Shown: piece after piece, positions 1 to 64,000 of the stretch | How the letters are laid out: every line of letters begins with the position of its first letter | Numbering within the stretch: the first letter of the stretch is position 1 | Source: a virus | DNA: 64,000 nt | IMG/VR virus record: IMGVR_UViG_3300042455_001850 | Span: 124,001-188,000 of that record | Strand: one strand, 5' to 3' | The notes under the pieces: generated by a model | Told to the model about the DNA's origin: nothing | The model's database searches: none | The model's input: the letters and a program-made list of their open reading frames with translations, nothing else | Made by a program: the position numbers and the translations under genes

Positions 1-1801
1 CTTGTATTGTATCACCTTCAACAACCCAATCAAACAACCCAGATAAAGATGAATAAGCTGTATAGATTCTAAAAATACTATCACCTTCACAAAGTTGGTT
101 AAATTCATATGAAGGTGTTACAGATGTTATGATTGGTTGTGGGTTTACAATAACGTTGATTGTTGTATCAAATGGGCAATTACTTTGTGTATATGTATAA
201 GTTACATCATTGTTTGTTATGATACCTTGTTGTGGGCAAAATTCATCAGTCTGAACCCCATTGACTAAGAAAGTACCATTTAAAGGTGAACCCACTAAAT
301 CTACACAACCATCATAATCACAAAAAGGACCAATAGGGTCTATTGTAGGGTTTATGTTTAAAATAAATGTAGTGAAGTAAGAGGTATCACTATTACAACC
401 AATAGGACTAGTAGAATAAACACTTATAGAGTCTTGATATAAACCACTAGGTTCTAATGACCAATCCGTTGTTATATTATCAGTACCTTGACCATTTATT
501 ATTTGTGGTGTTGTAGACCATATGTAGTTGTAACCAACACCCATAGAAGGTACACTATAACTTTCTGATGTTGATAAATAACATACCGTATCAGGACCAC
601 TAATAGGTGTCATTATTATTTGTGCTGGGTTAGTGAGTGTTGCATTACCTGTTACGGTACAACCTATACCGTCTGTAATTAAAAAACTATAATTACCATA
701 ACAAAGGTTAGTGGGGTTAAAAGTTGTTTGTAGAGTATTCCAAGAAATAGTAGTGACACCATTGGTTCCGTTAGGGATTACATTAATACTACCATCACAA
801 TAGTTATAACAAGTTGGGTCAATAAAAGTAATTGTAGGTTGTGGTAAGTTAGGTGGACCAGGTTGTACAAACACCGTATCAGGTCCTGGACCGGCAATAC
901 TATTACAAGTATTCCATCCAACATTACAAGAAGGATATACTAGTTGACAAGTATAATTAGCTCCTTGTACAGGTGGTGTAACCGTAATGGACGCACCAAC
1001 CCCAATTGGATTTGGGTTACCTACAATATACCATGTTGGTACAGGTAAAACAGTTGGTCCACTTGGAGTGTATCGGTACGCATCATTATTTGCTGTCCAT
1101 TGTGTGGAATTCCTACCTGGTACAGTTATCGCCACGGTTCCTGTGGTATTATGTAATCCTTGAACCGCGGTACCTCCCGCCCAAGCTAGACAGTTTGGTT
1201 TTGATTGAATATAATTTTCTATTACGTTTGTTGATTCATAAATCACTGTATGAAATGTCCCCAGTAAATTTGTACATGAAAACATAGGGACACCAACCCA
1301 ACTAACAACTAATTTTCTACAAGGTGCTGTACCTTGAACTTGGTACCTAATTTGCCCACCTAAACCTGGGTGCCAATCTTGCCAAGGACCCATGACACAA
1401 TTTTTTGGTACTGTACCCGCACCATTAGGTATTGTTGCTGAAGTAAATGTTGTTGGTTGTGCCGGTGAAAAAGAAATCCAACCGTTAGAACCAACCCAAA
1501 ATTGATTGTATGTTTGTCCAAAGAAACAAAATGTAAACCCAATATTAAAAGGACCTTGTTGTGAATCATCCGACATAAATAATTGTGTACCAGTATTTGT
1601 TTGTGTTACATAAGGAATATTTGTAACACCGTAGTTTGTTGTTTGATTTGGATTTGAACCTGGTCCACATTGACTAAAATCGGCAGTTAATGTTGTTGAC
1701 CCAACACCACAAGGTAGTATTTGGTCTGGTCCTAAATAAGGACAGTATTGTGAATAGGTCACAAAAGAAATTAGTATAAAAAGGTATTTAATTAAGTTCA
1801 T
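1..1801 (-). CDS. Secreted SprB-repeat-like adhesin, 3' truncated by window edge
   Basis: About 600 residues are visible and the frame runs off the left edge without a stop. Residues 1-17 (MNLIKYLFILISFVTYS) form a signal peptide. A beta-rich domain near residues 85-110 carries GFTFCFFG and VGSNGWISF. Residues about 321-395 match the SprB repeat pattern (Cys-x-Gly, a central Trp, GNY, TDGIGC, then TNP). Later stretches are cysteine-bearing Ig/PKD-like segments. SprB repeats are known from gliding adhesins of Bacteroidota exported by type IX secretion. The gene diverges from the kinase operon. A surface adhesin or host-range role is inference; the domain reading is moderately firm. Confidence 0.75.
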   Translation of the reverse strand, partial: MNLIKYLFILISFVTYSQYCPYLGPDQILPCGVGSTTLTADFSQCGPGSNPNQTTNYGVTNIPYVTQTNTGTQLFMSDDSQQGPFNIGFTFCFFGQTYNQFWVGSNGWISFSPAQPTTFTSATIPNGAGTVPKNCVMGPWQDWHPGLGGQIRYQVQGTAPCRKLVVSWVGVPMFSCTNLLGTFHTVIYESTNVIENYIQSKPNCLAWAGGTAVQGLHNTTGTVAITVPGRNSTQWTANNDAYRYTPSGPTVLPVPTWYIVGNPNPIGVGASITVTPPVQGANYTCQLVYPSCNVGWNTCNSIAGPGPDTVFVQPGPPNLPQPTITFIDPTCYNYCDGSINVIPNGTNGVTTISWNTLQTTFNPTNLCYGNYSFLITDGIGCTVTGNATLTNPAQIIMTPISGPDTVCYLSTSESYSVPSMGVGYNYIWSTTPQIINGQGTDNITTDWSLEPSGLYQDSISVYSTSPIGCNSDTSYFTTFILNINPTIDPIGPFCDYDGCVDLVGSPLNGTFLVNGVQTDEFCPQQGIITNNDVTYTYTQSNCPFDTTINVIVNPQPIITSVTPSYEFNQLCEGDSIFRIYTAYSSLSGLFDWVVEGDTIQ

Positions 1802-1814
1802 TTTTTTTTTATTT

Positions 1815-1823
1815 ATAAATATA
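1815..1823 (-). promoter_or_regulatory. NATATTTAT-type promoter of the SprB-like gene
   Basis: TATATTTAT on the minus strand, 13 bases before the ATG. Confidence 0.4.
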
Positions 1824-1930
1824 ATATTAAGACGTATTTAAATGTAAATAGAAGGAACACTTATCCCAAAAGGTGGGATTGGAGAATATCTAGTACTTTT
1901 GGCTTATTTTTTAAATTTACGATTAAATAG

Positions 1931-1939
1931 AATATTTAT
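1931..1939 (+). promoter_or_regulatory. NATATTTAT-type promoter of the kinase operon
   Basis: AATATTTAT five bases before the ATG at 1945. It differs from the host -7 element TAnnTTTG by A in place of the last G. A transcript starting 5-8 bases downstream would be almost leaderless. Confidence 0.5.
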
Positions 1940-1944
1940 ATTAT

Positions 1945-2694
1945 ATGAAGTTAATTAGAGAATTCGATGATTTTAGTTGGACTAATATGGGTACACTTAA
2001 TCCGTTTATGAGTGATGACCCACTTGTTGTTGTATGGTTAGATAAATCTGCCACTGAATCAGAGATTAATAAATTATATGATATGCTTTTGGAAGTTAAT
2101 ATAGAAATTAGTACATCAAAGTCAGATTTTGTAAAAAGTTTATTAACATATTCTAGAAATGGGTCTGCATATGTTAAATCTTACATAGCTCAAAATGGTG
2201 AAAAAAGAGCTGGGTATGGTGATACAAAAGCTTTATTTGATGAACATAAATATTGGAAAGCTATGGAAGATTTAGACGGTAAACCATATATAGAATATAA
2301 ATTAGGTGATATCTTTAAAGATAGATTAAATGAGTCTGAAGAGTTAAATTGGATTATAGAAAGTAACCCATCATTTAGAAACAAGATAATTATTTTTGAA
2401 CCACTGATTATTGAGGATGAGTATAATATTGTTATAGATGGTTTATTAGAATTTGATGAGGACCTTTATACCTATAGTGGTAATTTAGAAGAATTAAGAC
2501 CTTTCACTTCTTATGATTATTTACACCATTTAGTTATAGGTTTAAATGGTGTAGTAGCTTATGGTGGGGCCAATGAACATAACAACGAAGACTGGGGTGG
2601 TTTTATGGATAACGTAGAAAATTACATAGGTAATTATTATAAAAATTTTAACAACCCAGAAGTTATTGATGGAAGAAAATATTTTAATCTTTAA
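1945..2694 (+). CDS. Unrecognised protein with an internal NES-x-x-x-W module
   Basis: 249 residues, acidic, no membrane segment or signal peptide. Near residue 130 it contains RLNESEELNWIIESNPSF, which resembles the N-terminal module (L/I-x-E-S then acidic residues and W-I/M) of many later genes in this window. It is first in the run that leads into the sensor kinase 24 bases downstream. The start is set by the AATATTTAT motif just upstream. Function unknown; a virion-associated role is only suggested by the shared module. Confidence 0.75.
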   Translation: MKLIREFDDFSWTNMGTLNPFMSDDPLVVVWLDKSATESEINKLYDMLLEVNIEISTSKSDFVKSLLTYSRNGSAYVKSYIAQNGEKRAGYGDTKALFDEHKYWKAMEDLDGKPYIEYKLGDIFKDRLNESEELNWIIESNPSFRNKIIIFEPLIIEDEYNIVIDGLLEFDEDLYTYSGNLEELRPFTSYDYLHHLVIGLNGVVAYGGANEHNNEDWGGFMDNVENYIGNYYKNFNNPEVIDGRKYFNL

Positions 2695-2718
2695 TAACTC
2701 CAATTAATACTTATTGAT

Positions 2719-4644
2719 ATGGATAAAAATTTTTACATTAATAAATTAAATAAAACTTTAATTTCACAAACACATAACCCTCTTTTTTATAAAGGGGATA
2801 TAGTAGAAGGTTCTAAAATTCTAACTAAAGAAGTTGTAGACTCAATTAATGTTGATAGATGTTCTATATGGTTATACAACAAAAATAAAACATCTATTGT
2901 TTGCCAACAATTATATGTTAAATCTGAAAATATGTGGTATGATGGTTTAGAAATCTTTGAAAAGGATTTTGGACCGTATTTCGAAGAATTAATAAAGAAC
3001 CCAATAATAATAGCTAATGATGCTGAAAAACATCCAGCAACATCTTGTTTTACTGATGGTTATTTAAAACCACTGGGTATTAAATCTATGTTAGATGTAC
3101 CTATCATTTATTTTGGGGAAACTATTGGTGTTATATGTATTGAAAGTTTTACATTACGTGAATGGGATTCTTTTGAGGTTGATTTTACTCAATTATTATC
3201 TTCTTTATACACTTTTGCTTATTCAATAAAAGAAACAAACAATTTAAATAAAAAAATAGAAGAAACAGAAAAATTTATTGACGTATCGACAATTATATCT
3301 ACTGCTGATAAAAGAGGTAAAATTACATATGTTAATAAAAAATTTGAGGATGTTTCTGGGTGGTCTTTGGATGAGGTAGTTGGTAAAGACCATGTTATTG
3401 TTAATTCGGGATTACAACCTGATGGATATTGGGGTAAAATGTATGAAACGGTAATGAAAGGTGATGTATGGAATGACGTTGTTACCAATAAAGGAAAATC
3501 AGGAGAATTATATTACGTTGATACTTTTATTAGAGCAATTTTTGATACCGATGGTAAATTGGATGGATTTGCTTCAATAAGACAAGATGTTACAGAACTT
3601 AAAAAAAAGGAAGTTGAAATTCGCAATAGAATGAACGCGATAAATAAATCTAACGCAGTTATTGAGTTTGATTTAGAAGGAAACATCATTTTTGCTAATA
3701 ATTTGTTTTTAGAAACTATGGGATATTCTTTACAGGATGAAGTAGTTGGAAAACACCATAGAATTTTTATAGATGAGGAATACTCAAAAAGTGAAGAATA
3801 CTCTCTTTTTTGGGAAAAATTAAATGAAGGGGTGTTATTTACCGGTGAAATTACTAGAATTAAAAAAGACGGTTCTTTAGTGTATCTACAAGCAACATAC
3901 AATCCAGTTATCGGTTTAGATGGTAAGGTTTATCGTGTTATGAAAATCGCGACAGATATCACCAATTCCTACGAACAAAAGAAAGAAATTGAAAAGAAAA
4001 ACACTTACCTAGAACATGCGGCTAAAATATTAAGACACGATATGCATTCAGGTATTAATACTTATATGCCAAGAGGATTAAGTTCTTTAGAAAGAAGATT
4101 AACCCCCGAAGATATTAAAACTTTAAAAATTGAGGCCCCAATTAAAATGATTAAAGAGGGTTTAAAACATTCCCAAAAAGTATATAAAGGGGTTTACGAA
4201 TTTACAAATCTTGTAAAGAAAGATGTTGTTTTAAATAAAACGGAATGTAATTTAAAAGATATACTTGAGGATTATTTATCAGCGACAGCATATAGTAGTC
4301 AAGTTATTATTGATGAGTTACCAACGATAGAAGTTAATGAACCATTATTCTGTACCGCAGTCGATAATTTAATTCGTAATGGGTTAAAGTATAATGATAG
4401 TAATACAAAATTTGTTAAAATATATATGGAAGATGGTAATCTAATTATACAAGACAACGGTAGAGGGATTACACAAAAAGATTTTATTCATTTATCCCAA
4501 CCATATACCAGAAAAGAAGGCCAAAAAGAATCTGGAACTGGTCTAGGGCTTAATATATGTGTAGCTATTTTAGAAGAACATAAATTTAATATTTCGTGTG
4601 AGAAAAATGACATAGGGACAAAAATGAAAATTGAACTAAAATGA
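2719..4644 (+). CDS. Cytoplasmic sensor histidine kinase (GAF-PAS-PAS-DHp-ATPase)
   Basis: 641 residues without signal peptide or membrane span, so cytosolic. Order of domains: GAF about 26-168, PAS about 190-300 (ends in SIRQDVTEL), PAS about 312-425 (ends in KIATDIT), dimerisation/phosphoacceptor helix with RHDMHSGIN (His440 followed by Asp), and a GHKL ATPase with N-box DNLIRNGLKY (about 549-558), DNGRGI and GTGLGL. All catalytic boxes are intact, so autophosphorylation from ATP is expected. Its last 210 residues are close to those of the kinase at 5252, implying duplication with different sensors. TGA overlaps the next ATG (ATGA). Ligands of the GAF and PAS domains cannot be told. Confidence 0.9.
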   Translation: MDKNFYINKLNKTLISQTHNPLFYKGDIVEGSKILTKEVVDSINVDRCSIWLYNKNKTSIVCQQLYVKSENMWYDGLEIFEKDFGPYFEELIKNPIIIANDAEKHPATSCFTDGYLKPLGIKSMLDVPIIYFGETIGVICIESFTLREWDSFEVDFTQLLSSLYTFAYSIKETNNLNKKIEETEKFIDVSTIISTADKRGKITYVNKKFEDVSGWSLDEVVGKDHVIVNSGLQPDGYWGKMYETVMKGDVWNDVVTNKGKSGELYYVDTFIRAIFDTDGKLDGFASIRQDVTELKKKEVEIRNRMNAINKSNAVIEFDLEGNIIFANNLFLETMGYSLQDEVVGKHHRIFIDEEYSKSEEYSLFWEKLNEGVLFTGEITRIKKDGSLVYLQATYNPVIGLDGKVYRVMKIATDITNSYEQKKEIEKKNTYLEHAAKILRHDMHSGINTYMPRGLSSLERRLTPEDIKTLKIEAPIKMIKEGLKHSQKVYKGVYEFTNLVKKDVVLNKTECNLKDILEDYLSATAYSSQVIIDELPTIEVNEPLFCTAVDNLIRNGLKYNDSNTKFVKIYMEDGNLIIQDNGRGITQKDFIHLSQPYTRKEGQKESGTGLGLNICVAILEEHKFNISCEKNDIGTKMKIELK

Positions 4645-5255
4645 TAAAACTAAAAAATTTATTAACCATATTTTTCATAAGTATGGTAAGTATAGTGTAT
4701 TCACAACCAACCTACCCTATCCAGACACAATTAAAAGGTGATTCTGTGGTTATTCTTACAAAAAAACAATCTGATGATATTAATTCACTAATTGAGAATC
4801 AAAAAATTAGAATACAAAAATATAAAACAGAAATAAAATTAGTTAATGATACTAACACGTTATTAAATAACGATATTAAAATAAAAGATAGTGTTATTAA
4901 CCAATTGGATAGTTTGTTAACCGTCCAAAACAATTATTACGATAGTTTAATTTCTAAAATAGATACGTTAGAGAATTGGATTTTATCGTCGTCGATAGAT
5001 AATGGGTACCTATATTATTCTTGGCAAGACTCAACAGTTAAAGTTATTGATTTAAGTTTGTATATGTTAGTATCGCATAGAGGAAGTGGTAATTATAGTT
5101 TAATTACAAGAGGTGATGTTACTAATATATATTATTGGAAACAAATAAATCTACTTAAAGAAGAAAGTCCTGAGATTGGTTGGGAATTAAATATATCCCC
5201 AAAATATAAACCAAGAATAGTATTATTCCCATATAAATTAACCCCAAAATTATGA
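4641..5255 (+). CDS. Secreted coiled-coil protein between two kinases
   Basis: 204 residues. Signal peptide at 1-21 ending in VYSQ. Residues about 45-112 form a heptad-rich coiled coil (SLIENQKIRIQKYKTEIKL onward) and the C-terminal part is beta-rich with several aromatic residues. ATGA overlaps link it to the kinases on both sides, so it is probably made together with them. A periplasmic partner or ligand of the membrane kinase at 5252 is a reasonable inference. No family recognised. Confidence 0.8.
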   Translation: MIKLKNLLTIFFISMVSIVYSQPTYPIQTQLKGDSVVILTKKQSDDINSLIENQKIRIQKYKTEIKLVNDTNTLLNNDIKIKDSVINQLDSLLTVQNNYYDSLISKIDTLENWILSSSIDNGYLYYSWQDSTVKVIDLSLYMLVSHRGSGNYSLITRGDVTNIYYWKQINLLKEESPEIGWELNISPKYKPRIVLFPYKLTPKL

Positions 5256-6655
5256 TAAAAAATATTTTAATAACAATAATGTTTTTGGGTTTTTTTACTT
5301 CTTTAAATGTAAATTCACAGACTGATAATAACCCCAAAAAAACAGAGATTGAACCTACATGTCCTAGTGATAGTCGTATAACTAGTTTAATTAAAAAATT
5401 AAATTACGAACCAAATAAAAAATTAACTAAATACCAATCAAGCTTATGTCAAGAAATTGGTATCTCTTTTTATAATAAAGGTATGTATGATGAGTCAGAT
5501 TGGTATTTAGATAAGGTTAGTACCTATATTGATGTTGTTGATTTAAAACCTGAAAAAGTTTTTGACACACCTAAAGAAGAACCCGTACAAGAGTTAAGTG
5601 ACTCAGAATTATCTAGTATTAAAGCCGACCAAAAATTTTTAGATGACCTACCAAAATCATACGATAATTTATCTAAAAAAGATATAAAAAAAATTGCTGA
5701 TGAGATAGAGTCAAAACTCCAAAAACTATTAAAAGAAAAAAAAGAATTATTAAAAAATAAAGCTAGTCAAGAAGTTATCAGTTCTAAAACAAGTACTATA
5801 CAAATATTAGGTAAAGAAAAAAATATCATTAATCTTAGTGTTAAAAATGATGATTTAGTTACCGATAAAAAAACCTTAAAAAAATATTTATGGTGGTCCA
5901 CAATTGTTCTTTCTGTTTTGGTTTTAGGTATTATTGTTTTATTACAAAGAAAAACAATTAAAGTCCAAGACATAGAAATCGAAAACCAATTAAAAGACAT
6001 TAACAAGAAAAACACTTACCTTGAATATGCGGCTAGAATAATTAGACACGACATGCATTCAGGTATTAACACCTATATACCAAGAGGGTTATCGTCATTA
6101 GAAAAAAGAATTTCAATTGAGGAAATGAATAACTTAAAAATTACACCCTCAATTAAAATGATAAAAGATGGTTTGGCACACACACAAAAAGTATATAAAA
6201 GTGTTTATGAGTTTACAAACCTTGTGAAAAATACTGTAGTTTTAGATAGAAATATGGTTGATATAAAAGAATCTTTATTAAAATACTTAACAAATACATC
6301 ATATAAAAATCAGGTAGAAATTAGTGAATTAGTTACACTAAATGTAAATGAAACTCTTTTTTGGAACGCTATTGATAATTTAATTAAAAATGGGTTAAAA
6401 TATAATAGTAGTGAAAATAAAGAAATTAAAATTTACATGGATAATAATGATTTAATTATTGAAGATAATGGTGTTGGATTTTCACAAAAAGAGTTCGAAA
6501 GAACAACAGGTGAATATTTAAATAAAAAGAGTAATTCCGAAGTTGGTTTAGGTTTAGGTATAACCAAAACAATTTTAGAAGAACATGGTTTTAGTATGAT
6601 GTGTGAAAAAATTAACACTGGTACAAAAATAACGGTTAAATTAAATAAAAATTAA
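5252..6655 (+). CDS. Membrane sensor histidine kinase with periplasmic domain
   Basis: 467 residues. Signal peptide 1-22 (ends NVNSQ), a periplasmic region to about 210 with helical, TPR-like character near the start and a lysine-rich coiled coil, one membrane span about 213-233 (STIVLSVLVLGIIVLL), then a DHp helix with RHDMHSGIN (His266) and a GHKL ATPase with DNLIKNGLKY, DNGVGF and GLGLGI. The DHp and ATPase parts are near copies of those of the kinase at 2719, so both probably phosphorylate the same partner. That partner is most likely the receiver encoded eight bases downstream. All key residues are present. Confidence 0.9.
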   Translation: MIKNILITIMFLGFFTSLNVNSQTDNNPKKTEIEPTCPSDSRITSLIKKLNYEPNKKLTKYQSSLCQEIGISFYNKGMYDESDWYLDKVSTYIDVVDLKPEKVFDTPKEEPVQELSDSELSSIKADQKFLDDLPKSYDNLSKKDIKKIADEIESKLQKLLKEKKELLKNKASQEVISSKTSTIQILGKEKNIINLSVKNDDLVTDKKTLKKYLWWSTIVLSVLVLGIIVLLQRKTIKVQDIEIENQLKDINKKNTYLEYAARIIRHDMHSGINTYIPRGLSSLEKRISIEEMNNLKITPSIKMIKDGLAHTQKVYKSVYEFTNLVKNTVVLDRNMVDIKESLLKYLTNTSYKNQVEISELVTLNVNETLFWNAIDNLIKNGLKYNSSENKEIKIYMDNNDLIIEDNGVGFSQKEFERTTGEYLNKKSNSEVGLGLGITKTILEEHGFSMMCEKINTGTKITVKLNKN

Positions 6656-6662
6656 AAAAAAA

Positions 6663-7100
6663 ATGATTGATTCTATATTATTAGTTGATGACGAGGATTT
6701 ATTCCATTTAGTATTTGAGGATGCGTGTTCCTTATTAGATATAAGTTTGTCTTTAAACGCGTTAAACAGTTCTGACGAAGCAGCAAAACTATTCCAAAAA
6801 TGGTTCCAAAGTGGTAATGAAGACAATAAACCAGAATGTGTTTTTGTTGACTTAAATATTATTGGTAGTTCTTTTGATGGTATTGAGTTAATTAGAAAAA
6901 TAAACTTTGAATATGGTAACCATGTGGTTATTGGTATAATTTCATCGTCTAATGAACCAGATGAACAAGCTAAAGCATTACAAGCTGGAGCACAGTTTTG
7001 GATTATTAAATCAGACGATATAGAACCAAGACTAGAAGAATTTAGAAAAGATTACGAAGGTTATAAAAATAGAACCGCACCATTTAAAGTTTACAAATGA
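6663..7100 (+). CDS. Stand-alone receiver (response regulator) protein
   Basis: 145 residues, one CheY-like receiver fold. Acidic pair Asp9-Asp10 (LLVDDED), phosphoacceptor Asp63 (FVDLNI), hydroxyl residues in ISSSNEP near 92-94, and Lys116 (WIIKSDD). There is no DNA-binding output domain, so it would act by protein contact or as a phosphate shuttle. It follows the two kinases and its stop overlaps the next start (ATGA), matching a phosphorelay that ends in the membrane coiled-coil protein at 7097 or in a host phosphotransfer protein. Confidence 0.88.
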   Translation: MIDSILLVDDEDLFHLVFEDACSLLDISLSLNALNSSDEAAKLFQKWFQSGNEDNKPECVFVDLNIIGSSFDGIELIRKINFEYGNHVVIGIISSSNEPDEQAKALQAGAQFWIIKSDDIEPRLEEFRKDYEGYKNRTAPFKVYK

Positions 7101-7774
7101 TTAAAATAGAAAGTTTTACTAAAAAAAGTTTAATAGATTTATATAAAGAAAAAAATGTAGGTCTTGAGGGTAATATCACAAAATTAATTGATTCTGAGGA
7201 TGATGAAGAATTTAAAGATTATTTAAAAGATTGTGAATTAAGAGATACCGAAAAAAGGAAGAAGCGTCTTGATATGACAAAAAAAATACAAAAACAAAAT
7301 CAAGAACTATCTAATTTAAATAATGAAAACGAAAGAATTCTAGAAGAATTACAGGAAACTTTAAAAGACGTTGAGGATTCCAAGTTGACGTATGAGGTTC
7401 AGAATAAGGAACTTAATGAGTGGAAAGAAGATAACCTTAGATTAACTGAAGAGTTAAAAAATGAAATGGCTAAATCTGAAAAGGCTAGAATAGATGCGGA
7501 AAAAGCTAAAGATATGGCCGAAAACGATTTAGATTTATTACAAAAAAGAACTCAAAATGAACTAATCTCCACCATTGTTAGAGTTGCTCTATGGATAATC
7601 ATGGGTGTGGGTTTTGTAACAACTGGTGTTTATGTCTTCACATTATTAATGGGCAAAGACACTCAAGTTATTAGTGCTACTTGGTCTAACATATTTGGTA
7701 TTCTATTAACAAATGCATTTTCTATTGTAGGTACCATTATGGGTATAAAATACGCAACAGAAAAAAAAGAATAA
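7097..7774 (+). CDS. Coiled-coil protein with two C-terminal membrane helices
   Basis: 225 residues. Residues about 60-155 are a long charged coiled coil; two hydrophobic helices follow at about 157-182 (VALWIIMGVGFVTTGVYVF) and 195-218. The topology places the coiled coil in the cytosol. Last gene of the kinase operon, overlapping the receiver gene by four bases. It may be the output or scaffold of the relay. This is inferred from position only. Confidence 0.8.
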   Translation: MIKIESFTKKSLIDLYKEKNVGLEGNITKLIDSEDDEEFKDYLKDCELRDTEKRKKRLDMTKKIQKQNQELSNLNNENERILEELQETLKDVEDSKLTYEVQNKELNEWKEDNLRLTEELKNEMAKSEKARIDAEKAKDMAENDLDLLQKRTQNELISTIVRVALWIIMGVGFVTTGVYVFTLLMGKDTQVISATWSNIFGILLTNAFSIVGTIMGIKYATEKKE

Positions 7775-7803
7775 AAATAGTTTGACAATTAATAAACTTT
7801 TAC

Positions 7804-7811
7804 TATATTTG
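7804..7811 (+). promoter_or_regulatory. Bacteroidota-type promoter (TTGAC / TATATTTG)
   Basis: TATATTTG with a TTGAC element at 7782-7786, about 19 bases upstream: the two parts of the primary-sigma promoter of Bacteroidota. Confidence 0.75.
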
Positions 7812-7853
7812 TACCATATTTAATTAATACGAACAAAAATTTTTATAAATTCA

Positions 7854-7955
7854 ATGAAAACAACAATGACATACAAACAAGGGACCGTTAAAACGGTTGA
7901 TGGGAAAGTGGATTCACTTTTCTACGGACATGGGTTGTCATACTGGAGTTGTTGA
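7854..7955 (+). CDS. 33-residue leader-like ORF
   Basis: Short ORF (begins MKTTMTYKQG, ends SYWSC) between a strong promoter and a hairpin terminator, directly ahead of the tRNA array. The arrangement resembles a leader peptide with attenuator but no stalling run is obvious. It could instead be an independent small protein. Confidence 0.45.
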   Translation: MKTTMTYKQGTVKTVDGKVDSLFYGHGLSYWSC

Positions 7956-7980
7956 TTTGAATTTACTCTATATATAGAAT

Positions 7981-8011
7981 AACCCTGGGTCCAAAAGATT
8001 CAGGGTTTTTT
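7981..8011 (+). terminator. Rho-independent terminator
   Basis: AACCCTG / CAGGGTT stem followed by a T run, after the 33-residue ORF and before the boxA-like site. Confidence 0.75.
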
Positions 8012-8020
8012 GTTCTTTGA
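8012..8020 (+). promoter_or_regulatory. boxA-like antitermination site 1
   Basis: GTTCTTTGA. It lies right after a terminator and 19 bases before the first tRNA. The same nine bases recur before three other RNA genes here and resemble the leader element of Bacteroidota rRNA operons. Confidence 0.55.
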
Positions 8021-8038
8021 TATATCGGTTTAAAAAAA

Positions 8039-8128
8039 GGAAGGGTGGCAGAGTTGGTCTATTGCATCTGATTTGAAATCAGAAGTACCTTTGAAAGGGT
8101 ACCGTGGGTTCGAATCCTACCTCTTCCT
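8039..8128 (+). tRNA. tRNA-Ser(TGA)
   Basis: Acceptor GGAAGGG/CTCTTCC, anticodon stem TCTGA/TCAGA with loop TTTGAAA, long variable arm, T loop TTCGAAT. Class II, as expected for Ser. CCA not encoded. Confidence 0.92.
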
Positions 8129-8135
8129 CATAAAT

Positions 8136-8207
8136 GGTCCATTGGTGTAGTGGCCAACATACATCCCTGTCACGGATGTGCCGCGAGTTCGATTCTCGCA
8201 TGGACCG
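8136..8207 (+). tRNA. tRNA-Asp(GTC)
   Basis: Acceptor GGTCCAT/ATGGACC, loop CTGTCAC, T loop TTCGATT. Confidence 0.93.
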
Positions 8208-8248
8208 CAACTAACCATAAATCCTAGTAACCCCTAGGTTGGTTAAAC

Positions 8249-8321
8249 AGTTCCTTAGCTCAGCTGGGAGAGCAACTCGCTTACATCGAGAAGGTCACAG
8301 GTTCGAACCCTGTAGGAACTA
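8249..8321 (+). tRNA. tRNA-Val(TAC)
   Basis: Acceptor AGTTCCT/AGGAACT, loop CTTACAT, normal D and T arms. The outer anticodon-stem pair is A-A. Confidence 0.9.
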
Positions 8322-8330
8322 CAATAAATT

Positions 8331-8405
8331 GCCTCATTAGCTCAGCTGGCTTAGAGCGTCTGATTTGTACTCAGAAGGCCGTGGGTTCGATTCCTACATG
8401 AGGCT
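8331..8405 (+). tRNA. tRNA-Thr(TGT)
   Basis: Acceptor GCCTCAT/ATGAGGC, anticodon stem TCTGA/TCAGA, loop TTTGTAC. Confidence 0.92.
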
Positions 8406-8467
8406 CAATTAATAACAAACAAATAAAAACGTCAGATTATGGAAAGTGGCAAGTATGGCAAACACAA

Positions 8468-8539
8468 TCCCTCGTAGCAAACAAGTGTAGGCAACGGACT
8501 TTTAATCCGTGGGGCTGGGAGCGTTACCCGGCGGGGGAA
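8468..8539 (+). tRNA. tRNA-Lys(TTT)-like, unusual D and T loops
   Basis: Acceptor TCCCTCG/CGGGGGA pairs fully and the anticodon arm ACGGA-CTTTTAA-TCCGT is good. The T loop is AGCGTTA rather than TTCRANN and the D arm pairs weakly. Either a divergent working tRNA or a decaying one. Confidence 0.6.
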
Positions 8540-8547
8540 CAAAACAC

Positions 8548-8617
8548 ACCGAGGCTTAGTGGTAAAGAACTATCTCTCATAAGGATGGTCAAGTGGGTTC
8601 AATTCCCATACTCGGTA
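8548..8617 (+). tRNA. tRNA with CAT anticodon (Met or Ile2)
   Basis: Acceptor ACCGAG/CTCGGT, anticodon loop CTCATAA, T loop TTCAATT. A lysidine-modified Ile tRNA cannot be excluded. Confidence 0.75.
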
Positions 8618-8625
8618 CATTATAT

Positions 8626-8696
8626 TGCGGCAAGGTGTAATTGGTTGCATGGGAGTCTCATAAACTTCAGGGGTGGTTCGAGTCCACAGCACGCTA
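8626..8696 (+). tRNA. tRNA-like, CAT anticodon, poor acceptor stem
   Basis: Anticodon arm GGAGT-CTCATAA-ACTTC and T loop TTCGAGT are normal, but TGCGGCA pairs with GCACGCT at only about three positions. Ends may need shifting, or the gene is degenerate. Confidence 0.55.
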
Positions 8697-8701
8697 CTAA
8701 T

Positions 8702-8776
8702 GGGGATATAGTTTAATTGGCTAAAACATCTGATTTGCATTCAGAAGATGTCTCGGTTCGATTCCGAGTATCTCCA
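8702..8776 (+). tRNA. tRNA-Ala(TGC)
   Basis: Acceptor GGGGATA/TATCTCC, loop TTTGCAT, T loop TTCGATT. Confidence 0.92.
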
Positions 8777-8809
8777 CAATAAAATAACAAAAGAAAAAGA
8801 AAGAAATTA

Positions 8810-8929
8810 ATGAAGATAGTGTTAACAGGTAAATTAGAATCACATAGAGAAATTTTTAGAGGAGAAAGAGAAAAAAATAAATTGATTAAAAGAATAAAAA
8901 AATTTATTTTTAAAAGAAAAAACGCTTAA
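8810..8929 (+). CDS. 39-residue very basic small protein
   Basis: Starts MKIVLTGKLESHREIFRG; the second half is almost all Lys, Arg and Phe/Ile. It lies inside the tRNA array between Ala and Gly tRNAs. Could bind RNA. Codon pattern fits neighbours but length makes the call uncertain. Confidence 0.5.
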   Translation: MKIVLTGKLESHREIFRGEREKNKLIKRIKKFIFKRKNA

Positions 8930-8973
8930 TAGAACAAAGTACAAGTTCAGGGTGGGGTGCGGTTCCCACAAAT

Positions 8974-9047
8974 GCGGGTGTAGCTCAATTGACTAGAGTA
9001 CTAGCCTTCCAAGCTGGGAGTTGCGGGTTTGAATCCCGCCACCCGCT
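8974..9047 (+). tRNA. tRNA-Gly(TCC)
   Basis: Acceptor GCGGGTG/CACCCGC, loop CTTCCAA, T loop TTTGAAT. Confidence 0.93.
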
Positions 9048-9051
9048 CCAT

Positions 9052-9134
9052 ACGTCAGTGGCGGAATTGGTAGACGCGTTGGTTTTAGGAACCAATATCG
9101 TTAAGATGTGGGGGTTCGACTCCCCCCTGACGTA
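9052..9134 (+). tRNA. tRNA-Leu(TAG)
   Basis: Acceptor ACGTCAG/CTGACGT, anticodon stem TTGGT/ACCAA with loop TTTAGGA, class II variable arm. Confidence 0.93.
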
Positions 9135-9164
9135 CTTTTATTTTGCCAATTAAACAATAACCCT

Positions 9165-9172
9165 TATATTTG
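9165..9172 (+). promoter_or_regulatory. TATATTTG promoter of the phosphoesterase gene
   Basis: TATATTTG with TTG at 9142-9144. The ATG is only six bases after the element, implying a nearly leaderless mRNA. Confidence 0.75.
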
Positions 9173-9177
9173 TAATT

Positions 9178-9873
9178 ATGAAAAAATTAACCTTTATTAG
9201 TGACACACACACCAAACACGAGAAACTTAACGGTTTTCTTCCTGGTGGTGATATGTTAATCTGTGCTGGTGATATCACTAGTAGAGGTTATAAAACTGAA
9301 ATTGAAAATTTTCTTAAGTGGTTTGATAAAATTGATAACTATGACCACAAAATTTTCATAGCAGGTAATCACGACTTTGGTTTCCAAGACCAACCTAATG
9401 AAACTAAAGGTTTGTTAACTGGTTATAAAACAGTTGAATATTTACAAGACGAACTTTTATTGGTTGGTGATGAGGATTATGACGATATGGTTAAAGTTTG
9501 GGGTACTCCTTGGCAACCTGAATTTCATAATTGGGCATTTAACTTACCAAGAGGACAAGCTTTAAAAGAGAAGTGGGATATGATAACAGTTGGTACTGAC
9601 ATTCTTATCACTCACGGACCACCATTTGGCAAATTGGATTACGTAAAATACCCAAATCAAAATGTTGGTTGTGAAGAACTAATGAAACGAGTTGAAGTAA
9701 TCAAACCAAAAATTCACGTATTTGGACACATCCACGAAGGTTATGGTTATGTGTTTGATGGAAATACTCACTACATTAACGCAGCTGTGTTAAATGGACG
9801 ATATGAGTTCCGCAATAAACCTGTGAATGTTTTATGGGATAAAAACACAAATCATTTGGAATTTGTTGATTAA
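9178..9873 (+). CDS. Calcineurin-like metallophosphoesterase
   Basis: 231 residues. Metal-binding motifs in order: SDTHTKHE (D-x-H), CAGDI (GD), GNHDF (GNHD), THGPP (H) and GHIHEGYG (GHxH). This set defines the class III phosphodiesterase/phosphatase superfamily. It begins a cluster with cREC and HAD genes immediately after the tRNA array, which favours a role in RNA-end or cyclic-phosphate processing over cell-envelope work. The substrate cannot be read from sequence. Confidence 0.9.
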   Translation: MKKLTFISDTHTKHEKLNGFLPGGDMLICAGDITSRGYKTEIENFLKWFDKIDNYDHKIFIAGNHDFGFQDQPNETKGLLTGYKTVEYLQDELLLVGDEDYDDMVKVWGTPWQPEFHNWAFNLPRGQALKEKWDMITVGTDILITHGPPFGKLDYVKYPNQNVGCEELMKRVEVIKPKIHVFGHIHEGYGYVFDGNTHYINAAVLNGRYEFRNKPVNVLWDKNTNHLEFVD

Positions 9874-9878
9874 TAGGT

Positions 9879-9886
9879 TATCTTTG
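9879..9886 (+). promoter_or_regulatory. TATCTTTG promoter
   Basis: Four bases before the ATG of the cREC gene. Confidence 0.6.
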
Positions 9887-9890
9887 TGGT

Positions 9891-10352
9891 ATGAATAAAG
9901 TAAAAATATATTTGGATGACATAAGAACTCCTAATGACAAAGATTGGTTGGTTGTTAGGAGTTTTTATGAATTTGTAGACTTAATAAATAAAGTTGGTTT
10001 GAATAACATCGAATTAATTTCATTAGACCATGACTTGGGTGATACTGCTATGAATGAGTATTATAACAATGTTTCACCTAACTACAAATTAGATTATGAG
10101 AACATAGAAGAAAAAACTGGTTACGACGCGGTTAAATGGTTAGTTAATTTGTTTTATTCTTTGAATGAACATAGAATCAACATGAGTAGGTCTGAGAAAA
10201 AAAGGGATAAAAATTTTTATTTCCCTAAAGTTGTGGTTCATTCAGCTAACCCAATAGGTTCAGCTAATATCATGGGTTATATCAATAACTTTTTAATGAA
10301 TGAAGGTAAATCACAAGATTGTATAAGAGTTAAAATTGAGTATTATGTATGA
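9891..10352 (+). CDS. cREC-type receiver-like protein (cyclic-phosphate processing)
   Basis: 153 residues. IYLDDIRTP at the start, ISLDHDLGD near 43-51 and VVVHSANPIGSANI near 115 fit the receiver-derived domain described in RNA-repair systems as cyclic-phosphate processing receiver. It is not a normal response regulator: the motif set differs from the true receiver at 6663. Located between a phosphoesterase and HAD phosphatases, which are typical neighbours in RNA repair. Family assignment is from motif memory. Confidence 0.7.
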   Translation: MNKVKIYLDDIRTPNDKDWLVVRSFYEFVDLINKVGLNNIELISLDHDLGDTAMNEYYNNVSPNYKLDYENIEEKTGYDAVKWLVNLFYSLNEHRINMSRSEKKRDKNFYFPKVVVHSANPIGSANIMGYINNFLMNEGKSQDCIRVKIEYYV

Positions 10353-10473
10353 TACTGAGGGACCAGAATTAACAAAACAACAAAAAAAAGATATTAAAAA
10401 AGTTGTTGACCGTTATCTTAGAATTAGATTCAAGAGAAGGGTTAGATTATTAATAGGATTAAAATTAAAATAA
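10345..10473 (+). CDS. 42-residue basic small protein
   Basis: MYDTEGPELTKQQ then a Lys/Arg-rich helix ending in LLIGLKLK. It overlaps the end of the cREC gene and its TAA shares a base with the next ATG (TAATG), the coupling seen throughout this cluster. Confidence 0.6.
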   Translation: MYDTEGPELTKQQKKDIKKVVDRYLRIRFKRRVRLLIGLKLK

Positions 10474-10862
10474 TGAAAGTTTCATTTGATTTTGATGGTA
10501 CGCTTTCTCTTAAGAGTGTCCAAGAATACGCCAAAGATTTGGTGAGTAGGGGTTTAGATGTCCACATTGTTACTAGTAGACATAGTGATAAAGCAGCCAA
10601 AGAAGCTGGTTGGTGGTGGATATTGGACCAAAATAAAAATCTATTTAATGTTGCTCAAGAATGTGGTATTGATGAAAAAAATATTACCTTCACAAACGGA
10701 AGGGACAAGATAGAATATTTGAAAGGTAAAGACTTCAAATTTCATTTGGACGATGACGAAATTGAATTAATGTTAATTTTTGAATCTGATGAAAAGTGTA
10801 TGCCTTTGAACGTTGGTCATAGTGATTGGCGTGATAATTGTGAAACAGAAATTAAAAGTTAA
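10473..10862 (+). CDS. HAD-like phosphatase
   Basis: 129 residues. Motif I FDFDGTL (D-x-D), motif II TSR near 36 and HLDDDEIEL near 90 as the acidic motif. Small HAD without a cap domain. Translationally coupled to the 42-residue ORF upstream, with another HAD gene starting one base after its stop. Confidence 0.8.
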   Translation: MKVSFDFDGTLSLKSVQEYAKDLVSRGLDVHIVTSRHSDKAAKEAGWWWILDQNKNLFNVAQECGIDEKNITFTNGRDKIEYLKGKDFKFHLDDDEIELMLIFESDEKCMPLNVGHSDWRDNCETEIKS

Positions 10863-10863
10863 T

Positions 10864-11439
10864 ATGAAAGTAATTTTTCTTGATAATGATGGTGTAATCT
10901 GTTTGGCAGATAATTGGGGTAGTAGAATGAAAAAATTTAAAAAATATCATTCTAAAAATCCTGATGTTAAATTTGATGATAGACCAATTGATTGTAGATT
11001 AGATAACTTTGATGTGAAAGCAATTAAAGTTTTAAATACCATCCTTGAACAAACAGGAGCTGAGATTGTGGTATCTTCTGATTGGAGATACCAAGCTTCT
11101 CTTGAGGAACTTGGGGACTACTATCAAAGTCAAGGAATTATCAAAAGACCTATTGGGGTTACTGACATGTTTAAAGATATCTACCCAAGAGAATGGCAAA
11201 GATTGAGAAACTACGCCAAACTTGAGTATGAGAGACAAGCAGAAATCAAACATTGGTTATCGCAACATCCTGAAGTAACTCATTGGGTTGCAGTTGATGA
11301 TTTAGATATGTCAGAAAAGTTTGGGTCAATCTCTGGTAATCCTAATAGTGGGTTAACTAACTTTGTCCTAACACCAAAATCAACACAGGGAATTAAACAA
11401 TCAGGGATTAAAGAAAAAATCTTAAAATTTTTAATGTAA
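10864..11439 (+). CDS. HAD-family protein of the RNA-repair (SAK) type
   Basis: 191 residues from the ATG at 10864; a longer frame reaches back into the previous gene and is unlikely. LDNDGVI (motif I), VVSSDWR (motif II) and VAVDDLDM (motif IV) are all present. The SSDWR form is typical of the HAD domain found in Swiss-army-knife RNA repair proteins. With the phosphoesterase, cREC and first HAD it forms a plausible RNA-repair island. Confidence 0.75.
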   Translation: MKVIFLDNDGVICLADNWGSRMKKFKKYHSKNPDVKFDDRPIDCRLDNFDVKAIKVLNTILEQTGAEIVVSSDWRYQASLEELGDYYQSQGIIKRPIGVTDMFKDIYPREWQRLRNYAKLEYERQAEIKHWLSQHPEVTHWVAVDDLDMSEKFGSISGNPNSGLTNFVLTPKSTQGIKQSGIKEKILKFLM

Positions 11440-11440
11440 T

Positions 11441-11728
11441 ATGGCTAGATTAAGTAGAGAAGAAAAAATGAACAAAGCTGTTGTCGACATTATTAATGAA
11501 ATGTTTAAGATAGCAGGTCATGAGGTAACTTATGACGATATCAAGGACCGTAAGGATAATTGGTACGCCCAATGGACCATGACTGAAGCTCAATACGACG
11601 AATGGAAAAAATGGGGTAAAAAATATCTCCAAAAGAACCTTCGTATGTATGCAAAACAAGCAGAAAAAGAAATGTTATGGGTAGGTATGATGTGGGGATT
11701 AAAATTTTCTGACCTACAACTTGGTTAA
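11441..11728 (+). CDS. Unrecognised small protein
   Basis: 95 residues, mostly helical, rich in Lys, Trp and Met (four Trp between about 43 and 59, MLWVGMMWGL near the end). No known domain seen. Starts right after the HAD stop, so it belongs to the same operon. Confidence 0.75.
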   Translation: MARLSREEKMNKAVVDIINEMFKIAGHEVTYDDIKDRKDNWYAQWTMTEAQYDEWKKWGKKYLQKNLRMYAKQAEKEMLWVGMMWGLKFSDLQLG

Positions 11729-11752
11729 TTAGTGTTTTTATTTCTTTTATAG

Positions 11753-11761
11753 GATATTTAT
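11753..11761 (+). promoter_or_regulatory. NATATTTAT-type promoter of the ferritin-like gene
   Basis: GATATTTAT, 20 bases before the ATG at 11782. Confidence 0.4.
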
Positions 11762-11781
11762 AATTAACAAATTAATTAGTT

Positions 11782-12402
11782 ATGAGTAGAAATATTAATA
11801 GAAGTACTTCAGCTATTGTTGATGAAATTCTTAGAAAGAGTAGAATTCGTGAACAAGAAGAGGAAGAAGAAAACAAAGATACTGAAGAAAAGAAAACTGA
11901 AACAAAAGGTGAACCTGAACTTTATAAATTAAGTAGTAAGGTTATAGAAATTCTTAATAATAGAATTAAAGATGAGTATACAGCTCATTACTATTATAGA
12001 GCGGCTACTAACTGGTGTCAGGATATGAATTATAAGAAAGCTGCTGAGTTCTTTAAAAATGAGGCTGACGATGAGTTAGAACACGCTCAAAAACTACAAG
12101 AGTATATGACAGGTTTTAATATTTTACCTGAAATAGAAAAAACAGAAACAAAACACACTTTTGGTAATTTACTTGATGTTGTTTATGGAGCTTACACTAT
12201 GGAGTTGGCTTTAATGAAAGATTATAATAAAGATTCTCAGGATGTTTTTTCTGATGATATCACAACATTTGATTTTTTAACTGAATTTAGAGAAATCCAA
12301 AAAGGAGCTGTAATTGAATACAATGATTTGATTAACGCATCCAATTTGATTGATAAAGGGGATAAATTCCAAATACTTTATTTTGAACAAACTTATTTTT
12401 AA
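11782..12402 (+). CDS. Ferritin-like di-iron protein
   Basis: 206 residues. After a charged 45-residue N-terminal extension, residues about 50-195 form a four-helix ferritin fold: NRIKDEYTAHYYYRAATNW (first Glu ligand), NEADDELEHAQKL (E-x-x-H) and a third helix with YTMELALMKDY. The ligand pattern resembles bacterial ferritin or bacterioferritin. Its own promoter is of the presumed late class and a terminator follows, so it is a single-gene unit. A late product could be virion-associated or protect DNA from iron-driven damage; inference. Confidence 0.82.
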   Translation: MSRNINRSTSAIVDEILRKSRIREQEEEEENKDTEEKKTETKGEPELYKLSSKVIEILNNRIKDEYTAHYYYRAATNWCQDMNYKKAAEFFKNEADDELEHAQKLQEYMTGFNILPEIEKTETKHTFGNLLDVVYGAYTMELALMKDYNKDSQDVFSDDITTFDFLTEFREIQKGAVIEYNDLINASNLIDKGDKFQILYFEQTYF

Positions 12403-12423
12403 GTAATTGTATCATCGAATAAG

Positions 12424-12457
12424 GACCCCTTTCAGAAATGTTAGGGGTTTTTTGTTT
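12424..12457 (+). terminator. Terminator after the ferritin-like gene
   Basis: CCCCT / AGGGG stem, loop of about 12, then TTTTTTGTTTTT. Confidence 0.75.
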
Positions 12458-12485
12458 TTATATTGTTTAATTAAAAAAATAACTA

Positions 12486-12493
12486 TATATTTG
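12486..12493 (+). promoter_or_regulatory. TATATTTG promoter
   Basis: Four bases before the ATG at 12498. Confidence 0.7.
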
Positions 12494-12497
12494 TGTT

Positions 12498-12689
12498 ATG
12501 GAATATTTTAAATTGTTTTTAATGTGGTTAGCATTTATTGTTATCACAACTTATTACGGGGATTACCTTGTAAGTAGAGAAGTAAACGGGTTCATCCAAC
12601 TTTTAGGTTTCGTTGGAATGGTTGCACTCGTAGGATTAGTAGGAAACGAAACCATCAAAGTTTTAAATAATAAAAAAGAAGAAAAATGA
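12498..12689 (+). CDS. Small two-span membrane protein
   Basis: 63 residues with two hydrophobic helices (about 5-20 and 33-52) separated by GDYLVSREVNGF. Stop overlaps the prohibitin-like start by four bases, so the two are coupled and may form one membrane complex. Confidence 0.75.
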   Translation: MEYFKLFLMWLAFIVITTYYGDYLVSREVNGFIQLLGFVGMVALVGLVGNETIKVLNNKKEEK

Positions 12690-13636
12690 TTAGTACAGTA
12701 ATTTTTGTAGTATGTTTAATTGCGGTTATCCTTACCGTTCTAAAAACAAGAGGTAGTATGTTTACGGTAACCCAAAACCATTACGGTCATGATAGTAAAC
12801 GATTCAACCCATCTTGGCTCATTAAACCGATTGGTATTTTTGTTGTAGGTATCGTTATTTCAATGACCCAACCGTTTGCGATTGAAAAAGTTGACGCAGG
12901 TCACAAAGGATTAAAGATTAATTTGGTCGGAGACCAACGAGGTGTATCAAGTTATCAGTATAAAACTGGTTGGGTACTTTATAACACTTGGACAGAACAA
13001 GTATTGGAGTTTCCAACATACCAACAACACATTGAGTATGAAGACCAAGGTGTAATCCTTAAAGGTGGATTCTCAGCAACCATTAAACCAACATTTAACT
13101 ATTCTCTACGTGAGGATGCTATTGGTGATATGTTTGTTAATTTAAGATTATCTATTAGTGAAATTGAAAAGGGTTGGTTGAAAAACGCTATTATTGGGGC
13201 AGTAAATGACGTAGCTAACACATGGGAGGTAGATAGTATTTTTAATCACCGACAAGCATTTGAATCAGCAATTGTTGCAGAATGTAATGTTAGGTTATCT
13301 AAATGGTTTAACGTATCTCAGTTGAGAACTAATATCACACCACCTGAGGCATTACAAGAGTCAATTATCGCTAAAACAAAGGCTATCCAACAAGCTGAAG
13401 CCTCTGAACAACAAGCTATCGCAGCAATCTCTGAAGGAAGACGTAAAGTAGCCGTAGCAAGAGCGGATTCTGCTGAAACTATAATCAACGCAAATGCGTC
13501 AGCACTTTCAATTAAGATTAAACAAACTCAATTAACACCTATGTATATTGAGTACTTAAAGGCGTCTGCTTGGGATGGAAAATTACCAACAACGGTAGCA
13601 GGTGGTTCAGGATTGTTTTTAAACCTAAACAAATAA
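12686..13636 (+). CDS. SPFH/prohibitin-family membrane protein
   Basis: 316 residues. Two N-terminal hydrophobic segments (2-18 and about 50-66), then an SPFH domain (FAIEKVDAGHKGLKI through about 215) and an Ala/Glu/Gln-rich coiled coil (AIQQAEASEQQAIAAISEGR). Prohibitin homologues form ring assemblies at the inner membrane and stabilise other membrane proteins. Phage-borne copies are known in some large phages. Host-like promoter suggests early expression. Superinfection control or membrane remodelling is inference. Confidence 0.88.
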   Translation: MISTVIFVVCLIAVILTVLKTRGSMFTVTQNHYGHDSKRFNPSWLIKPIGIFVVGIVISMTQPFAIEKVDAGHKGLKINLVGDQRGVSSYQYKTGWVLYNTWTEQVLEFPTYQQHIEYEDQGVILKGGFSATIKPTFNYSLREDAIGDMFVNLRLSISEIEKGWLKNAIIGAVNDVANTWEVDSIFNHRQAFESAIVAECNVRLSKWFNVSQLRTNITPPEALQESIIAKTKAIQQAEASEQQAIAAISEGRRKVAVARADSAETIINANASALSIKIKQTQLTPMYIEYLKASAWDGKLPTTVAGGSGLFLNLNK

Positions 13637-13905
13637 TGAAGAATGGATTTATTGGGATGGTGACAGTACTTGTTACCATCCTATTTCTAACAGGATGTGG
13701 TTGTAGTGACGAAGAATATTACAAACAAAAGTTTAAATTCAAAAACGGTGATTTTGTAACACATAAGGTTAGTGGTAGTAAAATTTTAATTATTGATACA
13801 CTAAGATTTAATAATGATTGTGGGTGTGAAGTTGAGTTAGAATATCTTGGAGTAAACTCAAAAGAACTTAATGAACGTTATAAAGAAATTGAATTAACTA
13901 AATAA
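13636..13905 (+). CDS. Small lipoprotein
   Basis: 89 residues from ATG 13636, whose A is the last base of the previous TAA. Lipobox LTGC at about 17-20 follows a hydrophobic signal. The mature part is short with a Cys pair (CGC) and beta-strand pattern (GDFVTHKVSGSKILI). Coupled to the prohibitin-like gene. Likely anchored in the envelope. Confidence 0.75.
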   Translation: MKNGFIGMVTVLVTILFLTGCGCSDEEYYKQKFKFKNGDFVTHKVSGSKILIIDTLRFNNDCGCEVELEYLGVNSKELNERYKEIELTK

Positions 13906-13911
13906 ATTTAT

Positions 13912-13919
13912 TATATTTG
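13912..13919 (+). promoter_or_regulatory. TATATTTG promoter
   Basis: Four bases before ATG 13924. Confidence 0.65.
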
Positions 13920-13923
13920 TGTT

Positions 13924-14163
13924 ATGGAAAAAAGAAGCACACATTACGGAGACGTATCAAAATGGATTGAAAAGGTAATTGATTCTTGCGAGACATACCA
14001 ACAGACATTTACTGTTAAAAAATTGATTAGTAATTTTGCAAAACAATTAAGAAATAGTGCCCCTGATAAATATTGGAACAGTTATCAATACACAGTTATT
14101 TGGCCACTTGAACATAAATTAAAATATAAAAGACAATCATTCATAGATAAGATTGGGGAATAA
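13924..14163 (+). CDS. Unrecognised small protein
   Basis: 79 residues, helical, basic (MEKRSTHYGDVSKWIEK). Last base of its stop is the first of the next start (TAATG). Confidence 0.7.
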   Translation: MEKRSTHYGDVSKWIEKVIDSCETYQQTFTVKKLISNFAKQLRNSAPDKYWNSYQYTVIWPLEHKLKYKRQSFIDKIGE

Positions 14164-14321
14164 TGGGGAATAATGAAATTGAACTAGAAAAAAATTATCT
14201 ACCCGAATTTATTGACCAATTTGGTGATGGTCCTCTCGGTGAATTAGACCCTGAAGAATGGGGAGCATTAGAGTTTCTCAGATGGTTAGAAATTAATAAT
14301 TATAAAATTATAAAAAAATAA
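14163..14321 (+). CDS. 52-residue acidic small protein
   Basis: Acidic and aromatic: GELDPEEWGALEFLRWLE. Translationally coupled to the preceding gene by TAATG. No family recognised. Confidence 0.6.
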   Translation: MGNNEIELEKNYLPEFIDQFGDGPLGELDPEEWGALEFLRWLEINNYKIIKK

Positions 14322-14328
14322 TAAATTT

Positions 14329-14475
14329 ATGGAAAATATGAAAAGAGTTGATTGGTTTTTGTTAATAATATTTGTAGCAAACTTATGTGCTAGCATTCCA
14401 TTAGGGTCTTTACCAAACATTCTTGGTTGGTCTTGTGCGGCAATGGTACAATTAAGAATTTGTTTAACCAAATAA
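14329..14475 (+). CDS. 48-residue membrane small protein
   Basis: Two hydrophobic stretches (WFLLIIFVANLCASIPL and ILGWSCAAMVQL) after a short MENMKRVD lead. Seven bases after the previous stop. Confidence 0.6.
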   Translation: MENMKRVDWFLLIIFVANLCASIPLGSLPNILGWSCAAMVQLRICLTK

Positions 14476-14528
14476 TATAAAAGGTAATAATTGTTAATTA
14501 CAAAATTTGACTTTTTAAGAAATACAAC

Positions 14529-14537
14529 TATATTTAT
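14529..14537 (+). promoter_or_regulatory. NATATTTAT-type promoter
   Basis: TATATTTAT ahead of the 22-residue ORF. Confidence 0.35.
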
Positions 14538-14545
14538 AATATAAA

Positions 14546-14614
14546 ATGAAAAATACGAACATCATATCATTATTAGAAAGATTAGAGAGATTTAGTCTAA
14601 TGGAGATGGTATGA
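14546..14614 (+). CDS. 22-residue leader-like ORF
   Basis: Short ORF MKNTNIISLLERLERF then SLMEMV, followed by a terminator and then by RNA genes. Same layout as the 33-residue ORF at 7854. Confidence 0.35.
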   Translation: MKNTNIISLLERLERFSLMEMV

Positions 14615-14638
14615 TTATTTTTTAAATAATATTTTAAA

Positions 14639-14671
14639 ACCCGTCTCTTAAAACAGATGGGTTTTTTTTTT
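14639..14671 (+). terminator. Terminator after the 22-residue ORF
   Basis: ACCCGTCT / AGATGGGT stem and nine or more T. Confidence 0.75.
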
Positions 14672-14703
14672 GAAAAAGATTTGGTAGATTAAAAAAGATT
14701 ACT

Positions 14704-14711
14704 TACATTTG
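14704..14711 (+). promoter_or_regulatory. TACATTTG promoter of the RNA-gene block
   Basis: TACATTTG with TTTGG about 20 bases upstream, ahead of the first structured RNA. Confidence 0.65.
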
Positions 14712-14720
14712 TAAGACAAA

Positions 14721-14763
14721 CAACGGGGGTAGGAAGTTAGAGATGAGTGTCCTACTCCCGTGA
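14721..14763 (+). ncRNA. Leader hairpin of the RNA-gene block
   Basis: ACGGGGGTAGGA (14723-14734) pairs with TCCTACTCCCGT (14750-14761), twelve positions with one wobble or mismatch. Lies between promoter and boxA-like site. Confidence 0.5.
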
Positions 14764-14775
14764 CAAAAAGAAAAA

Positions 14776-14784
14776 GTTCTTTGA
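14776..14784 (+). promoter_or_regulatory. boxA-like antitermination site 2
   Basis: GTTCTTTGA followed by CATATT, the form closest to rRNA leaders. Confidence 0.6.
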
Positions 14785-14795
14785 CATATTAAAAC

Positions 14796-14885
14796 GGGGA
14801 CAAGGTAACCACAAACCCACTGGTAATAGGCAGTTCTTGAGATGGAATGCAAGACAGAACGTAACCCCTACCTTGTTCTTTTTTA
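14796..14885 (+). ncRNA. Structured RNA of unknown family
   Basis: Closing stem GGACAAGGTA (14798-14807) with TACCTTGTTC (14869-14878), inner stem GTTCT (14833) with AGAAC (14856), ending in a run of T. No ORF. May be an independent small RNA or a processed part of the tRNA transcript. Confidence 0.5.
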
Positions 14886-14889
14886 AAAT

Positions 14890-15150
14890 ATATTGTGGTG
14901 GTAAGAAAAGGTGAACTCGTTAAGTTCATAGGCCTGTTGACAAAAGATGGTGAAACGAGTGTGGTTGTCGACTACTGCATCACATATATAATACATTGTG
15001 TTGTTCCCTTGAGAAAGGAATCAAGAATAAGAGTGGACAGACTTTAAGCACTACAACACAGAGGACTCAACCTCAAAGAACCTGTACCCTTGAAAAACTC
15101 GTTTAAGTAAAGCAGGTTTGCTCCGAAATAAAAGGGTATGAGAATAAGGA
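14890..15150 (+). ncRNA. Untranslated stretch with several stems
   Basis: No convincing ORF. TGAACT/AGTTCA hairpin near 14911-14927; TGTGTTGT (14997-15004) pairs with ACAACACA (15053-15060) around a small TTCC/GGAA hairpin. Could be transcribed spacer or another structured RNA. Confidence 0.35.
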
Positions 15151-15156
15151 GTATTT

Positions 15157-15239
15157 GCTCGGGTGGTGAAATAGGTATACACGTTTGACTTAAAATCAAA
15201 TTCCCATTGGGAGTGAGGGTTCAAGTCCCTCTCCGAGTA
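15157..15239 (+). tRNA. tRNA-Leu(TAA)
   Basis: Acceptor GCTCGGG/TCCGAGT, anticodon stem TTTGA/TCAAA with loop CTTAAAA, class II variable arm, T loop TTCAAGT. Confidence 0.9.
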
Positions 15240-15300
15240 CTGTGAAATGAACAACGTCACCACAAGAGTTGTACCTTTATGGTTTTATAATGTGGTATTT

Positions 15301-15372
15301 GGTCCTATCGACTATCGGTTAGGTCGTCAGGTTTTCATCCTGGAAAGCGGGGTTCGATTCCCCGTAGGACTA
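15301..15372 (+). tRNA. tRNA-Glu(TTC)
   Basis: Acceptor GGTCCTA/TAGGACT, loop TTTTCAT within TCAGG/CCTGG, T loop TTCGATT. Confidence 0.92.
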
Positions 15373-15456
15373 CAAAAGAGGTGGATACTTTGTACGTAGA
15401 TAATTTAGTAATATCTTGTCGTAGTGCACCGTTGACGAAACCTCTTTTATTTTTGG

Positions 15457-15527
15457 GTCCCGTAGTGTAATGGATTAACATAAGGAGCTTCTACCTCTTT
15501 GATTCAGGTTCGAATCCTGACGGGACT
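15457..15527 (+). tRNA. tRNA-Arg(TCT)
   Basis: Acceptor GTCCCGT/ACGGGAC, anticodon stem AGGAG/CTCTT with loop CTTCTAC. Confidence 0.92.
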
Positions 15528-15572
15528 ACTAAAAAAATATTAACTACTAGGTTCGATTTTTAATAAACCTTA

Positions 15573-15581
15573 AATATTTAT
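15573..15581 (+). promoter_or_regulatory. NATATTTAT-type promoter
   Basis: AATATTTAT, 14 bases before the HNH gene. Confidence 0.4.
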
Positions 15582-15595
15582 TAATAAAATATATT

Positions 15596-16201
15596 ATGAA
15601 TTTTGAGGAAAAATATAATAAAGAAGAACTTGAGAAGTTAATTTTTGTTGAGAGTAAGAGTTATCGTGAAATTGGTAAAATTTATGGTGTTAGTGACGCA
15701 TACATAAAAAAAGTGTGTGGCAGATTAGGGATTAAACTTAGAAAAAGAAAAAATTTTCCTGAAAATTTTATACCACACAATAAAGGTATGGGTAAAAAAG
15801 TTATATGTAAAAATTGTGGTAAAGAAACAAAAAGTTCACACGATAAACAAATATATTGTTCATTTGATTGTAATGTGGAACATAAAAATAAAAATAAATA
15901 CAAAGATTACTTAGACAATCAAGAAAAATATTGTAATACCACATCAGGTTTGCGATGGTTAAAAAAATATTTTTTAATAGACCAAGATAATAAGTGTAAT
16001 ATTTGTGGAATAGATAATTTTTGGAACGGTAAACCATTAGTTTTTGTTATGGACCATATAAACGGTGATGCTAGTAATAACAAAAGAGATAATCTAAGAT
16101 TAATATGTCATAATTGTGATTCACAGTTAGACACATACAAATCTAAAAATAAGAATTCAGCAAGGAAAGAAAGATATTTGTTAAACTACAAAAATATTTA
16201 A
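15596..16201 (+). CDS. HNH endonuclease between tRNA genes
   Basis: 201 residues. N-terminal helix-turn-helix-like segment (SYREIGKIYGVSDAYIKKV), a zinc pair KNCGKETKS...YCSFDC near 67-85, then an HNH core with CNICG, VMDHINGDASNN and LRLICHNCDSQ. The layout is typical of mobile HNH nucleases of phages. It sits between a tRNA-Arg and class II tRNA-like genes, a frequent homing location. All catalytic His/Asn positions look intact. Confidence 0.88.
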   Translation: MNFEEKYNKEELEKLIFVESKSYREIGKIYGVSDAYIKKVCGRLGIKLRKRKNFPENFIPHNKGMGKKVICKNCGKETKSSHDKQIYCSFDCNVEHKNKNKYKDYLDNQEKYCNTTSGLRWLKKYFLIDQDNKCNICGIDNFWNGKPLVFVMDHINGDASNNKRDNLRLICHNCDSQLDTYKSKNKNSARKERYLLNYKNI

Positions 16202-16203
16202 AA

Positions 16204-16416
16204 TAAACGAGAAAGAGATACTCGTAGGGTTTTTAAGTATCCCTCAAAACTTAACGGAGCTGGTACCACCACGTCAAGGGGTACTCGTTGGGAATCGGAA
16301 GGAAGACTCTCCTATCCCCCAAGTAAGAGTTGACTTTTAAGTGGTAAGACACGTTGGGTTTTGAAATAGAAAAACTGTGAATATCTACTCACCATTAATC
16401 TCAGGTGGGGAAACAT
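16204..16416 (+). other. Gap without a gene, some self-complementarity
   Basis: No ORF. CGAG/CTCG near 16208-16224 and GGGG-TA / TA-CCCC around 16276-16320 are the only stems noticed. Probably transcribed leader of the next tRNA-like gene. Confidence 0.3.
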
Positions 16417-16522
16417 AGTCAGGTGGCGGAATTGGTTAGACGCTAAATTAACGAGTGGATAGTGTGCCATTGGGGAAGGGCCAAGAAAGTTACACATACA
16501 GGTTCAAGTCCTGTCCTGACTA
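16417..16522 (+). tRNA. Class II tRNA-like RNA, 106 nt, no canonical anticodon arm
   Basis: Acceptor AGTCAGG/CCTGACT, Leu-like D arm GCGGAATTGGTTAGACGC and T arm ACAGG-TTCAAGT-CCTGT are perfect. The 54 bases between D and T arms do not give a 5-bp stem with a 7-base loop; the best fit is a GCTA/TAGT stem with a 14-base loop plus a TTGG/CCAA hairpin. It shares acceptor and T arm with the gene at 16794, so the two are duplicates with different middles. Confidence 0.5.
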
Positions 16523-16539
16523 CAAAAAAATAAAAAATT

Positions 16540-16788
16540 ATGGAAAATAAAGAAACATACCAAATGGTGAATTATGATGGTGATAGTTACGACAGTAAGA
16601 TCCCTGTGGAATTAGTTGAGTCGTTCCTTAAAATGAAAGAACTAATGGAACAGGTGTCTAATGGGAAATATTATTGTACACCAAGTATGTATTATACAGA
16701 TGAATTGGAAGGTGTTTCAGTAGGTATAGTTGAGGTTAATGGTGACGGGACACATATTAAAACACCATTTAGTTTAATTATCAAATAA
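16540..16788 (+). CDS. Unrecognised small protein
   Basis: 82 residues, acidic, alpha plus beta (MENKETYQMVNYDGDSYDSK), hydrophobic C-terminal strand. Flanked by two tRNA-like genes. Confidence 0.6.
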   Translation: MENKETYQMVNYDGDSYDSKIPVELVESFLKMKELMEQVSNGKYYCTPSMYYTDELEGVSVGIVEVNGDGTHIKTPFSLIIK

Positions 16789-16793
16789 AAAAT

Positions 16794-16874
16794 AGTCAGG
16801 TGGCGAAATGGTGACGCCTAAATGAGACCCGTGGGGCGAAAAGACTCTCGTAGGTTCAAATCCTGTCCTGACTA
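16794..16874 (+). tRNA. Class II tRNA-like RNA, 81 nt, no canonical anticodon arm
   Basis: Acceptor AGTCAGG/CCTGACT, D arm GCGAAATGGTGACGC, T arm GTAGG-TTCAAAT-CCTGT. Where the anticodon arm should be, the only good stem is CGCCT/GGGCG around a 14-base loop. See the sister gene at 16417. Confidence 0.45.
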
Positions 16875-16879
16875 ATTTA

Positions 16880-16953
16880 GGTCCTTTAGCTCAGTCGGTT
16901 AGAGCAACAGACTCATAATCTGTGGGTCCACGGTTCGAGCCCGTGAAGGACCA
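16880..16953 (+). tRNA. tRNA-Met(CAT), elongator type
   Basis: Acceptor GGTCCTT/AAGGACC, stem ACAGA/TCTGT with loop CTCATAA, standard D and T arms. Confidence 0.9.
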
Positions 16954-16954
16954 C

Positions 16955-16986
16955 AATCCCTTTGTATTGACAAGGGGATTTTTATT
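16955..16986 (+). terminator. Terminator after tRNA-Met
   Basis: AATCCCTTT / CAAGGGGATT stem followed by TTTATTTT. Confidence 0.65.
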
Positions 16987-17008
16987 TTGATATTTAAAAA
17001 TAATTCCT

Positions 17009-17016
17009 TATCTTTG
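17009..17016 (+). promoter_or_regulatory. TATCTTTG promoter
   Basis: 20 bases before ATG 17037. Confidence 0.65.
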
Positions 17017-17036
17017 TAGAAATAAAATAAGGGACT

Positions 17037-17438
17037 ATGATTTTTGAGTATACACAACCAAAGGGAATTGAGGATATCAGATGTAATAAAGACTGTATGG
17101 TCAGGGCTGTAGCAAATATCACAAAAGAAAATTATTCTAAGGTTCATAAACTTATGTATGGTCATGGTTGGAGAGCCTCTAGAAAATCATCTAAAGGTAA
17201 TTGGGAAGACCAAGTAACAAAGACTTTGGACGACTTGGGTGTTAAGTGGGAAAGAATTTCGTTCCCTGGAGTTAAGGGTCAAAAAAGAATGACAGCTAAG
17301 GAATTGGTGGAAATGGACCCTAACGGTAAATATATCATCAGAATTACCAAACATGTTGCCGCATTGGATGGTGGTAAGTTATTGGATACTTGGGATTGTT
17401 CTGATAAGTGTGTTTATTTTGTATGGAAAATTAAATAA
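17037..17438 (+). CDS. Papain-like cysteine-peptidase-fold protein
   Basis: 133 residues. CNKDCMVRAVANITKENY near 16-33 has the D-C-x-x-R-A start of the papain-like fold seen in phage proteins, and ITKHVAALDGGKLLDTWD near 102-119 supplies the His and Asp. Small for a full peptidase and no pro-region is seen. First gene of a four- or five-gene run from its own host-like promoter. Could cleave or modify a host protein; substrate unknown. Confidence 0.6.
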   Translation: MIFEYTQPKGIEDIRCNKDCMVRAVANITKENYSKVHKLMYGHGWRASRKSSKGNWEDQVTKTLDDLGVKWERISFPGVKGQKRMTAKELVEMDPNGKYIIRITKHVAALDGGKLLDTWDCSDKCVYFVWKIK

Positions 17439-17441
17439 GGT

Positions 17442-17717
17442 ATGTATTATAGAATTGGTACTAAGGTTAGAATTGAGAAGGGTAAAAGAAGTTCCGTTTG
17501 GGATGGTATGACTGGCACTTTTGCTCATATATCGATGCCTGATAGATTTGGTTTTTGGATGTACGGTATTGATTTGGATGAACCTGATGTTAATGGGAAA
17601 ACAAAGGTTATTATGGTTTCTACTAAACCAAATGAGGCACATAAAAGATTAACCAAATTGGATACCTCTGAACTACACCCAAAATTTATTAACTATAAAA
17701 AATTTAAATTTAAATAA
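17442..17717 (+). CDS. SH3/KOW-like small basic protein
   Basis: 91 residues, beta-rich. IGTKVRIEKGKRSSVWDGMT followed by GTFAHISMPD has the layout of a small barrel. Basic C terminus (FINYKKFKFK). Three bases after the papain-like gene. Confidence 0.65.
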   Translation: MYYRIGTKVRIEKGKRSSVWDGMTGTFAHISMPDRFGFWMYGIDLDEPDVNGKTKVIMVSTKPNEAHKRLTKLDTSELHPKFINYKKFKFK

Positions 17718-17718
17718 A

Positions 17719-18507
17719 ATGAAAAACATACATTTAATACCAACGGATAAGGAACAACATTCCATTGTTCAAAAACATACAGGATTACTTTTAATTCAAA
17801 CGCCACGTAAAGAGTATAGTGGAACAAAATTAAACATCTACATCACTTCTAACGAAGAAATTAAAGAAGGAGATTGGTTTTATTCTGTAAGAGAATTAAT
17901 TGAAAAAGCAATAATTAATTATCCTAAAAGAGAAAATTTTGGTAAAATAATCCTAACAACAGACCAATTTTTAATAGATAACGGTGTTCAAGCTATTGAT
18001 GATGAGTTCTTAGAATGGTTTGTTAAGAATCCAAGTTGTGAGAGTGTTGATATTGACTATAAAATAAAGTCATTTATTGAAATTAGTCATCCATCTGATA
18101 AAAAATCAACTCAATATATAGAAAAACTACATAAAATCATCGTTCCACAAGAAGAACCTAAAACGAATTTAGAAAAGCATTTAGACACTTTACCTGATTC
18201 ACATTTCATTAGAAGAAGTGCTGTCATTCCACAAGAAGAACCTAAACAAGAATGTACTTGTGGTGTATGTGATAACTGTGAAGAAAAAGAATCTATTCAA
18301 ATTCTAAAGGAAGCAAAAGAAAATGCTTTAAAACAAGAAACACTAGAAGAAGCGGCAACTAAAGTATTAGATAGGAAATACCCTTACCATCGACCATCAG
18401 ATGCAGGTTATTGGAAAGATATGTTTATATCAGGAGCTAAATGGATGGAAGAAGAGATGGAGAAGTTAAAAGATTTTGATACTTGGAAAGAATGGAAAAA
18501 TAAATAG
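17719..18507 (+). CDS. Unrecognised protein with repeated PQEEPK segments
   Basis: 262 residues. An alpha/beta N-terminal part (MKNIHLIPTDKEQHSIV), then two copies of VIPQEEPK / IVPQEEPK near 142 and 166 flanking a linker, a Cys cluster CTCGVCDNCEE near 178 that could bind a metal, and a helical C terminus with YWKDMFISGAKWMEEE. The C-terminal motif is seen in many small phage proteins. Function unknown. Confidence 0.7.
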   Translation: MKNIHLIPTDKEQHSIVQKHTGLLLIQTPRKEYSGTKLNIYITSNEEIKEGDWFYSVRELIEKAIINYPKRENFGKIILTTDQFLIDNGVQAIDDEFLEWFVKNPSCESVDIDYKIKSFIEISHPSDKKSTQYIEKLHKIIVPQEEPKTNLEKHLDTLPDSHFIRRSAVIPQEEPKQECTCGVCDNCEEKESIQILKEAKENALKQETLEEAATKVLDRKYPYHRPSDAGYWKDMFISGAKWMEEEMEKLKDFDTWKEWKNK

Positions 18508-18525
18508 TTATAAATAAAAGGCCTT

Positions 18526-19035
18526 ATGAAAGTGTTAGTATTAAACATGGACTACAGCCCAATAAACATTACCACACTACAAAAGGGTTTTAAATTAGTG
18601 TTTAAAGGTAAGGCTGAAGTCGTGACTCACGAGTCAGAAAACCCAATTGTGACAGATAAAAAAGATTATATTAGACCAACGGTAATTCGGTTACTGAAGT
18701 ATATTGTTTTGCCTTTTAAGAAAGTTCATCTATCTAGACAGAATATTTTTAAAAGAGATGATAATGAATGTATTTATTGTGGTGCTACAACTGATTTAAC
18801 CATTGACCATGTTATCCCTAGGTCTAAAGGTGGTTCTAATACTTGGGAAAATTTGGTTACTTGTTGTGGTATTTGTAATGTTAGAAAGTGTAGTAAGGAT
18901 GTTGATGAGTTTTTATCAGAGTATAATTTAACCATGAGACATAAACCTTTCAGACCTTCTTATTTATATTTTGTTGAAAAAATAAATAGAATTAGTAATG
19001 ATTGGAAACAATATTTAGGATTTAAAAATGGATAA
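18526..19035 (+). CDS. HNH endonuclease
   Basis: 169 residues. HNH core CIYCGATTDLTIDHVIPRSK, then NTWENLVTCCGICNVRK, all metal-binding Cys and the DH pair present. The N-terminal part (VLNMDYSPINITTLQKGFKL) is that of the widespread stand-alone bacterial and phage HNH family. It overlaps the next gene by eight bases. Confidence 0.9.
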   Translation: MKVLVLNMDYSPINITTLQKGFKLVFKGKAEVVTHESENPIVTDKKDYIRPTVIRLLKYIVLPFKKVHLSRQNIFKRDDNECIYCGATTDLTIDHVIPRSKGGSNTWENLVTCCGICNVRKCSKDVDEFLSEYNLTMRHKPFRPSYLYFVEKINRISNDWKQYLGFKNG

Positions 19036-19219
19036 AGATTTTATATTTGAAGAAGGTAAGGATTATTACCTAGAGAATGGGGCTATTGTTTTAACTGAAC
19101 GATACCATAAAAAACGTGGTACTTGTTGTGGCAGCGGTTGTAGACACTGTTGTTTTGACCCAATACACCAAAAGGGTAATAAAAATCTTAAAGAATATCT
19201 GAAGACTAAAGAAAAGTAA
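19028..19219 (+). CDS. Cys-rich small protein, DUF5522-like
   Basis: 63 residues. YLENGAIVLTERYHKKRG then TCCGSGCRHCCFDP: the CCGSGCRHC signature is that of a small Bacteroidota family (DUF5522). Probably binds a metal. Overlaps the HNH gene end. Confidence 0.75.
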   Translation: MDKDFIFEEGKDYYLENGAIVLTERYHKKRGTCCGSGCRHCCFDPIHQKGNKNLKEYLKTKEK

Positions 19220-19228
19220 GATATTTAT
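19220..19228 (+). promoter_or_regulatory. NATATTTAT-type promoter
   Basis: GATATTTAT, six bases before ATG 19234, inside the end of the DUF5522-like gene region. Confidence 0.5.
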
Positions 19229-19233
19229 TATTG

Positions 19234-19695
19234 ATGAAACGATTGATTAAGAAAATTTTAAAAGAGTCTTTTTTGGATGATTTTGGTATGTCATCCAATT
19301 ATAAATATGATCCTTTAAATTGGGAACAAGATGCTCAAGATGTGGGTGGTGCTAAAAAATTAGCAGATGAAATTTATGGTGGTGACTATAATAATTTCTT
19401 AGATAGAATTCCACAATTAGAAGAGGAACAACTTAAAACTGATACTATAAAGGTAATGACTGTTAACGGTAAAAGCGTTGAGAGGGATTATAGATATGTA
19501 ATGTATAAAGATGGTGAAAGAGATATTATGGCTTACGACCATGACACTAACCAAATGTTTGTAGATGATTCTATTTGGACGTTTTTGAGACAGGGATTTG
19601 ATCTGAATTCTTCAGAAATATCAGATATATTCCGAGATTGGATAAAAGAAAATTATGGATTAGACGTTCCTTATATCCATTCACAAAAACTTTAA
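19234..19695 (+). CDS. Propeptide protein (MKRLIKKILKE-S)
   Basis: 153 residues from ATG 19234; the TTG three bases earlier is less likely. N terminus MKRLIKKILKESFLDDF: a basic amphipathic helix ending in L-K-E before Ser, the form of a T4-type capsid-targeting propeptide cut after (I/L)-x-E. The remainder is acidic and mixed alpha/beta (YGGDYNNFLDRIPQLEEEQ). Single gene under a late-type promoter. Predicted virion-internal protein of unknown activity. Confidence 0.75.
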   Translation: MKRLIKKILKESFLDDFGMSSNYKYDPLNWEQDAQDVGGAKKLADEIYGGDYNNFLDRIPQLEEEQLKTDTIKVMTVNGKSVERDYRYVMYKDGERDIMAYDHDTNQMFVDDSIWTFLRQGFDLNSSEISDIFRDWIKENYGLDVPYIHSQKL

Positions 19696-19699
19696 TTAT

Positions 19700-20488
19700 A
19701 TGAAATTAGTTGAGGTATATAATGATTTAATGGTTGAAAAGGCCTGGAAAAAATTAGATGAGATATTATTAAATGCTGATATTTTACAAGAAGCTGACCC
19801 AACTAAATTAAATGACCTATTAAAAAAATCAAAGGTATTAATATTTGATGCATTTGGTATTAATCCTTCTCAACGTGAATACTTTATCGCTGGTTCTGCT
19901 AGATTATTTAAAAATCCCATGTTATTGAAGGCTTTAAACCAAATGGATAGTAGAACTTGGTCCATGGATATTGGTGATTTGGATATTGTTGTACCTGATG
20001 AAAGTAATTGGAAAACATTATATACAAATTATACCACTGATTCAGAGTTTTTAAAAAAAATAGGTAATGTTATAGGTGAAGAAAACGTACCAAAGATTGT
20101 TGAACGTTTTAAAAAACAATGGGAAGATTTTGGTGGTAAGGTTTACAGACCAGGTTTAGGTAAAAATGGTTTAGGTCTTATTAAAGAAGATATGGAAGCT
20201 TTTACTACATGGGACCCCAAAAGGGCTAAAGTTCAAGGAGCAAATGATTTTGATGTTAGGGACGAACAATCAATATTAAAAGATTCTGTTAACATGGGTG
20301 GTTTTTATTTTATGAGTATCTATGATGTTATGGATTATAAATCAAAATTAAACAGAGAAAAAGAAACAGAATTAGTTAAGTTTGTTAACCAATTTATAGA
20401 ACAGGGTGAGACACCACAAGCTAAAGAAGTACTATTCAAAAACATATACACACTTTTTAAAGCTGAACAACAACAAAAATCAAAATAA
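19700..20488 (+). CDS. Nucleotidyltransferase-like protein
   Basis: 262 residues. FIAGSARLFKNPMLLKAL near 62-79 resembles the G-S start of the nucleotidyltransferase core and MDIGDLDIVVPDE near 93-105 gives the D-x-D pair. No ligand-specific domain is recognised. Four bases after the propeptide gene, so probably co-transcribed. An adenylyl- or nucleotidyl-transfer role is possible; assignment is tentative. Confidence 0.55.
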   Translation: MKLVEVYNDLMVEKAWKKLDEILLNADILQEADPTKLNDLLKKSKVLIFDAFGINPSQREYFIAGSARLFKNPMLLKALNQMDSRTWSMDIGDLDIVVPDESNWKTLYTNYTTDSEFLKKIGNVIGEENVPKIVERFKKQWEDFGGKVYRPGLGKNGLGLIKEDMEAFTTWDPKRAKVQGANDFDVRDEQSILKDSVNMGGFYFMSIYDVMDYKSKLNREKETELVKFVNQFIEQGETPQAKEVLFKNIYTLFKAEQQQKSK

Positions 20489-20494
20489 TTTTAT

Positions 20495-20502
20495 TATATT
20501 TG
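20495..20502 (+). promoter_or_regulatory. TATATTTG promoter
   Basis: Four bases before ATG 20507. Confidence 0.65.
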
Positions 20503-20506
20503 CCTT

Positions 20507-20785
20507 ATGAAAGGTAAAGACTACTTTAATTGGTTGAATGAGGAAGAACAATCCAAATGGATTGCCAATTTTAACTCATTGAATAAATTTAACTATTCTG
20601 TAGAGGAATTTTTAGATTTAGAATTTATCAGCTGGATGGGGTTTATTGGTGTTTCTTTTGAATTTAGAAAAACACTCGAAGGTGTTAATTATTGGGCTGA
20701 CGTTTATTCTAAATACAGAAAGTATGATAATCTAAAAGTTAAACCAGGTTTTAATAATTTTAAAACACCACCTAAAATTTTGTAA
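20507..20785 (+). CDS. Unrecognised small protein
   Basis: 92 residues, aromatic-rich (MKGKDYFNWLNEEEQSKWI), globular, no motif known. Single gene with its own host-like promoter. Confidence 0.7.
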   Translation: MKGKDYFNWLNEEEQSKWIANFNSLNKFNYSVEEFLDLEFISWMGFIGVSFEFRKTLEGVNYWADVYSKYRKYDNLKVKPGFNNFKTPPKIL

Positions 20786-20793
20786 AAAATTGT

Positions 20794-20801
20794 TATATTT
20801 G
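20794..20801 (+). promoter_or_regulatory. TATATTTG promoter
   Basis: 15 bases before ATG 20817. Confidence 0.6.
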
Positions 20802-20816
20802 TAAAAAATAAAAATT

Positions 20817-20981
20817 ATGGAAAGATTTTCGATGAAACAGGTTATTGCCAACAAGTATGGTGAAACAGAGAAGAACACAAAAACAGCAAAGTCCACAAAA
20901 CGTTCCCAAGGTAAAACAAAGGACCAAGGGAAATATATGGTTAAGATTGTTGATGGGGTAAAATACATGGTCTTAAAATAA
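20817..20981 (+). CDS. 54-residue basic small protein
   Basis: MERFSMKQVIANKYGE, a Lys/Thr/Ser-rich linker, then GKYMVKIVDGVKYMVLK. The C-terminal strand pair looks folded. Own promoter, no neighbour in operon. Confidence 0.6.
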   Translation: MERFSMKQVIANKYGETEKNTKTAKSTKRSQGKTKDQGKYMVKIVDGVKYMVLK

Positions 20982-21016
20982 TTAAAAAAAAAATTGACAG
21001 ATTAAAAAAAAGTTAT

Positions 21017-21024
21017 TATCTTTG
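21017..21024 (+). promoter_or_regulatory. TTGACAG / TATCTTTG promoter of tRNA-like genes
   Basis: TATCTTTG with TTGACAG at 20994-21000. Confidence 0.7.
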
Positions 21025-21043
21025 TTAAACAAATAAAAAACAT

Positions 21044-21152
21044 ACACAAGTGGTGAAATTGGTAAACACGGGGTGTAACAACTCTGACCGAAAATAATCT
21101 ACCTTCGGGTCGATAAAAGTAGGTTTTGGAGGTTCGAATCCTTCTTTGTGTA
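21044..21152 (+). tRNA. Class II tRNA-like RNA with predicted pseudoknot, 109 nt
   Basis: Acceptor ACACAAG/TTTGTGT, D arm GTGAAATTGGTAAACAC and T arm GGAGG-TTCGAAT-CCTTC are clear. In the middle GACC (21086), CTAC (21101), GGTC (21110) and GTAG (21119) occur in A-B-A'-B' order, which permits an H-type pseudoknot. No standard anticodon arm found. Confidence 0.5.
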
Positions 21153-21224
21153 CACTAATCACATAGTATCACTATCATTATCTAGTGAGTAAATAGTAGA
21201 GTAAATCTACAGCTATGTGATAAA

Positions 21225-21233
21225 GTTCTTTGA
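21225..21233 (+). promoter_or_regulatory. boxA-like antitermination site 3
   Basis: GTTCTTTGA nine bases before the 290-nt tRNA-like gene. Confidence 0.55.
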
Positions 21234-21241
21234 AATAATAC

Positions 21242-21531
21242 ATATAAGTGGCGGAATTGGTAGACGCTTACGTTTGAAAAGAGAGTAAGGTTAGATTGGG
21301 AGTTCTGTAAAAGCCTAAAAGACCTTAGATTTAGCTAATCTTGGTGGTCTATAATCAGACTGGTCAAGAGGTTTGGTTACGGTACTCTTTAAAAACCAAC
21401 TGTAACAAGTTATATAGATAGATTTAATAATATGATAGAATTAAATCCTTAGACTCTTGTAAAATGTATGGACTGAAAGAAACCTAGTTTTGAATAAGTT
21501 CGTGGAGGTTCGAATCCTCCCTTATATACCA
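21242..21531 (+). tRNA. tRNA-Leu-like gene with about 200-nt insertion, CCA encoded
   Basis: Acceptor ATATAAG/CTTATAT followed by ACCA, Leu-type D arm GCGGAATTGGTAGACGC, T arm GGAGG-TTCGAAT-CCTCC. Between D and T arms lie about 235 bases instead of the usual 30-37. The insert is folded: AGATT/AATCT inside GACC/GGTC (21321-21350), GATTTAAT/ATTAAATC (21421-21446), TTGGTT/AACCAA, and a long-range CAAGAG (21365) / CTCTTG (21454) pair. A self-splicing intron is possible but the group I core could not be matched. Confidence 0.5.
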
Positions 21532-21536
21532 TATAT

Positions 21537-21609
21537 TGTGGGATGGAGAAGTTGGTATCTCAGCAGGCTCATAACCTGAAGGCCGCTGGTTCGAGTCCAG
21601 CTCCCGCTA
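21537..21609 (+). tRNA. tRNA-Met(CAT), probable initiator
   Basis: Loop CTCATAA in GCAGG/CCTGA, D arm GGAGAAGTTGGTATCTC as in bacterial initiators, and an unpaired T1/T72 at the top of the acceptor stem, the mark of formylatable tRNA. Only two of the three usual G-C pairs are found in the anticodon stem. Confidence 0.75.
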
Positions 21610-21614
21610 CTAAT

Positions 21615-21757
21615 AGTACCTATCACGCTACCCATAAGAACAGCGTCCCAGGATAGGTCTTTTAACCCCACCGTTGGAAACAACGGGACCCTCTAGTTCT
21701 CAGGTTCTAGAGTTTTACGCCCCACACCGATTTCGAATAAGTGTGGGGTTTTTTATT
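21615..21757 (+). ncRNA. Four-hairpin structured RNA ending in a terminator
   Basis: Hairpin 1: ACCTATC-ACGCT (21618-21629) with AGCGT and GATAGGT (to 21658). Hairpin 2: CCGTTG-GAAA-CAACGG (21671-21686) with a GNRA loop. Hairpin 3: CTCTAG/CTAGAG (21691-21712). Hairpin 4: CCCCACAC/GTGTGGGG (21720-21748) then six T. No ORF. It follows the initiator tRNA and is probably cut from the same transcript. Confidence 0.65.
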
Positions 21758-21777
21758 GACAAAATTTAAATCTGTAT

Positions 21778-21786
21778 TATATTTAT
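21778..21786 (+). promoter_or_regulatory. NATATTTAT-type promoter
   Basis: TATATTTAT, 16 bases before ATG 21803; a TTGAC lies at 21756-21760. Confidence 0.5.
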
Positions 21787-21802
21787 AATAAAAAAATAAA
21801 AT

Positions 21803-22282
21803 ATGAGTGATTTTGGATTTAATGGTATGAGTGATGAAGAGTTTAATAAAGAATTTTTAAGATTTTTGAATATGTATCAGTCAGGTCTTGAAAGTTTTAT
21901 GAAAAAAAATTTAGGTTCACAAAATAATAGTTTTTTTGGTTCACATCCAATGAACATAGAGCCTTTTGATATGGATTCTTTAAGAAAAATATTATCACAA
22001 CTTAATGATGATATGGGACTTGAAAAGGGTAATGATGAAAACGGTGAATGGGAAAAAAGAAATTGGTTGTCACCCGATGGTTCTACTAGTTTTAGTTCTT
22101 TTAGTAGAAACCAATATTTCAATCCATTTGAAGGTAGAGTATCTAAATATAGAAAAGAACCTGAGATTGATACAATAAAACTTTTAACTAAAAAACTAAA
22201 TCAGGCAATTTCTGATGAAAAATACGAAGAAGCGGCAAAAATTAGAGATTTAATTAAATCTTTAGGAGATGATAATAAATAA
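21803..22282 (+). CDS. UVR-domain protein
   Basis: 159 residues. Disordered, Ser/Asn/Phe-rich first two thirds, then a UVR (UvrB/UvrC) helical hairpin at about 123-156: LLTKKLNQAISDEKYEEAAK then IRDLIKSL. This motif mediates contacts in excision repair and in ATP-dependent protease adaptors. No catalytic part is present, so an adaptor role is more likely than nuclease. Single gene with terminator. Confidence 0.75.
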   Translation: MSDFGFNGMSDEEFNKEFLRFLNMYQSGLESFMKKNLGSQNNSFFGSHPMNIEPFDMDSLRKILSQLNDDMGLEKGNDENGEWEKRNWLSPDGSTSFSSFSRNQYFNPFEGRVSKYRKEPEIDTIKLLTKKLNQAISDEKYEEAAKIRDLIKSLGDDNK

Positions 22283-22284
22283 AA

Positions 22285-22313
22285 AAAACCCACTACTAAG
22301 TGGGTTTTTTATT
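22285..22313. terminator. Terminator shared by converging genes
   Basis: AACCCACT / AGTGGGTT stem with A run before and T run after, so it can work both ways. Confidence 0.75.
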
Positions 22314-22380
22314 TTACAAAGATTGGTCAGGGTGCCAATCATAGTCATCTAGCAAATCTTCCATGATTATTAATTTAAAA

Positions 22381-22974
22381 CTATTGGGTTATTAAAAATT
22401 TTTTATAGTCTGTTGTTAGTGGTTTTTCATTTTTAAAATAATAAGTTTCTTTCTTACCATCATAATTTATTATTTTATAAAATCCGTCTGGTATTGTAGC
22501 TCCCGAAGGTAGTACAACAGATTTTTTTGAAAATACACATCTTATTTCAACAGTTACTTCATATTTTAAAGCCAAAGTCCTTTCATGTTCTTCTAATAAT
22601 CTCCATGTAGTTCTATTTAAATCTTGATTTTGTAAAACACAATTTAAATAACTAAAAGTCATTTTTAACATTTCTTTGGTACAATTAAAATCGGCTGCTG
22701 GAGCCATATGACCTTTATCCCAAATGTTGTTAATATAATCTTGATTGTCTGATGTCTTAATTGAATCATTACTATAAAAATCCATACCCTTTCTTGAGGC
22801 ATTTCCTGTAGGGCATTCTACAACATATTCAATCCATTTTGGTTGTTCTAATTTCTCTGAATAAACCAAAGTAAAAATTTGGGTTTCTATATAGATACTA
22901 TCACGAAGTTTACTTTGTGAAAACGTTTTAAGTATTATAAATAAAAACAGTGTGATGGTTAATATTTTTCTCAT
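22381..22974 (-). CDS. Secreted DNA/RNA non-specific endonuclease (NUC1 family)
   Basis: 197 residues from ATG 22974. Signal peptide MRKILTITLFLFIILKTFSQ. The catalytic segment IWDKGHMAPAADF (D-K-G-H) and the downstream asparagine in FSYLNCVLQNQDLN are those of the endonuclease-G/Serratia nuclease family, a magnesium-dependent enzyme. Export suggests digestion of periplasmic or outside nucleic acid. CATATTTAT lies at 22981-22989. Divergent from the tail-tube-like gene. Confidence 0.85.
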   Translation of the reverse strand: MRKILTITLFLFIILKTFSQSKLRDSIYIETQIFTLVYSEKLEQPKWIEYVVECPTGNASRKGMDFYSNDSIKTSDNQDYINNIWDKGHMAPAADFNCTKEMLKMTFSYLNCVLQNQDLNRTTWRLLEEHERTLALKYEVTVEIRCVFSKKSVVLPSGATIPDGFYKIINYDGKKETYYFKNEKPLTTDYKKFLITQ

Positions 22975-22980
22975 TAATAT

Positions 22981-22989
22981 ATAAATATG
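22981..22989 (-). promoter_or_regulatory. NATATTTAT-type promoter of the nuclease
   Basis: CATATTTAT on the minus strand, six bases before the ATG. Confidence 0.45.
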
Positions 22990-23024
22990 ATTTATTTTAA
23001 TAAAAAACCAATTAGGTTTATTAA

Positions 23025-23534
23025 ATGGAACCAAAAAAGAAATTAAAAAAATTTAACGAATTTAAAGCCAAAAAAAAGAGTGAATTTGTATCACTTGGTA
23101 TTAATTACGTTGCTTATGAACCGATGAGACAAAATAGGTATCTGATGGAATTTCCTCTTGGTGACACTATGTTTAATTGTCTTGTTAATTGTGAATTGCC
23201 ATCAGTTTCTATAACAAGAGGACACCGAGAATTTGATATGTACCGACCACAATGGCAACCCGTACAGGTTGTGATTAGAGATGTTATTGGTGATGAAACT
23301 CATAGAAATTTATTTTACAGTAGAATTCGTGATTGGTTTAATGATTATAATATTACTGGAAGAAAAATTAATTCAACCATATCAAGGTTAGACCCAACAG
23401 GTGTTGTTATTAGTAGATGGGATTTAAGAGGTTGTTTTTGTAGTTCTTTACACTATAGTAATACTTACTTAGATTTTGAGCAACCCGAATTAGAAATAAC
23501 TTTACATTACGATTATTGTACTATTGTTATGTAG
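23025..23534 (+). CDS. Tail tube-like protein (T4 gp19 type)
   Basis: 169 residues. After a Lys-rich 20-residue lead, NRYLMEFPLGDTMFNCLVNC, then QWQPVQVVIRDVIGDETHRN and DLRGCFCSSLHYSNTY before a final ELEITLHYDYC follow the strand order of phage tail tube proteins of the gp19 group (length near 163-175). The evidence is fold-level resemblance rather than a unique motif. It is the only clearly structural gene in its neighbourhood. Confidence 0.5.
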   Translation: MEPKKKLKKFNEFKAKKKSEFVSLGINYVAYEPMRQNRYLMEFPLGDTMFNCLVNCELPSVSITRGHREFDMYRPQWQPVQVVIRDVIGDETHRNLFYSRIRDWFNDYNITGRKINSTISRLDPTGVVISRWDLRGCFCSSLHYSNTYLDFEQPELEITLHYDYCTIVM

Positions 23535-23550
23535 ATTAATTATTTATTAT

Positions 23551-23558
23551 TACTTTTG
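23551..23558 (+). promoter_or_regulatory. TACTTTTG promoter
   Basis: 11 bases before ATG 23570. Confidence 0.55.
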
Positions 23559-23569
23559 TAAAAAAAAAT

Positions 23570-24331
23570 ATGCCAGAATTAGCTGAGGTAAAAATAATGT
23601 CTGAATATATAAATTATGTTTCAGATAAAAGAACTTTCAACAAAGTTAAAAAATCACCACAAAACAAAAATCCTGAATTAATAATTGGGGGTGAGTTCAA
23701 AATAAAGGCTCACAACCGTGGTAAAGAATTGATATTACAAATTAATAATAAAAAGTTATTGTGTAATATGGGGATGTCGGGTAATTGGGTTTTTGTTAAA
23801 ACAGGAGAAGAACCCAAACACGCTCATCTAATGTTTGATACCACAGATGGTTATACACTTGCCTTAGTTGATTTTAGGCGTTTTTCTAGATGGAAATGGG
23901 TCGAAGGTTGGTCTGATAACCGTGGTCCTTGTATGTTAACCGAATGGGATGATTTTGTTACCAATCTAAAAAACAATTCACACAAAAAAATATTCGATAA
24001 ATCAATCTATGAATTGATGTTAGACCAAAAATATTTTAACGGTTTGGGCAACTATCTACGTGCCGAAATATTAGACCGCTCTAACCAAAACCCTTTTGTA
24101 TCTTCTAGGGAGTCAATCAACAACCAATTAATGTTAGAACTTTGTAGAGATATTGTAATGGAGGCATACCAATTAGGCGGTGGACAACTTTTACAATGGA
24201 CTAACCCTTACTTTGATGACAAGGTTACTTTTAGAGAATGGTTACAATGTTATGGGAAAAAAGAAAAAATTGTTGATTCAAAAGGACGTACATTTTGGTT
24301 TGATAGAAAATATAAAACCTCTCTTACTTAA
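23570..24331 (+). CDS. Fpg/Nei-type DNA glycosylase, zincless
   Basis: 253 residues. MPELAEVKIM gives the catalytic Pro2-Glu3; GMSGNW and the H2TH segment YFNGLGNYLRAEIL (Asn-Tyr-Leu-Arg-Ala-Glu) are intact. The C-terminal finger reads CYGKKEKIVDSKGRTFWFDR: the four zinc Cys are absent but the strand layout and an Arg remain, as in zincless fingers of NEIL1-like enzymes. Removes oxidised bases with AP-lyase action. Own host-like promoter. Confidence 0.9.
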   Translation: MPELAEVKIMSEYINYVSDKRTFNKVKKSPQNKNPELIIGGEFKIKAHNRGKELILQINNKKLLCNMGMSGNWVFVKTGEEPKHAHLMFDTTDGYTLALVDFRRFSRWKWVEGWSDNRGPCMLTEWDDFVTNLKNNSHKKIFDKSIYELMLDQKYFNGLGNYLRAEILDRSNQNPFVSSRESINNQLMLELCRDIVMEAYQLGGGQLLQWTNPYFDDKVTFREWLQCYGKKEKIVDSKGRTFWFDRKYKTSLT

Positions 24332-24401
24332 AAAAATTAAAATAATCAAACCTTTTTTAAAAAAAATATTAACAAAATATTGATTATTTAAAAATTTAAC
24401 A

Positions 24402-24409
24402 TATCTTTG
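24402..24409 (+). promoter_or_regulatory. TATCTTTG promoter of a tRNA-like gene
   Basis: Seven bases before the 5' end of the RNA. Confidence 0.65.
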
Positions 24410-24415
24410 TATTAA

Positions 24416-24538
24416 AGTGAGTGGTGGAGAGCATACACGGTCCCATGACGGTGGGATTGGTTTCCCTAAATAAGGTTGTCGGATGAAAAACCGAAACACG
24501 AAAAGATTCATCGGAGGGTTTAATTCCCTCCCTCACTG
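24416..24538 (+). tRNA. Class II tRNA-like RNA, about 122 nt
   Basis: Acceptor AGTGAG/CTCACT, D stem GTG/CAC, T arm GAGGG-TTTAATT-CCCTC. The middle holds a TCCCA/TGGGA stem with a six-base loop TGACGG (or GTCCC/GGGAT with eight), then about 55 extra bases with GGATGA/TCATC pairing. A strong terminator follows. Confidence 0.5.
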
Positions 24539-24548
24539 TTCAAAAACA

Positions 24549-24577
24549 AAAAAGGGACCTTCGGGTCCCCTTTTTTA
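24549..24577. terminator. Bidirectional terminator
   Basis: GGGACC-TTCG-GGTCCC with A run before and T run after; serves the tRNA-like RNA and the minus-strand gene. Confidence 0.85.
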
Positions 24578-26470
24578 TATTCTACTATAAAGGTCTTCTA
24601 AAAAATATTCTTTCATATCTGAATTGGTGGCGTAATCACTGTAATGTGGGCTTAAATCTTCATTTTCTTCGTCCAAGACATCAGCATAGAAATCATTAAA
24701 ATAAGACCAATGACCAAATGGTTCATCTATACATTCTTCACAAAAACTTTCAAAAGCTTCTATTTCATCTGCATGTTCTGTAGTGTCATAATGTCTTTCA
24801 GGGTCATAATATTTTTTACAACTGTCCCAACATCCAGATATTTTGTTTTTTATTACATCTAAAATTAAATCTGTAGATTCAAAAACAAGATTATTATTTT
24901 CCCATATAGGTTGACCTAATAAATCTTTAATACTATCTACAGCTGTAGTGTAAATACCACTAGATACAGCATTGTTATATGAACTTGCATAAGCCCAACC
25001 TAATTCCATTTTTAAATCATCAAACATTTCGTCTTCATTTATCAGGTCACCCATTAAATCATCATCTAATAACATGTCTTCCCTAAATGGTTCACCGTTT
25101 TCCAATTCTCCGTCTATAAAACCACCTTTCCTAATATATTTTTTTATATACTCTAAAGCTTTTTGGTCATCTGTAACCAAATCCCACACATTACTTTTCC
25201 ATTCACGACCAATAAGGTCACTGGCTGAGTAAGGTTCCCAATAATCTTCATCACAAAAAACAGCTTTGGCTAGATACCTATTCATATAACTGTAACCACC
25301 ATCATTATCTTCAAATAATCGTATAAGGTCACACCAATCACCAGCAATAAAATATAATTTACCACTTCGATATTCTATATCTATAAATTGACCAGCAATA
25401 TAAGGACCAACTATTTCTATAGGGAATGTTTGGTATCTATTATAAATTTGTGCCGGAGTTAAATCAGTTTTTACTTCAATTTCTTTAGCCCAACCCCAAT
25501 CATCTTCTTCAGATTCATTTAATTTATTTCCTTGGCTGACAACTATTAAATCCTCCCAACTGTAACTATTTGTACGACCAATCCATTTAACTTGTATGGG
25601 TAAACTATCACCAAAAGTCGTGTAAACGTCATTAATGATACCCACTTCTTCTATTGGATTATCTTCATCGTCGGCATTATAAAATCTTGAATTTTCAGAT
25701 ATTCTAACGTTAAAACCAAGAACATCTGTCAATTCATAACCTAAATCTTTAAAATCTTTAAGTGGTGTTTCAATATCACCCCTCATCCAATCAATGTCAT
25801 CTAATTCTTTAGATTCATTCATTGTTTTTGGTTCTAATGGTGGACTTAATAAGAACTTTTGATTAATCCAATTTCTCAATTCATTCTCAACAAAATATTC
25901 TGGAACTGGTTCTGAATCTGGTTTTGATGCTGCTAATTCAGATATATATCTAGCAAATTTAATTTTGAATTTTCTATCCATCATATGTAACAAACCATCT
26001 GAGATAAAAAATATTTTTGATATGGGGTCTTCGTGAGGGATATCACCCTCAACAGCATCCATAACATGAATTAAAGTTCTACCCCACCATTTTTTATAAC
26101 CTCTAGTATCTTCTAATCCTGGTTTTATTATTTTATTGAAAGCCCTAATAGAACTACCAACAAAACCGGCCACAGCTATTTGTGGAAAAAACCACGGTAT
26201 CAATCTTATTAAGGCTTTATAAACCCCCTCACCGATATCGTATGTTAAATTTTTATTTTGAGCAGTTTCAACTAAAGTTCTTAATTGACCAAAAGTGATT
26301 GGGCCCTGTTTTTTACAAAACTGTTCTTTTTCACAAACATCTGAAATAACTTTTTGAGATGGAGCAACAACACCCTTAGATGGTTCAGTATGTTTTGGTA
26401 AATCTATTAGGTTTGAGTTGTCTAACTCTTCCTCAGTTTCCTTTAATATTTTTCTAATGATTTCTTTCAT
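24575..26470 (-). CDS. Large propeptide protein with repeated ES..W modules
   Basis: 631 residues. N terminus MKEIIRKILKETEEELDN is a propeptide of the (I/L)-x-E type. Residues about 85-120 hold hydrophobic stretches (ALIRLIPWFFPQIAVAGFVG) that could enter a membrane. Two internal segments, TMNESKELDDIDWMRGDIE (about 215) and KLNESEEDDWGWAKEIE (about 316), repeat the N-terminal layout of other late proteins and could be further cleavage sites. The C-terminal 250 residues are very acidic. Promoter AATATTTAT at 26477-26485. Predicted virion-internal; activity unknown. Confidence 0.7.
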   Translation of the reverse strand: MKEIIRKILKETEEELDNSNLIDLPKHTEPSKGVVAPSQKVISDVCEKEQFCKKQGPITFGQLRTLVETAQNKNLTYDIGEGVYKALIRLIPWFFPQIAVAGFVGSSIRAFNKIIKPGLEDTRGYKKWWGRTLIHVMDAVEGDIPHEDPISKIFFISDGLLHMMDRKFKIKFARYISELAASKPDSEPVPEYFVENELRNWINQKFLLSPPLEPKTMNESKELDDIDWMRGDIETPLKDFKDLGYELTDVLGFNVRISENSRFYNADDEDNPIEEVGIINDVYTTFGDSLPIQVKWIGRTNSYSWEDLIVVSQGNKLNESEEDDWGWAKEIEVKTDLTPAQIYNRYQTFPIEIVGPYIAGQFIDIEYRSGKLYFIAGDWCDLIRLFEDNDGGYSYMNRYLAKAVFCDEDYWEPYSASDLIGREWKSNVWDLVTDDQKALEYIKKYIRKGGFIDGELENGEPFREDMLLDDDLMGDLINEDEMFDDLKMELGWAYASSYNNAVSSGIYTTAVDSIKDLLGQPIWENNNLVFESTDLILDVIKNKISGCWDSCKKYYDPERHYDTTEHADEIEAFESFCEECIDEPFGHWSYFNDFYADVLDEENEDLSPHYSDYATNSDMKEYFLEDLYSRI

Positions 26471-26476
26471 TCTTAT

Positions 26477-26485
26477 ATAAATATT
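26477..26485 (-). promoter_or_regulatory. NATATTTAT-type promoter
   Basis: AATATTTAT on the minus strand, six bases before the start at 26470. Confidence 0.5.
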
Positions 26486-26507
26486 TTGCCAAACAAAAAA
26501 GTATGCT

Positions 26508-26515
26508 TATATTTG
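26508..26515 (+). promoter_or_regulatory. TATATTTG promoter
   Basis: 15 bases before ATG 26531, with TTTTGCC about 20 upstream. Confidence 0.65.
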
Positions 26516-26530
26516 TATAAATAATAAGTT

Positions 26531-26989
26531 ATGGTAAAGAATTTTATATATTTCATCGTTTTTGTTTTTACTTTTGTCCTTACTTCATGTAAGAAAGAAC
26601 CTAATAACCACAAAATAAAGTATGAGATTGAGTTTATTGAGGGTTGTCAATCAGGTAGTTCAAATGCTATTGATGTAAACTGTACACCACATTATAATGA
26701 TGTACCATCAGATTTACCTTATATTAATAAAACTCAAATACAACATGGGTTTATATGGAAGTATGAGTATTGGCAATTGCATGATGGTGACAAAGTATTT
26801 TTCAATGTTATGCCACAACAAGGATATCATTTTATTATGAGAGTTTATGTAGATGGTACATTGGTCTCGTATCGAGAAATATTAACAAGTTATGGTTCTT
26901 ATTATGTTACCACTACTTTAGATATTTGGGGTATCAATAACAAAGCTGATGTTGATAGTGGTGTTATAGAATTTATTTATTCAGAATAA
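26531..26989 (+). CDS. Lipoprotein
   Basis: 152 residues. Signal MVKNFIYFIVFVFTFVLTSC with lipobox LTSC and the Lys-Lys-Glu that often follows in Bacteroidota lipoproteins. The mature part is beta-rich (FFNVMPQQGYHFIMRVYVDG) like a small sandwich domain. Single gene. A host-envelope effect, for example superinfection exclusion, is possible but unproved. Confidence 0.78.
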   Translation: MVKNFIYFIVFVFTFVLTSCKKEPNNHKIKYEIEFIEGCQSGSSNAIDVNCTPHYNDVPSDLPYINKTQIQHGFIWKYEYWQLHDGDKVFFNVMPQQGYHFIMRVYVDGTLVSYREILTSYGSYYVTTTLDIWGINNKADVDSGVIEFIYSE

Positions 26990-27082
26990 CTTTTACTGTT
27001 TTAGTATATATTTAATAATGTTGACAACGTAATTTCGCCCCTCGTTAGTTTATTTAGATGGTAAGAGGTTGTTGGTGACAAA

Positions 27083-27117
27083 AAAGGGGACTTAATGTCC
27101 CCCTTTTTTTTTTTATT
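27083..27117. terminator. Terminator between converging genes
   Basis: AAAAGGGGAC / GTCCCCCTTTT around TTAAT, flanked by A and T runs. Confidence 0.75.
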
Positions 27118-28540
27118 AAATTTTTGTTGATTTTTCTTTTATAGTTTCTAAAACAGAAGTAGGTATATCTGATGTAGATTTACCAATGTAATCATCAAGG
27201 AAACCAGATTCAGTTTTAATACCATACATTGAAGTATCAGGTTGTACTTGTTTTCTTAGTTTCATCATGTTGATTGTTCTATATGATTCTGGGTCTAATG
27301 GGTCAACTTTAACTATCTTCTCAACTAAGTCTTCTGGATTAGATAAGAATACATAGAAAGAAGTTTGACCGTGTTTTGCTCTTTCTTCAGCACTCATAGA
27401 CCATTTTCTAAACAATACTTTACTATCTGTATTGTTTATTTGTTTTGCGTCAACTACTTTAGATAATTCATATTTTTGGTCATCTGTCAATTCCTTATTC
27501 AAGTCATTCATAACATCAATATTATTAAGAATAGATGGATTGAATTTAACTAAAGTCATTTTTTGTAACTCTGTTAAATGTTCTTGCATTTGTTTATAAT
27601 CATTAGCGTTAACTGTACCTTTGACGTAGTTAGTGATAAAGTCCATTTTTTGTTTATCATTAAGGTCAGACGCTAAAATACTAAAAGCTTTAGAGTTAAG
27701 TCCACCTTTTTTAATAATTTTACTAATCACGTTAGTTTTTTGTTCAGGTGTAATATAATCTTTAAATTTAGCGTACTCATCAAATTTAGGGTCATCAAGG
27801 AAAGAAGCTATTTTTATAGCTAATTTTTTCTTAGTGTGTGAAGGATTAAAAGCTTCCACAACCGCCATCATATCAGGAGTCACCCAATAAGGTGCGTTAC
27901 TGTGTGAATCATCTCGTGCATCCCACCAAGTTAAATCTCTACCATTACCATCAAATCTCCATTGTAAAGCGTATTTGTAATGTGTACTATCACTATTAAC
28001 TAAATTATTGTTAATAAAAAAGTAGAAATTTGAGTGTTCACTATAGGAGTCAAAATAAGTATTTAAATTATTATCACCACTTTTACCAGCTATACACCAC
28101 TTAGACCCAGCACCATATTTACATGAAGCTTCAACTGTGAATGGTACGTAAATCACAACACCATCTTTGTCATAAATTTTTGTCGCTTCTTTAGAAATTC
28201 TTTTGTCTTTTTCATCTTTTAAAGCTTGAGCAACAACATCATTTAATTCAGATAAAGATTTATAAGTATTAATATCTTTTTGTTTAATTCTAGGTAATAG
28301 TCTATGATAGTCCACTACAGCTTTAGCTATTTGGTCAGCCATTGGTATACTGTCATCTTGATTTTTACCTAAAGCGGTTTTAATCATCCAGTCAAGATAT
28401 TTGTTATTTCCTGATGGGTCAACCTCAACAAACATATCAACAAGTTCGGTATGGTCTTCACCATATTTTTTAATTACATCTTCTCTTCTACCTTCTAATA
28501 ATATAGTAGATTCTAAAATTTGAGATAAGTTAAATTTCAT
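27116..28540 (-). CDS. Propeptide protein, WCT-motif family member A
   Basis: 474 residues from ATG 28540. N terminus MKFNLSQILESTILLEGRRE ends in L-L-E before Gly. Family features: a repeat-like N-terminal block EDVIKKYGE ... VDPSGNNKYLDWM, then YDKDGVVIYVPFTVEASCKY and GAGSKWCIAG near 155. The WC pair is followed by a region of aromatic strands. The C-terminal half is helical. Four further members lie at 29889, 33140, 36995 and 49373. Role unknown; the invariant Cys could be catalytic. Confidence 0.75.
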   Translation of the reverse strand: MKFNLSQILESTILLEGRREDVIKKYGEDHTELVDMFVEVDPSGNNKYLDWMIKTALGKNQDDSIPMADQIAKAVVDYHRLLPRIKQKDINTYKSLSELNDVVAQALKDEKDKRISKEATKIYDKDGVVIYVPFTVEASCKYGAGSKWCIAGKSGDNNLNTYFDSYSEHSNFYFFINNNLVNSDSTHYKYALQWRFDGNGRDLTWWDARDDSHSNAPYWVTPDMMAVVEAFNPSHTKKKLAIKIASFLDDPKFDEYAKFKDYITPEQKTNVISKIIKKGGLNSKAFSILASDLNDKQKMDFITNYVKGTVNANDYKQMQEHLTELQKMTLVKFNPSILNNIDVMNDLNKELTDDQKYELSKVVDAKQINNTDSKVLFRKWSMSAEERAKHGQTSFYVFLSNPEDLVEKIVKVDPLDPESYRTINMMKLRKQVQPDTSMYGIKTESGFLDDYIGKSTSDIPTSVLETIKEKSTKI

Positions 28541-28541
28541 T

Positions 28542-28952
28542 TTATTTCTTTTTTTTATAAATATCACCTTTCCGCTTAAATTTCCTTAAAACTTTATGTG
28601 ATTCTTCAGTTATTTTATATCCTTTCCTTATGTTATCCTCTGAAGGTATAAATCTTAGGTTAGAAATACCCCCTATTTTTTCGGGTGGGATGTTATTATT
28701 GTAACCGTAAATTATTGGTACCGTGTGGTCCAAATGATAACAGGAAGGTCCCCTAAAACACCGTTTGTCATAGTTTATTAATTTAAAAAGTGGTTGTGAT
28801 TCAGTTATAACCCATACTTTTATATAATAAAGTCTTTTTTCTAAATCTTTTATAGCATTTAATTTACGTTTTTTGAGGTGTGGGTTTTTTCTAACCAAGA
28901 CTCTACATTCCTGAATTAACTCAAGGTCCTTTTTACTTTTAGGTATAGCCAT
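28542..28952 (-). CDS. HNH-type endonuclease
   Basis: 136 residues. SCYHLDHTVPIIYGYNNNIP, then ISNLRFIPSEDNIRKG carry the His-Asp-His and Asn residues of an HNH core; a single Cys pair (CFRGPSC) precedes. N terminus basic. One base upstream of the WCT gene. GATATTTAT (28557-28565) inside its end serves that next gene. Confidence 0.7.
   Translation of the reverse strand: MAIPKSKKDLELIQECRVLVRKNPHLKKRKLNAIKDLEKRLYYIKVWVITESQPLFKLINYDKRCFRGPSCYHLDHTVPIIYGYNNNIPPEKIGGISNLRFIPSEDNIRKGYKITEESHKVLRKFKRKGDIYKKKK
28557..28565 (-). promoter_or_regulatory. NATATTTAT-type promoter
   Basis: GATATTTAT on the minus strand, 16 bases before ATG 28540. Confidence 0.45.
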
Positions 28953-28989
28953 TTACTTATTTTAATGTATACATATAATTATATAAAAA

Positions 28990-29184
28990 TTGTATATTAT
29001 GAATAATGAACAAAAGGCAAAAATTTACGACCAAATACTTAGAGAACATGATGAAATGGCTAGACAAGTATCGGCTATAAAAAATAAATTTGATTTAACT
29101 AGAGAAGATGAAAAACAAATGGAATCTTTAAAAAAAGAAATGGATTTATTACAAAGAAAAGCAATGTCTTTAGGTAGTCTTTAA
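28990..29184 (+). CDS. Small coiled-coil protein
   Basis: 63-64 residues, fully helical heptads (MARQVSAIKNKFDLTREDEK). ATG at 28990 or 28999. Sits alone between a minus-strand block and tmRNA. Confidence 0.6.
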   Translation: MYIMNNEQKAKIYDQILREHDEMARQVSAIKNKFDLTREDEKQMESLKKEMDLLQRKAMSLGSL

Positions 29185-29207
29185 TTTGATTATTTAATAT
29201 TTATTCT

Positions 29208-29215
29208 TATATTTG
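29208..29215 (+). promoter_or_regulatory. TATATTTG promoter of tmRNA
   Basis: TATATTTG 20 bases before the mature 5' end. Confidence 0.7.
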
Positions 29216-29220
29216 TAAGA

Positions 29221-29229
29221 GTTCTTTGA
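29221..29229 (+). promoter_or_regulatory. boxA-like antitermination site 4
   Basis: GTTCTTTGA between tmRNA promoter and tmRNA. Confidence 0.6.
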
Positions 29230-29235
29230 ATTATT

Positions 29236-29628
29236 GGGGGTGTTTTTGGATTTGACTGGTTAACGATTGGTAATGGGTAAGCATGTCGTGAAATAATACT
29301 ATCACGTTAATACACGTATTGAAACTTCAAACGGCGACGTATTCGCAAACGCAACTGTAGGTCACTTTGTGACTGAAGGTGCAACAGTAGCTGCCTAATC
29401 ATATTAGGTGTTACTACGGGGTCGGCAGACATATAACCTAGCAACAGAAGTCGTAGTTGTGGTGGATTATCATTGAACCCAAAATCGAATGATACCCATT
29501 GTTTGTTGATTTACAATGGTAAATAATAAATCAAATATTTTGTCCATTTAGATTAAAATGGAATAAGCATGTAGAAGACGTTAGTAATGTAACGCAGGAC
29601 GAGGGTTCGAAACCCTCCACCTCCACCA
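29236..29628 (+). ncRNA. ssrA: tmRNA with unusually long tag
   Basis: GGGGGTGTTTTTGGATTTGA at the 5' end pairs with CACCTCC at the 3' end, T arm GAGGG-TTCGAAA-CCCTC, then encoded ACCA. Tag frame from GGC at 29333 to TAA at 29396: 21 codons starting GDVFANATVG and ending GATVAA, about twice the usual Bacteroidota tag (GENNYALAA type). A GTCAC/GTGAC hairpin lies inside the frame and the TAA falls in a CCTAAT/ATTAGG helix as usual. Rescues stalled ribosomes and adds a degradation tag. Confidence 0.93.
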
Positions 29629-29636
29629 AAATTAAT

Positions 29637-29665
29637 CCTCAGTAAAATGGGGGTTTTTTATTTTA
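29637..29665 (+). terminator. Weak terminator after tmRNA
   Basis: CCTCA / TGGGG stem with loop GTAAAA and T run. Confidence 0.45.
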
Positions 29666-29719
29666 AATAAATTTATTACACTTGAAAAATGATAATTAAA
29701 TAATTATATTTAAATAAAA

Positions 29720-29870
29720 GTGGGATAACTTGTGTAGGTGCCACAGAGTTCTGCAGACTCACTACACTCTAACTGTTTCCTTGTTTAGAAAAACAAGGTG
29801 GTGGAATCCGAAAGATATTATATCCATTCGGCCCTATTAAGACTCACAGAAATGTGGGTCTTTTTTTTTG
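29720..29870 (+). ncRNA. Structured RNA of unknown family
   Basis: GTGTAG/CTACAC (29732-29767) enclosing GAGT/ACTC, a perfect CCTTGTTT-AGAA-AAACAAGG hairpin (29779-29798), CCGAA/TTCGG (29808-29831), and a terminator AGACTCACA/TGTGGGTCT (29840-29861) with nine T. No ORF. Size about 150 nt. 6S-like or regulatory RNA are both possible. Confidence 0.6.
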
Positions 29871-29875
29871 TACAG

Positions 29876-29884
29876 TATATTTAT
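29876..29884 (+). promoter_or_regulatory. NATATTTAT-type promoter
   Basis: TATATTTAT five bases before ATG 29889. Confidence 0.5.
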
Positions 29885-29888
29885 TAAT

Positions 29889-31064
29889 ATGAATATTAAA
29901 AAAATTATTTTAGAAGAAATTAAACGTTCACTTTTTGAGGGTATTGAACATATACAAAATCTTTATAAATCTTGGGCTAATAAGAAAAGTGGTAACCCTG
30001 AGGCTGCCATGAAAATAATGGATGATGTAATTGATAATAGAAGAAGTCTACCAAAAAAAGATTTTGCTAATTACAATTCTTATGAAGAATTATTAAAAGA
30101 TTTAAATCAAATTAAAAAGGCTAAAGCCCCTGATGATGTTACTAAGTTTTATGAAGATAAAGACTTGTTGGTAGTGGCAGCTAATACGTGGGAAGCGTCT
30201 TGTAAATATGGTGCGGGTTCTAAATGGTGTACAACTGCTAAAGATACTAGTTCATACTGGGATAGACATAATACTACTGGAACTGAATTCTTTTGGATTT
30301 TTAAAAACAAACCACAGGACGACCCAAATCATAAATTTTCTTACCATATTAAAGCAGGGGGTGGAACCGATTGGTGTAATGCAGTTAATAATTGTAAAAC
30401 AAATCCTCAAATTATAATTCATCTACATCCAAAATACGAACAAATTATTGAAAAATTAATGGAGTACCACAACTCAAGAAAAATGACGGCATCACCAGAA
30501 CAAATTGGTCGTATTAATTATAACTATATTAATGATTGGTTAACTAATAATGGACATGATTTTATTACAACATTTGAGGATTTAATAAATTTTAAGAGTT
30601 TTATTGAAAGTCACTCATATTTTATAATAAATAATGAAGTTATGGATGGATTATTTGACTCACCTGGTTTTGATCTGGAAGAGTTATTACACCTCGGTAT
30701 GGATAAGGAAGAGTTATATGATATGTTATTACAAGATTTGAATAATTCACCATTTAATGATTATTATATTGATAGAGATATGTTATTACGAGAATTAACC
30801 TATACGGTTAAATTAATATTAGGACAGAAGTATAATATTAACCCAGACCTACCCATTGGGGAAGAAATAGAGAGAGTGTTTGGCAGACCTTTAGAAATCT
30901 CAGATGTTTTAACTGAAGAAATAGTTGATGAATATGAAGAAGAATTTAATGAAATATTAGATGAAGTAGTAGGGTTTGAAATGAGTAACCATTATTATAA
31001 AGAAGCAGAATTATTTATTGGAGATTATTTAGAAGAATACAAAATAAAAAATAATCTTGATTAA
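29889..31064 (+). CDS. Propeptide protein, WCT-motif family member B
   Basis: 391 residues from ATG 29889. N terminus MNIKKIILEEIKRSLFEG offers I-L-E and L-F-E sites. FYEDKDLLVVAANTWEASCK then YGAGSKWCTTAKDTSSYW matches the family core. C-terminal half is helical and very acidic (DEYEEEFNEILDEVVG). Preceded by TATATTTAT and by the terminator of the structured RNA. Predicted virion-internal. Confidence 0.75.
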   Translation: MNIKKIILEEIKRSLFEGIEHIQNLYKSWANKKSGNPEAAMKIMDDVIDNRRSLPKKDFANYNSYEELLKDLNQIKKAKAPDDVTKFYEDKDLLVVAANTWEASCKYGAGSKWCTTAKDTSSYWDRHNTTGTEFFWIFKNKPQDDPNHKFSYHIKAGGGTDWCNAVNNCKTNPQIIIHLHPKYEQIIEKLMEYHNSRKMTASPEQIGRINYNYINDWLTNNGHDFITTFEDLINFKSFIESHSYFIINNEVMDGLFDSPGFDLEELLHLGMDKEELYDMLLQDLNNSPFNDYYIDRDMLLRELTYTVKLILGQKYNINPDLPIGEEIERVFGRPLEISDVLTEEIVDEYEEEFNEILDEVVGFEMSNHYYKEAELFIGDYLEEYKIKNNLD

Positions 31065-31079
31065 TTAAAAAAAAGATAT

Positions 31080-31087
31080 TATATTTG
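31080..31087 (+). promoter_or_regulatory. TATATTTG promoter of a small RNA
   Basis: TATATTTG with TTGATT about 20 bases upstream; no gene follows, only a structured RNA. Confidence 0.6.
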
Positions 31088-31093
31088 TACTGT

Positions 31094-31226
31094 TGAGTGA
31101 TTAAACGGTCTCCCCAGGGTAACTAAAATGGGTTGAAGATAGTAGTAGAATTAGTTACATCCACTTTTCACCACAAAGTAGCTACGACCCCCTTGATGAT
31201 AGTACGTAATCATGGGGGTTTTTTTA
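31094..31226 (+). ncRNA. Small structured RNA with own promoter and terminator
   Basis: GTAACTA (31119-31125) pairs with TAGTTAC (31152-31158). Terminator CCCCCTTGATGAT / ATCATGGGGG (31188-31218) then seven T. About 130 nt, no ORF. Confidence 0.6.
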
Positions 31227-31235
31227 TGCCTATTA

Positions 31236-31244
31236 TATATTTAT
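31236..31244 (+). promoter_or_regulatory. NATATTTAT-type promoter
   Basis: TATATTTAT seven bases before ATG 31252. Confidence 0.5.
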
Positions 31245-31251
31245 AATAAAA

Positions 31252-31788
31252 ATGAAAAATATAATTAAAAAAATATTAAAGGAATCTGATTTAGATTGGA
31301 TTAAAGATATTTCTGATGAAGTACCTTCTTGGAGTAATAGAGTTAAATTACCTATCGAAGATTTAGTGTTTGATTACATGTTAGAAAATACTAATTTATT
31401 CAACGAATTATACAGAGAAGGGTATTATTCACCAACGGAAGAGTATAAATTAAGATTTACACCTGAAGAATGGGATGACTATGGGTTTGACCAATGGGAA
31501 AGTGGTGATTGGAAAGAAAATGGTGAATGGGATAATACACCTAACCTTACTGATTGGAGTATAATGGAACCACTTTTAAAGGATTGTTCTAAATGGGAAC
31601 ATATGTCACAAGAAAATGTAGATTGGGATTTAGATGCCCAATCTTTTACAGATAGACTTATTTGGCAAAGAAAAAGTGATGGTAGATATTTTGGTGCAAC
31701 TATTTATGGTACATCTTACGATGGTTGGGAAGGTAATGACGAATTTTTGAGGGAGATATTCCAAAAGAAAGTAACAATTTTTGTATAG
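31252..31788 (+). CDS. Propeptide protein with DWI module
   Basis: 178 residues. MKNIIKKILKESDLDWIKDI: propeptide ending L-K-E before Ser, followed at once by D-x-D-W-I and a Pro (ISDEVPS). The rest is acidic and Trp-rich (EEWDDYGFDQWESGDWKENG). One of the clearest examples of the two-part N terminus shared by late proteins here. Confidence 0.78.
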   Translation: MKNIIKKILKESDLDWIKDISDEVPSWSNRVKLPIEDLVFDYMLENTNLFNELYREGYYSPTEEYKLRFTPEEWDDYGFDQWESGDWKENGEWDNTPNLTDWSIMEPLLKDCSKWEHMSQENVDWDLDAQSFTDRLIWQRKSDGRYFGATIYGTSYDGWEGNDEFLREIFQKKVTIFV

Positions 31789-31792
31789 TATT

Positions 31793-32215
31793 ATGGATAA
31801 ATTTTTAAGAAAAATAATCAAAGAAGAACTTGACGATTCAATGGATTGGATTAAACAACATGCTTTCCATTTGGATTTAATGTCACAAAATAAAAGAAAG
31901 ATAGAATCATTATCAGAAGTTAAAAAAATATTATTTAATCCGGCTGTACAAACATTTAGTGAAAAGTTTAAGACTGTGGCATATTATTTAGAGGACATGA
32001 ATTACATGCCTGAAAATCTTATCTTTGATGAATATCTTTCTTATATAGAAATAAAAAGACACCCACAAGGTAAAGGTCTTTTTATTAAAAAGGGTAGATA
32101 TTTTGTTGGACCAACAGTAAGTGATGATGAACTTATTGAAATGAGTAAAGAAGTAGGTTCTTTTTGGTTTGAGGAATTTGTTGGCAGTTTTTTACCAAAT
32201 AGATTATATAGGTAA
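31793..32215 (+). CDS. Propeptide protein with DWI module
   Basis: 140 residues from ATG 31793, the start that gives MDKFLRKIIKEELDDSMDWI; an upstream in-frame ATG at 31781 adds four residues. I-K-E site then S-M-D-W-I. Small alpha/beta body ending SFLPNRLYR. Follows the previous propeptide gene closely, so one transcript. Confidence 0.72.
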   Translation: MDKFLRKIIKEELDDSMDWIKQHAFHLDLMSQNKRKIESLSEVKKILFNPAVQTFSEKFKTVAYYLEDMNYMPENLIFDEYLSYIEIKRHPQGKGLFIKKGRYFVGPTVSDDELIEMSKEVGSFWFEEFVGSFLPNRLYR

Positions 32216-32518
32216 TTTATTTTCACGAATCATTTTTTGAATGTAAGTTTTTAAATTACCGACTATTTCTTTGTAGTTAACTTCAGGAAATTCATTAGGG
32301 TATCTCTCGTTTAACGTTTCTTGTTCCCTTATATCATTACAACTATTATAGATATCACGAATCATTTCTAGATAAATTAATTCTTTATCATATACGTCTT
32401 CAACTTTTCTTTCCAATACTTGTCCTTCAAGTTCTTGACAATACTCAATTAGTTCTTCAACAGGCCCAAAACCCGTTAGATGTTCATTACCTTTGAATAT
32501 TTGTCTTATATTTTTCAT
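32204..32518 (-). CDS. Unrecognised helical protein
   Basis: 104 residues, helical, charged (ELIEYCQELEGQVLERKVED). CAAATATA at 32548-32555 is a TATATTTG promoter on the minus strand. Overlaps the converging gene by 12 bases. Confidence 0.65.
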   Translation of the reverse strand: MKNIRQIFKGNEHLTGFGPVEELIEYCQELEGQVLERKVEDVYDKELIYLEMIRDIYNSCNDIREQETLNERYPNEFPEVNYKEIVGNLKTYIQKMIRENKLPI

Positions 32519-32547
32519 CCTAAATAATTTTTATTGATTTTATACTA

Positions 32548-32574
32548 CAAATATACAAAAATTTATTATATTTG
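32548..32574. promoter_or_regulatory. Divergent host-like promoters
   Basis: TATATTTG on minus (32548-32555) and on plus (32567-32574), back to back, serving the genes at 32518 and 32598. Confidence 0.6.
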
Positions 32575-32597
32575 TAAGAACAATAAAAACAAAAGAT

Positions 32598-33074
32598 ATG
32601 GACTTCGTAAAAATACCTACAACATCAAAACCAACATTTCAATTTGTACCTGAAGCACAACTACGTGGACAACAACTACGTGATTTTGTTTTCGCTGGTA
32701 ACGCCCTATTCACTATCTTAAATAAAGACAGTGGTAACTACTTTACTTACAAGGTTAAAAAACATAAGGAGGATGATGTTTGGTTTGTACAGGTACTTAG
32801 TGGTCATGATTATGTTTTTATTGGGACTTGTTTTGAGGACAAAAAATTTAAGTACAGTGAAAAATCTGTATTAGGTTTGGACAATCAAAAAGTTAAAACA
32901 TTTGATTGGTTCTTGGAAAAATTCTTTAATGACCAAAACAAATTTTCACAAGTAGAGGTTTATCATCATGGTCGTTGTGGGCATTGTTATAAAACCTTGA
33001 CAACACCTGAGTCAATCAAGACAGGTATTGGACCTGTATGTAGTGGTAAAAAGTATAAGAAAGTGACTAGATAG
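32598..33074 (+). CDS. DUF6011-type zinc-ribbon protein
   Basis: 158 residues. The C-terminal segment GRCGHCYKTLTTPESIKTGI ending GPVCSGKK is the DUF6011 zinc ribbon (C-x-x-C ... S-x-x-x-G-I-G-P-x-C). The N-terminal 110 residues are beta-rich. Likely nucleic-acid binding. Terminator overlaps the stop codon. Confidence 0.8.
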   Translation: MDFVKIPTTSKPTFQFVPEAQLRGQQLRDFVFAGNALFTILNKDSGNYFTYKVKKHKEDDVWFVQVLSGHDYVFIGTCFEDKKFKYSEKSVLGLDNQKVKTFDWFLEKFFNDQNKFSQVEVYHHGRCGHCYKTLTTPESIKTGIGPVCSGKKYKKVTR

Positions 33075-33085
33075 TCACTTTTTTT
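33061..33085 (+). terminator. Terminator overlapping the DUF6011 stop
   Basis: AAGTGACT / AGTCACTT stem containing TAG, then seven T. Confidence 0.7.
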
Positions 33086-33106
33086 GTTTATTTAAAAAAT
33101 TATACC

Positions 33107-33114
33107 TATATTTG
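33107..33114 (+). promoter_or_regulatory. TATATTTG promoter
   Basis: 26 bases before ATG 33140. Confidence 0.6.
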
Positions 33115-33139
33115 TACCGTAATTTAAAAATAAAAGGTC

Positions 33140-33967
33140 ATGTCTAGGAAATTAGAAGAATTAAAAACTAAATACGGTGTATCTGAAAGGTCTGTTGCGT
33201 TAATTGGTAGAATGGACCCAACCACTAACCAAAAATATATTGAATGGTTATTCAAAGTTAGATATATTAGTCTTACTAATGGTAAGTATAGACTTAACCC
33301 TGATTTTCCAGCATCATTGGAAAACCCTGTTAAAGAATCTTTAATTTGGTTTGAAAGAAACTTAAATGGCAAAATCCCAACTGATTTTAGAGATATAAAC
33401 AAATTTAAAACTGTCAATGAATTTCTTTTAAAGGTACAAGAATTAAATATACCTTCTAGGTCTGAGGTTAAGAATGATGTAAGAGTTGTTTTTGAAGATG
33501 ATAATTGGAAAATTCTTGTTCCACTTAGTTTCGATTCTTCTAAACTATATGGTATGGGTACTAAGTGGTGTACAACTCAAAAAGGTTATTACGATAGCTA
33601 TATGAGGGAAGGTTTCTTATACTACATCATAGATAAAAGAATTAATAGAAAGTTTGGAGTTCCTATTAATAGCAATAAAGGTTTAACTGTTAATGTTAAT
33701 AGTTTTACATTTTATAACAATGAAGATGCTGGTTTAAATCTAGGTCAAATTAAACTTATCTATGGTGACAATTTTAACTTTGCCGCAGAAAAAGTTAAAG
33801 ACGACTTTGTTCAACAACTTAAGTTGAAGTTAAAAACAAGATTCATGACAGAATCAAAAGTATCTGTACAACGTGCAGTAGAAACTTTAAGGTCTGTAGA
33901 CTTAACTAACGATGAGGTTAATGAAGTATTAACCTCTGTATTAAAAACAATGGGTGTTATCAAATAA
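33140..33967 (+). CDS. WCT-motif family member C (no propeptide)
   Basis: 275 residues. Begins straight at the family block: MSRKLEELKTKYGVSERSVA, MDPTTNQKYIEWLFKV near 31-46, then FEDDNWKILVPLSFDSSKLY and GMGTKWCTTQKGYYDSYMRE near 135-154. Unlike A, B and D it lacks the basic L-x-E leader and has a TATATTTG promoter, so it may act in the infected cell instead of in the virion. Confidence 0.75.
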   Translation: MSRKLEELKTKYGVSERSVALIGRMDPTTNQKYIEWLFKVRYISLTNGKYRLNPDFPASLENPVKESLIWFERNLNGKIPTDFRDINKFKTVNEFLLKVQELNIPSRSEVKNDVRVVFEDDNWKILVPLSFDSSKLYGMGTKWCTTQKGYYDSYMREGFLYYIIDKRINRKFGVPINSNKGLTVNVNSFTFYNNEDAGLNLGQIKLIYGDNFNFAAEKVKDDFVQQLKLKLKTRFMTESKVSVQRAVETLRSVDLTNDEVNEVLTSVLKTMGVIK

Positions 33968-34001
33968 AAAAAAGGTGGGATATCCCACCTTTTTTTTATC
34001 T
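33966..34001. terminator. Bidirectional terminator
   Basis: AAGGTGGGATATCCCACCTT, an 8-10 bp palindrome between A and T runs. Confidence 0.85.
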
Positions 34002-35075
34002 ATAAATCTTCTTATTTGTTCCATCAGAGTACACCTCAAAAAAGAACCCTCGGTAATCTTTATCTACCACTTGACCTAACAAATTAACGTATTTAATAAC
34101 CACTTTCTTTGTTGTTCTGTTATCGATTGATATTGGTCCATATATTTTATATTCACCATTAAAATCTACTTGGGTGATTCTATAGTAATTTATTGTTTCT
34201 CTAAAATTGTTATCTAAAAAACTATACTCCATTACTTGGTTACTATTACCAGCTGCGGTTTTATTACCTATAACCGTACTTTCATTAAACTCACCTGTGG
34301 TAGAACATTCAATTAAATAATAATCTGAATTATGTTCGGAAGCGGTTTTCCATACTAGTAGGTTACCCTCCTCATGGTTTGTACCTTCAAAAGAAATCAT
34401 TTCTACTGGTAGTGGGAATATTTCTATCAATTCAATATTATCAATCCACCATTCCTCACCAGCTGAATTTACTCTACAAAAAATATCGATTGCTATTTGA
34501 GAAATTCCAGATGGGAGATTCAAAGTAACCGTAGACGGTCCCGTTGTAGTTGAACCTGCAGGAGCTTGATATATGTCACCTGTTGGAGCCAAAGAATTTG
34601 TATATGAACCATTTGCATTATGACTGATTACACCTGTTGCAGTGTATGGCCAAATTGCATTTGCATTTCCTGTAATTCTAAGCTCAGAAACATATGCGCC
34701 TCCATTTCTTGAAACTTGAACTTCAACTAAATCTGTAGCATCCAATCCACGTGTTAATGCCGTTGGACCTGTAAATGTTTGTGACGCTAAACGGAATTTT
34801 AATTGGTATGGATGTGATGTATTTAACCCTGTAATATTTGGTAATACATACCAAGCTTGTTCAACTCCAGAAGTTCCACTTCCAGCTCCATATATTACAG
34901 CACTCTGAGTAGGAGAAACTGATATATTTGTTGCCCACGTTGCTGTTGGTGCTCCAAACCAACCAGAAGTTGCGTAACCTGTTGACCATGTTTCCATGTA
35001 GTCATATTGAATAACAGTTTGACCATATGACAATGTACTTAATAATAAAAATAACGATAATAATAATTTTTTCAT
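33996..35075 (-). CDS. Secreted protein with type IX secretion sorting domain
   Basis: 359 residues from ATG 35075. Signal MKKLLLSLFLLLSTLSYGQ. Residues about 20-230 form a lectin- or jellyroll-like sandwich. Then LPVEMISFEGTNHEEGNLLV begins the Fn-like stretch with KTASEHNSDYYLIE, AAGNSNQ and YYRITQVDFNGEYK common before type IX sorting domains. The end, VKYVNLLGQVVDKDYRGFFF then EVYSDGTNKKIYR, matches a type A C-terminal sorting domain. Expected to reach the host cell surface by the host's type IX system. Confidence 0.82.
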   Translation of the reverse strand: MKKLLLSLFLLLSTLSYGQTVIQYDYMETWSTGYATSGWFGAPTATWATNISVSPTQSAVIYGAGSGTSGVEQAWYVLPNITGLNTSHPYQLKFRLASQTFTGPTALTRGLDATDLVEVQVSRNGGAYVSELRITGNANAIWPYTATGVISHNANGSYTNSLAPTGDIYQAPAGSTTTGPSTVTLNLPSGISQIAIDIFCRVNSAGEEWWIDNIELIEIFPLPVEMISFEGTNHEEGNLLVWKTASEHNSDYYLIECSTTGEFNESTVIGNKTAAGNSNQVMEYSFLDNNFRETINYYRITQVDFNGEYKIYGPISIDNRTTKKVVIKYVNLLGQVVDKDYRGFFFEVYSDGTNKKIYR

Positions 35076-35183
35076 AATGTATTTATTTATAATTATCTTA
35101 ATATAAGAATTGTGTTTATTATTGTACATAAATTTTTAATAAAAAATAAATGATGAATGCTTTTTTAATTAGAAATAAGTTAT

Positions 35184-35191
35184 TATATTTG
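35184..35191 (+). promoter_or_regulatory. TATATTTG promoter
   Basis: 32 bases before ATG 35224. Confidence 0.6.
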
Positions 35192-35223
35192 TATCATTAA
35201 TCATTTAAAAAACAAAAAACATT

Positions 35224-35466
35224 ATGGCAAAATCAGGAGGTAAAGGACGTTACATTACAAAAGTGGGTTTTTATGACATCTACGCAAAAGATTCATTTAA
35301 AAAAGCCCAAGGACGAGGTGAGAAAATGGAAGTTAGTTCAACAGAGTATTGTTTGTACCACTCCAAAAAATTGGTTGAAAAAGGTCTTAAAACAAAAGAC
35401 TTGGCTATAGTTAAAGCTAAAGAACTTTTGGGTGAATCGTTTCGTGAAGTTTACAACATTAAGTAA
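35224..35466 (+). CDS. Unrecognised small basic protein
   Basis: 80 residues, basic, Gly-rich start (MAKSGGKGRYITKVGFYDIY) then a helix-strand body. TAATG couples it to the next gene. Confidence 0.7.
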   Translation: MAKSGGKGRYITKVGFYDIYAKDSFKKAQGRGEKMEVSSTEYCLYHSKKLVEKGLKTKDLAIVKAKELLGESFREVYNIK

Positions 35467-36947
35467 TGAATAGAAAAGAATTAATAAAGTTTTTGAACAG
35501 TGGGAAGACCTATAACAAGGTCTTGGAAATCATCAATCACAAACTCCATTCAGATGGGGCTGGGGTTGATGATTACCCCATGCATTACTTCATGGCAGGT
35601 GGTGCAGTAGCAAATACTATCTACTATCTTTTAAACAAAGAAAAGTTTGAGGAACCAATTATTAACGACGTTGACTTATTCTTTTTTGACAACGTTTTAA
35701 GTTACGATTGGTCATACAACACCAATGACCCGAATTTATTTATACATGCCACTTTGGATAATGTGGCCGGTGTGGATGGTTATGGTAGAACTTGGGTTGG
35801 TCCTAGTGGTGAGACAATGCGAATGTTTAGTAGTGAACGTTTTGGTATAATTAATAAGGTTTCTATTAGTGTTAGTACTATTAAAAAATCAATTCAAGGT
35901 TTTAATGAAACTGAATATTATAAAACTCTCTTAACAGTTTTTGATTTGAATTGTTGTATGGCTGGTTTAGATAGGGTTAACGGTAATATCGTTTATACTG
36001 AAGATTTTTTAGATTTCTTAGAATCTAATATGATTGAAGTTACAAATGTTTCACAACCTCTACAAACATCAGTAAGACTTAAAAACAAATCTGTACAATT
36101 GGGGGTAGACATGTCAAACTTTGATTGTGAAATGAATTTAATTAAACACTCATTTACAATTAAAAAAATTCATTCTATTGGTCCTGAATGGATGGAAAAA
36201 GTGAAGAATAATAGAGAGTTTGTTTTAGAACATTTTGATTTTAATGTGGAGATAAACTCAAACCAAGAAGTTTTTAATTACACGGTTAATAGTTTTGAGT
36301 TAGAAAAATATTATAATAATTTTTATATACACCATAACACTAAACTAATCTCTTTTTGGAATTTATTTGTTAGAAAGAAAAATGAGGAGGCTTTTAATAA
36401 AGTTTTAACATTTTACAATAAAATTTATAGTTCAGTTACTGGTGGTAAAAATATTCAGAATCAAAAAAGTATAACTTACGAACATAATCTTAGTAATATC
36501 TACAAAGAAACTGTTTTTGGTGGTTTTGATTTTATTAGTATTTTAAATATGAGTCCAAGTTATTTTGACTGTGATTTTATTGTAGAAGATTTAGAACAAA
36601 TACATAGTTTTAATAACTATCTAGCACAAGAAACATTTTCTGATGGTTCAATTTTTGTGACTAAAAATGTTAAAGAACAACTTAAAATGATAGAATATAT
36701 CACAAAAAAATTCGTTGACAAATACGGTGTTTTTAAAAGAGATTTATTGGTAAAATTAATTTTCAGGTCTAGAAAAAATAGTGAACATAATCTTGCTGTT
36801 TTAGATTATGAAAAAAAAGTTAGTATTTTTAATAAGTTGATTAGTGGGATATGGATTAAATCTTATAACAAATTTGGTACTACTGATTCTTTAAGACATA
36901 AATTTTTGCCAATTAAAAAACTAAATTTAATTGAATTTGAGTGGTAA
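35466..36947 (+). CDS. Nucleotidyltransferase-like large protein
   Basis: 493 residues. YFMAGGAVANTIYYLL near 40-56 (G-G) and IINDVDLFFFDN near 65-76 (D-x-D) resemble the nucleotidyltransferase start; LNCCMAGLDR and a long helical, aromatic-rich C-terminal part follow. No tRNA-CCA or polymerase features are seen. The similarity to the protein at 19700 is at motif level only. Substrate unknown. Confidence 0.6.
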   Translation: MNRKELIKFLNSGKTYNKVLEIINHKLHSDGAGVDDYPMHYFMAGGAVANTIYYLLNKEKFEEPIINDVDLFFFDNVLSYDWSYNTNDPNLFIHATLDNVAGVDGYGRTWVGPSGETMRMFSSERFGIINKVSISVSTIKKSIQGFNETEYYKTLLTVFDLNCCMAGLDRVNGNIVYTEDFLDFLESNMIEVTNVSQPLQTSVRLKNKSVQLGVDMSNFDCEMNLIKHSFTIKKIHSIGPEWMEKVKNNREFVLEHFDFNVEINSNQEVFNYTVNSFELEKYYNNFYIHHNTKLISFWNLFVRKKNEEAFNKVLTFYNKIYSSVTGGKNIQNQKSITYEHNLSNIYKETVFGGFDFISILNMSPSYFDCDFIVEDLEQIHSFNNYLAQETFSDGSIFVTKNVKEQLKMIEYITKKFVDKYGVFKRDLLVKLIFRSRKNSEHNLAVLDYEKKVSIFNKLISGIWIKSYNKFGTTDSLRHKFLPIKKLNLIEFEW

Positions 36948-36979
36948 AAGAGGGTTTTAAAATCCTCTTTTTATTTTTA
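36947..36979 (+). terminator. Terminator
   Basis: AAGAGG / CCTCTT stem around GTTTTAAAAT, then TTTATTTTT. Confidence 0.6.
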
Positions 36980-36981
36980 AG

Positions 36982-36990
36982 CATATTTAT
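36982..36990 (+). promoter_or_regulatory. NATATTTAT-type promoter
   Basis: CATATTTAT four bases before ATG 36995. Confidence 0.5.
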
Positions 36991-36994
36991 TATT

Positions 36995-38359
36995 ATGAAT
37001 ATTAAACAAACTACAACACTTATATTAGAGAAGGTTGAAAACCTTTTATTGGAAGGTAGACTTGAGGATGTTAAAGCTAAATACCCACAACCAATGTGGG
37101 GCCAAATTGATAGATTAGCTGATATAGACCCTTCAGGAAACCAAAAGTATTTGGATTGGTTGTCCAAAAATATGTTAAGAAAAACCATCAAATGGTTTAA
37201 AGATAACGCCAGTAGTGCTGGAAGTTGGCATGGGTGGGACATTACCCAAGTTCCTGACACAGCCGAAGACTCAAGATGGAATAGCATCCGTAATTTAACT
37301 AGGGAAATGCAATCACTTGGTAATGAAGATTTGTTAAAAGTTACTGATGATATTGAGTATTTCCATAAAAACCCATCAAAATACGAAAAAAAGGATATAA
37401 ATCAGTTTGGTAATTTAAAAGAACTTGAGGACGCGTCAAATGAGGCAAAATTAAAACTTTCAAGAAAAGAACAAAAAGAGACTGGTGTTGATAAGGTTTA
37501 TGAAGATGATGATTTCTTAATTTTGATGCCTAAAACACATAAGGCTTCATGTAGATACGGTTCTAACACTAGATGGTGTGTTACTATGAGAGGTTATACT
37601 GGTTATTACGAAAATTATTTTACACAAGGTCCTATATTCTTTTTAATGGATAAAAGAAGATTAGCTCCAACAAGTAGTATGGACACACCAAACTATTATA
37701 AAATAGCAATGCATTACCGTCCTTTTCGTGGTGGTTTAAGTAGGGGTTATAATAGAGCTTTAGAGAAAACAAGAGAATTGGGTAGGGAAGAGTTTATTAA
37801 CCAAGGTAGTGTCAGTAATTCTGTGATAGACTATTGGAATGTTGCTGATGAGAACAAACCAGAAAAAACAGTTTTAAAATATTTAGGTGGACCTGGTAGA
37901 GGCCAAGCAAAAAAGGGTACTGAAGCATTAGCTAAATTAAAAGAGGTAATGGAGAAGTACACTAAACAAGCTTTAGCTGATTATTATGATTCTTTGGGGG
38001 ATTCTTCTGAATCACTTGAAACTATTAGACAGTTAAAATTAAAACTATCAGAATTAAGGAATAAAAGAAATATTGTAGATAATAAATTAGATAGAGTAAA
38101 TACGGTTTATCGTTCTTTAAATAATTATAAAGAAAGGCTTGAATATGGTAGAGAAGAGGGTGATGATGATGAATATAATTGGGTTGTAGAACAACTTGAA
38201 AAATCTGAAAATTTTATTTCGTCCTATAGAACAAAAAGAGATGATATGGACCAACAATTAGGTGAATTAAATGAAAAAATAGAAAAACTACAGTTAGATT
38301 TAACTAGTAAAGAATTAGTATTCTATGACCCTGAAAAAAATGTATCTATAACTAGATAA
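36995..38359 (+). CDS. Propeptide protein, WCT-motif family member D
   Basis: 454 residues from ATG 36995. The leader MNIKQTTTLILEKVENLLLE ends in L-L-E before Gly, then GRLEDVKAKYPQ, DIDPSGNQKYLDWL, and VYEDDDFLILMPKTHKASCR with YGSNTRWCVTMRGYTGYYEN. The C-terminal 130 residues form a long coiled coil (LKLKLSELRNKRNIVDNKLD). The start block is nearly the same as member A, showing common descent. Confidence 0.78.
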   Translation: MNIKQTTTLILEKVENLLLEGRLEDVKAKYPQPMWGQIDRLADIDPSGNQKYLDWLSKNMLRKTIKWFKDNASSAGSWHGWDITQVPDTAEDSRWNSIRNLTREMQSLGNEDLLKVTDDIEYFHKNPSKYEKKDINQFGNLKELEDASNEAKLKLSRKEQKETGVDKVYEDDDFLILMPKTHKASCRYGSNTRWCVTMRGYTGYYENYFTQGPIFFLMDKRRLAPTSSMDTPNYYKIAMHYRPFRGGLSRGYNRALEKTRELGREEFINQGSVSNSVIDYWNVADENKPEKTVLKYLGGPGRGQAKKGTEALAKLKEVMEKYTKQALADYYDSLGDSSESLETIRQLKLKLSELRNKRNIVDNKLDRVNTVYRSLNNYKERLEYGREEGDDDEYNWVVEQLEKSENFISSYRTKRDDMDQQLGELNEKIEKLQLDLTSKELVFYDPEKNVSITR

Positions 38360-38370
38360 AAAATTTATAT

Positions 38371-38556
38371 ATGATTATTATAGAAGTTGTTAAAGGCAAC
38401 ATTGAAAGAGCCCTTAAAGAGTATAAGGGTAAGGTTATAAAAACTCGTCAGATGTCACAATTAAATGATAGAAAAGAATTTGATAAGAAGTCTGTAAGAA
38501 AGAGAAGAGAAAAATCTAAAGGCGTTTATAAAGAGAAAAAAAGAAGGGAGGAATAA
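38371..38556 (+). CDS. rpsU: Ribosomal protein bS21 homologue
   Basis: 61 residues. MIIIEVVKGNIERALKEYKG then KVIKTRQMSQLNDRKEFDKK and SVRKRREKSKG follow the bS21 pattern (I-x-V-x-x-G-x-I-x-x-A-L-K-x-x-K, K-T, L-x-x-R-x-x-F-x-K-x-S-x-x-R-R) of Bacteroidota. bS21 sits near the 3' end of 16S rRNA at the anti-Shine-Dalgarno site and affects initiation. A phage copy could bias initiation towards phage mRNAs. Twelve bases after WCT member D. Confidence 0.88.
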   Translation: MIIIEVVKGNIERALKEYKGKVIKTRQMSQLNDRKEFDKKSVRKRREKSKGVYKEKKRREE

Positions 38557-38574
38557 TTTCCTCCCTTTTTTATT
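38543..38574. terminator. Bidirectional terminator
   Basis: GGGAGGAA / TTTCCTCCC around TAAT with flanking A and T runs; overlaps the bS21 end. Confidence 0.8.
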
Positions 38575-39496
38575 GAATTCTAATCATCCAAACTAATTTG
38601 TTATTGTTTATACCAAACAAATCGGTAAAGCTAACTGAGTTAATTTGACCATCACTAACAAACGTATTTGGTACCATCCCACTGTAATCACCACCGATAG
38701 TGTAGAATCCATAAAGGTTCAATGTAGACATGTTAGAACCCAAACCAGTAGTTACATTATAACTTTTTGGTGTACCACTATTAATAGTGTATTGAGTGTT
38801 ATTCACGAAGTACAAAGTATCGTTAGGGTAGTTATTAGAAAAACCATCATAAAATTTAGTCACAACCCATTTAGTACCTACAATATCATTTTGTGTAGAA
38901 CTACCATTACCAAATACTCCTTGATAAACATAACCTGAGATAGCGTTTGGTTCACACCCGTTACAAACATTACCTTGTTTAACAAAAGTTAATGTAGTAA
39001 AGATTTTATAGTTAACACCACCACTAGATAAATAATCTTCATTAAGTTTAACAGTCATTGCAGTATTGTTGATGTTGATTATAATCAAAGGTCTGGAAGA
39101 ACCATTCTCTAACCCAATAACTGAGATAGCATCACCTGAGTGTGTAAAATTATAGAAGTTAGAACTATTCAAAATAAAATCAGTAGTAGTAAATCTCCAA
39201 GTAGTAACACCTTTAACAATGTCATCAAAAGGTACAGCAGAACCGTTGAAAGGGTCTAGGCTACTTTGATTTTGTCCTGAACCAAAATGGTCATAAAGAG
39301 TTTTACTACCGTTATCAAGATTTTGGACATACAATCTACCTGATGCCAAAGTCCAATCAATATCCATAAAATTATAGATAGTATCGTTAGTAACGATTGT
39401 GTTGTTAGGCTTTTCAATCACCTCTTTCTTACAAGAAAAAGATAATAAAATTATTGATGCCAAAAAAATGTTTGTGATAACTGTTGAAATTTTCAT
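38570..39496 (-). CDS. Lipoprotein, beta-rich
   Basis: 308 residues from ATG 39496. Signal MKISTVITNIFLASIILLSF then SCKKE lipobox. The mature protein is rich in Asn, Thr and Gly with repeated beta patterns (two related halves around WRFTTTDFIL and TKWVVTKFYDG) like lipocalin-type Bacteroidota lipoproteins. CAAATATA at 39525-39532 is a TATATTTG promoter on the minus strand. Envelope-located; role unknown. Confidence 0.78.
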   Translation of the reverse strand: MKISTVITNIFLASIILLSFSCKKEVIEKPNNTIVTNDTIYNFMDIDWTLASGRLYVQNLDNGSKTLYDHFGSGQNQSSLDPFNGSAVPFDDIVKGVTTWRFTTTDFILNSSNFYNFTHSGDAISVIGLENGSSRPLIIININNTAMTVKLNEDYLSSGGVNYKIFTTLTFVKQGNVCNGCEPNAISGYVYQGVFGNGSSTQNDIVGTKWVVTKFYDGFSNNYPNDTLYFVNNTQYTINSGTPKSYNVTTGLGSNMSTLNLYGFYTIGGDYSGMVPNTFVSDGQINSVSFTDLFGINNNKLVWMIRIQ

Positions 39497-39524
39497 GTAT
39501 AAAGTGTTTTTGTGTTTTGTCTTA

Positions 39525-39532
39525 CAAATATA
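39525..39532 (-). promoter_or_regulatory. TATATTTG promoter (minus)
   Basis: 28 bases before the lipoprotein start. Confidence 0.55.
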
Positions 39533-39646
39533 AATATAAAAGTCAATAGAAACAAATCTTTTTAGATATTTATTTGTAAACAACCCCAACGATGAAAACT
39601 TCTACTCATTGTATAAAACAACAAATTTTAACGGATAAAAAACGCT

Positions 39647-40213
39647 ATGGACATTGTAAGAATTATTATGGAAGGATATGGGTGCGAAATACACAGGGGA
39701 ACTGTGCCCAAAGAAAAATACAAAGAACTTGAAAGTTCTTTTAATGATATATGGTCTAAAGATTTAATTAAAAAGATAGAAAAAAACAAAAACGTAAAAA
39801 AAGAAACCCATTATTTTGGTTTAATTAATGGTGATATAAAAATAGAGGTTAATGATTTTATTCTTTTAGATACATCTATTAGTGCTTTTGAGGCTTTGGT
39901 TAATAATAAAACAGATGTCATTGACTACCCAAACTCAAAGGATGTTGTTGTAACATCAATCCAACACCAACAAGGTATATTTTCTGATTCAATTTTTGTT
40001 ATGTTCGATAATTTTGATTTAAACAAAATAACTATTATTAAAAAAGATATAAAAAATAAGGTTGACAATTTACCTATAGCATCTTTATATTGTGAGTTGT
40101 ACTACGACGGTGAACTTATCCCTATGATAGATGATGTAACTGATTTACGTATGTCCAGATTATATTTTGAAAATACAACAGAAAATGAAAAAAACAAATA
40201 TAGGAAACTTTAA
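39647..40213 (+). CDS. Unrecognised protein with short I-M-E-G leader
   Basis: 188 residues. MDIVRIIMEGYGCEIHRG starts with a short helix ending I-M-E before Gly, a minimal version of the propeptide. Body alpha/beta, with repeated F-D-N-F-D-type acidic turns. Its end overlaps the next gene. Confidence 0.65.
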   Translation: MDIVRIIMEGYGCEIHRGTVPKEKYKELESSFNDIWSKDLIKKIEKNKNVKKETHYFGLINGDIKIEVNDFILLDTSISAFEALVNNKTDVIDYPNSKDVVVTSIQHQQGIFSDSIFVMFDNFDLNKITIIKKDIKNKVDNLPIASLYCELYYDGELIPMIDDVTDLRMSRLYFENTTENEKNKYRKL

Positions 40214-40418
40214 AATCGGTGATGAAGTTTTAGTTACAACTTATAGTCCAGCAGTTAGAGCTACTATAGCTGATATGTATATGTTACCTTTTGAACAAGT
40301 ACCAATGACTGAACAGAGCCTAATACAAAAATATAGAGGTACTGAGGTTCCAATCATCGAAGTATTTATTGATGGTAAAATAAGGTCTTTTGTTAGTGAG
40401 GTTATTAAAAAGGCTTAA
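40185..40418 (+). CDS. Unrecognised small protein
   Basis: 77 residues from ATG 40185 (83 from 40167). Beta-rich start FKIGDEVLVTTYSPAVRATI like a small SH3-type barrel. Overlaps the upstream gene by about 29 bases and converges on the next. Confidence 0.65.
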   Translation: MKKTNIGNFKIGDEVLVTTYSPAVRATIADMYMLPFEQVPMTEQSLIQKYRGTEVPIIEVFIDGKIRSFVSEVIKKA

Positions 40419-41080
40419 TCATTAAACCTTTTACCAATCTTTTTAAGGACACCTTTAACCGAGTAAGTTATTGTTGCGAATAATAACCCCTTCACCAATT
40501 CACTTATTGTTCCTGTGGTAATCCCATAATCATTAATAAGTTTACTTATAGTTTGCATTGTGGGTACCAATAGAAAAGTAAAACCTAAAACATCTGATAA
40601 AGAATAAGTGGTATTAATTACTTTTCTAGTAATGTTATTAATAATCTCTTGAACACTAGATATTAAATCTTTAACACCTTTTAAAGCTGGCAATAAACCT
40701 TTTTCTTTAACAGTATCCATTAATTTTTTAGAATCTGGTTCATTTAATAAAATTGCTATAGCTGTTATTATTAATAAAACAACTTCTTCTTTAGTCATAC
40801 TAAACCCTGAACCTTGTAACAATCTACTAACAGGTCCATGAAAAGCTCCAATACCAGAACCAAAAGTAAAAATAAACTTTGGTGCCAATTTTAAATCTGT
40901 TACAACATCATTTAAAATTTTATTAGTACCTTTTTCTTCACTAGAAGACTCAATCATTAATTTTATATCAGAATCTCTTTCACCGTAAAAAGCTATGTTA
41001 GTGTATAGTTCATTACATAGACCCTCTACGTATAGTTTTTCTTGTAATAAGTTTAACTTTATTTTTGAAATGTTTTTCAT
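40415..41080 (-). CDS. Hydrophobic late protein, possible virion membrane-active factor
   Basis: 221 residues. Leader MKNISKIKLNLLQEKLYVEG, then hydrophobic segments at about 68-85 (KFIFTFGSGIGAF), 98-114 (VVLLIITAIAILL), 163-180 and 195-212. The leader and the AATATTTAT promoter at 41087 place it with the late set. Could interact with the host membrane during entry. No family recognised. Confidence 0.65.
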   Translation of the reverse strand: MKNISKIKLNLLQEKLYVEGLCNELYTNIAFYGERDSDIKLMIESSSEEKGTNKILNDVVTDLKLAPKFIFTFGSGIGAFHGPVSRLLQGSGFSMTKEEVVLLIITAIAILLNEPDSKKLMDTVKEKGLLPALKGVKDLISSVQEIINNITRKVINTTYSLSDVLGFTFLLVPTMQTISKLINDYGITTGTISELVKGLLFATITYSVKGVLKKIGKRFND

Positions 41081-41086
41081 ATATTA

Positions 41087-41095
41087 ATAAATATT
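41087..41095 (-). promoter_or_regulatory. NATATTTAT-type promoter
   Basis: AATATTTAT on the minus strand, six bases before the start at 41080. Confidence 0.5.
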
Positions 41096-41123
41096 AATAA
41101 ATAAGATAAATTACAGCTTAACT

Positions 41124-41333
41124 ATGATTGAAATAATATATTGGGTATTATCCGTATTGGTTACCTTCCCACTTACACACGTATTTCTTAAAAAAGGAAT
41201 GGTTTTAGACCATAACATTTCAGATGAGACTTATTTAGATTTAAATAAATTTTTTTACATACCTTATTTAAATGTAATTGTTTCTTTTTTCTATTTAATA
41301 TGGGTTGTAGTTAAATTTAAAAGACCTGAGTAA
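41124..41333 (+). CDS. Small two-span membrane protein
   Basis: 69 residues. Helices at about 3-20 (IIYWVLSVLVTFPLTHVF) and 47-63 (YLNVIVSFFYLIWVVV), ending in a basic tail KFKRPE. Confidence 0.7.
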   Translation: MIEIIYWVLSVLVTFPLTHVFLKKGMVLDHNISDETYLDLNKFFYIPYLNVIVSFFYLIWVVVKFKRPE

Positions 41334-41340
41334 TATTTAT
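41332..41340 (+). promoter_or_regulatory. NATATTTAT-type promoter
   Basis: AATATTTAT overlapping the preceding stop, 15 bases before ATG 41356. Confidence 0.45.
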
Positions 41341-41355
41341 ATTAAAAATAAAGAT

Positions 41356-42015
41356 ATGAAAAAAGTGATTAAATTAACTGAATCAGATATAGAAAGATTA
41401 GTTCAAAAAATAATCAAAGAAGGTAAGTTACAAAAAGCTGTTACAACAAAAGACCTTGATGTTAAAATGGATGCATTCCGTGATAAAATTAAAAAAGGAT
41501 TAAAGTCTAATTGTGAAGCAAAAAAGGATGGAAACGACTTTAAAATTTATTGTGACGGTAAACATGTAGCTCAAGTTATGTTTAGAAAAGATGTAATTAC
41601 TGTTAAAAAAGTAGGTGATAAATTTGGGGACGAATTTGACTTTAATCAATACGGAAAAATTATGTCTAAAATAAATAAATGTTGTGGTGAAAAAATTAAT
41701 GAAGGTGAAGAACATGAGTCTTCTCGTTATATGTTTTTTTCTAACCTAGAACAAATTAGAAGACAAGCTGGATTACTTTTAGATTTAGACGAGGACCAAA
41801 TTGAGGATATACTAGAAGGAGGTCACGATTGGGCTCAAGACCATATCGCTGAAGCTAAAAACAATATGGACCAAGTGTTTGATTTCTTAATGAATGAAAC
41901 CAATAGTGGTGACATGTGGAAATCGGTTGAAATGGGTGAGGGTGGATTACCTTATGATGAGGATAATGACATGAACGACATTTACCCAACTGGTACATCA
42001 GATTGGAGAAAATAA
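41356..42015 (+). CDS. Propeptide protein (LTESDIERLVQKIIKE-G)
   Basis: 219 residues. MKKVIKLTESDIERLVQKII then KEG: the longer leader form K-x-I-x-L-T-E-S-D, common in phages of Bacteroidota, ending I-K-E before Gly. A small beta domain follows (about 35-115, with KSNCEAKKDG and KINKCCGEK Cys), then an acidic helical tail. Predicted virion-internal. Confidence 0.75.
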   Translation: MKKVIKLTESDIERLVQKIIKEGKLQKAVTTKDLDVKMDAFRDKIKKGLKSNCEAKKDGNDFKIYCDGKHVAQVMFRKDVITVKKVGDKFGDEFDFNQYGKIMSKINKCCGEKINEGEEHESSRYMFFSNLEQIRRQAGLLLDLDEDQIEDILEGGHDWAQDHIAEAKNNMDQVFDFLMNETNSGDMWKSVEMGEGGLPYDEDNDMNDIYPTGTSDWRK

Positions 42016-42022
42016 TTTTTTT

Positions 42023-43210
42023 ATGGACGTTAGAGAGGTCATAAATGTTGAACTTCTTTTCGAAAGAAAAAGAAGAAAAAAGAAAAAGAAAAGAGACGCT
42101 TGTTACTACAAAGTAAAAAGTAGATACGATGTGTGGCCTTCTGCTTATGCTTCAGGTGCTTTATCTAAATGTAGAAAGGTTGGTGCTGCTAATTGGGGTA
42201 ACTCAACTAAAGAAGAAGATGAACAACTAGAAGAAAAGTGGTCTGAAAAGTATAAAAAATCCATAGACTGCAATAACCCAAAAGGTTTTTCACAAAAGGC
42301 ACATTGTCAAGGACGTAAAAAAAATGAAAGTGTTTTTGATTTAGAAAACTTAATCACCGAAAAAAGAAAACTTACAGCAAAACCTAGTTCAGAAACTAAT
42401 TTAAGAGATTGGTTTAAAAGAAAAAGTGGTGGTTGGGTAGATTGTAATACCTGTAGAAAAGATAGTGAAACTGGTAGGACTAAATGTAAACCATGCGGTA
42501 GAAAAGAAGGGGAAGAAAGAAGTAAATACCCGGCTTGTAGACCTACACCAGGTTCATGTAAAAAATATAAATCTAGTAAAGGCAAATCATGGGGTAAAAA
42601 AACTAAAACTATGAAAGAAGATTATATCATTAACGGAAAATTAATAACAGAGGGAAAAGAACTTATCTCAGAAAACGTACTTTATCACTTTGAAAATAGA
42701 CCAACACTAACTGAAAATATTTATAGATATGGTTCAGAAGGTTATTTTAAACTTATTAATGAGGTTAGAAGTTTATATAACAAAGGTATTATAGACCTTT
42801 CTACTTTAGATGAAGAGTTAGTACATACAGATATTGGTAGGAGAGGTATTTACGAAAATAAAGTTATTTGGTTGGACGTAATTTACGAAGGTGAGGAAGA
42901 GATAGAAATTATTAACGAGGCCGAATACCAAGGTAAAAAAGTTTCTTTGGGTAAACCTAAAAGGGGTGGTTCAAAAAAATTCTATGTTTACACTAAATGT
43001 GGTGATAAAGTTAAAAAAGTTTCTTTTGGTGCCAAATCTGGTGGTGGTAAATTGGCTGTTAAATTAAAAGACCCTAAAGCTAGAAAAGCCTTTTCTGATA
43101 GACATAGATGTCCACAAAAGAATGATAAGTGTTCAGCTGGTTATTGGGCATGTAGATTACCAAGATACGCTAAGTCATTAGGTTTATCTGGTGGGGGAAC
43201 ATGGTGGTAA
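42023..43210 (+). CDS. DUF5872-like basic phage protein
   Basis: 395 residues. After MDVREVINVELLFERKRRKK, a basic run leads to CYYKVKSRYDVWPSAYASGA, then a Cys-rich block (VDCNTCRK, KPCGRKEGEERSKYPACRP) and at the end KDPKARKAFSDRHRCPQKND with SAGYWACRLPRY. These blocks recur in large T4-like phages (DUF5872 and relatives) and probably bind zinc or nucleic acid. L-F-E at 11-14 may be the propeptide site. A virion core or DNA-binding role is likely. Confidence 0.78.
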   Translation: MDVREVINVELLFERKRRKKKKKRDACYYKVKSRYDVWPSAYASGALSKCRKVGAANWGNSTKEEDEQLEEKWSEKYKKSIDCNNPKGFSQKAHCQGRKKNESVFDLENLITEKRKLTAKPSSETNLRDWFKRKSGGWVDCNTCRKDSETGRTKCKPCGRKEGEERSKYPACRPTPGSCKKYKSSKGKSWGKKTKTMKEDYIINGKLITEGKELISENVLYHFENRPTLTENIYRYGSEGYFKLINEVRSLYNKGIIDLSTLDEELVHTDIGRRGIYENKVIWLDVIYEGEEEIEIINEAEYQGKKVSLGKPKRGGSKKFYVYTKCGDKVKKVSFGAKSGGGKLAVKLKDPKARKAFSDRHRCPQKNDKCSAGYWACRLPRYAKSLGLSGGGTWW

Positions 43211-43211
43211 T

Positions 43212-43478
43212 ATGAAAAATTTTCCCTTTGAAGAATTGATTAAAAAAGATTATGTTGTTAGAACATTTTTAGAGAATGTAGATGACACAGAACTTGTTTG
43301 GCATAGGGATAGGGAGGATAGAATTGTTAAATCTATTGGTGACACCGATTGGATGGTACAACTAGATAACGAGTTACCAAAACCATTAACAGAAACAATT
43401 TATATACCCAAAAATACTTATCATAGGGTAATTAAAGGAAATGGTAATTTAACTGTTAAAGTAAAAAAATTGTTATGA
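43212..43478 (+). CDS. Cupin-like small protein
   Basis: 88 residues from ATG 43212. VWHRDREDRIVKSIGDTDWM, PLTETIYIPKNTYHRVIKGN then a final strand: a single-domain cupin layout with His residues placed as in phage homologues. No enzyme activity can be assigned. Last four bases of its stop overlap the next start. Confidence 0.65.
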   Translation: MKNFPFEELIKKDYVVRTFLENVDDTELVWHRDREDRIVKSIGDTDWMVQLDNELPKPLTETIYIPKNTYHRVIKGNGNLTVKVKKLL

Positions 43479-43846
43479 GTAGAATATTAAGAACAAGAAG
43501 ATTAGTTTTAGAAAGAGCTAACAGAAGAATTTTAGGTGAGTCTGAAATGGATTGTCCTGAAGCAACAAAAAATAGTGAATTAAACGAAAAAAATAAGAAA
43601 AAAATTGCTATAGAGCACCAATACGGAGAACAAACAGAAAAGGCTAAAGAAAAGGGTCAAAATTGTAGTAATTGTGTGGCTTTTGATATTTCACCAAGAA
43701 TGAAAGATTGTACGGAAAATAATACTGGTGAGATTGGTTATTGTTGGATGCATCACTTTATGTGTTTAGGAAAAAAATGGTGTAATACTTGGGTTGAAGG
43801 TGGACCAATAAAAGGAAATGATGTTTCTTATAAAAAACAATCTTAA
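43475..43846 (+). CDS. Propeptide protein with six-Cys metal-binding domain
   Basis: 123 residues. Leader MSRILRTRRLVLERANRRIL then GESEMD (L-G-E before Ser). Cys at about 64, 67, 79, 89, 96 and 101 in NCSNCVAFD, DCTEN, GYCWMHHFMC and KWCNTW. The Cys spacing suggests an iron-sulfur or zinc site. Similar Cys-rich proteins occur in T4-like phages. Virion location inferred from the leader. Confidence 0.72.
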   Translation: MSRILRTRRLVLERANRRILGESEMDCPEATKNSELNEKNKKKIAIEHQYGEQTEKAKEKGQNCSNCVAFDISPRMKDCTENNTGEIGYCWMHHFMCLGKKWCNTWVEGGPIKGNDVSYKKQS

Positions 43847-43854
43847 GATAATTA

Positions 43855-44184
43855 ATGAAATCTTTAATTAAAAAAATATTAAACGAGTCTGAATTTGGTT
43901 GGATGGATGAAATTCCTTCTGATATTGATTTAAATTTATATAAATTTTTAGAAGATACCTTTAAAGTAGTAAAAACAGAATTTACAAGCCAATTTAGTGG
44001 TGAAGAATTTAAAATTAAACATTTAGTTGGAGCGGATGAATCTTTTAATATGAATTTTGAAGGTAAAAGTAATATATACAATAAAATATATTGGTTACTT
44101 GAAGAAGATTTTAAAGAAGATTTGGGTGAACCTCTAATCAGAAAAACTTTAAGAAAATTCTTAAATAATAAATATGAAGAATGA
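43855..44184 (+). CDS. Propeptide protein with DW module
   Basis: 109 residues. MKSLIKKILNESEFGWMDEI then PSD: L-N-E before Ser, followed by G-W-M and Pro. Small alpha/beta body. In a run of five propeptide genes with overlapping ends (43475-46074). Confidence 0.75.
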   Translation: MKSLIKKILNESEFGWMDEIPSDIDLNLYKFLEDTFKVVKTEFTSQFSGEEFKIKHLVGADESFNMNFEGKSNIYNKIYWLLEEDFKEDLGEPLIRKTLRKFLNNKYEE

Positions 44185-44396
44185 AAAGTCTAATAAAACA
44201 AATATTATTAGAAGAGGTTAAAAAAACCGAATGTGAATACCAAGTTCGTGAGATTGGTGGTGCTGATATTTATTATAAAAAGAAAAAAGGTGATAAGTAC
44301 TGGTCTTTTACCGATGAAAAGGATTTTGAAAAAAATTCAAAGAAAGGTAAGATAGTTAAGTGGAAAGAAAAGAAAAGAAATGAAAGATTTAATTAA
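44181..44396 (+). CDS. Propeptide small protein
   Basis: 71 residues. MKSLIKQILLEEVKKTECEY (L-L-E), then a basic strand-rich body IYYKKKKGDKYWSF. ATGA overlap with the previous gene. Confidence 0.7.
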   Translation: MKSLIKQILLEEVKKTECEYQVREIGGADIYYKKKKGDKYWSFTDEKDFEKNSKKGKIVKWKEKKRNERFN

Positions 44397-44853
44397 AAAA
44401 ATATTAAGAGAATCTTCTCAATGGGGTGGAACAGGAAAAGACCTAGATATGAAAGGCCATTTGGGTTATGACAAAAAAGTTTATGTCCATAGAAATTTAA
44501 ATGCTCCACCATATTTTTCAATTAAAGTTTCTGGTGGTGTTACAGGTGGAAAAGTTATTGGTTATGACACATCAATACATTTGAGAGATGTCAATTTTGT
44601 TGTTGGTGAAAGGGGTAATTTAGAAGTTTTACCTGTTGATTTAGGTGGTAAGGGTAAATCTAAAAATGTACATGCAGGTGCTGTGGGTTATGTCCTTAGT
44701 AGTGGTGAGAATTATATTGTAAACGGATGGAGAATTGTAACTTATAACCCAAGGGCTGGAGATAAGACTTTTGTTTACGCTGATACGCGTGAACCTATTT
44801 ATAAAGCTAAAGAAGCTATATTAATGAATGAAAAAGAAGTATGGGTACGATGA
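44380..44853 (+). CDS. Propeptide protein, Gly-rich beta domain
   Basis: 157 residues. MKDLIKKILRESSQWGGTGK: L-R-E before Ser. Body nearly all beta with many Gly and Val (YFSIKVSGGVTGGKVIGYDT). Overlaps neighbours at both ends. Confidence 0.75.
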   Translation: MKDLIKKILRESSQWGGTGKDLDMKGHLGYDKKVYVHRNLNAPPYFSIKVSGGVTGGKVIGYDTSIHLRDVNFVVGERGNLEVLPVDLGGKGKSKNVHAGAVGYVLSSGENYIVNGWRIVTYNPRAGDKTFVYADTREPIYKAKEAILMNEKEVWVR

Positions 44854-45413
44854 GAAAAACAATTAAAAAAATATTAAGAGAATCTGATTCATCTATAAGT
44901 TCAGGTTTTTATACTGGACCTATGGAGTTAGGTTTAAAAAAATGGGATGAAAAAGAATTAAAACCATACACAAATTTTGTTGATTCTAAATTTAATCACA
45001 ATAAAAAACAAAAAACATTAAAAAATAATATAAAAAAAGTTGTTGGTGTTTGGGAAAAAGATTCTAACGGTAGTTTTGATAGAAGAACACATGATGTTCA
45101 TACTATAAAAGAAGAAAACGACTTTGAATGGACCCAAGAAAATCAAACAGACGTACCGTTAGAAGAGATTGTTAATTGGTGTGAAAATAATAGAATTCAG
45201 ATTGCTGGTTGGATTCAAAAAATAGATGAGTTTGATAAACATTCACCACAAATGAAATGGGATGGTGACAATTCTGAATTTGCTGATGAAAATAAAATGA
45301 TTGCTTTATCAGTTAGAGGTATTGGTGATGAATTAAAAAATATATATGCTAGTTTTGAAACCATTAAAGGTGAAATAGATTATATACAAAACCCTGAAAA
45401 ATACAATGATTAA
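44850..45413 (+). CDS. Propeptide protein
   Basis: 187 residues from ATG 44850. MRKTIKKILRESDSSISSGF, L-R-E before Ser. Helical, acidic body (VPLEEIVNWCENNRIQIAGW). Overlaps the next gene by eight bases. Confidence 0.75.
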   Translation: MRKTIKKILRESDSSISSGFYTGPMELGLKKWDEKELKPYTNFVDSKFNHNKKQKTLKNNIKKVVGVWEKDSNGSFDRRTHDVHTIKEENDFEWTQENQTDVPLEEIVNWCENNRIQIAGWIQKIDEFDKHSPQMKWDGDNSEFADENKMIALSVRGIGDELKNIYASFETIKGEIDYIQNPEKYND

Positions 45414-46074
45414 AACCAAAAAACAAATATTATTAGAAGGTAAGTATGATTCATTGACCCGTATTATTAGTAGGGATATTATTAGTTGCATTAAAGAAAC
45501 TGAGGGTAGTTATGATGAATCTGAATATTTTTCATTGCCTTTTGAAAAAAACGGAGAAGAATATTACCAAGGGCCAAACTTAAATATTAATGTAGAATTA
45601 ACTATTCTAAGAACAAATGATAATATAGAACATAATGGTGAAGAAATACCTTATTATGTTAAATCGTATATTGATGATGAGGATTATCTTAACGTTGAGA
45701 TTTTAATTAACAACAATTACGATAAAGAATATTACGAAGAAATTTTTTATAAAATTAACGAGGATGTTAGACATGAGTTGGAACATCTATTACAAGGAAT
45801 TTTTTCGGATAGACAACAACCTAACATAGAATATACAGCAGATTATGAATCTACCTTTGAACATCACATGGACCCATCAGAAGTTGAGGCTTTAGTACAT
45901 GGGTTTTATAGAAGGGCCAAAATAGAAAAGAAACCTTTGGATATTGTAATGATGGATGACTTAAACCATGAAATTATGTTGGGGAACCTTTCAAGAGAAG
46001 AATCAAGTAAACTATTAAATACTTGGGTAACTTACGCTAGAAGACGTTTACCTGACGCTATTTATTCCTTCTAG
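45406..46074 (+). CDS. Propeptide HExxH metalloprotease-like protein
   Basis: 222 residues. Leader MIKTKKQILLEGKYDSLTRI (L-L-E before Gly). DVRHELEHLLQGIF contains the zincin motif H123-E-L-E-H127, with HHMDPSEVEALVHG about 40 residues later providing a third ligand candidate (E or H). Last gene of the propeptide run. Predicted zinc peptidase carried in the virion; target unknown. Confidence 0.75.
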   Translation: MIKTKKQILLEGKYDSLTRIISRDIISCIKETEGSYDESEYFSLPFEKNGEEYYQGPNLNINVELTILRTNDNIEHNGEEIPYYVKSYIDDEDYLNVEILINNNYDKEYYEEIFYKINEDVRHELEHLLQGIFSDRQQPNIEYTADYESTFEHHMDPSEVEALVHGFYRRAKIEKKPLDIVMMDDLNHEIMLGNLSREESSKLLNTWVTYARRRLPDAIYSF

Positions 46075-46138
46075 GGCTTTAATTTATTAAATAAAAAACT
46101 TACTATTAATAAAATAATTATTAATAAAAAGTTTTATT

Positions 46139-46318
46139 ATGCCAAAATCAAAAAATAAAAAAGACCATAAAAAGAGAGTGGCCCTTAGAAGACAAAAGTT
46201 AGACGAAAAAAGACGTGCTTTTTACAAAAAATTGGAGGCCCAATTTGGTGAAGAGGTAGCTAAAGAATTATCTAAACAACAAATACAAAGTGGTGAAGAA
46301 CCCGAATTAAATGTGTAA
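46139..46318 (+). CDS. 59-residue basic small protein
   Basis: MPKSKNKKDHKKRVALRRQK then a helical stretch FYKKLEAQFGEEVAKELSKQ and an acidic tail. Probably nucleic-acid binding. Two bases before the Nudix start. Confidence 0.65.
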   Translation: MPKSKNKKDHKKRVALRRQKLDEKRRAFYKKLEAQFGEEVAKELSKQQIQSGEEPELNV

Positions 46319-46320
46319 AT

Positions 46321-46968
46321 ATGGAAAATGTTATAACTAATTACAGTGTAAAAGATAGAAAAACTTTATATAATAGCTTTTCTAAAATAGAAGAACTCAC
46401 AATCAGTGATGGTGAGAAAGAAACTAAAAGAGAAATCTTAAAAATACCAGATTGTGTTGCCGCTATTATTTTTGATACGGTTAAGAAAAAATACATCTTT
46501 GTTGAACAGTACAGAGCTGGTGCTGAAGGTGTTATGGTAGAAGTAGTTGCTGGTAGTGTAGACAAAGGTGAAAAACACGAACAAGCAATAAAAAGAGAAA
46601 TCATGGAGGAAACAGGTTATAAGGTAGATTTTACAAACCATATAAGTGATTTCTACACCTCACCAGGAAGAACAACTGAAATTATATCATTGTTTTATTG
46701 TGAGGTTAGTGAGAGAGTAAATAAAGGTGGTGGTATTGGAGATGAAAACATTTCTATTGTTGAAGTAGAAAAGTTAGGTCTAAACGGTAGACTATTTTTT
46801 GATGACCCAACAGGGTTTAATATGGAAGTTGGTAAAGAATCTAAAATGATGCCACCATACCAATTGATTGACGCTAAATCTTTAATCGCAGTAATGTGGT
46901 TTGAAAAAAGTAATGTACTTAGAGATATGGCTGAGGTAATAACACAAGCTAAATTAAGGTCATTATAA
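46321..46968 (+). CDS. Nudix hydrolase (ADP-ribose pyrophosphatase-like)
   Basis: 215 residues. Full Nudix box at about 78-100: GSVDKGEKHEQAIKREIMEE then TGY (G-x5-E-x7-R-E-x-x-E-E-x-G). The flanking AAIIFDTVKKKYIFVEQYRA and FYTSPGRTTEIISLFYCEV match the ADP-ribose pyrophosphatase branch. Stop and next start overlap. Next gene is nicotinamidase-like, pointing to NAD-related chemistry. Confidence 0.88.
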   Translation: MENVITNYSVKDRKTLYNSFSKIEELTISDGEKETKREILKIPDCVAAIIFDTVKKKYIFVEQYRAGAEGVMVEVVAGSVDKGEKHEQAIKREIMEETGYKVDFTNHISDFYTSPGRTTEIISLFYCEVSERVNKGGGIGDENISIVEVEKLGLNGRLFFDDPTGFNMEVGKESKMMPPYQLIDAKSLIAVMWFEKSNVLRDMAEVITQAKLRSL

Positions 46969-47639
46969 TGGAAGATTTATTTCCAATATTTATTAACGTA
47001 AATACGCAAAGGGATTTTTTTACTGGTTCCTACAAAATACCCAGTTCTGATAGTATACTAACAAATCTTAATGATTTAACACAGTATGCTAAAATTAGAA
47101 ATGCTAAAGTTATTAATATAGCTGGTTGGTATACTGAAAATGCCAAACACTTATCAGATAACCCTAACTACAAAGACACCTTTCCAAAACATTGTTTAAT
47201 AAACACTGAGGGTGCTAAATTTCTTAAAGAAACATCACCTGAATCTTATTTTTTAATGGATTGGAATTCTTCTTCAGGTTTGGCATTTCACGACATACAC
47301 CAAAGTGACCAAATAGTTGTCACTAAAAGAACTATGGATTTTTTTGAGGGTAATACTTATTCAGAATCTTTAATACATAATTTAGGTATTCCTATTATGC
47401 AAAGACCAATCTTTTTGGTTTATGGTATTGATGTCGGACCAACGGTTAAAGGTTTATTAAGAAGGGGTTATGCTGTTAAAGTTGTTGAAGATGCTAATAG
47501 AACTTTAAGAGGTATGCCTTTCAGAAAGGATGATATTATAGAACAAAAACAAAATCCATACCCTGACCAAATAGTTGGACCTTTATCGAATGAGGTTCCA
47601 TTAGAATTTGTAACAACTAAATCGATTTTATCTTTATGA
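46968..47639 (+). CDS. Isochorismatase/nicotinamidase-like protein lacking catalytic residues
   Basis: 223 residues. Fold markers align: FINVNTQRDFF, AGWYTENAKH, FPKHCLINTEGAKFL, VTKRTMDFFEGN and LVYGIDVGPTVKGLLRRGYA then VVEDANRTL. In working nicotinamidases the first motif has Asp (here Asn), the DWH metal site is intact (here GWY) and the last motif has the nucleophile Cys (here Thr); only the Lys remains. It is probably a pseudoenzyme that binds a nicotinamide-type ligand or partner. Start overlaps the Nudix stop. Confidence 0.7.
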   Translation: MEDLFPIFINVNTQRDFFTGSYKIPSSDSILTNLNDLTQYAKIRNAKVINIAGWYTENAKHLSDNPNYKDTFPKHCLINTEGAKFLKETSPESYFLMDWNSSSGLAFHDIHQSDQIVVTKRTMDFFEGNTYSESLIHNLGIPIMQRPIFLVYGIDVGPTVKGLLRRGYAVKVVEDANRTLRGMPFRKDDIIEQKQNPYPDQIVGPLSNEVPLEFVTTKSILSL

Positions 47640-48244
47640 GTGATATATTAAATGTAATACAAAGGTGGGAATCTTTAGGTCTTTTAGAAGGTCTACCTGT
47701 ATGGGAAAAAGAAGAACTTGCACAAGTTTATGATAACGCAACTAGATTGTTGTTATCTGAACAAGCATTAAAGAAAATACCTAAAGACGTATTTGAAATA
47801 TTTGATAATGTGTACATACCTATTTGTCGTAGATTGTATAGAAGAGTTGGAACAAACTTTGATATAGAAAATATGATGTCACTTTTATTAAATGAGGTTT
47901 CCTCTAAAAAAAATAGTGAATTAATTTTTAACCCAAAAAATCCAGAAAAGAATCCAATTGTCGAATTTTGTATTATCTTTGCAGACACATACGAAGATAG
48001 TGAAACAAATAGAAAAACTTTAAGTAAAGAAGATTATGAGGAAAAGATAGATAAATTATTAAGTACTTTAAGGTCTGTTCTATTAGATGATGAAATGGTT
48101 TCTTTTATTAATAGAGAAGATGATTGGAAAATTGTCCATTCAGAAGCTAAAAAAACAGTCCATCAAACTAGATTTTGGAACCAAAAAATAGGTTCACAAC
48201 TAGTCAACTCAGTTTTGTCAGATATTAATAAAGGATTAAATTAA
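47636..48244 (+). CDS. Unrecognised helical protein
   Basis: 202 residues, helical throughout, with FDNVYIPICRRLYRRVG near 62-78 and an acidic C-terminal half. ATGA overlap with the nicotinamidase-like gene. Could be a structural helper; no family recognised. Confidence 0.7.
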   Translation: MSDILNVIQRWESLGLLEGLPVWEKEELAQVYDNATRLLLSEQALKKIPKDVFEIFDNVYIPICRRLYRRVGTNFDIENMMSLLLNEVSSKKNSELIFNPKNPEKNPIVEFCIIFADTYEDSETNRKTLSKEDYEEKIDKLLSTLRSVLLDDEMVSFINREDDWKIVHSEAKKTVHQTRFWNQKIGSQLVNSVLSDINKGLN

Positions 48245-48249
48245 AAAAT

Positions 48250-48669
48250 ATGGTTAATTGGATTAAAAGAAGAATTAAAAGATTTGGTATTAAATTTTTA
48301 ATGTGGGAGAAGGGTACTAAATTTCTTAAGCCTGAGGGTGAAAAAACAGAGTATGAAAAATTATGTCTTTCTATTTGTAGAAAACTTATTAGTCACCCTG
48401 AATCAAAGTTTAGTATTGCACCAATCTCAGATAAAAGATATATCATCAATGAGAAATTGGCTATGTTTGTTGTTTTTCAACAAAATACTGTTGAAATGAC
48501 AAACCACGTTTACCATTATGTAGTTAAACTAGATAACAGAGATGCTAATAGACTACATCATATGTATAACCATAAAACTGAGACTATTAGATTGGCTTAC
48601 GAAGAAAAAATCAAAGCTCAAATTACTAATAGTTTACAAAAAATTTTTGATAAAGTTTCTGAGTCATGA
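48250..48669 (+). CDS. Unrecognised protein
   Basis: 139 residues. Basic start MVNWIKRRIKRFGIKFLMWE, then mixed alpha/beta with NHVYHYVVKLDNRDANRLHH. ATGA overlap with the next gene. Confidence 0.7.
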   Translation: MVNWIKRRIKRFGIKFLMWEKGTKFLKPEGEKTEYEKLCLSICRKLISHPESKFSIAPISDKRYIINEKLAMFVVFQQNTVEMTNHVYHYVVKLDNRDANRLHHMYNHKTETIRLAYEEKIKAQITNSLQKIFDKVSES

Positions 48670-48917
48670 TAGAATATTTTACTGAACAGATTGATGGTAA
48701 TAAAAGGGTTACTGAAGAAAGTTTAATTGAGTTTAATGATAAAACTTATCATTCAGGAAGAGTGATGTCAGTAGGTGATATTGTGTTATTTGCTTTTTTA
48801 GATTTGGGTGGTGGTGATTCACAATTAGTCAAATTATGTTCAGATGATTTTGATTTGTATGAAATAGACCCACAAAGTGTAGAAAAAGCTTTCGTACCTA
48901 GAATAAAATTAAGATAA
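48666..48917 (+). CDS. Unrecognised small acidic protein
   Basis: 83 residues, acidic, beta-rich (GRVMSVGDIVLFAFLDLGGG). End of the operon that starts at 46139. Confidence 0.65.
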   Translation: MIEYFTEQIDGNKRVTEESLIEFNDKTYHSGRVMSVGDIVLFAFLDLGGGDSQLVKLCSDDFDLYEIDPQSVEKAFVPRIKLR

Positions 48918-48944
48918 GCTGTTGACTGATTAAAAAATAAACAC

Positions 48945-48952
48945 TAATATTG
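48945..48952 (+). promoter_or_regulatory. TTGAC / TAATATTG promoter of the RNA block
   Basis: TTGACTGA at 48922 and TAATATTG, one base from consensus, 18 bases apart. Confidence 0.5.
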
Positions 48953-48959
48953 TAGTGTA

Positions 48960-49204
48960 ATCAAACAAAAGGTTTACAAAGTTTTGGTAGAATACGGTAG
49001 ATGATAAATATCGTGAGTAACCAACCGACTAGGGTGAATATCCGAAGTTACGCTTTTGGAGACTATATAAAACCATGTTGACATGGTATTAGTCATTGAA
49101 AAAAGAAATTTGGTGGGAGTTATATGATATGGAAAGTACTAAAGTTCTTAGTTATAAGAAACCATATAGTTTGAAATAATACGGTGGGTAAAACCACCGA
49201 ATAT
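48960..49204 (+). ncRNA. Structured RNA upstream of tRNA-Gly
   Basis: No ORF in about 240 bases. GACTA (49061) / TAGTC (49090) encloses ACCATG-TTGA-CATGGT; TTCTTA-GTTA-TAAGAA (49145-49160); CGGTGG-GTAAAA-CCACCG (49182-49199). At 49047-49053 GTTACGC copies the 3' acceptor strand of the tRNA that follows. May be a separate RNA or a tRNA leader. Confidence 0.5.
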
Positions 49205-49277
49205 GCGTAACTAGTTTAGTGGTTAGAATACCTACCTTCCAGGTAGGAGACGAGAGTTCGAATCTCATCGTTACGCT
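49205..49277 (+). tRNA. tRNA-Gly(TCC), second copy
   Basis: Acceptor GCGTAAC/GTTACGC, stem CCTAC/GTAGG with loop CTTCCAG, T loop TTCGAAT. Confidence 0.92.
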
Positions 49278-49282
49278 CAAAT

Positions 49283-49309
49283 AAGGTCACAGAAATGTGG
49301 CCTTTTTTT
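49283..49309 (+). terminator. Terminator after tRNA-Gly
   Basis: AAGGTCACA-GAAA-TGTGGCCTT then eight T. Same CACA-GAAA-TGTG core as the terminator at 29840. Confidence 0.8.
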
Positions 49310-49372
49310 TGTTTTAAAATTTATTTACTAATCAATTAATTTTTAGTAGAATTAAGTATTAAATAACTAACA

Positions 49373-50293
49373 ATGGGAAAAAAAGATTTAAAAAAACAAT
49401 ACACCAATTTGGATGTGAGTGTCATAGATTATGTTTCTAGGATAGACCCTAGTAAAACAAATAAATTAACACCATTTCTTTTGAAAATCCTATCTAAAAA
49501 TATTTTAGATAGAGGTTACATCGCCAAAAAAGAATTTAGTGATATAACTAATAATGGAATTGATTTATATATTATTGAAATGTTGATAGATGTTATAGGT
49601 GACGGTTACCAAGGACTTGAAACATTAAGGGAGTTTAATGAACATCTAGAAAATAATCGTATTGAAAATACTGATATTAATCAATATGAGACGTGGGAAG
49701 ATTTGTTGATACAAAAAGGTATTGCTGATGTAAAACAAATGGATAAACAATTAACTAAACAAGTTGAACGTATTTACGAAGACTCTACTTGGTTAGTAAT
49801 TAAACCTTTATCATTTAGTGCTTCTTTAGCTTATGGTTCAGGTACAAAATGGTGTACAGCCATGAAAATGGAACCAACATATTTTTATCGATATGCTAGT
49901 GAAGGTATTTTGTTATATGTAATTAATAAAGTTAACGGTAAAAAATATGGTTTTAATTCCTCACCTAATGAATTTTCTGTTTGGAATACTACTGATAATA
50001 GAATTGATTCTTTAGAGTCAGGAGTTCCTTACGAGATTTTATCTATAATTAGAGAAAAATCAAATCTAAGTAATAACCCAAAAAATTCAGAATTATTTTC
50101 TGATGAGGAAATTAAAAATAAAGATAAATATTATGGACAACTTAAAATAGTACCACCATTATATGTTATCACGGATGACGAAGAGAGGGCTTACCCTTCC
50201 GAAATGTTAACGGAGGACATAGAGATTGGTGATTATACTATCTATGAAAGTCAGGCATATTCTGAAGAAGGAATGGAAGAGGTTGGATTTTGA
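49373..50293 (+). CDS. WCT-motif family member E (no propeptide)
   Basis: 306 residues. MGKKDLKKQYTNLDVSVIDY, RIDPSKTNKLTPFLLKIL, then IYEDSTWLVIKPLSFSASLA and YGSGTKWCTAMKMEPTYFYR with YASEGILLYVINK. Compact like member C and likewise without the L-x-E leader. The C terminus is acidic. The next gene begins nine bases after its stop. Confidence 0.75.
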   Translation: MGKKDLKKQYTNLDVSVIDYVSRIDPSKTNKLTPFLLKILSKNILDRGYIAKKEFSDITNNGIDLYIIEMLIDVIGDGYQGLETLREFNEHLENNRIENTDINQYETWEDLLIQKGIADVKQMDKQLTKQVERIYEDSTWLVIKPLSFSASLAYGSGTKWCTAMKMEPTYFYRYASEGILLYVINKVNGKKYGFNSSPNEFSVWNTTDNRIDSLESGVPYEILSIIREKSNLSNNPKNSELFSDEEIKNKDKYYGQLKIVPPLYVITDDEERAYPSEMLTEDIEIGDYTIYESQAYSEEGMEEVGF

Positions 50294-50301
50294 TTGAGGT
50301 G

Positions 50302-50748
50302 ATGTACAACAAGGGTGATATTATTAAATTAAAAGACGGTAGGGAGGTTAATATTTTTAATACACCTAGTACCTTTATGTCTAACGGGTCTTATGAAGTA
50401 ACCTACCAAGAAAAAAGGTTTTGGGTTAAACCCGAAGAAATTTTATATCAGATAGATACAAAATGGGTTGATGATATAAACCATTATTTTGAAATAATAT
50501 TTGATGAAAGTGGTATAAATATTATCCCTAAAGAATTAAGTTCTATAAATATAGAATCTGATAGAGAGGATATTAATAGGGTAAAATTTAATTTTTTAAG
50601 TGGTAGAAAACATAGTGTAATTAATTTTCATGTAGGTGATACTGTGGTAAATGATAAAGGTAGTATAACACTAAGACCCACAAAAAAGAAAAAAAGTAAA
50701 ATAGAAAAAGTTATTAATATTATTAAAGGAGAAGAAGATGAAATTTAA
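50302..50748 (+). CDS. Unrecognised protein with SH3-like start
   Basis: 148 residues from ATG 50302; a TTG four codons earlier overlaps the preceding gene. Start MYNKGDIIKLKDGREVNIFN has a small barrel look; C terminus basic (RPTKKKKSKIEKVINIIKGE). Overlaps the next gene. Confidence 0.65.
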   Translation: MYNKGDIIKLKDGREVNIFNTPSTFMSNGSYEVTYQEKRFWVKPEEILYQIDTKWVDDINHYFEIIFDESGINIIPKELSSINIESDREDINRVKFNFLSGRKHSVINFHVGDTVVNDKGSITLRPTKKKKSKIEKVINIIKGEEDEI

Positions 50749-51199
50749 TAAACCATTTCACATAAAATTACAACCACATTATGTAATTAAAGAACCTACG
50801 AACTATCATGAGATAGAGTTAGAAAATGAGAACTCAAAAAAATTAGGTGGGATAAATACTATTGATGGTGATACAGAAGAGTATGAATCTATTCTAAGAA
50901 GTGGTGGTAGAATGGATTGGTCTTTATACAATGAACCTGACTCACATAAGCCTGAAATTAATGTAAATTTGATGCGTATTTGGGCCCTACAACTTGTAAC
51001 ACAAATGATAAATGGAAAAGCTTATGTAAATGAAATTATAAGTGAGCCAAAGTTTAGTGTTAGTGAAGATGATAAAGATGTTTTTCTTGAAATTATGGAA
51101 AATATGGCAAAAGTTTTACATGATGAGTTGGAAGCCGTTAGTGATTCTATGATACTAAAGAAAAAAAATAAATTTAAATTTACAGAAGATGAAAAATAA
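50738..51199 (+). CDS. Unrecognised protein
   Basis: 153 residues, acidic, helical second half (VFLEIMENMAKVLHDELEAV). Eleven-base overlaps with both neighbours show a tight operon. Confidence 0.68.
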   Translation: MKFNKPFHIKLQPHYVIKEPTNYHEIELENENSKKLGGINTIDGDTEEYESILRSGGRMDWSLYNEPDSHKPEINVNLMRIWALQLVTQMINGKAYVNEIISEPKFSVSEDDKDVFLEIMENMAKVLHDELEAVSDSMILKKKNKFKFTEDEK

Positions 51200-51446
51200 A
51201 AATTTTGAACGATTAAGTAATGATAATTACTTATATTTAAATGAAACTAACAATATTATTTATTGTTCTGATTTTGATGTTCCATTAGGGCATATTTCGG
51301 ATGAATATAGATTCATACCAAATGGTCGGTCATCACAAGAACAAGGTTTAACACCACAAATATTGATAGCTATTTCTAATATAATTAAAAAGAAAGCTGG
51401 AATTGGTGAAAAAAGAACAGAAGTATTTGAAGACGGAGTTTCTTAA
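51189..51446 (+). CDS. Unrecognised small protein
   Basis: 85 residues: NYLYLNETNNIIYCSDFDVP, then a helix ILIAISNIIKKKAG. Ends ...EDGVS at TAA. A second coding-like frame (+1) starts inside it at 51406. Confidence 0.65.
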   Translation: MKNKNFERLSNDNYLYLNETNNIIYCSDFDVPLGHISDEYRFIPNGRSSQEQGLTPQILIAISNIIKKKAGIGEKRTEVFEDGVS

Positions 51447-51579
51447 AAGTAATTTTAAGAACGGCTCTAGTTTAGTATTAAAATTTTTTTTACCTGAATT
51501 AGATTTGGATTGGGATGGGGTATATTTTATTTTAAAAGACACAAAAGACCATATAAAATGGAAGATAAAAAAGAAATAG
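51406..51579 (+). CDS. GTG-started or frameshift-extended small ORF
   Basis: 57 codons open in the +1 frame with coding-like residues (KNGSSLVLKFFLPELDLDWD then GVYFILKD). No ATG; GTG 51406 is the best start. Alternatively the 51189 product is extended by +1 slippage at TCT-TAA before its stop. Overlaps the next gene start by 22 bases. Confidence 0.4.
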   Translation: MKKEQKYLKTEFLKSNFKNGSSLVLKFFLPELDLDWDGVYFILKDTKDHIKWKIKKK

Positions 51580-51776
51580 ATTATACATTAAATGGTATCG
51601 AATTTATTCTTGGTTACGATTTAACAGAATACAAAACCAATGGGGGTGTTAAATATTTCCCATCAGTTTCTTACCTTATATTCAATGAGGTTGACTTTAA
51701 ACCAATATTGGATAGGGATTTAATCGATGAGGTTAGAGTTTTTTTATTTAAAAAACATAATAACATTATGGTATGA
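51558..51776 (+). CDS. Unrecognised small protein
   Basis: 72 residues from ATG 51558 (MEDKKEIDYTLNGIEFILGY); the longer frame from 51510 overlaps the small ORF above. Alpha/beta, ends in a basic helix. Late-type promoter of the next gene begins four bases after its stop. Confidence 0.62.
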   Translation: MEDKKEIDYTLNGIEFILGYDLTEYKTNGGVKYFPSVSYLIFNEVDFKPILDRDLIDEVRVFLFKKHNNIMV

Positions 51777-51779
51777 TAT

Positions 51780-51788
51780 GATATTTAT
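51780..51788 (+). promoter_or_regulatory. NATATTTAT-type promoter
   Basis: GATATTTAT five bases before ATG 51794, part of a palindrome ATGATATTTATATCAT. Confidence 0.5.
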
Positions 51789-51793
51789 ATCAT

Positions 51794-53404
51794 ATGGATA
51801 CTAAAAAAATAATTAAAGGTGTTTTACTTGAAGTGGCAGGTATTTCTTTTGAAGTCAGAAGATGGGCACAAGATATAGAGAATTATGTAAAAAATTATGT
51901 GGCTGCTGAAAGAGAAAAACTAAAGTCACAAGCACCACAACAACCAAAAACACCACCTACACAACAAGGTCCTAAAAATTTTTCTTGGTCATCTCCAGCA
52001 AAAACTGAAAAAGAAGAAGATGACTATGACTATAAAACAACTTTCACCCATTTTGAAAATGATACACATGAACCTTATGAAGAGGCTAATGTTTATGCTG
52101 ACGAATTGGTTATAAATGCTGATGTCTTATATGAGTTCCCTGGTATTAAACGTGCTATAACGGGTATGTTGTTTAATATTAAATTAGATGGTGAGGGTGC
52201 TTTTTATGTTGATGTGGTAGATTCTAAATTTCCTGAAAATTTTAGAGAAGGTATAGAAGAAATTATCGAAGACCATATGGTTAGTGGAGAACCTTTTTAT
52301 ACTGAAGATTATGAACTTGTTTACGCCGTAGATTACGGTGATGACGAATACACTTATTATATGTCTGAATCTTCTTATGATGATTATAATAGAGGATATG
52401 ATTATAGAGGAGGGTATGGTTATTATGGTGGGTACCAGCAACAACCAAAAATTGATAAAATAGAAATTAACGGGAAAGATTTTCCACAATCTTACAAAGA
52501 TTTTAATGTTGATAAATGGATAATCACCAACTCTGATAGAATTGAATATGACCATTGGAAATCTGGTTATAATGATGCCGGTGAATATGTAGTTTATTTG
52601 AATATGCCTATGAGCTCAATCGGTGGTTCTGCTTTGATACACGAGATTAAACATGCTTATGACGATTGGAACCGTATGAGGAAAGGTAAACCAGCAATCA
52701 GAGATGGGTGGGAAATAAAAAATATCTATACACCTGATTTTGAAAAATTAGTTTTAGGTGGGTCATTTAAGCTAAGCCCAATGTTACATCCAATAATAAG
52801 ATATTACTATTTAGGTTCTAAACTGGAAGCTCCAGCTTATTTAGAAAATGAATATGATAGTCCTGTGATGGGTAGTTATCGTGATACAGCTAAAAAATTA
52901 ATGAATTTTAAAGCTTCAAACTTTTTAGATAAACAAGGTAACCCAGCAAAGGGTTTACAAGAGTCTTGGACTAAGTTAATAACAGAGTTTAACATACCTT
53001 TCTTTAGAAAGTTTAAAAATGTGGTAGATTTCTTAAATTATACTGAAAAATATTTTAACAAAAGAGGTCGTGATATCCTAAAACGTATTGATAAAATGAA
53101 GTACGTTCACGGAAAACCAATGACTGTACAAGCTCCACCTAAAGTTTATCCAAAAACAGAACCTAAAACTAACGTACCAACCAGTACAACTGAATTACCT
53201 AAAACTACTGTGATGCCTAATACAGGTCAAAGTGAAATTGAAAGGTTAGATAAACAAATAGACAGATTGGAAAATGAGTGGGATAAACTTAGAGAAGAAG
53301 ACCCAATCAAAAACAAAATGGACTTGGAGGAATTAGATGTTATAATTAGGGGGTTAATTAAAAAAAGAAATTCACTAAATAAAAACAGTGATTTACCATT
53401 CTAA
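51794..53404 (+). CDS. Propeptide HExxH metalloprotease-like protein
   Basis: 536 residues. Leader MDTKKIIKGVLLEVAGISFE (L-L-E). Pro/Gln-rich linker (APQQPKTPPTQQGPKNF), an acidic domain, a Tyr/Gly-rich tract (YDYRGGYGYYGGYQQQ, about 196-217), then SALIHEIKHAYDDWNRM with zincin motif H283-E-I-K-H287, and a C-terminal coiled coil after a Pro/Thr linker. Architecture suggests a large virion-carried peptidase with flexible arms. Confidence 0.78.
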   Translation: MDTKKIIKGVLLEVAGISFEVRRWAQDIENYVKNYVAAEREKLKSQAPQQPKTPPTQQGPKNFSWSSPAKTEKEEDDYDYKTTFTHFENDTHEPYEEANVYADELVINADVLYEFPGIKRAITGMLFNIKLDGEGAFYVDVVDSKFPENFREGIEEIIEDHMVSGEPFYTEDYELVYAVDYGDDEYTYYMSESSYDDYNRGYDYRGGYGYYGGYQQQPKIDKIEINGKDFPQSYKDFNVDKWIITNSDRIEYDHWKSGYNDAGEYVVYLNMPMSSIGGSALIHEIKHAYDDWNRMRKGKPAIRDGWEIKNIYTPDFEKLVLGGSFKLSPMLHPIIRYYYLGSKLEAPAYLENEYDSPVMGSYRDTAKKLMNFKASNFLDKQGNPAKGLQESWTKLITEFNIPFFRKFKNVVDFLNYTEKYFNKRGRDILKRIDKMKYVHGKPMTVQAPPKVYPKTEPKTNVPTSTTELPKTTVMPNTGQSEIERLDKQIDRLENEWDKLREEDPIKNKMDLEELDVIIRGLIKKRNSLNKNSDLPF

Positions 53405-53441
53405 ACTTTTCTTATTTAAATGTTTTTAGTATCATTAACAT

Positions 53442-53639
53442 ATGAATGAAGTATATGTTATAAGAAAAGTAATGACCAATAAATATGGTAAAAAATTAAA
53501 TATTTTAATTACCAATGGTCATTCCGAAATTTTAGAATTTAATAATCTTGATGAAGCCGAAAAATTAACACTTGTTATGAATGAAAATTCTGACAGTGGA
53601 TGGCTTTATTATGTAGTTACAATAAAAAAAAATGATTAA
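53442..53639 (+). CDS. Unrecognised small protein
   Basis: 65 residues, strand-rich (VYVIRKVMTNKYGKKLNILI). TAATG coupling to the HNH gene. Confidence 0.65.
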   Translation: MNEVYVIRKVMTNKYGKKLNILITNGHSEILEFNNLDEAEKLTLVMNENSDSGWLYYVVTIKKND

Positions 53640-53998
53640 TGTGCAGAAAAAAACCATTTTGGGCTAAAAAAAATGAAGACAGATGGTTACAACTAAAATT
53701 TAATATAGAATTTTTAAGAAAAACAGAATTAGAATACAGTAAATTACATTGTGAATATTGTGGAAAACAAAATTTAGTAGTTTACGATTGGTGTGAAAAA
53801 ATTAGTAACGATGATGTAGCAACTGTAGACCATTTTTATCCAAAGTCTAGATACAATGAATTAAAAATGGATGAAAATAATTTTGTTATATCTTGTTATA
53901 GTTGTAACAGTGAAAAAAAAGATAGAGTATGGCCTAAAGAAAGTATAAAATTTCCTTTAGGTGAAGAAAAATTAAAAAATTTAATTGATATAAATTAA
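53639..53998 (+). CDS. HNH endonuclease
   Basis: 119 residues. CEYCGKQNL, VATVDHFYPKSRYNE and NFVISCYSCNSEKKDRVWP form a complete zinc-bound HNH core. Coupled on both sides by TAATG overlaps, so it is embedded in an operon and not free-standing. Confidence 0.85.
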   Translation: MCRKKPFWAKKNEDRWLQLKFNIEFLRKTELEYSKLHCEYCGKQNLVVYDWCEKISNDDVATVDHFYPKSRYNELKMDENNFVISCYSCNSEKKDRVWPKESIKFPLGEEKLKNLIDIN

Positions 53999-54417
53999 TG
54001 GAATTGATATCGACACATCCCATTAGAAAATCTGACCTCGGTTTTCATGGGAATCTTTTTGGGGGTCAGTTATTACAGTGGATAGATTTGGCAGCTTTAT
54101 CTTACGCGACACAATGTTGTGATACCCCTAGAATGGTAACAGCAACTATGGATTCAGTATTTGTAAGACCAGCTAAAGAAGGTCAAGTTATTAAAATATA
54201 CGCAGATATTTTAGATATTGGTAATAAAAGTATTACTCTTAAAATAGAAGCAAGGTCACACGATGTTTATGATGGTGAACAAAATGTGGTATCAGATACT
54301 AAATGCGTCTTTGTTAGAGTAAACGAAGAAAACAAATCTATTCCAATATCTGATAGAGTTAAACTTAAATTTGGGTTTAAGACCATTGAAGATATTACAA
54401 TACCAACTAGGAAATAA
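53998..54417 (+). CDS. Acyl-CoA thioesterase-like hotdog protein
   Basis: 139 residues. HPIRKSDLGFHGNLFGGQLL then QWIDLAALSYAT is the YciA/ACOT-type hotdog core (N-x-x-G-x-x-F-G-G-x-L with D), and MDSVFVRPAKEGQVIKIYAD the following strands. Hydrolyses acyl-CoA thioesters in cellular homologues. In a phage it may alter lipid precursors. Thioredoxin gene follows. Confidence 0.85.
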   Translation: MELISTHPIRKSDLGFHGNLFGGQLLQWIDLAALSYATQCCDTPRMVTATMDSVFVRPAKEGQVIKIYADILDIGNKSITLKIEARSHDVYDGEQNVVSDTKCVFVRVNEENKSIPISDRVKLKFGFKTIEDITIPTRK

Positions 54418-54437
54418 TATAAATAAAAATATAAAAA

Positions 54438-54740
54438 ATGAGTGATAATTTTAATGAAATAATTAAATCAAAAAAACCTACCTTGGTAGATTTTTATGCC
54501 ACTTGGTGTGGTCCTTGTAGAATGATGGAAAAACCATTAGAAGAAATTAAATCTGAGATTGGTGATTCTGTAACAATTTTAAAAGTGGATGTTGACTCTA
54601 ATAGAGAAACTGCCATGAAATATAATGTAAGAGGGGTACCCACTTTTATTCTATTTAAAGAAGGTGAAATTGTGTGGAGACAATCTGGTGCAATGGCTAA
54701 AGATTTAATAAAAAATAAACTTAACGAGTTTATCCAATAG
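54438..54740 (+). CDS. trxA: Thioredoxin
   Basis: 100 residues, normal length. LVDFYATWCGPCRMM gives the WCGPC active site near 23-27; cis-Pro in VRGVPTFILFKEG. Reduces disulfides in the cytoplasm, for instance of ribonucleotide reductase. Confidence 0.95.
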   Translation: MSDNFNEIIKSKKPTLVDFYATWCGPCRMMEKPLEEIKSEIGDSVTILKVDVDSNRETAMKYNVRGVPTFILFKEGEIVWRQSGAMAKDLIKNKLNEFIQ

Positions 54741-54783
54741 TTACAATCTATATCACATCCTAGTGTATTATTATAATTTTCAA

Positions 54784-54792
54784 GATATTTAT
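54784..54792 (+). promoter_or_regulatory. NATATTTAT-type promoter
   Basis: GATATTTAT, six bases before ATG 54799. Confidence 0.5.
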
Positions 54793-54798
54793 TTATTG

Positions 54799-56295
54799 AT
54801 GGAAATAGAAAAATCTGTAGAATGTGAAATTTCTAAAAAAGATATGAAACTTTATGATGAGTTCATTAATTTTTTAAAAAAGGAATATCCATTAGAACAC
54901 AATATTAAAATACGTTTTATGTCATCTAGATTAGATGAGATGACTACTGGTGCAAGAACAAACAAACATACGTTAAAGATTCTTGTTAAAGGTAGAATGA
55001 ATAGAGATGTTCTTAGAACCTTAGCACACGAATGGATTCATGAATATCAAAGAACCGTATTAGGTAGAAAAAAACAAAAAAATGTTGGTAGTAAAAATGA
55101 AAATGAGGCCAATGCTAAAGCGGGTGAGGTAATTAAAAAATTTGAGGATAAACACCCCAAATTAACTAACCAAATGTATGAAAGTATAATCAAAAAAATA
55201 ATTAGAGAAGAGGTTGAAGGTTATTCTGATTTTGATTGGATACACGAAATACCTTCTTTTTTACCTGGAAAATATTTTGATGAGGATAGTGTTTGTTTTA
55301 ATAATCAAGGAGACGATTGTGAGATTAATATTGGTGACGATGAAACAGTTTTTTCCTTAGACTATGAAAAATGGAGGGACAGGATGAGTGAAGGTTTTGG
55401 TGATAATGAAAGTATTATTGAACCACTTTTAGAAAATCCAAATTACAGTAATGATAATGATTACTATGATTTGGACTATGAAGAATTTGATTATGCTGGG
55501 TATCATATGTCATCTGAACAAAAAGAAAGATTAGAAAAAATTGTAAAATTAATTTCACCTAATATAGATTTGGAAGAGTATTTAAATGATAATTTAAATG
55601 ATTTAGAAAAACATTTACTTATTTCACAAATTAAAAGGTATTGGGATACTTTACAAAATCGTTTTATAGAAATTCTTAGTTATAAAATACAAGAAAATAG
55701 ATGGAATTCAATCGCTGAATATTATAGAACATTAACTTTAGGTTCTGATAATAAATTTAAATTTCCTGTAAAATTTAAAAAATCATATTCCAGATGGTAT
55801 GATACTATTGAAATCACTTTAAGTACAAAAGATTTAATTACAATTCTTGAAAAGAATACTGTTAATAACGATTTATCGAAAGCTTTAAATGAATTATCTT
55901 CTATTGTAACTAACGTCAGTTGGTATGACTACTTTTATGAAGAATGGGATACTAGTGGTGCTGAATGGGAAATCAGGGATGCTTTTGATAAATTTTTAAG
56001 TAATAGTGAAGAATATATTGATGAAAATCCAGAAGAATTTATGGAACAAAAAAAATTCTATGATAGATTACAAAAATTAGGTTTTAAACCAACTGCAGGT
56101 TATGGTAATGTATGGTCAAAAAATGATGATGTTGATGGTTGGATTTGGGTTGCTGATGAAATAGATTTGGAATCTAATAAACTGAGATTAAGAAAAACAA
56201 AAAGAATGAGTGGGGGAACCGACCCAAAAAATGTGTTTCAAATAAATTTTGATGATTTACCCTTTTACTTGTCACAATATCGTATGGACATTTAA
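54799..56295 (+). CDS. HExxH metalloprotease-like protein with internal propeptide-like joint
   Basis: 498 residues from ATG 54799, chosen because the late-type motif is just upstream. Small N-terminal zincin: TLAHEWIHEYQRTVLGRKKQ with H77-E-W-I-H81 and NENEANAKAGE downstream as third-ligand region. Then, near residue 130, YESIIKKIIREEVEGYSDFD with WIHEIPSF repeats the leader plus DWI module found at the N terminus of other proteins. A peptidase joined to a late-protein module; cleavage at I-R-E would release both. Confidence 0.75.
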   Translation: MEIEKSVECEISKKDMKLYDEFINFLKKEYPLEHNIKIRFMSSRLDEMTTGARTNKHTLKILVKGRMNRDVLRTLAHEWIHEYQRTVLGRKKQKNVGSKNENEANAKAGEVIKKFEDKHPKLTNQMYESIIKKIIREEVEGYSDFDWIHEIPSFLPGKYFDEDSVCFNNQGDDCEINIGDDETVFSLDYEKWRDRMSEGFGDNESIIEPLLENPNYSNDNDYYDLDYEEFDYAGYHMSSEQKERLEKIVKLISPNIDLEEYLNDNLNDLEKHLLISQIKRYWDTLQNRFIEILSYKIQENRWNSIAEYYRTLTLGSDNKFKFPVKFKKSYSRWYDTIEITLSTKDLITILEKNTVNNDLSKALNELSSIVTNVSWYDYFYEEWDTSGAEWEIRDAFDKFLSNSEEYIDENPEEFMEQKKFYDRLQKLGFKPTAGYGNVWSKNDDVDGWIWVADEIDLESNKLRLRKTKRMSGGTDPKNVFQINFDDLPFYLSQYRMDI

Positions 56296-56319
56296 ATAAA
56301 AAATTATTATAATTGTTTC

Positions 56320-56475
56320 ATGGAAAGAAAAACTATTGGTAAATCTAAATTAAGTGAGATGTTACCACACTTAAAAGAAATTTCTAAAGTTTATGGTTTA
56401 AAATTAAATAAAGCTAGAGAATTTAAAATGGCTAGATTAATTTTAGTTAATTTGTATAATAGAGAATTAAATTAA
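56320..56475 (+). CDS. 51-residue small protein
   Basis: MERKTIGKSKLSEMLPHLKE, helical and basic; NREFK-type helix could form a ribbon-helix-helix-like dimer, unproved. Next ATG follows the TAA directly. Confidence 0.6.
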   Translation: MERKTIGKSKLSEMLPHLKEISKVYGLKLNKAREFKMARLILVNLYNRELN

Positions 56476-56601
56476 ATGTTACAAAAAATAAAAACATATT
56501 TAAAAAATTGGTGGAAACGTAATATTGTTGACGATTGTCCACCTGAATTAGAAGAGTATGAATATTCTAAAAACTATAGAAAAGATGAAAAATATAATTA
56601 A
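56476..56601 (+). CDS. 41-residue small protein
   Basis: MLQKIKTYLKNWWKRNIVDD then CPPELEEYEY. Starts immediately after the previous stop and overlaps the next gene. Confidence 0.5.
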   Translation: MLQKIKTYLKNWWKRNIVDDCPPELEEYEYSKNYRKDEKYN

Positions 56602-56827
56602 ATGGTTTGAAATAAATTTTGGGTGGTTTTTTGTTAATGGTAGAAAACAAGCTGATTGGGCTGAGTATTTAAGAAAAAAATATAGTCCTGTTGAAGAAGT
56701 TACACCGAAGGCTTTGAAAAAAAGTACTACCAAAGGAAATGTGAAACCAAAAAGTAATGTTAAAAAAAGTGGACCAAACCCAACGGCACAACCACAAAAA
56801 ACAAGAAAAAAATCTGTAAACCAATAA
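56585..56827 (+). CDS. Small protein with basic disordered tail
   Basis: 80 residues from ATG 56585. Aromatic helix MKNIIKWFEINFGWFFVNGR (possibly membrane-surface), then a Lys/Pro/Thr-rich tail (KKSGPNPTAQPQKTRKKS). Confidence 0.55.
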   Translation: MKNIIKWFEINFGWFFVNGRKQADWAEYLRKKYSPVEEVTPKALKKSTTKGNVKPKSNVKKSGPNPTAQPQKTRKKSVNQ

Positions 56828-56831
56828 CAAT

Positions 56832-56856
56832 TACCCCCAATTGGGGGTTTTTAGTT
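56832..56856 (+). terminator. Terminator
   Basis: ACCCCCAATTGGGGGTTTTT palindrome with T run. Confidence 0.75.
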
Positions 56857-56875
56857 ATTAAAAAATAAAAAAAAA

Positions 56876-56995
56876 ATGAAAATTATAGAATCTTTAAAAG
56901 AAAACCCTGTATCAGCAATATTCTTAGTTATTGTTATAGTAGTAATCCTAGCTTCAGCTGTTGAAATTATTTCAAAAAAGAAAAACAGAAAATGA
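56876..56995 (+). CDS. 39-residue single-span membrane protein
   Basis: MKIIESLKENPVSAIFLVIV then IVVILASAVEIISKKKNRK: one membrane helix and a basic tail. Confidence 0.6.
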   Translation: MKIIESLKENPVSAIFLVIVIVVILASAVEIISKKKNRK

Positions 56996-57077
56996 TAAAT
57001 ATTTAATTCCAAAAGATAAATTCTAAAAATCTTTTGACAATTAATTTTATTATACTTAATCTTATTAAAAATTATAT

Positions 57078-57218
57078 ATGGAAGAAGCTTTTGATGCGAT
57101 GGGTAATCACCCGATAGTAACTTTGTTTTTGGGTTTTATCATTATTTTTGTGACAGCAAGAATAACAGACATTTTTAATAACAACAACGATAACGATACT
57201 AAAGATGAATCTGAATAG
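57078..57218 (+). CDS. 46-residue single-span membrane protein
   Basis: MEEAFDAMGNHPIVTLFLGF then IIIFVTARITDIF and an Asn/Asp tail. Overlaps the next gene by 14 bases. Confidence 0.6.
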   Translation: MEEAFDAMGNHPIVTLFLGFIIIFVTARITDIFNNNNDNDTKDESE

Positions 57219-57738
57219 AGAGAATATTCTATCTACTATACGTACTTTAGAATACTTTGAGAATACTTTTAGTAAAGATAAAAATGTTGATTGTATTAAT
57301 CAAACTATAAGTCTTTTAATGTCTGAGTTGGTAGAACCTATCACAGATGAGGAATATGATGCCTACGTTGTTAAAAAAAGAAAAGAAGAGTTCAAAAAAT
57401 CTACTGAATTAACTGAATGTATTGTTAATTGGGAACTTTATCATAAAATGAGAGGTAAAACTCATCAGATAAAAACTTCTTATGATGATTATTATGGTAA
57501 GAATAAAGTTTTAACCGTAGAAGAAGCTCGTAAGATAACCGAAAATTTTGGTGTTTCTGATGTTGATTTAACTTATTATTTTAATAGAATCAAAGAAGAG
57601 GCTAACAAAGGTAATAGTCAAATTTTATTTGCTTCTATGGAATTTGAAGTTTTAAAATCTTTAGAGAAGGTCGGGTTCTCAATTTCATGGGTCAGTAGTG
57701 ATTTTGATTATGAAAAGGGTTGGTTGTTGAAATGGTAA
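57205..57738 (+). CDS. Unrecognised helical protein
   Basis: 177 residues, helical, charged (LLMSELVEPITDEEYDAYVV). No motif known. ATG is inside the previous gene. Confidence 0.7.
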   Translation: MNLNRENILSTIRTLEYFENTFSKDKNVDCINQTISLLMSELVEPITDEEYDAYVVKKRKEEFKKSTELTECIVNWELYHKMRGKTHQIKTSYDDYYGKNKVLTVEEARKITENFGVSDVDLTYYFNRIKEEANKGNSQILFASMEFEVLKSLEKVGFSISWVSSDFDYEKGWLLKW

Positions 57739-57776
57739 ACTTTTTAATAAAATGTTTTAAATAAAGAATATTTTAT

Positions 57777-57784
57777 TATCTTTG
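57777..57784 (+). promoter_or_regulatory. TATCTTTG promoter
   Basis: Four bases before ATG 57789. Confidence 0.6.
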
Positions 57785-57788
57785 TCTC

Positions 57789-58187
57789 ATGGCATTAATA
57801 ATCTCTATCATTGTAAATATCATTTTGCTTATCACTATATTTTCAATATATGGTAAGTCAAAAGAAGTTGTGGAAAATATTGTTTACGTACCTGAAATAA
57901 GGTATCGTGATAGAATTACATATCAAGATAGAGTTGTTTACCAAGATAAGGTTGTTGAAAAGGTTGTCTATAGAGATAAGGTTGTTGTTAATAACAAAAT
58001 TAAAACTACAACTAAAAAACCTAAAACAGTAGTTGTTGTAAAAGAAACACCTATAAAAAAAGTTCCTAAAACTAAACGGGAAGAAATTTTGGATGAATTA
58101 GCTATGTTAAAAGCTAAGAAGAAAAAAACCAAACAAGATATGGATAATATCTACACCTTGGAGATGATTTTACCTAACGTAAAATAA
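57789..58187 (+). CDS. Membrane-anchored basic protein with YxDxVV repeats
   Basis: 132 residues. One N-terminal membrane helix (LIISIIVNIILLITIFSIY), then short tandem units RYRDRITYQDRVVYQDKVVE and KVVYRDKVV between about 36 and 63, and a Lys-rich tail ending in a helix. The topology (N-in anchor, basic outer stalk) recalls inner-membrane spanins, but no spanin partner was identified. Confidence 0.68.
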   Translation: MALIISIIVNIILLITIFSIYGKSKEVVENIVYVPEIRYRDRITYQDRVVYQDKVVEKVVYRDKVVVNNKIKTTTKKPKTVVVVKETPIKKVPKTKREEILDELAMLKAKKKKTKQDMDNIYTLEMILPNVK

Positions 58188-58231
58188 TCATATAATTAAA
58201 ATTATAAATAACCCATTTGGGTACTATAGTA

Positions 58232-58483
58232 ATGAAAGAATTTTTTAAAGACCATCCTTGGCACATGTTATTAATACCATTAATTGTGTTATCCATTATA
58301 TTGGGTTCTTATGATTATAAAGATAGTGATGGTTGCAATCAGGTAGTTTTTTTAAGGGGTGGGTCACAAGTTGATGCTGTTTATATACAATCATATACTT
58401 CAGGTATTAGTGCTATTAAACAATGTAACGGTGAAGTAATGGAAACCCCAACTGATAACATAAAAAGAGTAAAATATAAATAA
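58232..58483 (+). CDS. Small membrane-anchored protein
   Basis: 83 residues from ATG 58232. MKEFFKDHPWHMLLIPLIVL then SIILGSYDYK: one membrane helix, then a beta-rich outer domain with two Cys (GCNQVVF, KQCNGEV) that could form a disulfide. Confidence 0.68.
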   Translation: MKEFFKDHPWHMLLIPLIVLSIILGSYDYKDSDGCNQVVFLRGGSQVDAVYIQSYTSGISAIKQCNGEVMETPTDNIKRVKYK

Positions 58484-58484
58484 A

Positions 58485-58676
58485 ATGAAATATAAAACAA
58501 TTCAAGTATGTCTTGGTGTCGGGTCAAATCAATTATTCCCTGAGTATACCACAATTCTTATTCCTGAAACTGAAGAAATTCTTTTTCCTGAAAAACTAGA
58601 AAAAGCTAATAATCATTTGGAAAAATCAAAAGATAGTTTACCTAAGAAAAGAGGCCGTAAGCCAAAACAAAAATGA
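58485..58676 (+). CDS. Small protein with AT-hook-like tail
   Basis: 63 residues. Strand-rich first half (IQVCLGVGSNQLFPEYTTIL), tail KKRGRKPKQK with the R-G-R-K-P core of an AT hook. Four-base overlap with the lipoprotein. Confidence 0.65.
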   Translation: MKYKTIQVCLGVGSNQLFPEYTTILIPETEEILFPEKLEKANNHLEKSKDSLPKKRGRKPKQK

Positions 58677-58900
58677 AAAAAATATTTTTTATACTACCTG
58701 TATTATTTGCTTGTAAATCATATCAGAACAAGGATTATTATGTTGAAAGATATCCTGATTTTTGGGAAGATACCATTGTTTTAGAGGATGGTCATTGGCA
58801 TTTTTGTGATAATAATAAATGGACCTGTATTGAAACTAATGCCGATACATTAGTTTTTAGTGTTCATGATACGATAGAGGTTAAAAATTATTTTAAATGA
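58673..58900 (+). CDS. Small lipoprotein
   Basis: 75 residues. MKKIFFILPVLFACKSYQNK: short signal with lipobox LFAC. Aromatic mature part (YPDFWEDTIVLEDGHWHFCD). With the membrane proteins at 57789 and 58232 it could form an envelope set; the pairing of an inner-membrane and an outer-membrane lipoprotein fits a two-component spanin, unproved. Confidence 0.7.
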   Translation: MKKIFFILPVLFACKSYQNKDYYVERYPDFWEDTIVLEDGHWHFCDNNKWTCIETNADTLVFSVHDTIEVKNYFK

Positions 58901-59397
58901 ATATAGGTGACTGTAAACATACCACAATTTGGGATTATACGGGTTGGCAAAATATGACTGATATGGATGACATCCAACCTGAGTGGAATAAAACCCTTAT
59001 AACAAGAATTAACCAAGTCTCTACACAAATACATCGTTCTTCTTTGAGGAGAGGTGGAGATACTGTAATAATGAACCCAAAACTAATTGAACTCTTATCA
59101 GAATATTATTATGATAACGGTCTACTTAATAGATATAGGGTTGAATTAGATGAATCTATGGATTTAGATATTATCTTCGTTTGTAATAGAACAGATAACA
59201 CTACACCACAAATGGTAGTTAGGTCTGTTAGGGCCAATGAGAGTGAGATACCTGAAGTTATGGTATTACATGAAAGGCAATGTACACCTGAAGAAGTTTT
59301 AGAATATAAAAAAGGTTTATGTGGTTATATAACTATACAAAATTATTACAGTAATAGTATGAACCCTAGAAAAAATATTAAAAAATTGAAATTATAA
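58897..59397 (+). CDS. Unrecognised protein
   Basis: 166 residues, alpha/beta. GWQNMTDMDDIQPEWNKTLI, GDTVIMNPKLIELLSEYY. Such mixed acidic proteins often are phage structural subunits but nothing decisive is seen. ATGA overlap with the lipoprotein; terminator follows. Confidence 0.68.
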   Translation: MNIGDCKHTTIWDYTGWQNMTDMDDIQPEWNKTLITRINQVSTQIHRSSLRRGGDTVIMNPKLIELLSEYYYDNGLLNRYRVELDESMDLDIIFVCNRTDNTTPQMVVRSVRANESEIPEVMVLHERQCTPEEVLEYKKGLCGYITIQNYYSNSMNPRKNIKKLKL

Positions 59398-59401
59398 TTT
59401 T

Positions 59402-59436
59402 TATTAAACCTCTTAACTGTAAGAGGTTTTTTGTTT
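59402..59436 (+). terminator. Terminator
   Basis: AAACCTCTTA / TAAGAGGTTT stem then TTTTGTTTT. Confidence 0.75.
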
Positions 59437-59442
59437 TATAAA

Positions 59443-59451
59443 GATATTTAT
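59443..59451 (+). promoter_or_regulatory. NATATTTAT-type promoter
   Basis: AAAGATATTTAT, five bases before ATG 59457. The same AAAGATATTTAT string recurs at 60195-60206. Confidence 0.55.
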
Positions 59452-59456
59452 CTCAT

Positions 59457-60173
59457 ATGAACAACCTCATTAAAAAAATCATTAGAGAATCTTTGGATAA
59501 TGATTGGTCATGGACCGAATTTGAACCTGTTAAACCTAGAAAAAAAGGTGAGGTTAGAGTTGGTGATGTGTATACAATATATGATTCTAATGAATCCATT
59601 AGATACGTTTTAGAAATCGTTAAAATTGATGATTACAATAGTATGATAGATGATGAGGATGATGAGGATGATGATTATGATGGTAGTGGTACTATTCATT
59701 ATAAAATACATGTAACAACTGATGAAGAAGATGAACCTGTTGGTGGTATACGTACTGTAACTAAAAAACGTGCCAAAAGATTAATTGTAAGAGATAACCA
59801 TTGGGTTCTTACTGATTCCCTTGATAAAATTTTTAATCCTTTAAAGGAAGAAGCAGAAGATGATTTGGATTGGATGAGAGAAGTCTTACCAGTAGGTGAA
59901 ATGGTTATAGATGCCTTAAAATCAGATGAACGTTATAGAGTTATTACCGAATACGACGATAAAGGTAATTTAATTGAGTTAGAAATATATGATAGATATG
60001 ATGCTGGAAGATTTTTTGGTATTGTTTATAAAAACATATCTTATAGTGATGTTTTAGAAAAATCTAAAGAAAGTTTTAACTTTTGTCTTGATAATGATAG
60101 TAGTGAAGAAATCACAAGACAATACCAACAAATATATAATTTATTAAAGGAATATCAGTATAAATCCTTTTAA
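59457..60173 (+). CDS. Propeptide protein with two DW modules
   Basis: 238 residues. Leader MNNLIKKIIRESLDNDWSWT (I-R-E before Ser, then D-W-S-W) and a second copy near 133, PLKEEAEDDLDWMREVLPVG. Both modules are followed by small beta domains. An acidic Asp run separates them (DDEDDEDDDYDG). Predicted virion-internal and possibly cut twice. Confidence 0.75.
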   Translation: MNNLIKKIIRESLDNDWSWTEFEPVKPRKKGEVRVGDVYTIYDSNESIRYVLEIVKIDDYNSMIDDEDDEDDDYDGSGTIHYKIHVTTDEEDEPVGGIRTVTKKRAKRLIVRDNHWVLTDSLDKIFNPLKEEAEDDLDWMREVLPVGEMVIDALKSDERYRVITEYDDKGNLIELEIYDRYDAGRFFGIVYKNISYSDVLEKSKESFNFCLDNDSSEEITRQYQQIYNLLKEYQYKSF

Positions 60174-60197
60174 AATAAGGGGTTTTTCTTTTATAAA

Positions 60198-60206
60198 GAT
60201 ATTTAT
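60198..60206 (+). promoter_or_regulatory. NATATTTAT-type promoter
   Basis: GATATTTAT four bases before ATG 60211. Confidence 0.5.
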
Positions 60207-60210
60207 TGAT

Positions 60211-60561
60211 ATGAATCTTAAAAAAATCATAAAGGAGGAATTGGATGGTCTTGATTGGGTTAGAAATGTTACCCCACACGTACCTATAACAGACCTTAGT
60301 CCTGGTGAAAAATATACGTTTCATCACCTACCAAAAAAATCACTTAATTCTATTTATTTTGACAGTGACCTTGAAGACCATGATTTAGTGAATACAATTT
60401 TTATTATTGATGAAAGTGGTGGATTTTATGACGAAGATAAGGGTGTAACAACTGATTACTCTGATACAAATACAACTGATTTTTGGTTAATTCCTGCAGG
60501 TGTAAGTGTGTCAGGTGGTTGGGTTGAATCTGATGGTGTTATGGTAATAAGAGTAGATTAA
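60211..60561 (+). CDS. Propeptide protein, DWV module
   Basis: 116 residues. MNLKKIIKEELDGLDWVRNV then TPHVPITDLSPGEKYTFHHL. Ends with DTNTTDFWLIPAGVSVSGGW, nearly the same as the end of the next protein, so the two are tandem duplicates. Confidence 0.76.
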   Translation: MNLKKIIKEELDGLDWVRNVTPHVPITDLSPGEKYTFHHLPKKSLNSIYFDSDLEDHDLVNTIFIIDESGGFYDEDKGVTTDYSDTNTTDFWLIPAGVSVSGGWVESDGVMVIRVD

Positions 60562-60562
60562 T

Positions 60563-60973
60563 ATGAACCCACAAGAAGAAATAAATAGAATCAAATCAAT
60601 CATGGGCCTTCTTATTGAAGGTGATGATGATATGTTTGATAGTTTAGATTGGATTAGGGATATTAAACCAGTACCTGTTACAAGTCTTGGTCCTGGTGCT
60701 AAATTTAAAATTGTTGAATTGGGTCCAAAAGCTATTAAAGAACTTAATCAAAATGAGGGTACTAGAAAATATTTAAAAAATGGTAAAATATTTAAAAAGA
60801 AATTTATTATTGATGAAGAAGATGGATTTATGGGAAATGAGTCAGATGGAGTACAAAGGTCAACTGATTACGCTGATGAAGATACAACTGATTTTTGGTT
60901 AATAGATTTAAAACGTAAACTAGGTAATACTTGGATTGATGTTAGTGGTGTTATGGTTGTAGAAATAAATTAA
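60563..60973 (+). CDS. Propeptide protein, DWI module, tandem paralogue
   Basis: 136 residues. Longer leader MNPQEEINRIKSIMGLLIEG (L-I-E before Gly), then SLDWIRDIKPVPVTSLGPGA and EDTTDFWLIDLKRKLGNTWI. About half its residues match the 60211 product. Confidence 0.76.
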   Translation: MNPQEEINRIKSIMGLLIEGDDDMFDSLDWIRDIKPVPVTSLGPGAKFKIVELGPKAIKELNQNEGTRKYLKNGKIFKKKFIIDEEDGFMGNESDGVQRSTDYADEDTTDFWLIDLKRKLGNTWIDVSGVMVVEIN

Positions 60974-60974
60974 T

Positions 60975-61388
60975 ATGAATTTAAAAGAACGTATAAAGAA
61001 AATATTAAAGGAAGAAGTAACAGGTCTTGAATGGATGATGGACACTGGTTTTGGTCCTGAAATGTTTATTAATAAAGCTTTTTATTTTGAACCAAAAGCT
61101 AGAGAAGGTGATATAGATTATGCAAAATTAGTTAATCAACTTATTAGTTTAGGTTTTGAATCTGAACATTTAACACCAAAAGTACTAAATAGATACGAAA
61201 CCGCTGTTGGCCTTTATTCTTATCTTGACTTTAAGGGTGAGTTAAAATTTGTTTATACCACTCACCTTGAGGAAGATGAGGATTATGAAGAACATATAAA
61301 AGATTTTGCTAACGGAGTTTCTGAAAATTATGGAGAAAATCTAGAGTTAATGGATGCCAGAAAATTTATAAAGAATTTTGGGGTGTAA
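60975..61388 (+). CDS. Propeptide protein, EWM module
   Basis: 137 residues. MNLKERIKKILKEEVTGLEW (L-K-E), then MMDTGFGPEMF. Body alpha/beta. Third of a close-packed trio; terminator follows. Confidence 0.75.
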   Translation: MNLKERIKKILKEEVTGLEWMMDTGFGPEMFINKAFYFEPKAREGDIDYAKLVNQLISLGFESEHLTPKVLNRYETAVGLYSYLDFKGELKFVYTTHLEEDEDYEEHIKDFANGVSENYGENLELMDARKFIKNFGV

Positions 61389-61390
61389 AT

Positions 61391-61420
61391 TAAACCTTCT
61401 TAATTAAGAAGGTTTTTTTA
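61391..61420 (+). terminator. Terminator
   Basis: AAACCTTCTTAATTAAGAAGGTTT palindrome then T run. Confidence 0.8.
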
Positions 61421-61485
61421 TGCTTTACTATTATTAAATTATTAAGAATTATTATAACATATAAACTGAAGATAATTATAGTTAT

Positions 61486-62211
61486 ATGGAACTAAGTAAA
61501 TTGTTAACGATAGTTATTCCTTGTAAAAACGAAAAAGAGATAATAACCAAGACCTTGGATTTATTAAATCACCAAGAAAATATTGATAATGTTAAAGTTA
61601 TTGTATGTGACTCATCCAATGACGGTATAACAGCACCTAATTTAAATGATAGATTAGAATACGAACAAGAAATCGATAAGTTTGATTTATACCTTATGGA
61701 AGGTGGTTTACCGGCAAGAGCAAGAAACAATGGGTTTAAAATTGTAAAAACACCTTATGTATTATTTATTGATGCCGACGTATTCTTATTAGATAAAACA
61801 ATCCTAACAAATACAACCAAAAAAATTATTGAAGGGGACCTTGACCTTGTTACGGTTAAGTTCAGAACTGATAATGGGAAGTATAACTATGTGTATAAAA
61901 CATTTGACGTAATACAAAGGTTGTCTAAATTTGTGTCACCATTTTGTTTAGGTGGGTTTATGTTAACAAAATCAAAAACATTCAAAAGGATTAAAGGTTT
62001 TAATGAAGAGGTTAAAGTTGCTGAAGATTATTTATATTCAAAACAAATAAAAGGTAGTAAGTTTAAAATATATAACACCGTTGTCTATACGACCCCAAGA
62101 AGGTTTGATAACAAGGGGGTTTTCTATATGTTAAAATTAATGGTAGGTTCTTTATTAAACAAAAATAACAAATCTTATTTTAAAAAAGACAAAGGTTACT
62201 GGAATGAATAA
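61486..62211 (+). CDS. Family 2 glycosyltransferase
   Basis: 241 residues. GT-A fold: LLTIVIPCKNEKEIITKTLD, VIVCDSSNDG, PARARNNGFKIVKTPYVLFI then DADVFL (D-x-D). VAEDYLYSKQIK supplies the later E-D. C-terminal basic hydrophobic helix could touch the membrane. With the LpxH-like gene overlapping by eight bases, it suggests change of host surface glycolipid or polysaccharide. Confidence 0.88.
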   Translation: MELSKLLTIVIPCKNEKEIITKTLDLLNHQENIDNVKVIVCDSSNDGITAPNLNDRLEYEQEIDKFDLYLMEGGLPARARNNGFKIVKTPYVLFIDADVFLLDKTILTNTTKKIIEGDLDLVTVKFRTDNGKYNYVYKTFDVIQRLSKFVSPFCLGGFMLTKSKTFKRIKGFNEEVKVAEDYLYSKQIKGSKFKIYNTVVYTTPRRFDNKGVFYMLKLMVGSLLNKNNKSYFKKDKGYWNE

Positions 62212-62917
62212 GTGGAGAACAATTATAATGAGTGATTTACATCTTGGTGCAAGACAATCACAAACAGATAAGATATTAAAATTTTTGGAAAAAAACGAAT
62301 CTGAAATATTAATCCTCAATGGTGATATTATAGATGGGTGGGCATTAAAATCAAAGGGTAAATGGAATAAAGATTGCTCAAAGATATTCAGGAGATTTAT
62401 GAAAAGAAGTGAACAGGGAACAAAGGTAATTTATATTAGAGGAAATCACGATGATTTTTTAAAACCATTTGTTCCTTTTAAAATGAATAATATTGAGATT
62501 GTTAGGAAATACGTTCACGAAGGATTAGATGGTAGAAAGTATTTTTGTTTTCATGGAGATGTATTGGATTTTGTGATTATGAAAGTAAGATGGTTAGCGG
62601 TAATTGGTGGTTGGTCTTATGATTTTGTAATAAGGTTAAACACATTCTATAACTACATAAGAAGAAAATTAAATTTACCGTATCATTCATTAGCAAATAC
62701 AATCAAACAATCAGTAAAGGGAGCAATTAATTTTATATCTGATTTTGAAGATAACGCGAAGAATCTAACAAAACAAAAAGGTTACGATGTTGCAGTATGT
62801 GGTCATATACACCAACCAAAGTTAGACAGTGATTATATGAACTCAGGTGACTTCTGTGAAAACACAACTTGTCTTGTTGAAGACTATGAGGGTAAGTGGA
62901 AACTAATTACAATATAA
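62204..62917 (+). CDS. LpxH-like metallophosphoesterase
   Basis: 237 residues. MSDLHLGARQSQ, ILNGDIIDGWAL, RGNHDDFLKPF, FCFHGDVLDFV and CGHIHQPKL carry the five metal motifs; the SDLHLG start and central helical lid resemble UDP-2,3-diacylglucosamine pyrophosphatases of lipid A synthesis. Overlaps the glycosyltransferase gene. Confidence 0.85.
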   Translation: MNKWRTIIMSDLHLGARQSQTDKILKFLEKNESEILILNGDIIDGWALKSKGKWNKDCSKIFRRFMKRSEQGTKVIYIRGNHDDFLKPFVPFKMNNIEIVRKYVHEGLDGRKYFCFHGDVLDFVIMKVRWLAVIGGWSYDFVIRLNTFYNYIRRKLNLPYHSLANTIKQSVKGAINFISDFEDNAKNLTKQKGYDVAVCGHIHQPKLDSDYMNSGDFCENTTCLVEDYEGKWKLITI

Positions 62918-62921
62918 TAAT

Positions 62922-62951
62922 AAGGAACCCTCATAAGAGGGTTTTTTTATG
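62922..62951 (+). terminator. Terminator
   Basis: AACCCTCATAAGAGGGTT then six T. Confidence 0.75.
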
Positions 62952-62994
62952 CTTGATTATTTGGGGTTAATTTACTATTTTTAAATAAAAAAGT

Positions 62995-63249
62995 ATGAAA
63001 TCAAAATCATTAGGTTTAATTAATTATGAGGGTGATTGTTTAAAAGCAATCAAAAGTGATAACGGAATTATTATTAAAGACCAATATGGTGTAGAATTAA
63101 AAACAATTACCGTTCCTGAATTATATGGTTTTGTTGATGGTCTAGTTAATATTGTTGATAGTAAAGGGAAGTCTTGGCATTATCCTAGTGAACATAAAGA
63201 TGCTAAACCTTCTCAGTCCATGATGTACCACTTTGTTAAAGACATTTAA
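62995..63249 (+). CDS. Unrecognised small protein
   Basis: 84 residues, strand-rich (SLGLINYEGDCLKAIKSDNG). ATG two bases after the next feature's neighbour stop; shares layout with the following gene (YEGD / DGDGN repeats). Confidence 0.65.
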   Translation: MKSKSLGLINYEGDCLKAIKSDNGIIIKDQYGVELKTITVPELYGFVDGLVNIVDSKGKSWHYPSEHKDAKPSQSMMYHFVKDI

Positions 63250-63251
63250 AA

Positions 63252-63527
63252 ATGGAATATTTTAATAGAGAAAATAAAATACATACATTTACCTTAGATG
63301 GTGACGGTAATATTCTATGGGACGGAGATTTTTTCTATAGTCGAAGATTGTTTAGTGCTGAAAATTTAAAAACTGAAGCAGTCGACCCTAGTGGTGGACC
63401 TTTTATTAGTGTTGGTAGTGATATGGGTTATATTGATGATTCATTCAAAGGTAAGATTGTTGATGGATTTGAAAAAACAGAGAATGGTTATAAAATTTTA
63501 ATAAGAGATGAAAGCAAAACTGATTAA
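63252..63527 (+). CDS. Unrecognised small protein
   Basis: 91 residues, beta-rich (HTFTLDGDGNILWDGDFFYS). Overlaps the next gene by 20 bases. Confidence 0.65.
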   Translation: MEYFNRENKIHTFTLDGDGNILWDGDFFYSRRLFSAENLKTEAVDPSGGPFISVGSDMGYIDDSFKGKIVDGFEKTENGYKILIRDESKTD

Positions 63528-64000
63528 AACAGAAGATGAACAAGGAGTAATGTATTCCTTATCAGGAGATAATCTGCCTGAGAATTATGTACTATCCAAA
63601 CGAAACTGCGATGAACTATTTGGAGTAGTTGATGTTAATTCAGAAGTTGAAGTTATTGTAAAAACTATTTGTCCTGATGACAGAGGTAAAGACATTATCT
63701 ATGGAACAGGTATGGCAGTTGGTATACAATGTTTCAAAAAAGCAATGGAGTTGAATAAAGATAAGGTGTTTACTTTGGAAAATGTGAGAAAGGCTTTTAA
63801 CAAAGGATACTTAATGAAATTTAATCCCTCTGATGAGTATACTGAAACATTAAATGGTTTAGTACAATCACTCCAACAACCAACAGAAATTGAAGTTGAG
63901 ATTGTTGAACAATGCCTAGACCCTACTTGTGATGGTATAAACAGAAAAGGTGAGTGTGTTACTACAGGTAAACCTAAGTATGATACAGATGGTTGTTTAA
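63508..64000 (+). CDS. Unrecognised protein, 3' truncated by window edge
   Basis: 164 codons visible without a stop. MKAKLIKTEDEQGVMYSLSG and later YGTGMAVGIQCFKKAMELNK with VFTLENVRKAFNKGY: a pattern of small phage proteins around a YxxG..G helix. Ends in a Cys-bearing loop (CLDPTCDGINRKGECVTTG). Confidence 0.65.
   Translation, partial: MKAKLIKTEDEQGVMYSLSGDNLPENYVLSKRNCDELFGVVDVNSEVEVIVKTICPDDRGKDIIYGTGMAVGIQCFKKAMELNKDKVFTLENVRKAFNKGYLMKFNPSDEYTETLNGLVQSLQQPTEIEVEIVEQCLDPTCDGINRKGECVTTGKPKYDTDGCL

Follow-up and report, generated by a model that had tools for sequence, protein, structure and literature searches.

bS21 is the ribosomal protein that phages carry most often. Its occurrence in Bacteroidota phages has been described: Chen et al. 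(2022; PMC9723584) report such copies, in which an aromatic residue that faces the anti-Shine-Dalgarno (ASD) sequence is conserved, note that related phages express bS21 together with their structural genes, and put forward the hypothesis that phage bS21 redirects ribosomes to phage messages. In the huge-phage clades a–e of that study, bS21 sits within a block of terminase, portal, protease and capsid genes and is encoded on the opposite strand. On the host side, Flavobacterium johnsoniae ribosomes that lack bS21 favour mRNAs with a Shine-Dalgarno (SD) sequence, rpsU among them, a preference that replete ribosomes do not show; within host bS21, Y54 stacks on A1534, forming an ASD contact (PMC9976891). 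The extreme SD of rpsU is the published autoregulatory element of the host (McNutt et al., 2023; PMC9976891). In addition, the phage-encoded bS21 of Pelagibacter phage HTVC008M enters E. coli 70S ribosomes, which then keep ~5% of their activity (Mizuno et al., 2019; PMC6375957); this phage differs from the present one in host phylum, and no ASD block of the F. johnsoniae type is known from that system.

The gene considered here lies in a window of 64,000 nucleotides, bases 124001–188000 of a 195,712-bp (195.7-kb) virus record, and is the single bS21 copy of that record. The features of its locus, in window coordinates, are:

36983..36990, + strand: promoter-like motif ATATTTAT, 12 nt upstream of ATG 36995, called by motif and spacing
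36995..38359, + strand: first cistron, 454 aa, phrog_17056/28193 domain, function unassigned, start chosen by promoter motif
38340..38370, + strand: bS21 start region, A/T-rich, without SD, ASD pairing −1.1 kcal/mol
38371..38556, + strand: phage bS21 gene, 61 aa, ATG to TAA, called by Pfam and PDB matches, Y53 aligned with F. johnsoniae Y54
38540..38571, + strand: hairpin then T run, an intrinsic terminator downstream of bS21 whose loop contains the stop codon (−20.5 kcal/mol, z −4.17)
38570..39496, − strand: putative lipoprotein gene facing bS21, a neighbour conserved at six related phage loci

The first-pass annotation had called the 61-aa product a clear bS21 homologue, and this was confirmed. 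The ORF scores 31.4 bits (E 1.6e-7) against Pfam PF01165 (Ribosomal_S21), above the cut-off of 27 bits, and slightly misses that of NCBIfam TIGR00030, the cellular bS21 equivalog (25.9 versus 28.95 bits). Its best bS21 matches in the PDB are 9i5v (1.2e-7) and 7jil (4.5e-6), with the remaining bS21 chains at 0.04 or above; 7jil is the F. johnsoniae ribosome, and the nearest solved relatives are Bacteroidota-type bS21. The ORF is not a chance one, because a scan of viral contigs found relatives encoded on 101 IMG/VR stretches. An AlphaFold2 model built from 19 phage sequences shows the two helices of bS21 (residues 11–34 and 40–60; mean pLDDT 82), and a Foldseek search with this model gave no significant match. 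Judged by its sequence, the ORF at 38371–38556 is a genuine bS21 gene.

The proposed Bacteroidota setting is likewise supported, by the affinity of bS21, by TAHHTTTG promoters spaced as in F. johnsoniae and by A-rich starts without SD. The phage is a myovirus, as a tail sheath is encoded at 12.5–15.3 kb of the record. Two adjacent small ORFs (L087:18469-19090; 118.5–119.1 kb of the record), ~43 kb away from bS21, match pieces of a T4-type major capsid protein in swapped order (profile 304–366, then 132–195). The record holds no full-length T4-type major capsid match, a large terminase (PF17289) was not found, and T4-type prohead protease (PF03420) had no match here or in any control genome, so that its absence carries no information. 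The window also contains at least 14 tRNA genes and a complete phage tmRNA (29236–29628, +; Rfam 99.3 bits), whose tag, ANATVGHFVTEGATVAA, is unusual. Unusually for a phage, there are in addition genes for two histidine-kinase-like proteins (2719–4644 and 5252–6655, +), the first of which has PAS domains. A putative secreted protein (33996–35129, −) has a signal peptide and a C-terminus like that of Bacteroidota type IX secretion cargo; it has no Pfam or NCBIfam match, so its cargo-like appearance is not confirmed by these libraries.

Within the locus, bS21 is the second cistron, starting 11 nt past the stop of the 454-aa gene on the same strand. For the latter gene, the promoter motif makes ATG 36995 a more likely start than GTG 36941, and that motif is likely the promoter of a two-gene transcript, predicted to be leaderless or nearly so. 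The annotation had bS21 following a late gene, which fits the late-type promoter motif of the 454-aa gene, but PHROGs recognised no structural gene among the scanned neighbours, the sole exception being a weak coiled-coil similarity between the 454-aa gene itself and a tape-measure family. Of the related loci, the two closest (L002 and L004) also have the 454-aa gene. This gene is, in addition, one of five diverged paralogues with the phrog_17056/28193 domain (27116–28540 on the − strand; 29889–31064, 33140–33967, 36995–38359 and 49373–50293 on the + strand), all with a YGxxTxWC or YGAGSKWC-like motif, of which this one directly precedes bS21. Compared with clades a–e of Chen et al. (PMC9723584), the present bS21 is alike in being closest to Bacteroidetes, in keeping aromatic 54, in diverging around positions 21–28 and in inviting the identical take-over hypothesis. 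It differs in lying on the same strand as the preceding gene and in facing a lipoprotein gene, with no TerL/portal/protease/MCP block recognised by PHROGs among the scanned neighbours. The passages on those clades give neither SD status nor promoter spacing.

A central result of our comparison is that the SD present on the host rpsU genes examined is absent from phage bS21. ViennaRNA duplexfold, applied to the 16S tail and the 22 nt upstream of each start codon, gave extreme pairing in 69/69 distinct host starts, at −17.5 to −23.3 kcal/mol, drawn from 80 rpsU loci, nearly all of Flavobacteriia. The 36 distinct phage starts, not independent counts because many of the sequences are closely related, averaged −2.15 kcal/mol, with the strongest at −8.6 and none under the −13 kcal/mol taken to mark an autoregulated rpsU; the present start (−1.1) lies among them. 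Background means were −1.6 kcal/mol for ordinary phage genes and −1.7 for host neighbour ORFs. Since the strong host SD is absent, the phage gene stands outside the rpsU loop at the level of the start signal, and phage bS21 could be produced outside host feedback. No host-versus-phage comparison of bS21 SDs was found in the literature searched, with subscription journals and preprints largely outside it, and the absent control signal on viral bS21 copies seems to be new.

Leaderless-looking mRNAs, also claimed in the annotation, are supported for some of the phage's genes; bS21, as a second cistron, is not among them. Phage start regions, with gene starts called by a simple longest-ATG rule, are SD-depleted and A-rich, as in F. 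johnsoniae, and ~25 genes have a promoter motif whose position puts the predicted transcription start on the ATG or no more than 3 nt from it. Eight have TAHHTTTG starting exactly 12 nt before the ATG; because this motif occupies −12 to −5 relative to the transcription start in F. johnsoniae, their messages are predicted to begin at the ATG. The second motif, ATATTTAT, has no clear −33 element and two preferred distances from start codons: ATATTT[AG]T stands at −14 to −12 in 18 genes, where shuffled sequences predict 0.5 and 6191 other ATGs give 3; 21 genes have it at −26 to −20 and 2 at −19 to −15. The −14 to −12 class, which includes the gene directly before bS21, has a predicted leader of ~0–3 nt, all transcription starts being predictions. 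A short N-terminal helix ending in [ILV][ILV]xE occurs in 14/18 leaderless-class genes versus 45/235 others (Fisher p 5e-7; for example, the genes at 29889, 36995, 51794, 59457 and 60211) and recalls T4 head-targeting sequences; the strict [LI]xEG head-targeting motif is not enriched at N-termini (11 versus 6.9 expected). Other records of phages with bS21 also show leaderless-type spacing above its control, most of them clearly and one weakly, and four Bacteroidota phages without bS21, a small set of phages that are not close relatives, show no clear excess.

Among 35 distinct phage relatives, 18 have ATATTT[AG] at −13/−14 of bS21, 22 have TATATTT[AG] further upstream, and 11 have both. In 22/22 cases (L005–L079) the upstream motif lies exactly 15 nt before a conserved AGTCAAA, ~30–55 nt before bS21, so the bS21 transcripts of these relatives are probably leadered too; by implication, Chen-type phages make a leadered bS21 mRNA besides any leaderless one. 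AGTCAAA is probably a fixed transcript 5′ end and perhaps a leader element. A leaderless bS21 mRNA was accordingly downgraded, as was fitting also because the window's own bS21 has no such motif.

Alignment with host bS21, which the annotation had proposed as a check, gave a divided answer. Y53 aligns with F. johnsoniae Y54, so the ASD-stacking tyrosine (the one ASD-pocket contact compared) is kept; the position is Y in 82% and H in 18% of 34 distinct full-length phage relatives. Mid-protein, phage and host diverge sharply at F. johnsoniae positions 21, 23, 24, 27–31 and 33 (phage KVIKTRQM versus host KFDKTGTV, also given as KRKFDKTG). These positions agree with and extend the four divergent residues given by Chen et al. 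(PMC9723584). Thus, phage bS21 shares with host Flavobacteriia bS21 (McNutt et al., 2023; PMC9976891) the protein family and the tyrosine, and has neither the extreme, autoregulating SD nor the host mid-protein sequence.

The best explanation, to which we give a probability of roughly 45%, is that phage bS21 replaces host bS21, the ASD stays hidden, host rpsU is switched off and the phage's own mRNA escapes control. The Bacteroidota-type phage protein would displace host bS21 on the 30S platform, an entry into ribosomes that is plausible by analogy with the pelagiphage protein in E. coli. Ribosomes carrying it would keep the ASD hidden, because the stacking tyrosine is kept, and would hold host rpsU translation down. 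Having no SD, the phage bS21 mRNA would not need ribosomes devoid of bS21, the ones driving translation of host rpsU, and would not be shut off when ribosomes are replete. The host could then no longer renew its bS21, and the phage copy, presumably made late, would take over. McNutt et al. (PMC9976891) suggest instead that autoregulation is a host counter-measure that restores host bS21. Against the escape explanation, phage genes generally lack SDs, and the SD-less bS21 start may be an unselected by-product of this.

The sequence evidence favours escape from rpsU feedback, which the annotation had not raised, at least as well as the selective favouring of phage messages, the hypothesis already published by Chen et al. 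(2022). Selectivity would mean that ribosomes with phage bS21 initiate better on leaderless or very-short-leader late phage mRNAs, with the altered segment beside the mRNA path reducing the use of host leaders. The sharp KVIKTRQM divergence, matching Chen et al., is consistent with this, as are the 18 ATATTT[AG]T genes (versus 0.5 expected), the eight TAHHTTTG genes and the recurrence of the spacing in further phages with bS21 but not in the four without it; in F. johnsoniae, 87% of analysed transcripts with a probable promoter have leaders >10 nt. However, most genes of the present phage are without leaderless spacing and the bS21-less comparison is small and outside close relatives, and we regard selectivity as possible but doubtful. 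Plain supply is also a serious alternative, in which phage bS21 keeps ribosomes complete when host rpsU expression fails, with neither selectivity nor a feedback trick. The retained ribosome-binding features and tyrosine would suit it, as would the tRNAs and tmRNA, a general translation-support kit, but the consistent phage-specific divergence in mid-protein would be unexpected, and we think this explanation rather unlikely.

Two further possibilities appear very improbable. Phage bS21 might chiefly lower the activity of host ribosomes on host mRNAs, as the ~5% activity of E. coli ribosomes with pelagiphage bS21 (PMC6375957) could suggest; that pair is heterologous, however, and late phage genes themselves require active ribosomes. 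Or, perhaps bS21 is packaged in the virion and acts on entry, a possibility raised by Chen et al. (PMC9723584) and consistent with the N-terminal motif of the preceding 454-aa cistron, which resembles head-targeting sequences, but bS21 itself has no such motif.

The full split between host and phage, with an extreme SD in all host rpsU examined and none in phage bS21, makes the escape mechanism testable with F. johnsoniae rpsU reporters, and the leaderless-type promoters point out phage messages for tests of selectivity. It is tempting to speculate, unlikely as we hold it to be, that phage bS21 is the repressor half of the rpsU circuit without its target site, displacing host bS21 and building phage-specialised ribosomes tuned to leaderless or short-leader late mRNAs. 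If true, a virus would here have taken over a feedback loop of the ribosome.

Follow-up and report, generated by a model that had tools for sequence, protein, structure and literature searches.

Zincin-type domains in three leader-associated proteins

The question raised by this locus is whether three HExxH proteins encoded in one stretch of phage DNA are zinc metalloproteases that travel in the phage head and enter the host with the genome. The window, meaning the whole stretch analyzed, comprises 64,000 nucleotides of virus record IMGVR_UViG_3300042455_001850 (positions 124,001 to 188,000). The three proteins lie where the original prediction had placed them, its coordinates being those of the gene starts, with the motifs further inside (Table 1). 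Also as predicted, the leader is N-terminal in the HELEH and HEIKH proteins and internal in the HEWIH protein.

Table 1. Zincin-type genes with their leaders, motifs and upstream elements. Positions are those of the window unless marked as genome positions; a slash marks the predicted end of a leader.
Feature	Position	Strand	Remarks
Four overlapping genes 5' of zincin gene 1	43855..45413	+	Each with an N-terminal leader: MKSLIKKILNE/S, MKSLIKQILLE/E, MKDLIKKILRE/S, MGTMRKTIKKILRE/S
Zincin gene 1 (family 1)	45406..46074	+	222-aa ORF; final member of the leader-gene run
Predicted capsid-targeting propeptide, gene 1	45406..45438	+	MIKTKKQILLE/GKYD; 11 aa
HELEH, predicted zinc-binding/catalytic motif, gene 1	45772..45786	+	Residue 123 of 222
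EVEA (ExxA), gene 1	45880..45891	+	Predicted third zinc ligand Glu159
GATATTTAT, promoter-like element	51780..51788	+	Directly 5' of zincin gene 2
Zincin gene 2 (family 2)	51794..53404	+	536 aa; leader and HEIKH conserved in 7-member alignment A1
Predicted capsid-targeting propeptide, gene 2	51794..51832	+	MDTKKIIKGVLLE/VAGIS; 13 aa
HEIKH motif, gene 2	52640..52654	+	Residue 283 of 536
EAPA (ExxA), gene 2	52826..52837	+	Candidate third ligand Glu345
GATATTTAT, promoter-like element	54784..54792	+	Directly 5' of ATG 54799, zincin gene 3
Zincin gene 3 (family 3)	54799..56295	+	Family 3 domain of ~126 aa, internal leader, then unrelated C-terminal part
HEWIH motif, gene 3	55027..55041	+	
ENEA (ExxA), gene 3	55099..55110	+	Predicted third ligand
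Internal leader, gene 3	55174..55209	+	MYESIIKKIIRE/EVEGYSDFDW
Fourth HExxH protein	genome 111544-112743		With LxE leader; outside the window

The HExxH proteins very probably adopt a zincin fold. The motif and the Glu of the putative third ligand are both invariant in the alignments of all three families (A1, A2, and A3). In family 2, HEIKH is kept in seven of seven sequences, with HEIKHAYDDWNRM, E345 and A348 likewise invariant (A1). The family 1 motif, HE[LI]EH or HExEH, is unchanged in all homologues examined; E159 and A162 are invariant (A2), and the equivalent of E159 sits in a helix in the predicted model of a zincin gene 1 homologue. The family 3 motif keeps its HExxH form in all 15 sequences, and E101, E103, A104 and N105 are invariant (A3). 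A predicted model of a homologous fragment with two zincins (families 3 and 1) shows, two times in succession, a helix, strands, the HExxH helix and the Glu helix, and matches models of viral IrrE-like proteins (E = 1.4e-5; probability 1.0), while the family 3 homologue of cyanophage B23 matches the PHROG metallo-protease phrog_87 (5e-5). The predicted structure of family 2 is weak (pLDDT 66), and confidence is low where its putative third ligand lies. Comparison with PDB sequence profiles gave marginal similarity to Spartan for family 3 (E = 0.13) and noise for families 1 and 2.

Since HExxH is short and the phage proteome rich in Glu, three such motifs might have arisen by chance; with shuffled ORF residues, 0.39 matches are expected in the ORFs of the window, and three or more with P = 0.0075. 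That reading has almost nothing left to it and is rejected because both HExxH and ExxA are conserved in homologues: the motif is invariant across diverged sequences and always paired with an invariant ExxA, and this conservation rules out a chance origin. A further HExxH match, in a 74-aa ORF at genome position 192971, does look like chance. It is also very unlikely that the three proteins are metal binders, inactive scaffolds or non-peptidase hydrolases rather than proteases, a view that draws on the database searches. The PDB fold search returned no significant match for either model (family 2 and the two-zincin homologue), and no Pfam cut-off, including those of peptidases, was reached by any of the three window proteins; Peptidase M78 (IrrE/ImmA) did not match them and gave the S-SRM01 homologue 13 bits against a cut-off of 22. 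Scans of the three proteins with Pfam, PHROGs and PADLOC produced nothing convincing. Decaying enzymes usually drop their catalytic and metal-ligand residues first, whereas none of the families here shows any variation in the catalytic HExxH Glu or in the third-ligand ExxA, and the resemblance to IrrE-like and PHROG metallo-protease models likewise argues for an enzyme that cleaves proteins.

The three proteins had been described as otherwise unrelated. Profile comparison agrees, finding no relation among the families beyond HExxH itself, and a recent common origin is therefore not supported; in related phages, however, the HEWIH and HELEH types are neighboring domains of one polyprotein, in the order nucleotidyltransferase (NTase), zincin A, LxE/GRYD, zincin B. 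Relatives combine an NTase with two zincins, or a zincin with superoxide dismutase (SOD), and both the zincin genes present and the manner of their fusion vary among related phages. Zincin gene 1 is 48-50% identical to its homologues L016 and L057 and is also homologous to the C-terminal domain of immuto-type polyproteins. Its leader junction, in which Glu11-Gly12 is invariant (A2), recurs internally as E/G[RK]YD in polyproteins of relatives. A search of bacteria and archaea, with each species represented by one genome, found no relatives of family 3 at the sensitivity used.

Leaders as probable prohead propeptides

We consider it likely that the leaders are capsid-targeting propeptides of the T4 type, the reading that fits them best. 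The proteins encoded at 45406 and 51794 begin with predicted propeptides of 11 and 13 residues, inside the range of 10-19 residues and ending in [L/I]-x-E; in zincin gene 2 the terminal E13 is invariant and is followed by invariant AGIS (A1). All 18 canonical leaders of this genome have Glu as the last residue and Leu or Ile at P3. Leader-like matches occur 30 times at N termini, compared to 4.1 expected from internal stretches, or 46 times compared to 14.3 under a looser definition; a very strict leader pattern was too narrow for use. Leader codons vary synonymously and the upstream DNA differs apart from the short GATATTTAT, and therefore selection acts on the leader peptide; the same two observations rule out the leader as a shared DNA element. 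The element GATATTTAT lies no more than 45 nt upstream of 9 of 47 leader ORFs, compared to 2 of 198 others (Fisher 7e-6), and precedes zincin genes 2 and 3 as well as the fourth zincin gene. Looser ATATTTAT forms sit before gp20 and gp21 of the window's phage, and GATATTTAT itself stands before gp20 in L081 and gp22 in L085.

Record G000, from which the window is taken, contains neither gp21 nor a full gp23. A phage devoid of either gene can be rejected, as the record is a fragment and both are present on contig G019, which overlaps it by 9.2 kb at 100% identity and encodes an S77 prohead protease gp21 (2.7e-28) and a full gp23 (3.7e-62). G019 stops short of the zincin gene 2 locus. Between gp21 and the scaffold gene, G019 carries two leader-bearing genes, MKKVIKLNEADLEKLVQKIIRE/E and MNIRKIIKEELLKE/VGGYDD, and related contigs have an equal arrangement; gp21 is present in 11 of 19 related records. 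The predicted gp23 propeptide in G019, ASVLINE/TDTSGG, fits the [L/I]-x-E rule, and a predicted scaffold site, IIDEAFME/A, was by inspection counted with it under the same cleavage rule.

The original prediction had treated all three proteins as members of one propeptide set. For two of them this stands, with the leader fronting a conserved zincin-type domain in the manner of a T4-type prohead propeptide, but the HEWIH protein has its zincin ahead of the leader, and the domain's close relatives are mostly leaderless. The listed ORF of this gene (54763-56295) opens at GTG 54763; its true start is most likely ATG 54799, in agreement with the starts of homologues. The leader lies some 125 residues past that ATG instead of forming an N-terminal propeptide, and since the zincin comes first, leader cleavage would detach it. 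Most standalone relatives of the domain end at ..MY[ED]-stop, level with the internal leader, and in some relatives the zincin is fused 5' of SOD. Packaging of the zincin gene 3 product is therefore doubtful, given a zincin on the propeptide side of the leader and relatives that are leaderless or fused to SOD. In the uncultured relatives examined, family 3 genes are preceded by GATATTTAT or a one-base-weaker version.

A putative route into the host and its alternatives

We propose that, in this jumbo T4-like phage, the leader genes encode internal head proteins of the T4 type. Each protein would be docked in the core of the prohead scaffold by its N-terminal propeptide, which is short, basic and hydrophobic and has [L/I]-x-E at its end; the S77 prohead protease gp21 would then cut after that Glu, leaving the mature protein in the head to be ejected together with the DNA. 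The products of the genes at 45406 and 51794 would carry a minimal zincin-type metallopeptidase as cargo, which would cleave some target in the cell just infected. In the 54799 protein, the zincin-type domain lies ahead of an internal propeptide and may be cut off from the packaged part. Taken whole, with gp21-processed internal head proteins of which two have zincin cargo, we judge this account slightly better than even. Its parts differ: packaging of zincins 1 and 2 into the head is fairly probable, their injection into the host is evenly balanced, and cleavage of a host protein is a tentative suggestion.

The zincins could instead be packaged and act inside the prohead or virion on phage proteins such as polyproteins, scaffold or tail, with no disarming of the host. 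The tandem zincins within the polyproteins of relatives would suit such a role, autoprocessing has been proposed for the zincins of polyvalent proteins, e.g., P1 DdrB (Iyer et al., PMC5512222), and a function in maturation has been suggested for jumbo-phage zincins (PMC7824862). Yet the inter-domain junctions already obey the gp21 rule, so that their cleavage requires no zincin; separate genes with a leader apiece encode zincins 1 and 2, and zincin genes vary in presence and fusion among related phages, unlike core morphogenesis genes. We therefore regard action confined to the virion as unlikely. The zincins might also be ordinary late intracellular enzymes whose leader, instead of tagging them for packaging, stabilizes the fold as a helix or, for example, directs them to a membrane, a ribosome or a compartment, as the leaderless standalone family 3 genes and the position of window zincin 3 upstream of its leader would allow. 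An address helix has no use for an invariant terminal Glu, however, and the P1 Glu and P3 Leu/Ile of the 18 canonical leaders, the placement of leader genes between gp21 and the scaffold gene, and a gp23 site obeying the identical rule make this a rather improbable reading.

Relation to known systems

That injected zinc proteases would be a new way to disarm a host, as had been claimed, is not borne out at the level of the concept: injected zincin metallopeptidases were already proposed in phage polyvalent proteins (Iyer et al. 2017, PMC5512222), and T4 Ip1-3 are leader-tagged, injected proteins that disarm host defense by anti-restriction (PMC9026906, PMC12373910). What does look new, as a variant, is that zincins would take the T4 internal-protein route. 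Like T4 IPI, IPII, IPIII and Alt, the leader proteins begin with a short propeptide whose last residues fit [L/I]-x-E; the phage also has an S77 gp21, and the proteins would be variable components of the prohead core. Unlike those of T4, the leaders are basic (IKKILRES-like) and number some 30-45 instead of a handful, and the cargo includes zincin domains, with SOD and nucleotidyltransferase added in relatives. Polyvalent proteins (PMC5512222), which are believed to enter the virion and be injected from it, likewise have a zincin as cargo or processing domain, and the immuto-type relatives are similarly multidomain with two zincins. Polyvalent proteins combine at least two distinct effector or enzymatic domains, whereas each window protein has one recognizable domain and comes from its own gene, with a single zincin and a leader of the gp21 type that can be removed; the typical partner domains vRNAP, ART and SNF2 were not seen here.

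We speculate, with some hesitation, that a jumbo T4-like lineage encodes tens of gp21-processed, leader-tagged proteins under a common promoter-like element, including several unrelated minimal zincins, joined in relatives by zincin-SOD fusions and by a leader-tagged polyprotein of the type nucleotidyltransferase-zincin-zincin, all delivered with the DNA as the first T4-type injected proteases. If so, the leader would be a sequence-only readout of the phage proteins that enter the host first, and in a group of uncultured phages each genome would reveal tens of candidates for early effectors. Proteases would be among them, and their host targets could uncover unknown defenses. Hidden zincin domains in genes labeled NadR, cytidyltransferase or superoxide dismutase would also be re-annotated.

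The IrrE/ImmA (M78) and SprT/Spartan minimal gluzincins appear from the models to share the small arrangement of helix, strands, HExxH helix and Glu helix, and IrrE/ImmA and Spartan show weak sequence similarity; they differ in that the zincins described here fall below Pfam cut-offs and have neither a helix-turn-helix partner nor a regulator context. Gene 183 of Flavobacterium phage immuto, annotated as NMN adenylyltransferase NadR, contains family 3-type and family 1-type zincin domains with the E/GRYD junction, but as a single polyprotein with an N-terminal nucleotidyltransferase and an unannotated zincin part. The family 3 domain is also found in Synechococcus phages B23 (gp332; 29% identity) and S-SRM01 (QPX48222; 37% identity) (A3), both annotated as hypothetical; the S-SRM01 copy is leaderless, and B23 gp332 has a T4-like leader, MNYKQFLRE/S, directly ahead of the zincin.

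Conserved HExxH genes

ORFs of the window bear out the positions originally predicted for three HExxH genes, here families 1 (HELEH), 2 (HEIKH) and 3 (HEWIH). From the residue composition of these ORFs, 0.39 HExxH motifs were expected (P[≥3] = 0.0075); the stronger argument that the motifs would be real is conservation, HExxH and a downstream ExxA motif (bearing the predicted third zinc ligand) being invariant within each family alignment. Because homologues begin there and the element GATATTTAT sits between the two codons, ATG 54799 is most likely the real start of the HEWIH gene, rather than the listed GTG. Homologues of a fourth zincin-like protein, encoded outside the window, occur in other uncultured contigs (58-100%) and in a 635-kb uncultured phage (27%). 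Family 2 (seven sequences including the window protein, all from uncultured phages) keeps the leader Glu, the AGIS block after it, HEIKHAYDDWNRM and LExPAYLENEYD; no relatives were found among phage isolates.

Zincin-like genes and associated features (L, contigs of uncultured relatives; slash, predicted cut)
Feature	Location	Details
Family 1, HELEH	window 45406-46074	residue 123 of 222-aa ORF
Family 2, HEIKH	window 51794-53404	residue 283 of 536-aa ORF
Family 3, HEWIH	ORF listed from GTG, window 54763	residue 89
Fourth zincin-like gene	genome 111544-112743	399 aa; HELLH and FEINA; leader MKKVELLNE/IMG
GATATTTAT sites	window 51780, 54784, 59443, 60198 and others	
Leader proteins with post-cut motif	window 43855-44184, 31252-31788, 59457-61388, 54799-56295	
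Second leader type	window 60563-60973; genome 194226-195065	MN.QEEI.RIKSIMGLL.E
Nucleotidyltransferase-like domain with N-terminal leader heading double-zincin polyprotein	L063 5023-6612; L067; L058; immuto gene 183	
Fe/Mn superoxide dismutase behind zincin domain	L035, L033, L032, L049, L053, L025	
Fe/Mn superoxide dismutase alone, with N-terminal extension	L031 6404-8050	ends FFITE/
gp23-like small ORFs	window 47636-48244, 58897-59397; genome 85571-85972, 86265-86594, 87717-88031, 118469-118705, 118665-119090	
tmRNA	window 29236-29628	tag ANATVGHFVTEGATVAA

A putative capsid-targeting leader

The leader pattern, a short N-terminal peptide ending [L/I]-x-E, occurs within the first 25 residues of 30 of the genome's 245 ORFs, against 4.1 expected from internal stretches (46 against 14.3 under a looser definition). 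All 18 canonical leaders end in Glu, with Leu or Ile always at position -3, and their codons vary. The prohead protease gp21 of T4 cleaves after (I/L)-x-E. From position and this rule, we interpret the leader as this phage lineage's capsid-targeting propeptide; its T4 counterpart is an N-terminal propeptide of 10-19 residues removed by gp21 (PMC9026906).

The record containing the window (G000; 195,712 bases, the window being its 124001-188000) carries T4-like tail genes, and neither gp21 nor a complete gp23 was found in it. G000 shares an identical 9.2-kb locus, at its position 107544, with another record, G019 (226,303 bases). Judged by the offset between gp23-like loci present in both, G019 extends ~67 kb farther left; it encodes gp20, gp21 (2.7e-28), scaffold and full gp23 (3.7e-62). 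This overlap and gene content indicate that the phage is a T4-like jumbo phage, ~260 kb or larger, and the missing gp21 is best explained by the fragmentary record; gp21 was found in 11 of 19 related records. In G019, the gp23 propeptide ends VLINE/T, and genes between gp21 and scaffold start MKKVIKLNEADLEKLVQKIIRE and MNIRKIIKEELLKE/VGGYDD, an arrangement shared by related contigs.

A second leader type likewise ends LxE. By eye, many leader proteins have a further motif directly after the predicted cut (e.g., [LF][DEG]W[IMV]x[ED]I.P), a possible additional signal or docking site at the mature end. The window also encodes a tmRNA and, besides it, 14 tRNAs.

A candidate promoter class

The element GATATTTAT lies ≤45 bases upstream of 9/47 leader ORFs versus 2/198 others (Fisher p = 7e-6), and those two (MIISENILQALLVE and MSNKINKLVKKNLNTLLE, each up to a predicted cut) look leader-like themselves. 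It precedes the family 2, family 3 and fourth zincin-like genes. Either GATATTTAT or the one-base-weaker ATATTTAT also stands upstream of family 3 genes in the uncultured relatives examined, of gp20 (L081 and the window's phage), of gp21 (the window's phage) and of gp22 (L085). It is a candidate promoter of an internal-protein class, distinct from the TATAAATA elements that precede some other genes.

Predicted zincins as neighboring domains of polyproteins

Close relatives of family 1 (48-50%; L016, L057) are separate genes carrying a leader; in distant ones, including Flavobacterium phage immuto gene 183, the zincin is the final domain of polyproteins ~530-1030 aa long. The clearest case, L063, runs from a leader through a cytidyltransferase-like domain (phrog_3041, 1.6e-11), zincin A (HEMIHHxQ), a variable linker and [LM]xE/GRYD to zincin B (RHEIEH). 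The Glu-Gly junction of zincin B is constant but is preceded by differing residues (VLIE, VLKE, QLKE, TLEE, VMAE), as would be expected if gp21 cut terminal and internal sites alike. The leader-tagged nucleotidyltransferase-like domain is possibly an injected enzyme of NAD or nucleotide metabolism.

Zincin A belongs to the HEWIH family (profile comparison, probability 96.8, E 2.8e-10), the link being a cyanophage B23 protein. Two of the three proteins originally described as otherwise unrelated therefore match adjoining domains of one polyprotein in related phages.

Uncultured contigs contain 12 distinct family 3 homologues. Half of them stand alone as genes of 129-135 aa (L031, L037, L039, L040, L048, L052), and five of these six stop at ..MY[ED], where the window ORF runs on into the leader. 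In the remaining six, a linker carrying an [IL]xE site joins the zincin to another domain, identified as Fe/Mn superoxide dismutase by Pfam in L035 (4e-40) and by inspection in the others. These endings and fusions place the window zincin upstream of the predicted cut; the leader may be that of a downstream part that became fused, or else the zincin is carried along. The L031 zincin gene is followed by a separate dismutase gene whose own N-terminal extension ends FFITE/; this leader-like extension and the zincin fusions suggest a dismutase packaged in the phage head. In B23 gp332, MNYKQFLRE/ immediately precedes the zincin, showing at sequence level that a family 3 domain can carry the predicted tag in another phage.

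Predicted folds

The model of a homologue fragment containing both zincin A and zincin B, built from a 19-sequence alignment including the window proteins (pLDDT 79), runs twice through helix, strands, HExxH helix and Glu helix, as in the zincin core (PMC5512222). Significant viral structural matches included two proteins with an IrrE N-terminal-like annotation (E 1.4e-5 and 1.3e-4; probability 1.0); PDB matches were not significant. In the family 2 model (pLDDT 66, with the presumed third ligand in a low-confidence region), HEIKH lies in a helix following strands; a PDB search gave no match.

Possible delivery into the host

The proteins would probably be made late in infection alongside the prohead core, docked there by the leader, trimmed by gp21, enclosed in the head and ejected together with the DNA, whereupon a delivered protease could cut a host regulator or defense protein. 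IrrE and ImmA cleave regulators, and similarity to them is suggestive only as a pointer to such cleavage. T4 Ip1, Ip2 and Ip3, which take this route, are inhibitors of type IV restriction enzymes (PMC12373910). Competing readings are a maturation role for the zincins inside the head, an ordinary intracellular role, with the leader meaning something else, and metal binding without catalysis.

The idea of injected zincins is not new: Iyer et al. (2017) had already predicted them (PMC5512222), and zincins in jumbo phages have been noted (PMC7824862). Our literature search, of incomplete coverage, found no paper on zincins with T4-type capsid-targeting leaders.

Small ORFs resembling parts of gp23

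The phage also has seven small ORFs, each similar to a different part of its own major capsid protein, gp23 (e.g., 59% over residues 357-417, 46% over 529-585 and 45% over 22-94). The pieces lie in scrambled places, with complete gp23 present elsewhere in the genome, and such separate capsid-fragment genes could encode decoys, assembly modulators or packaging tags.
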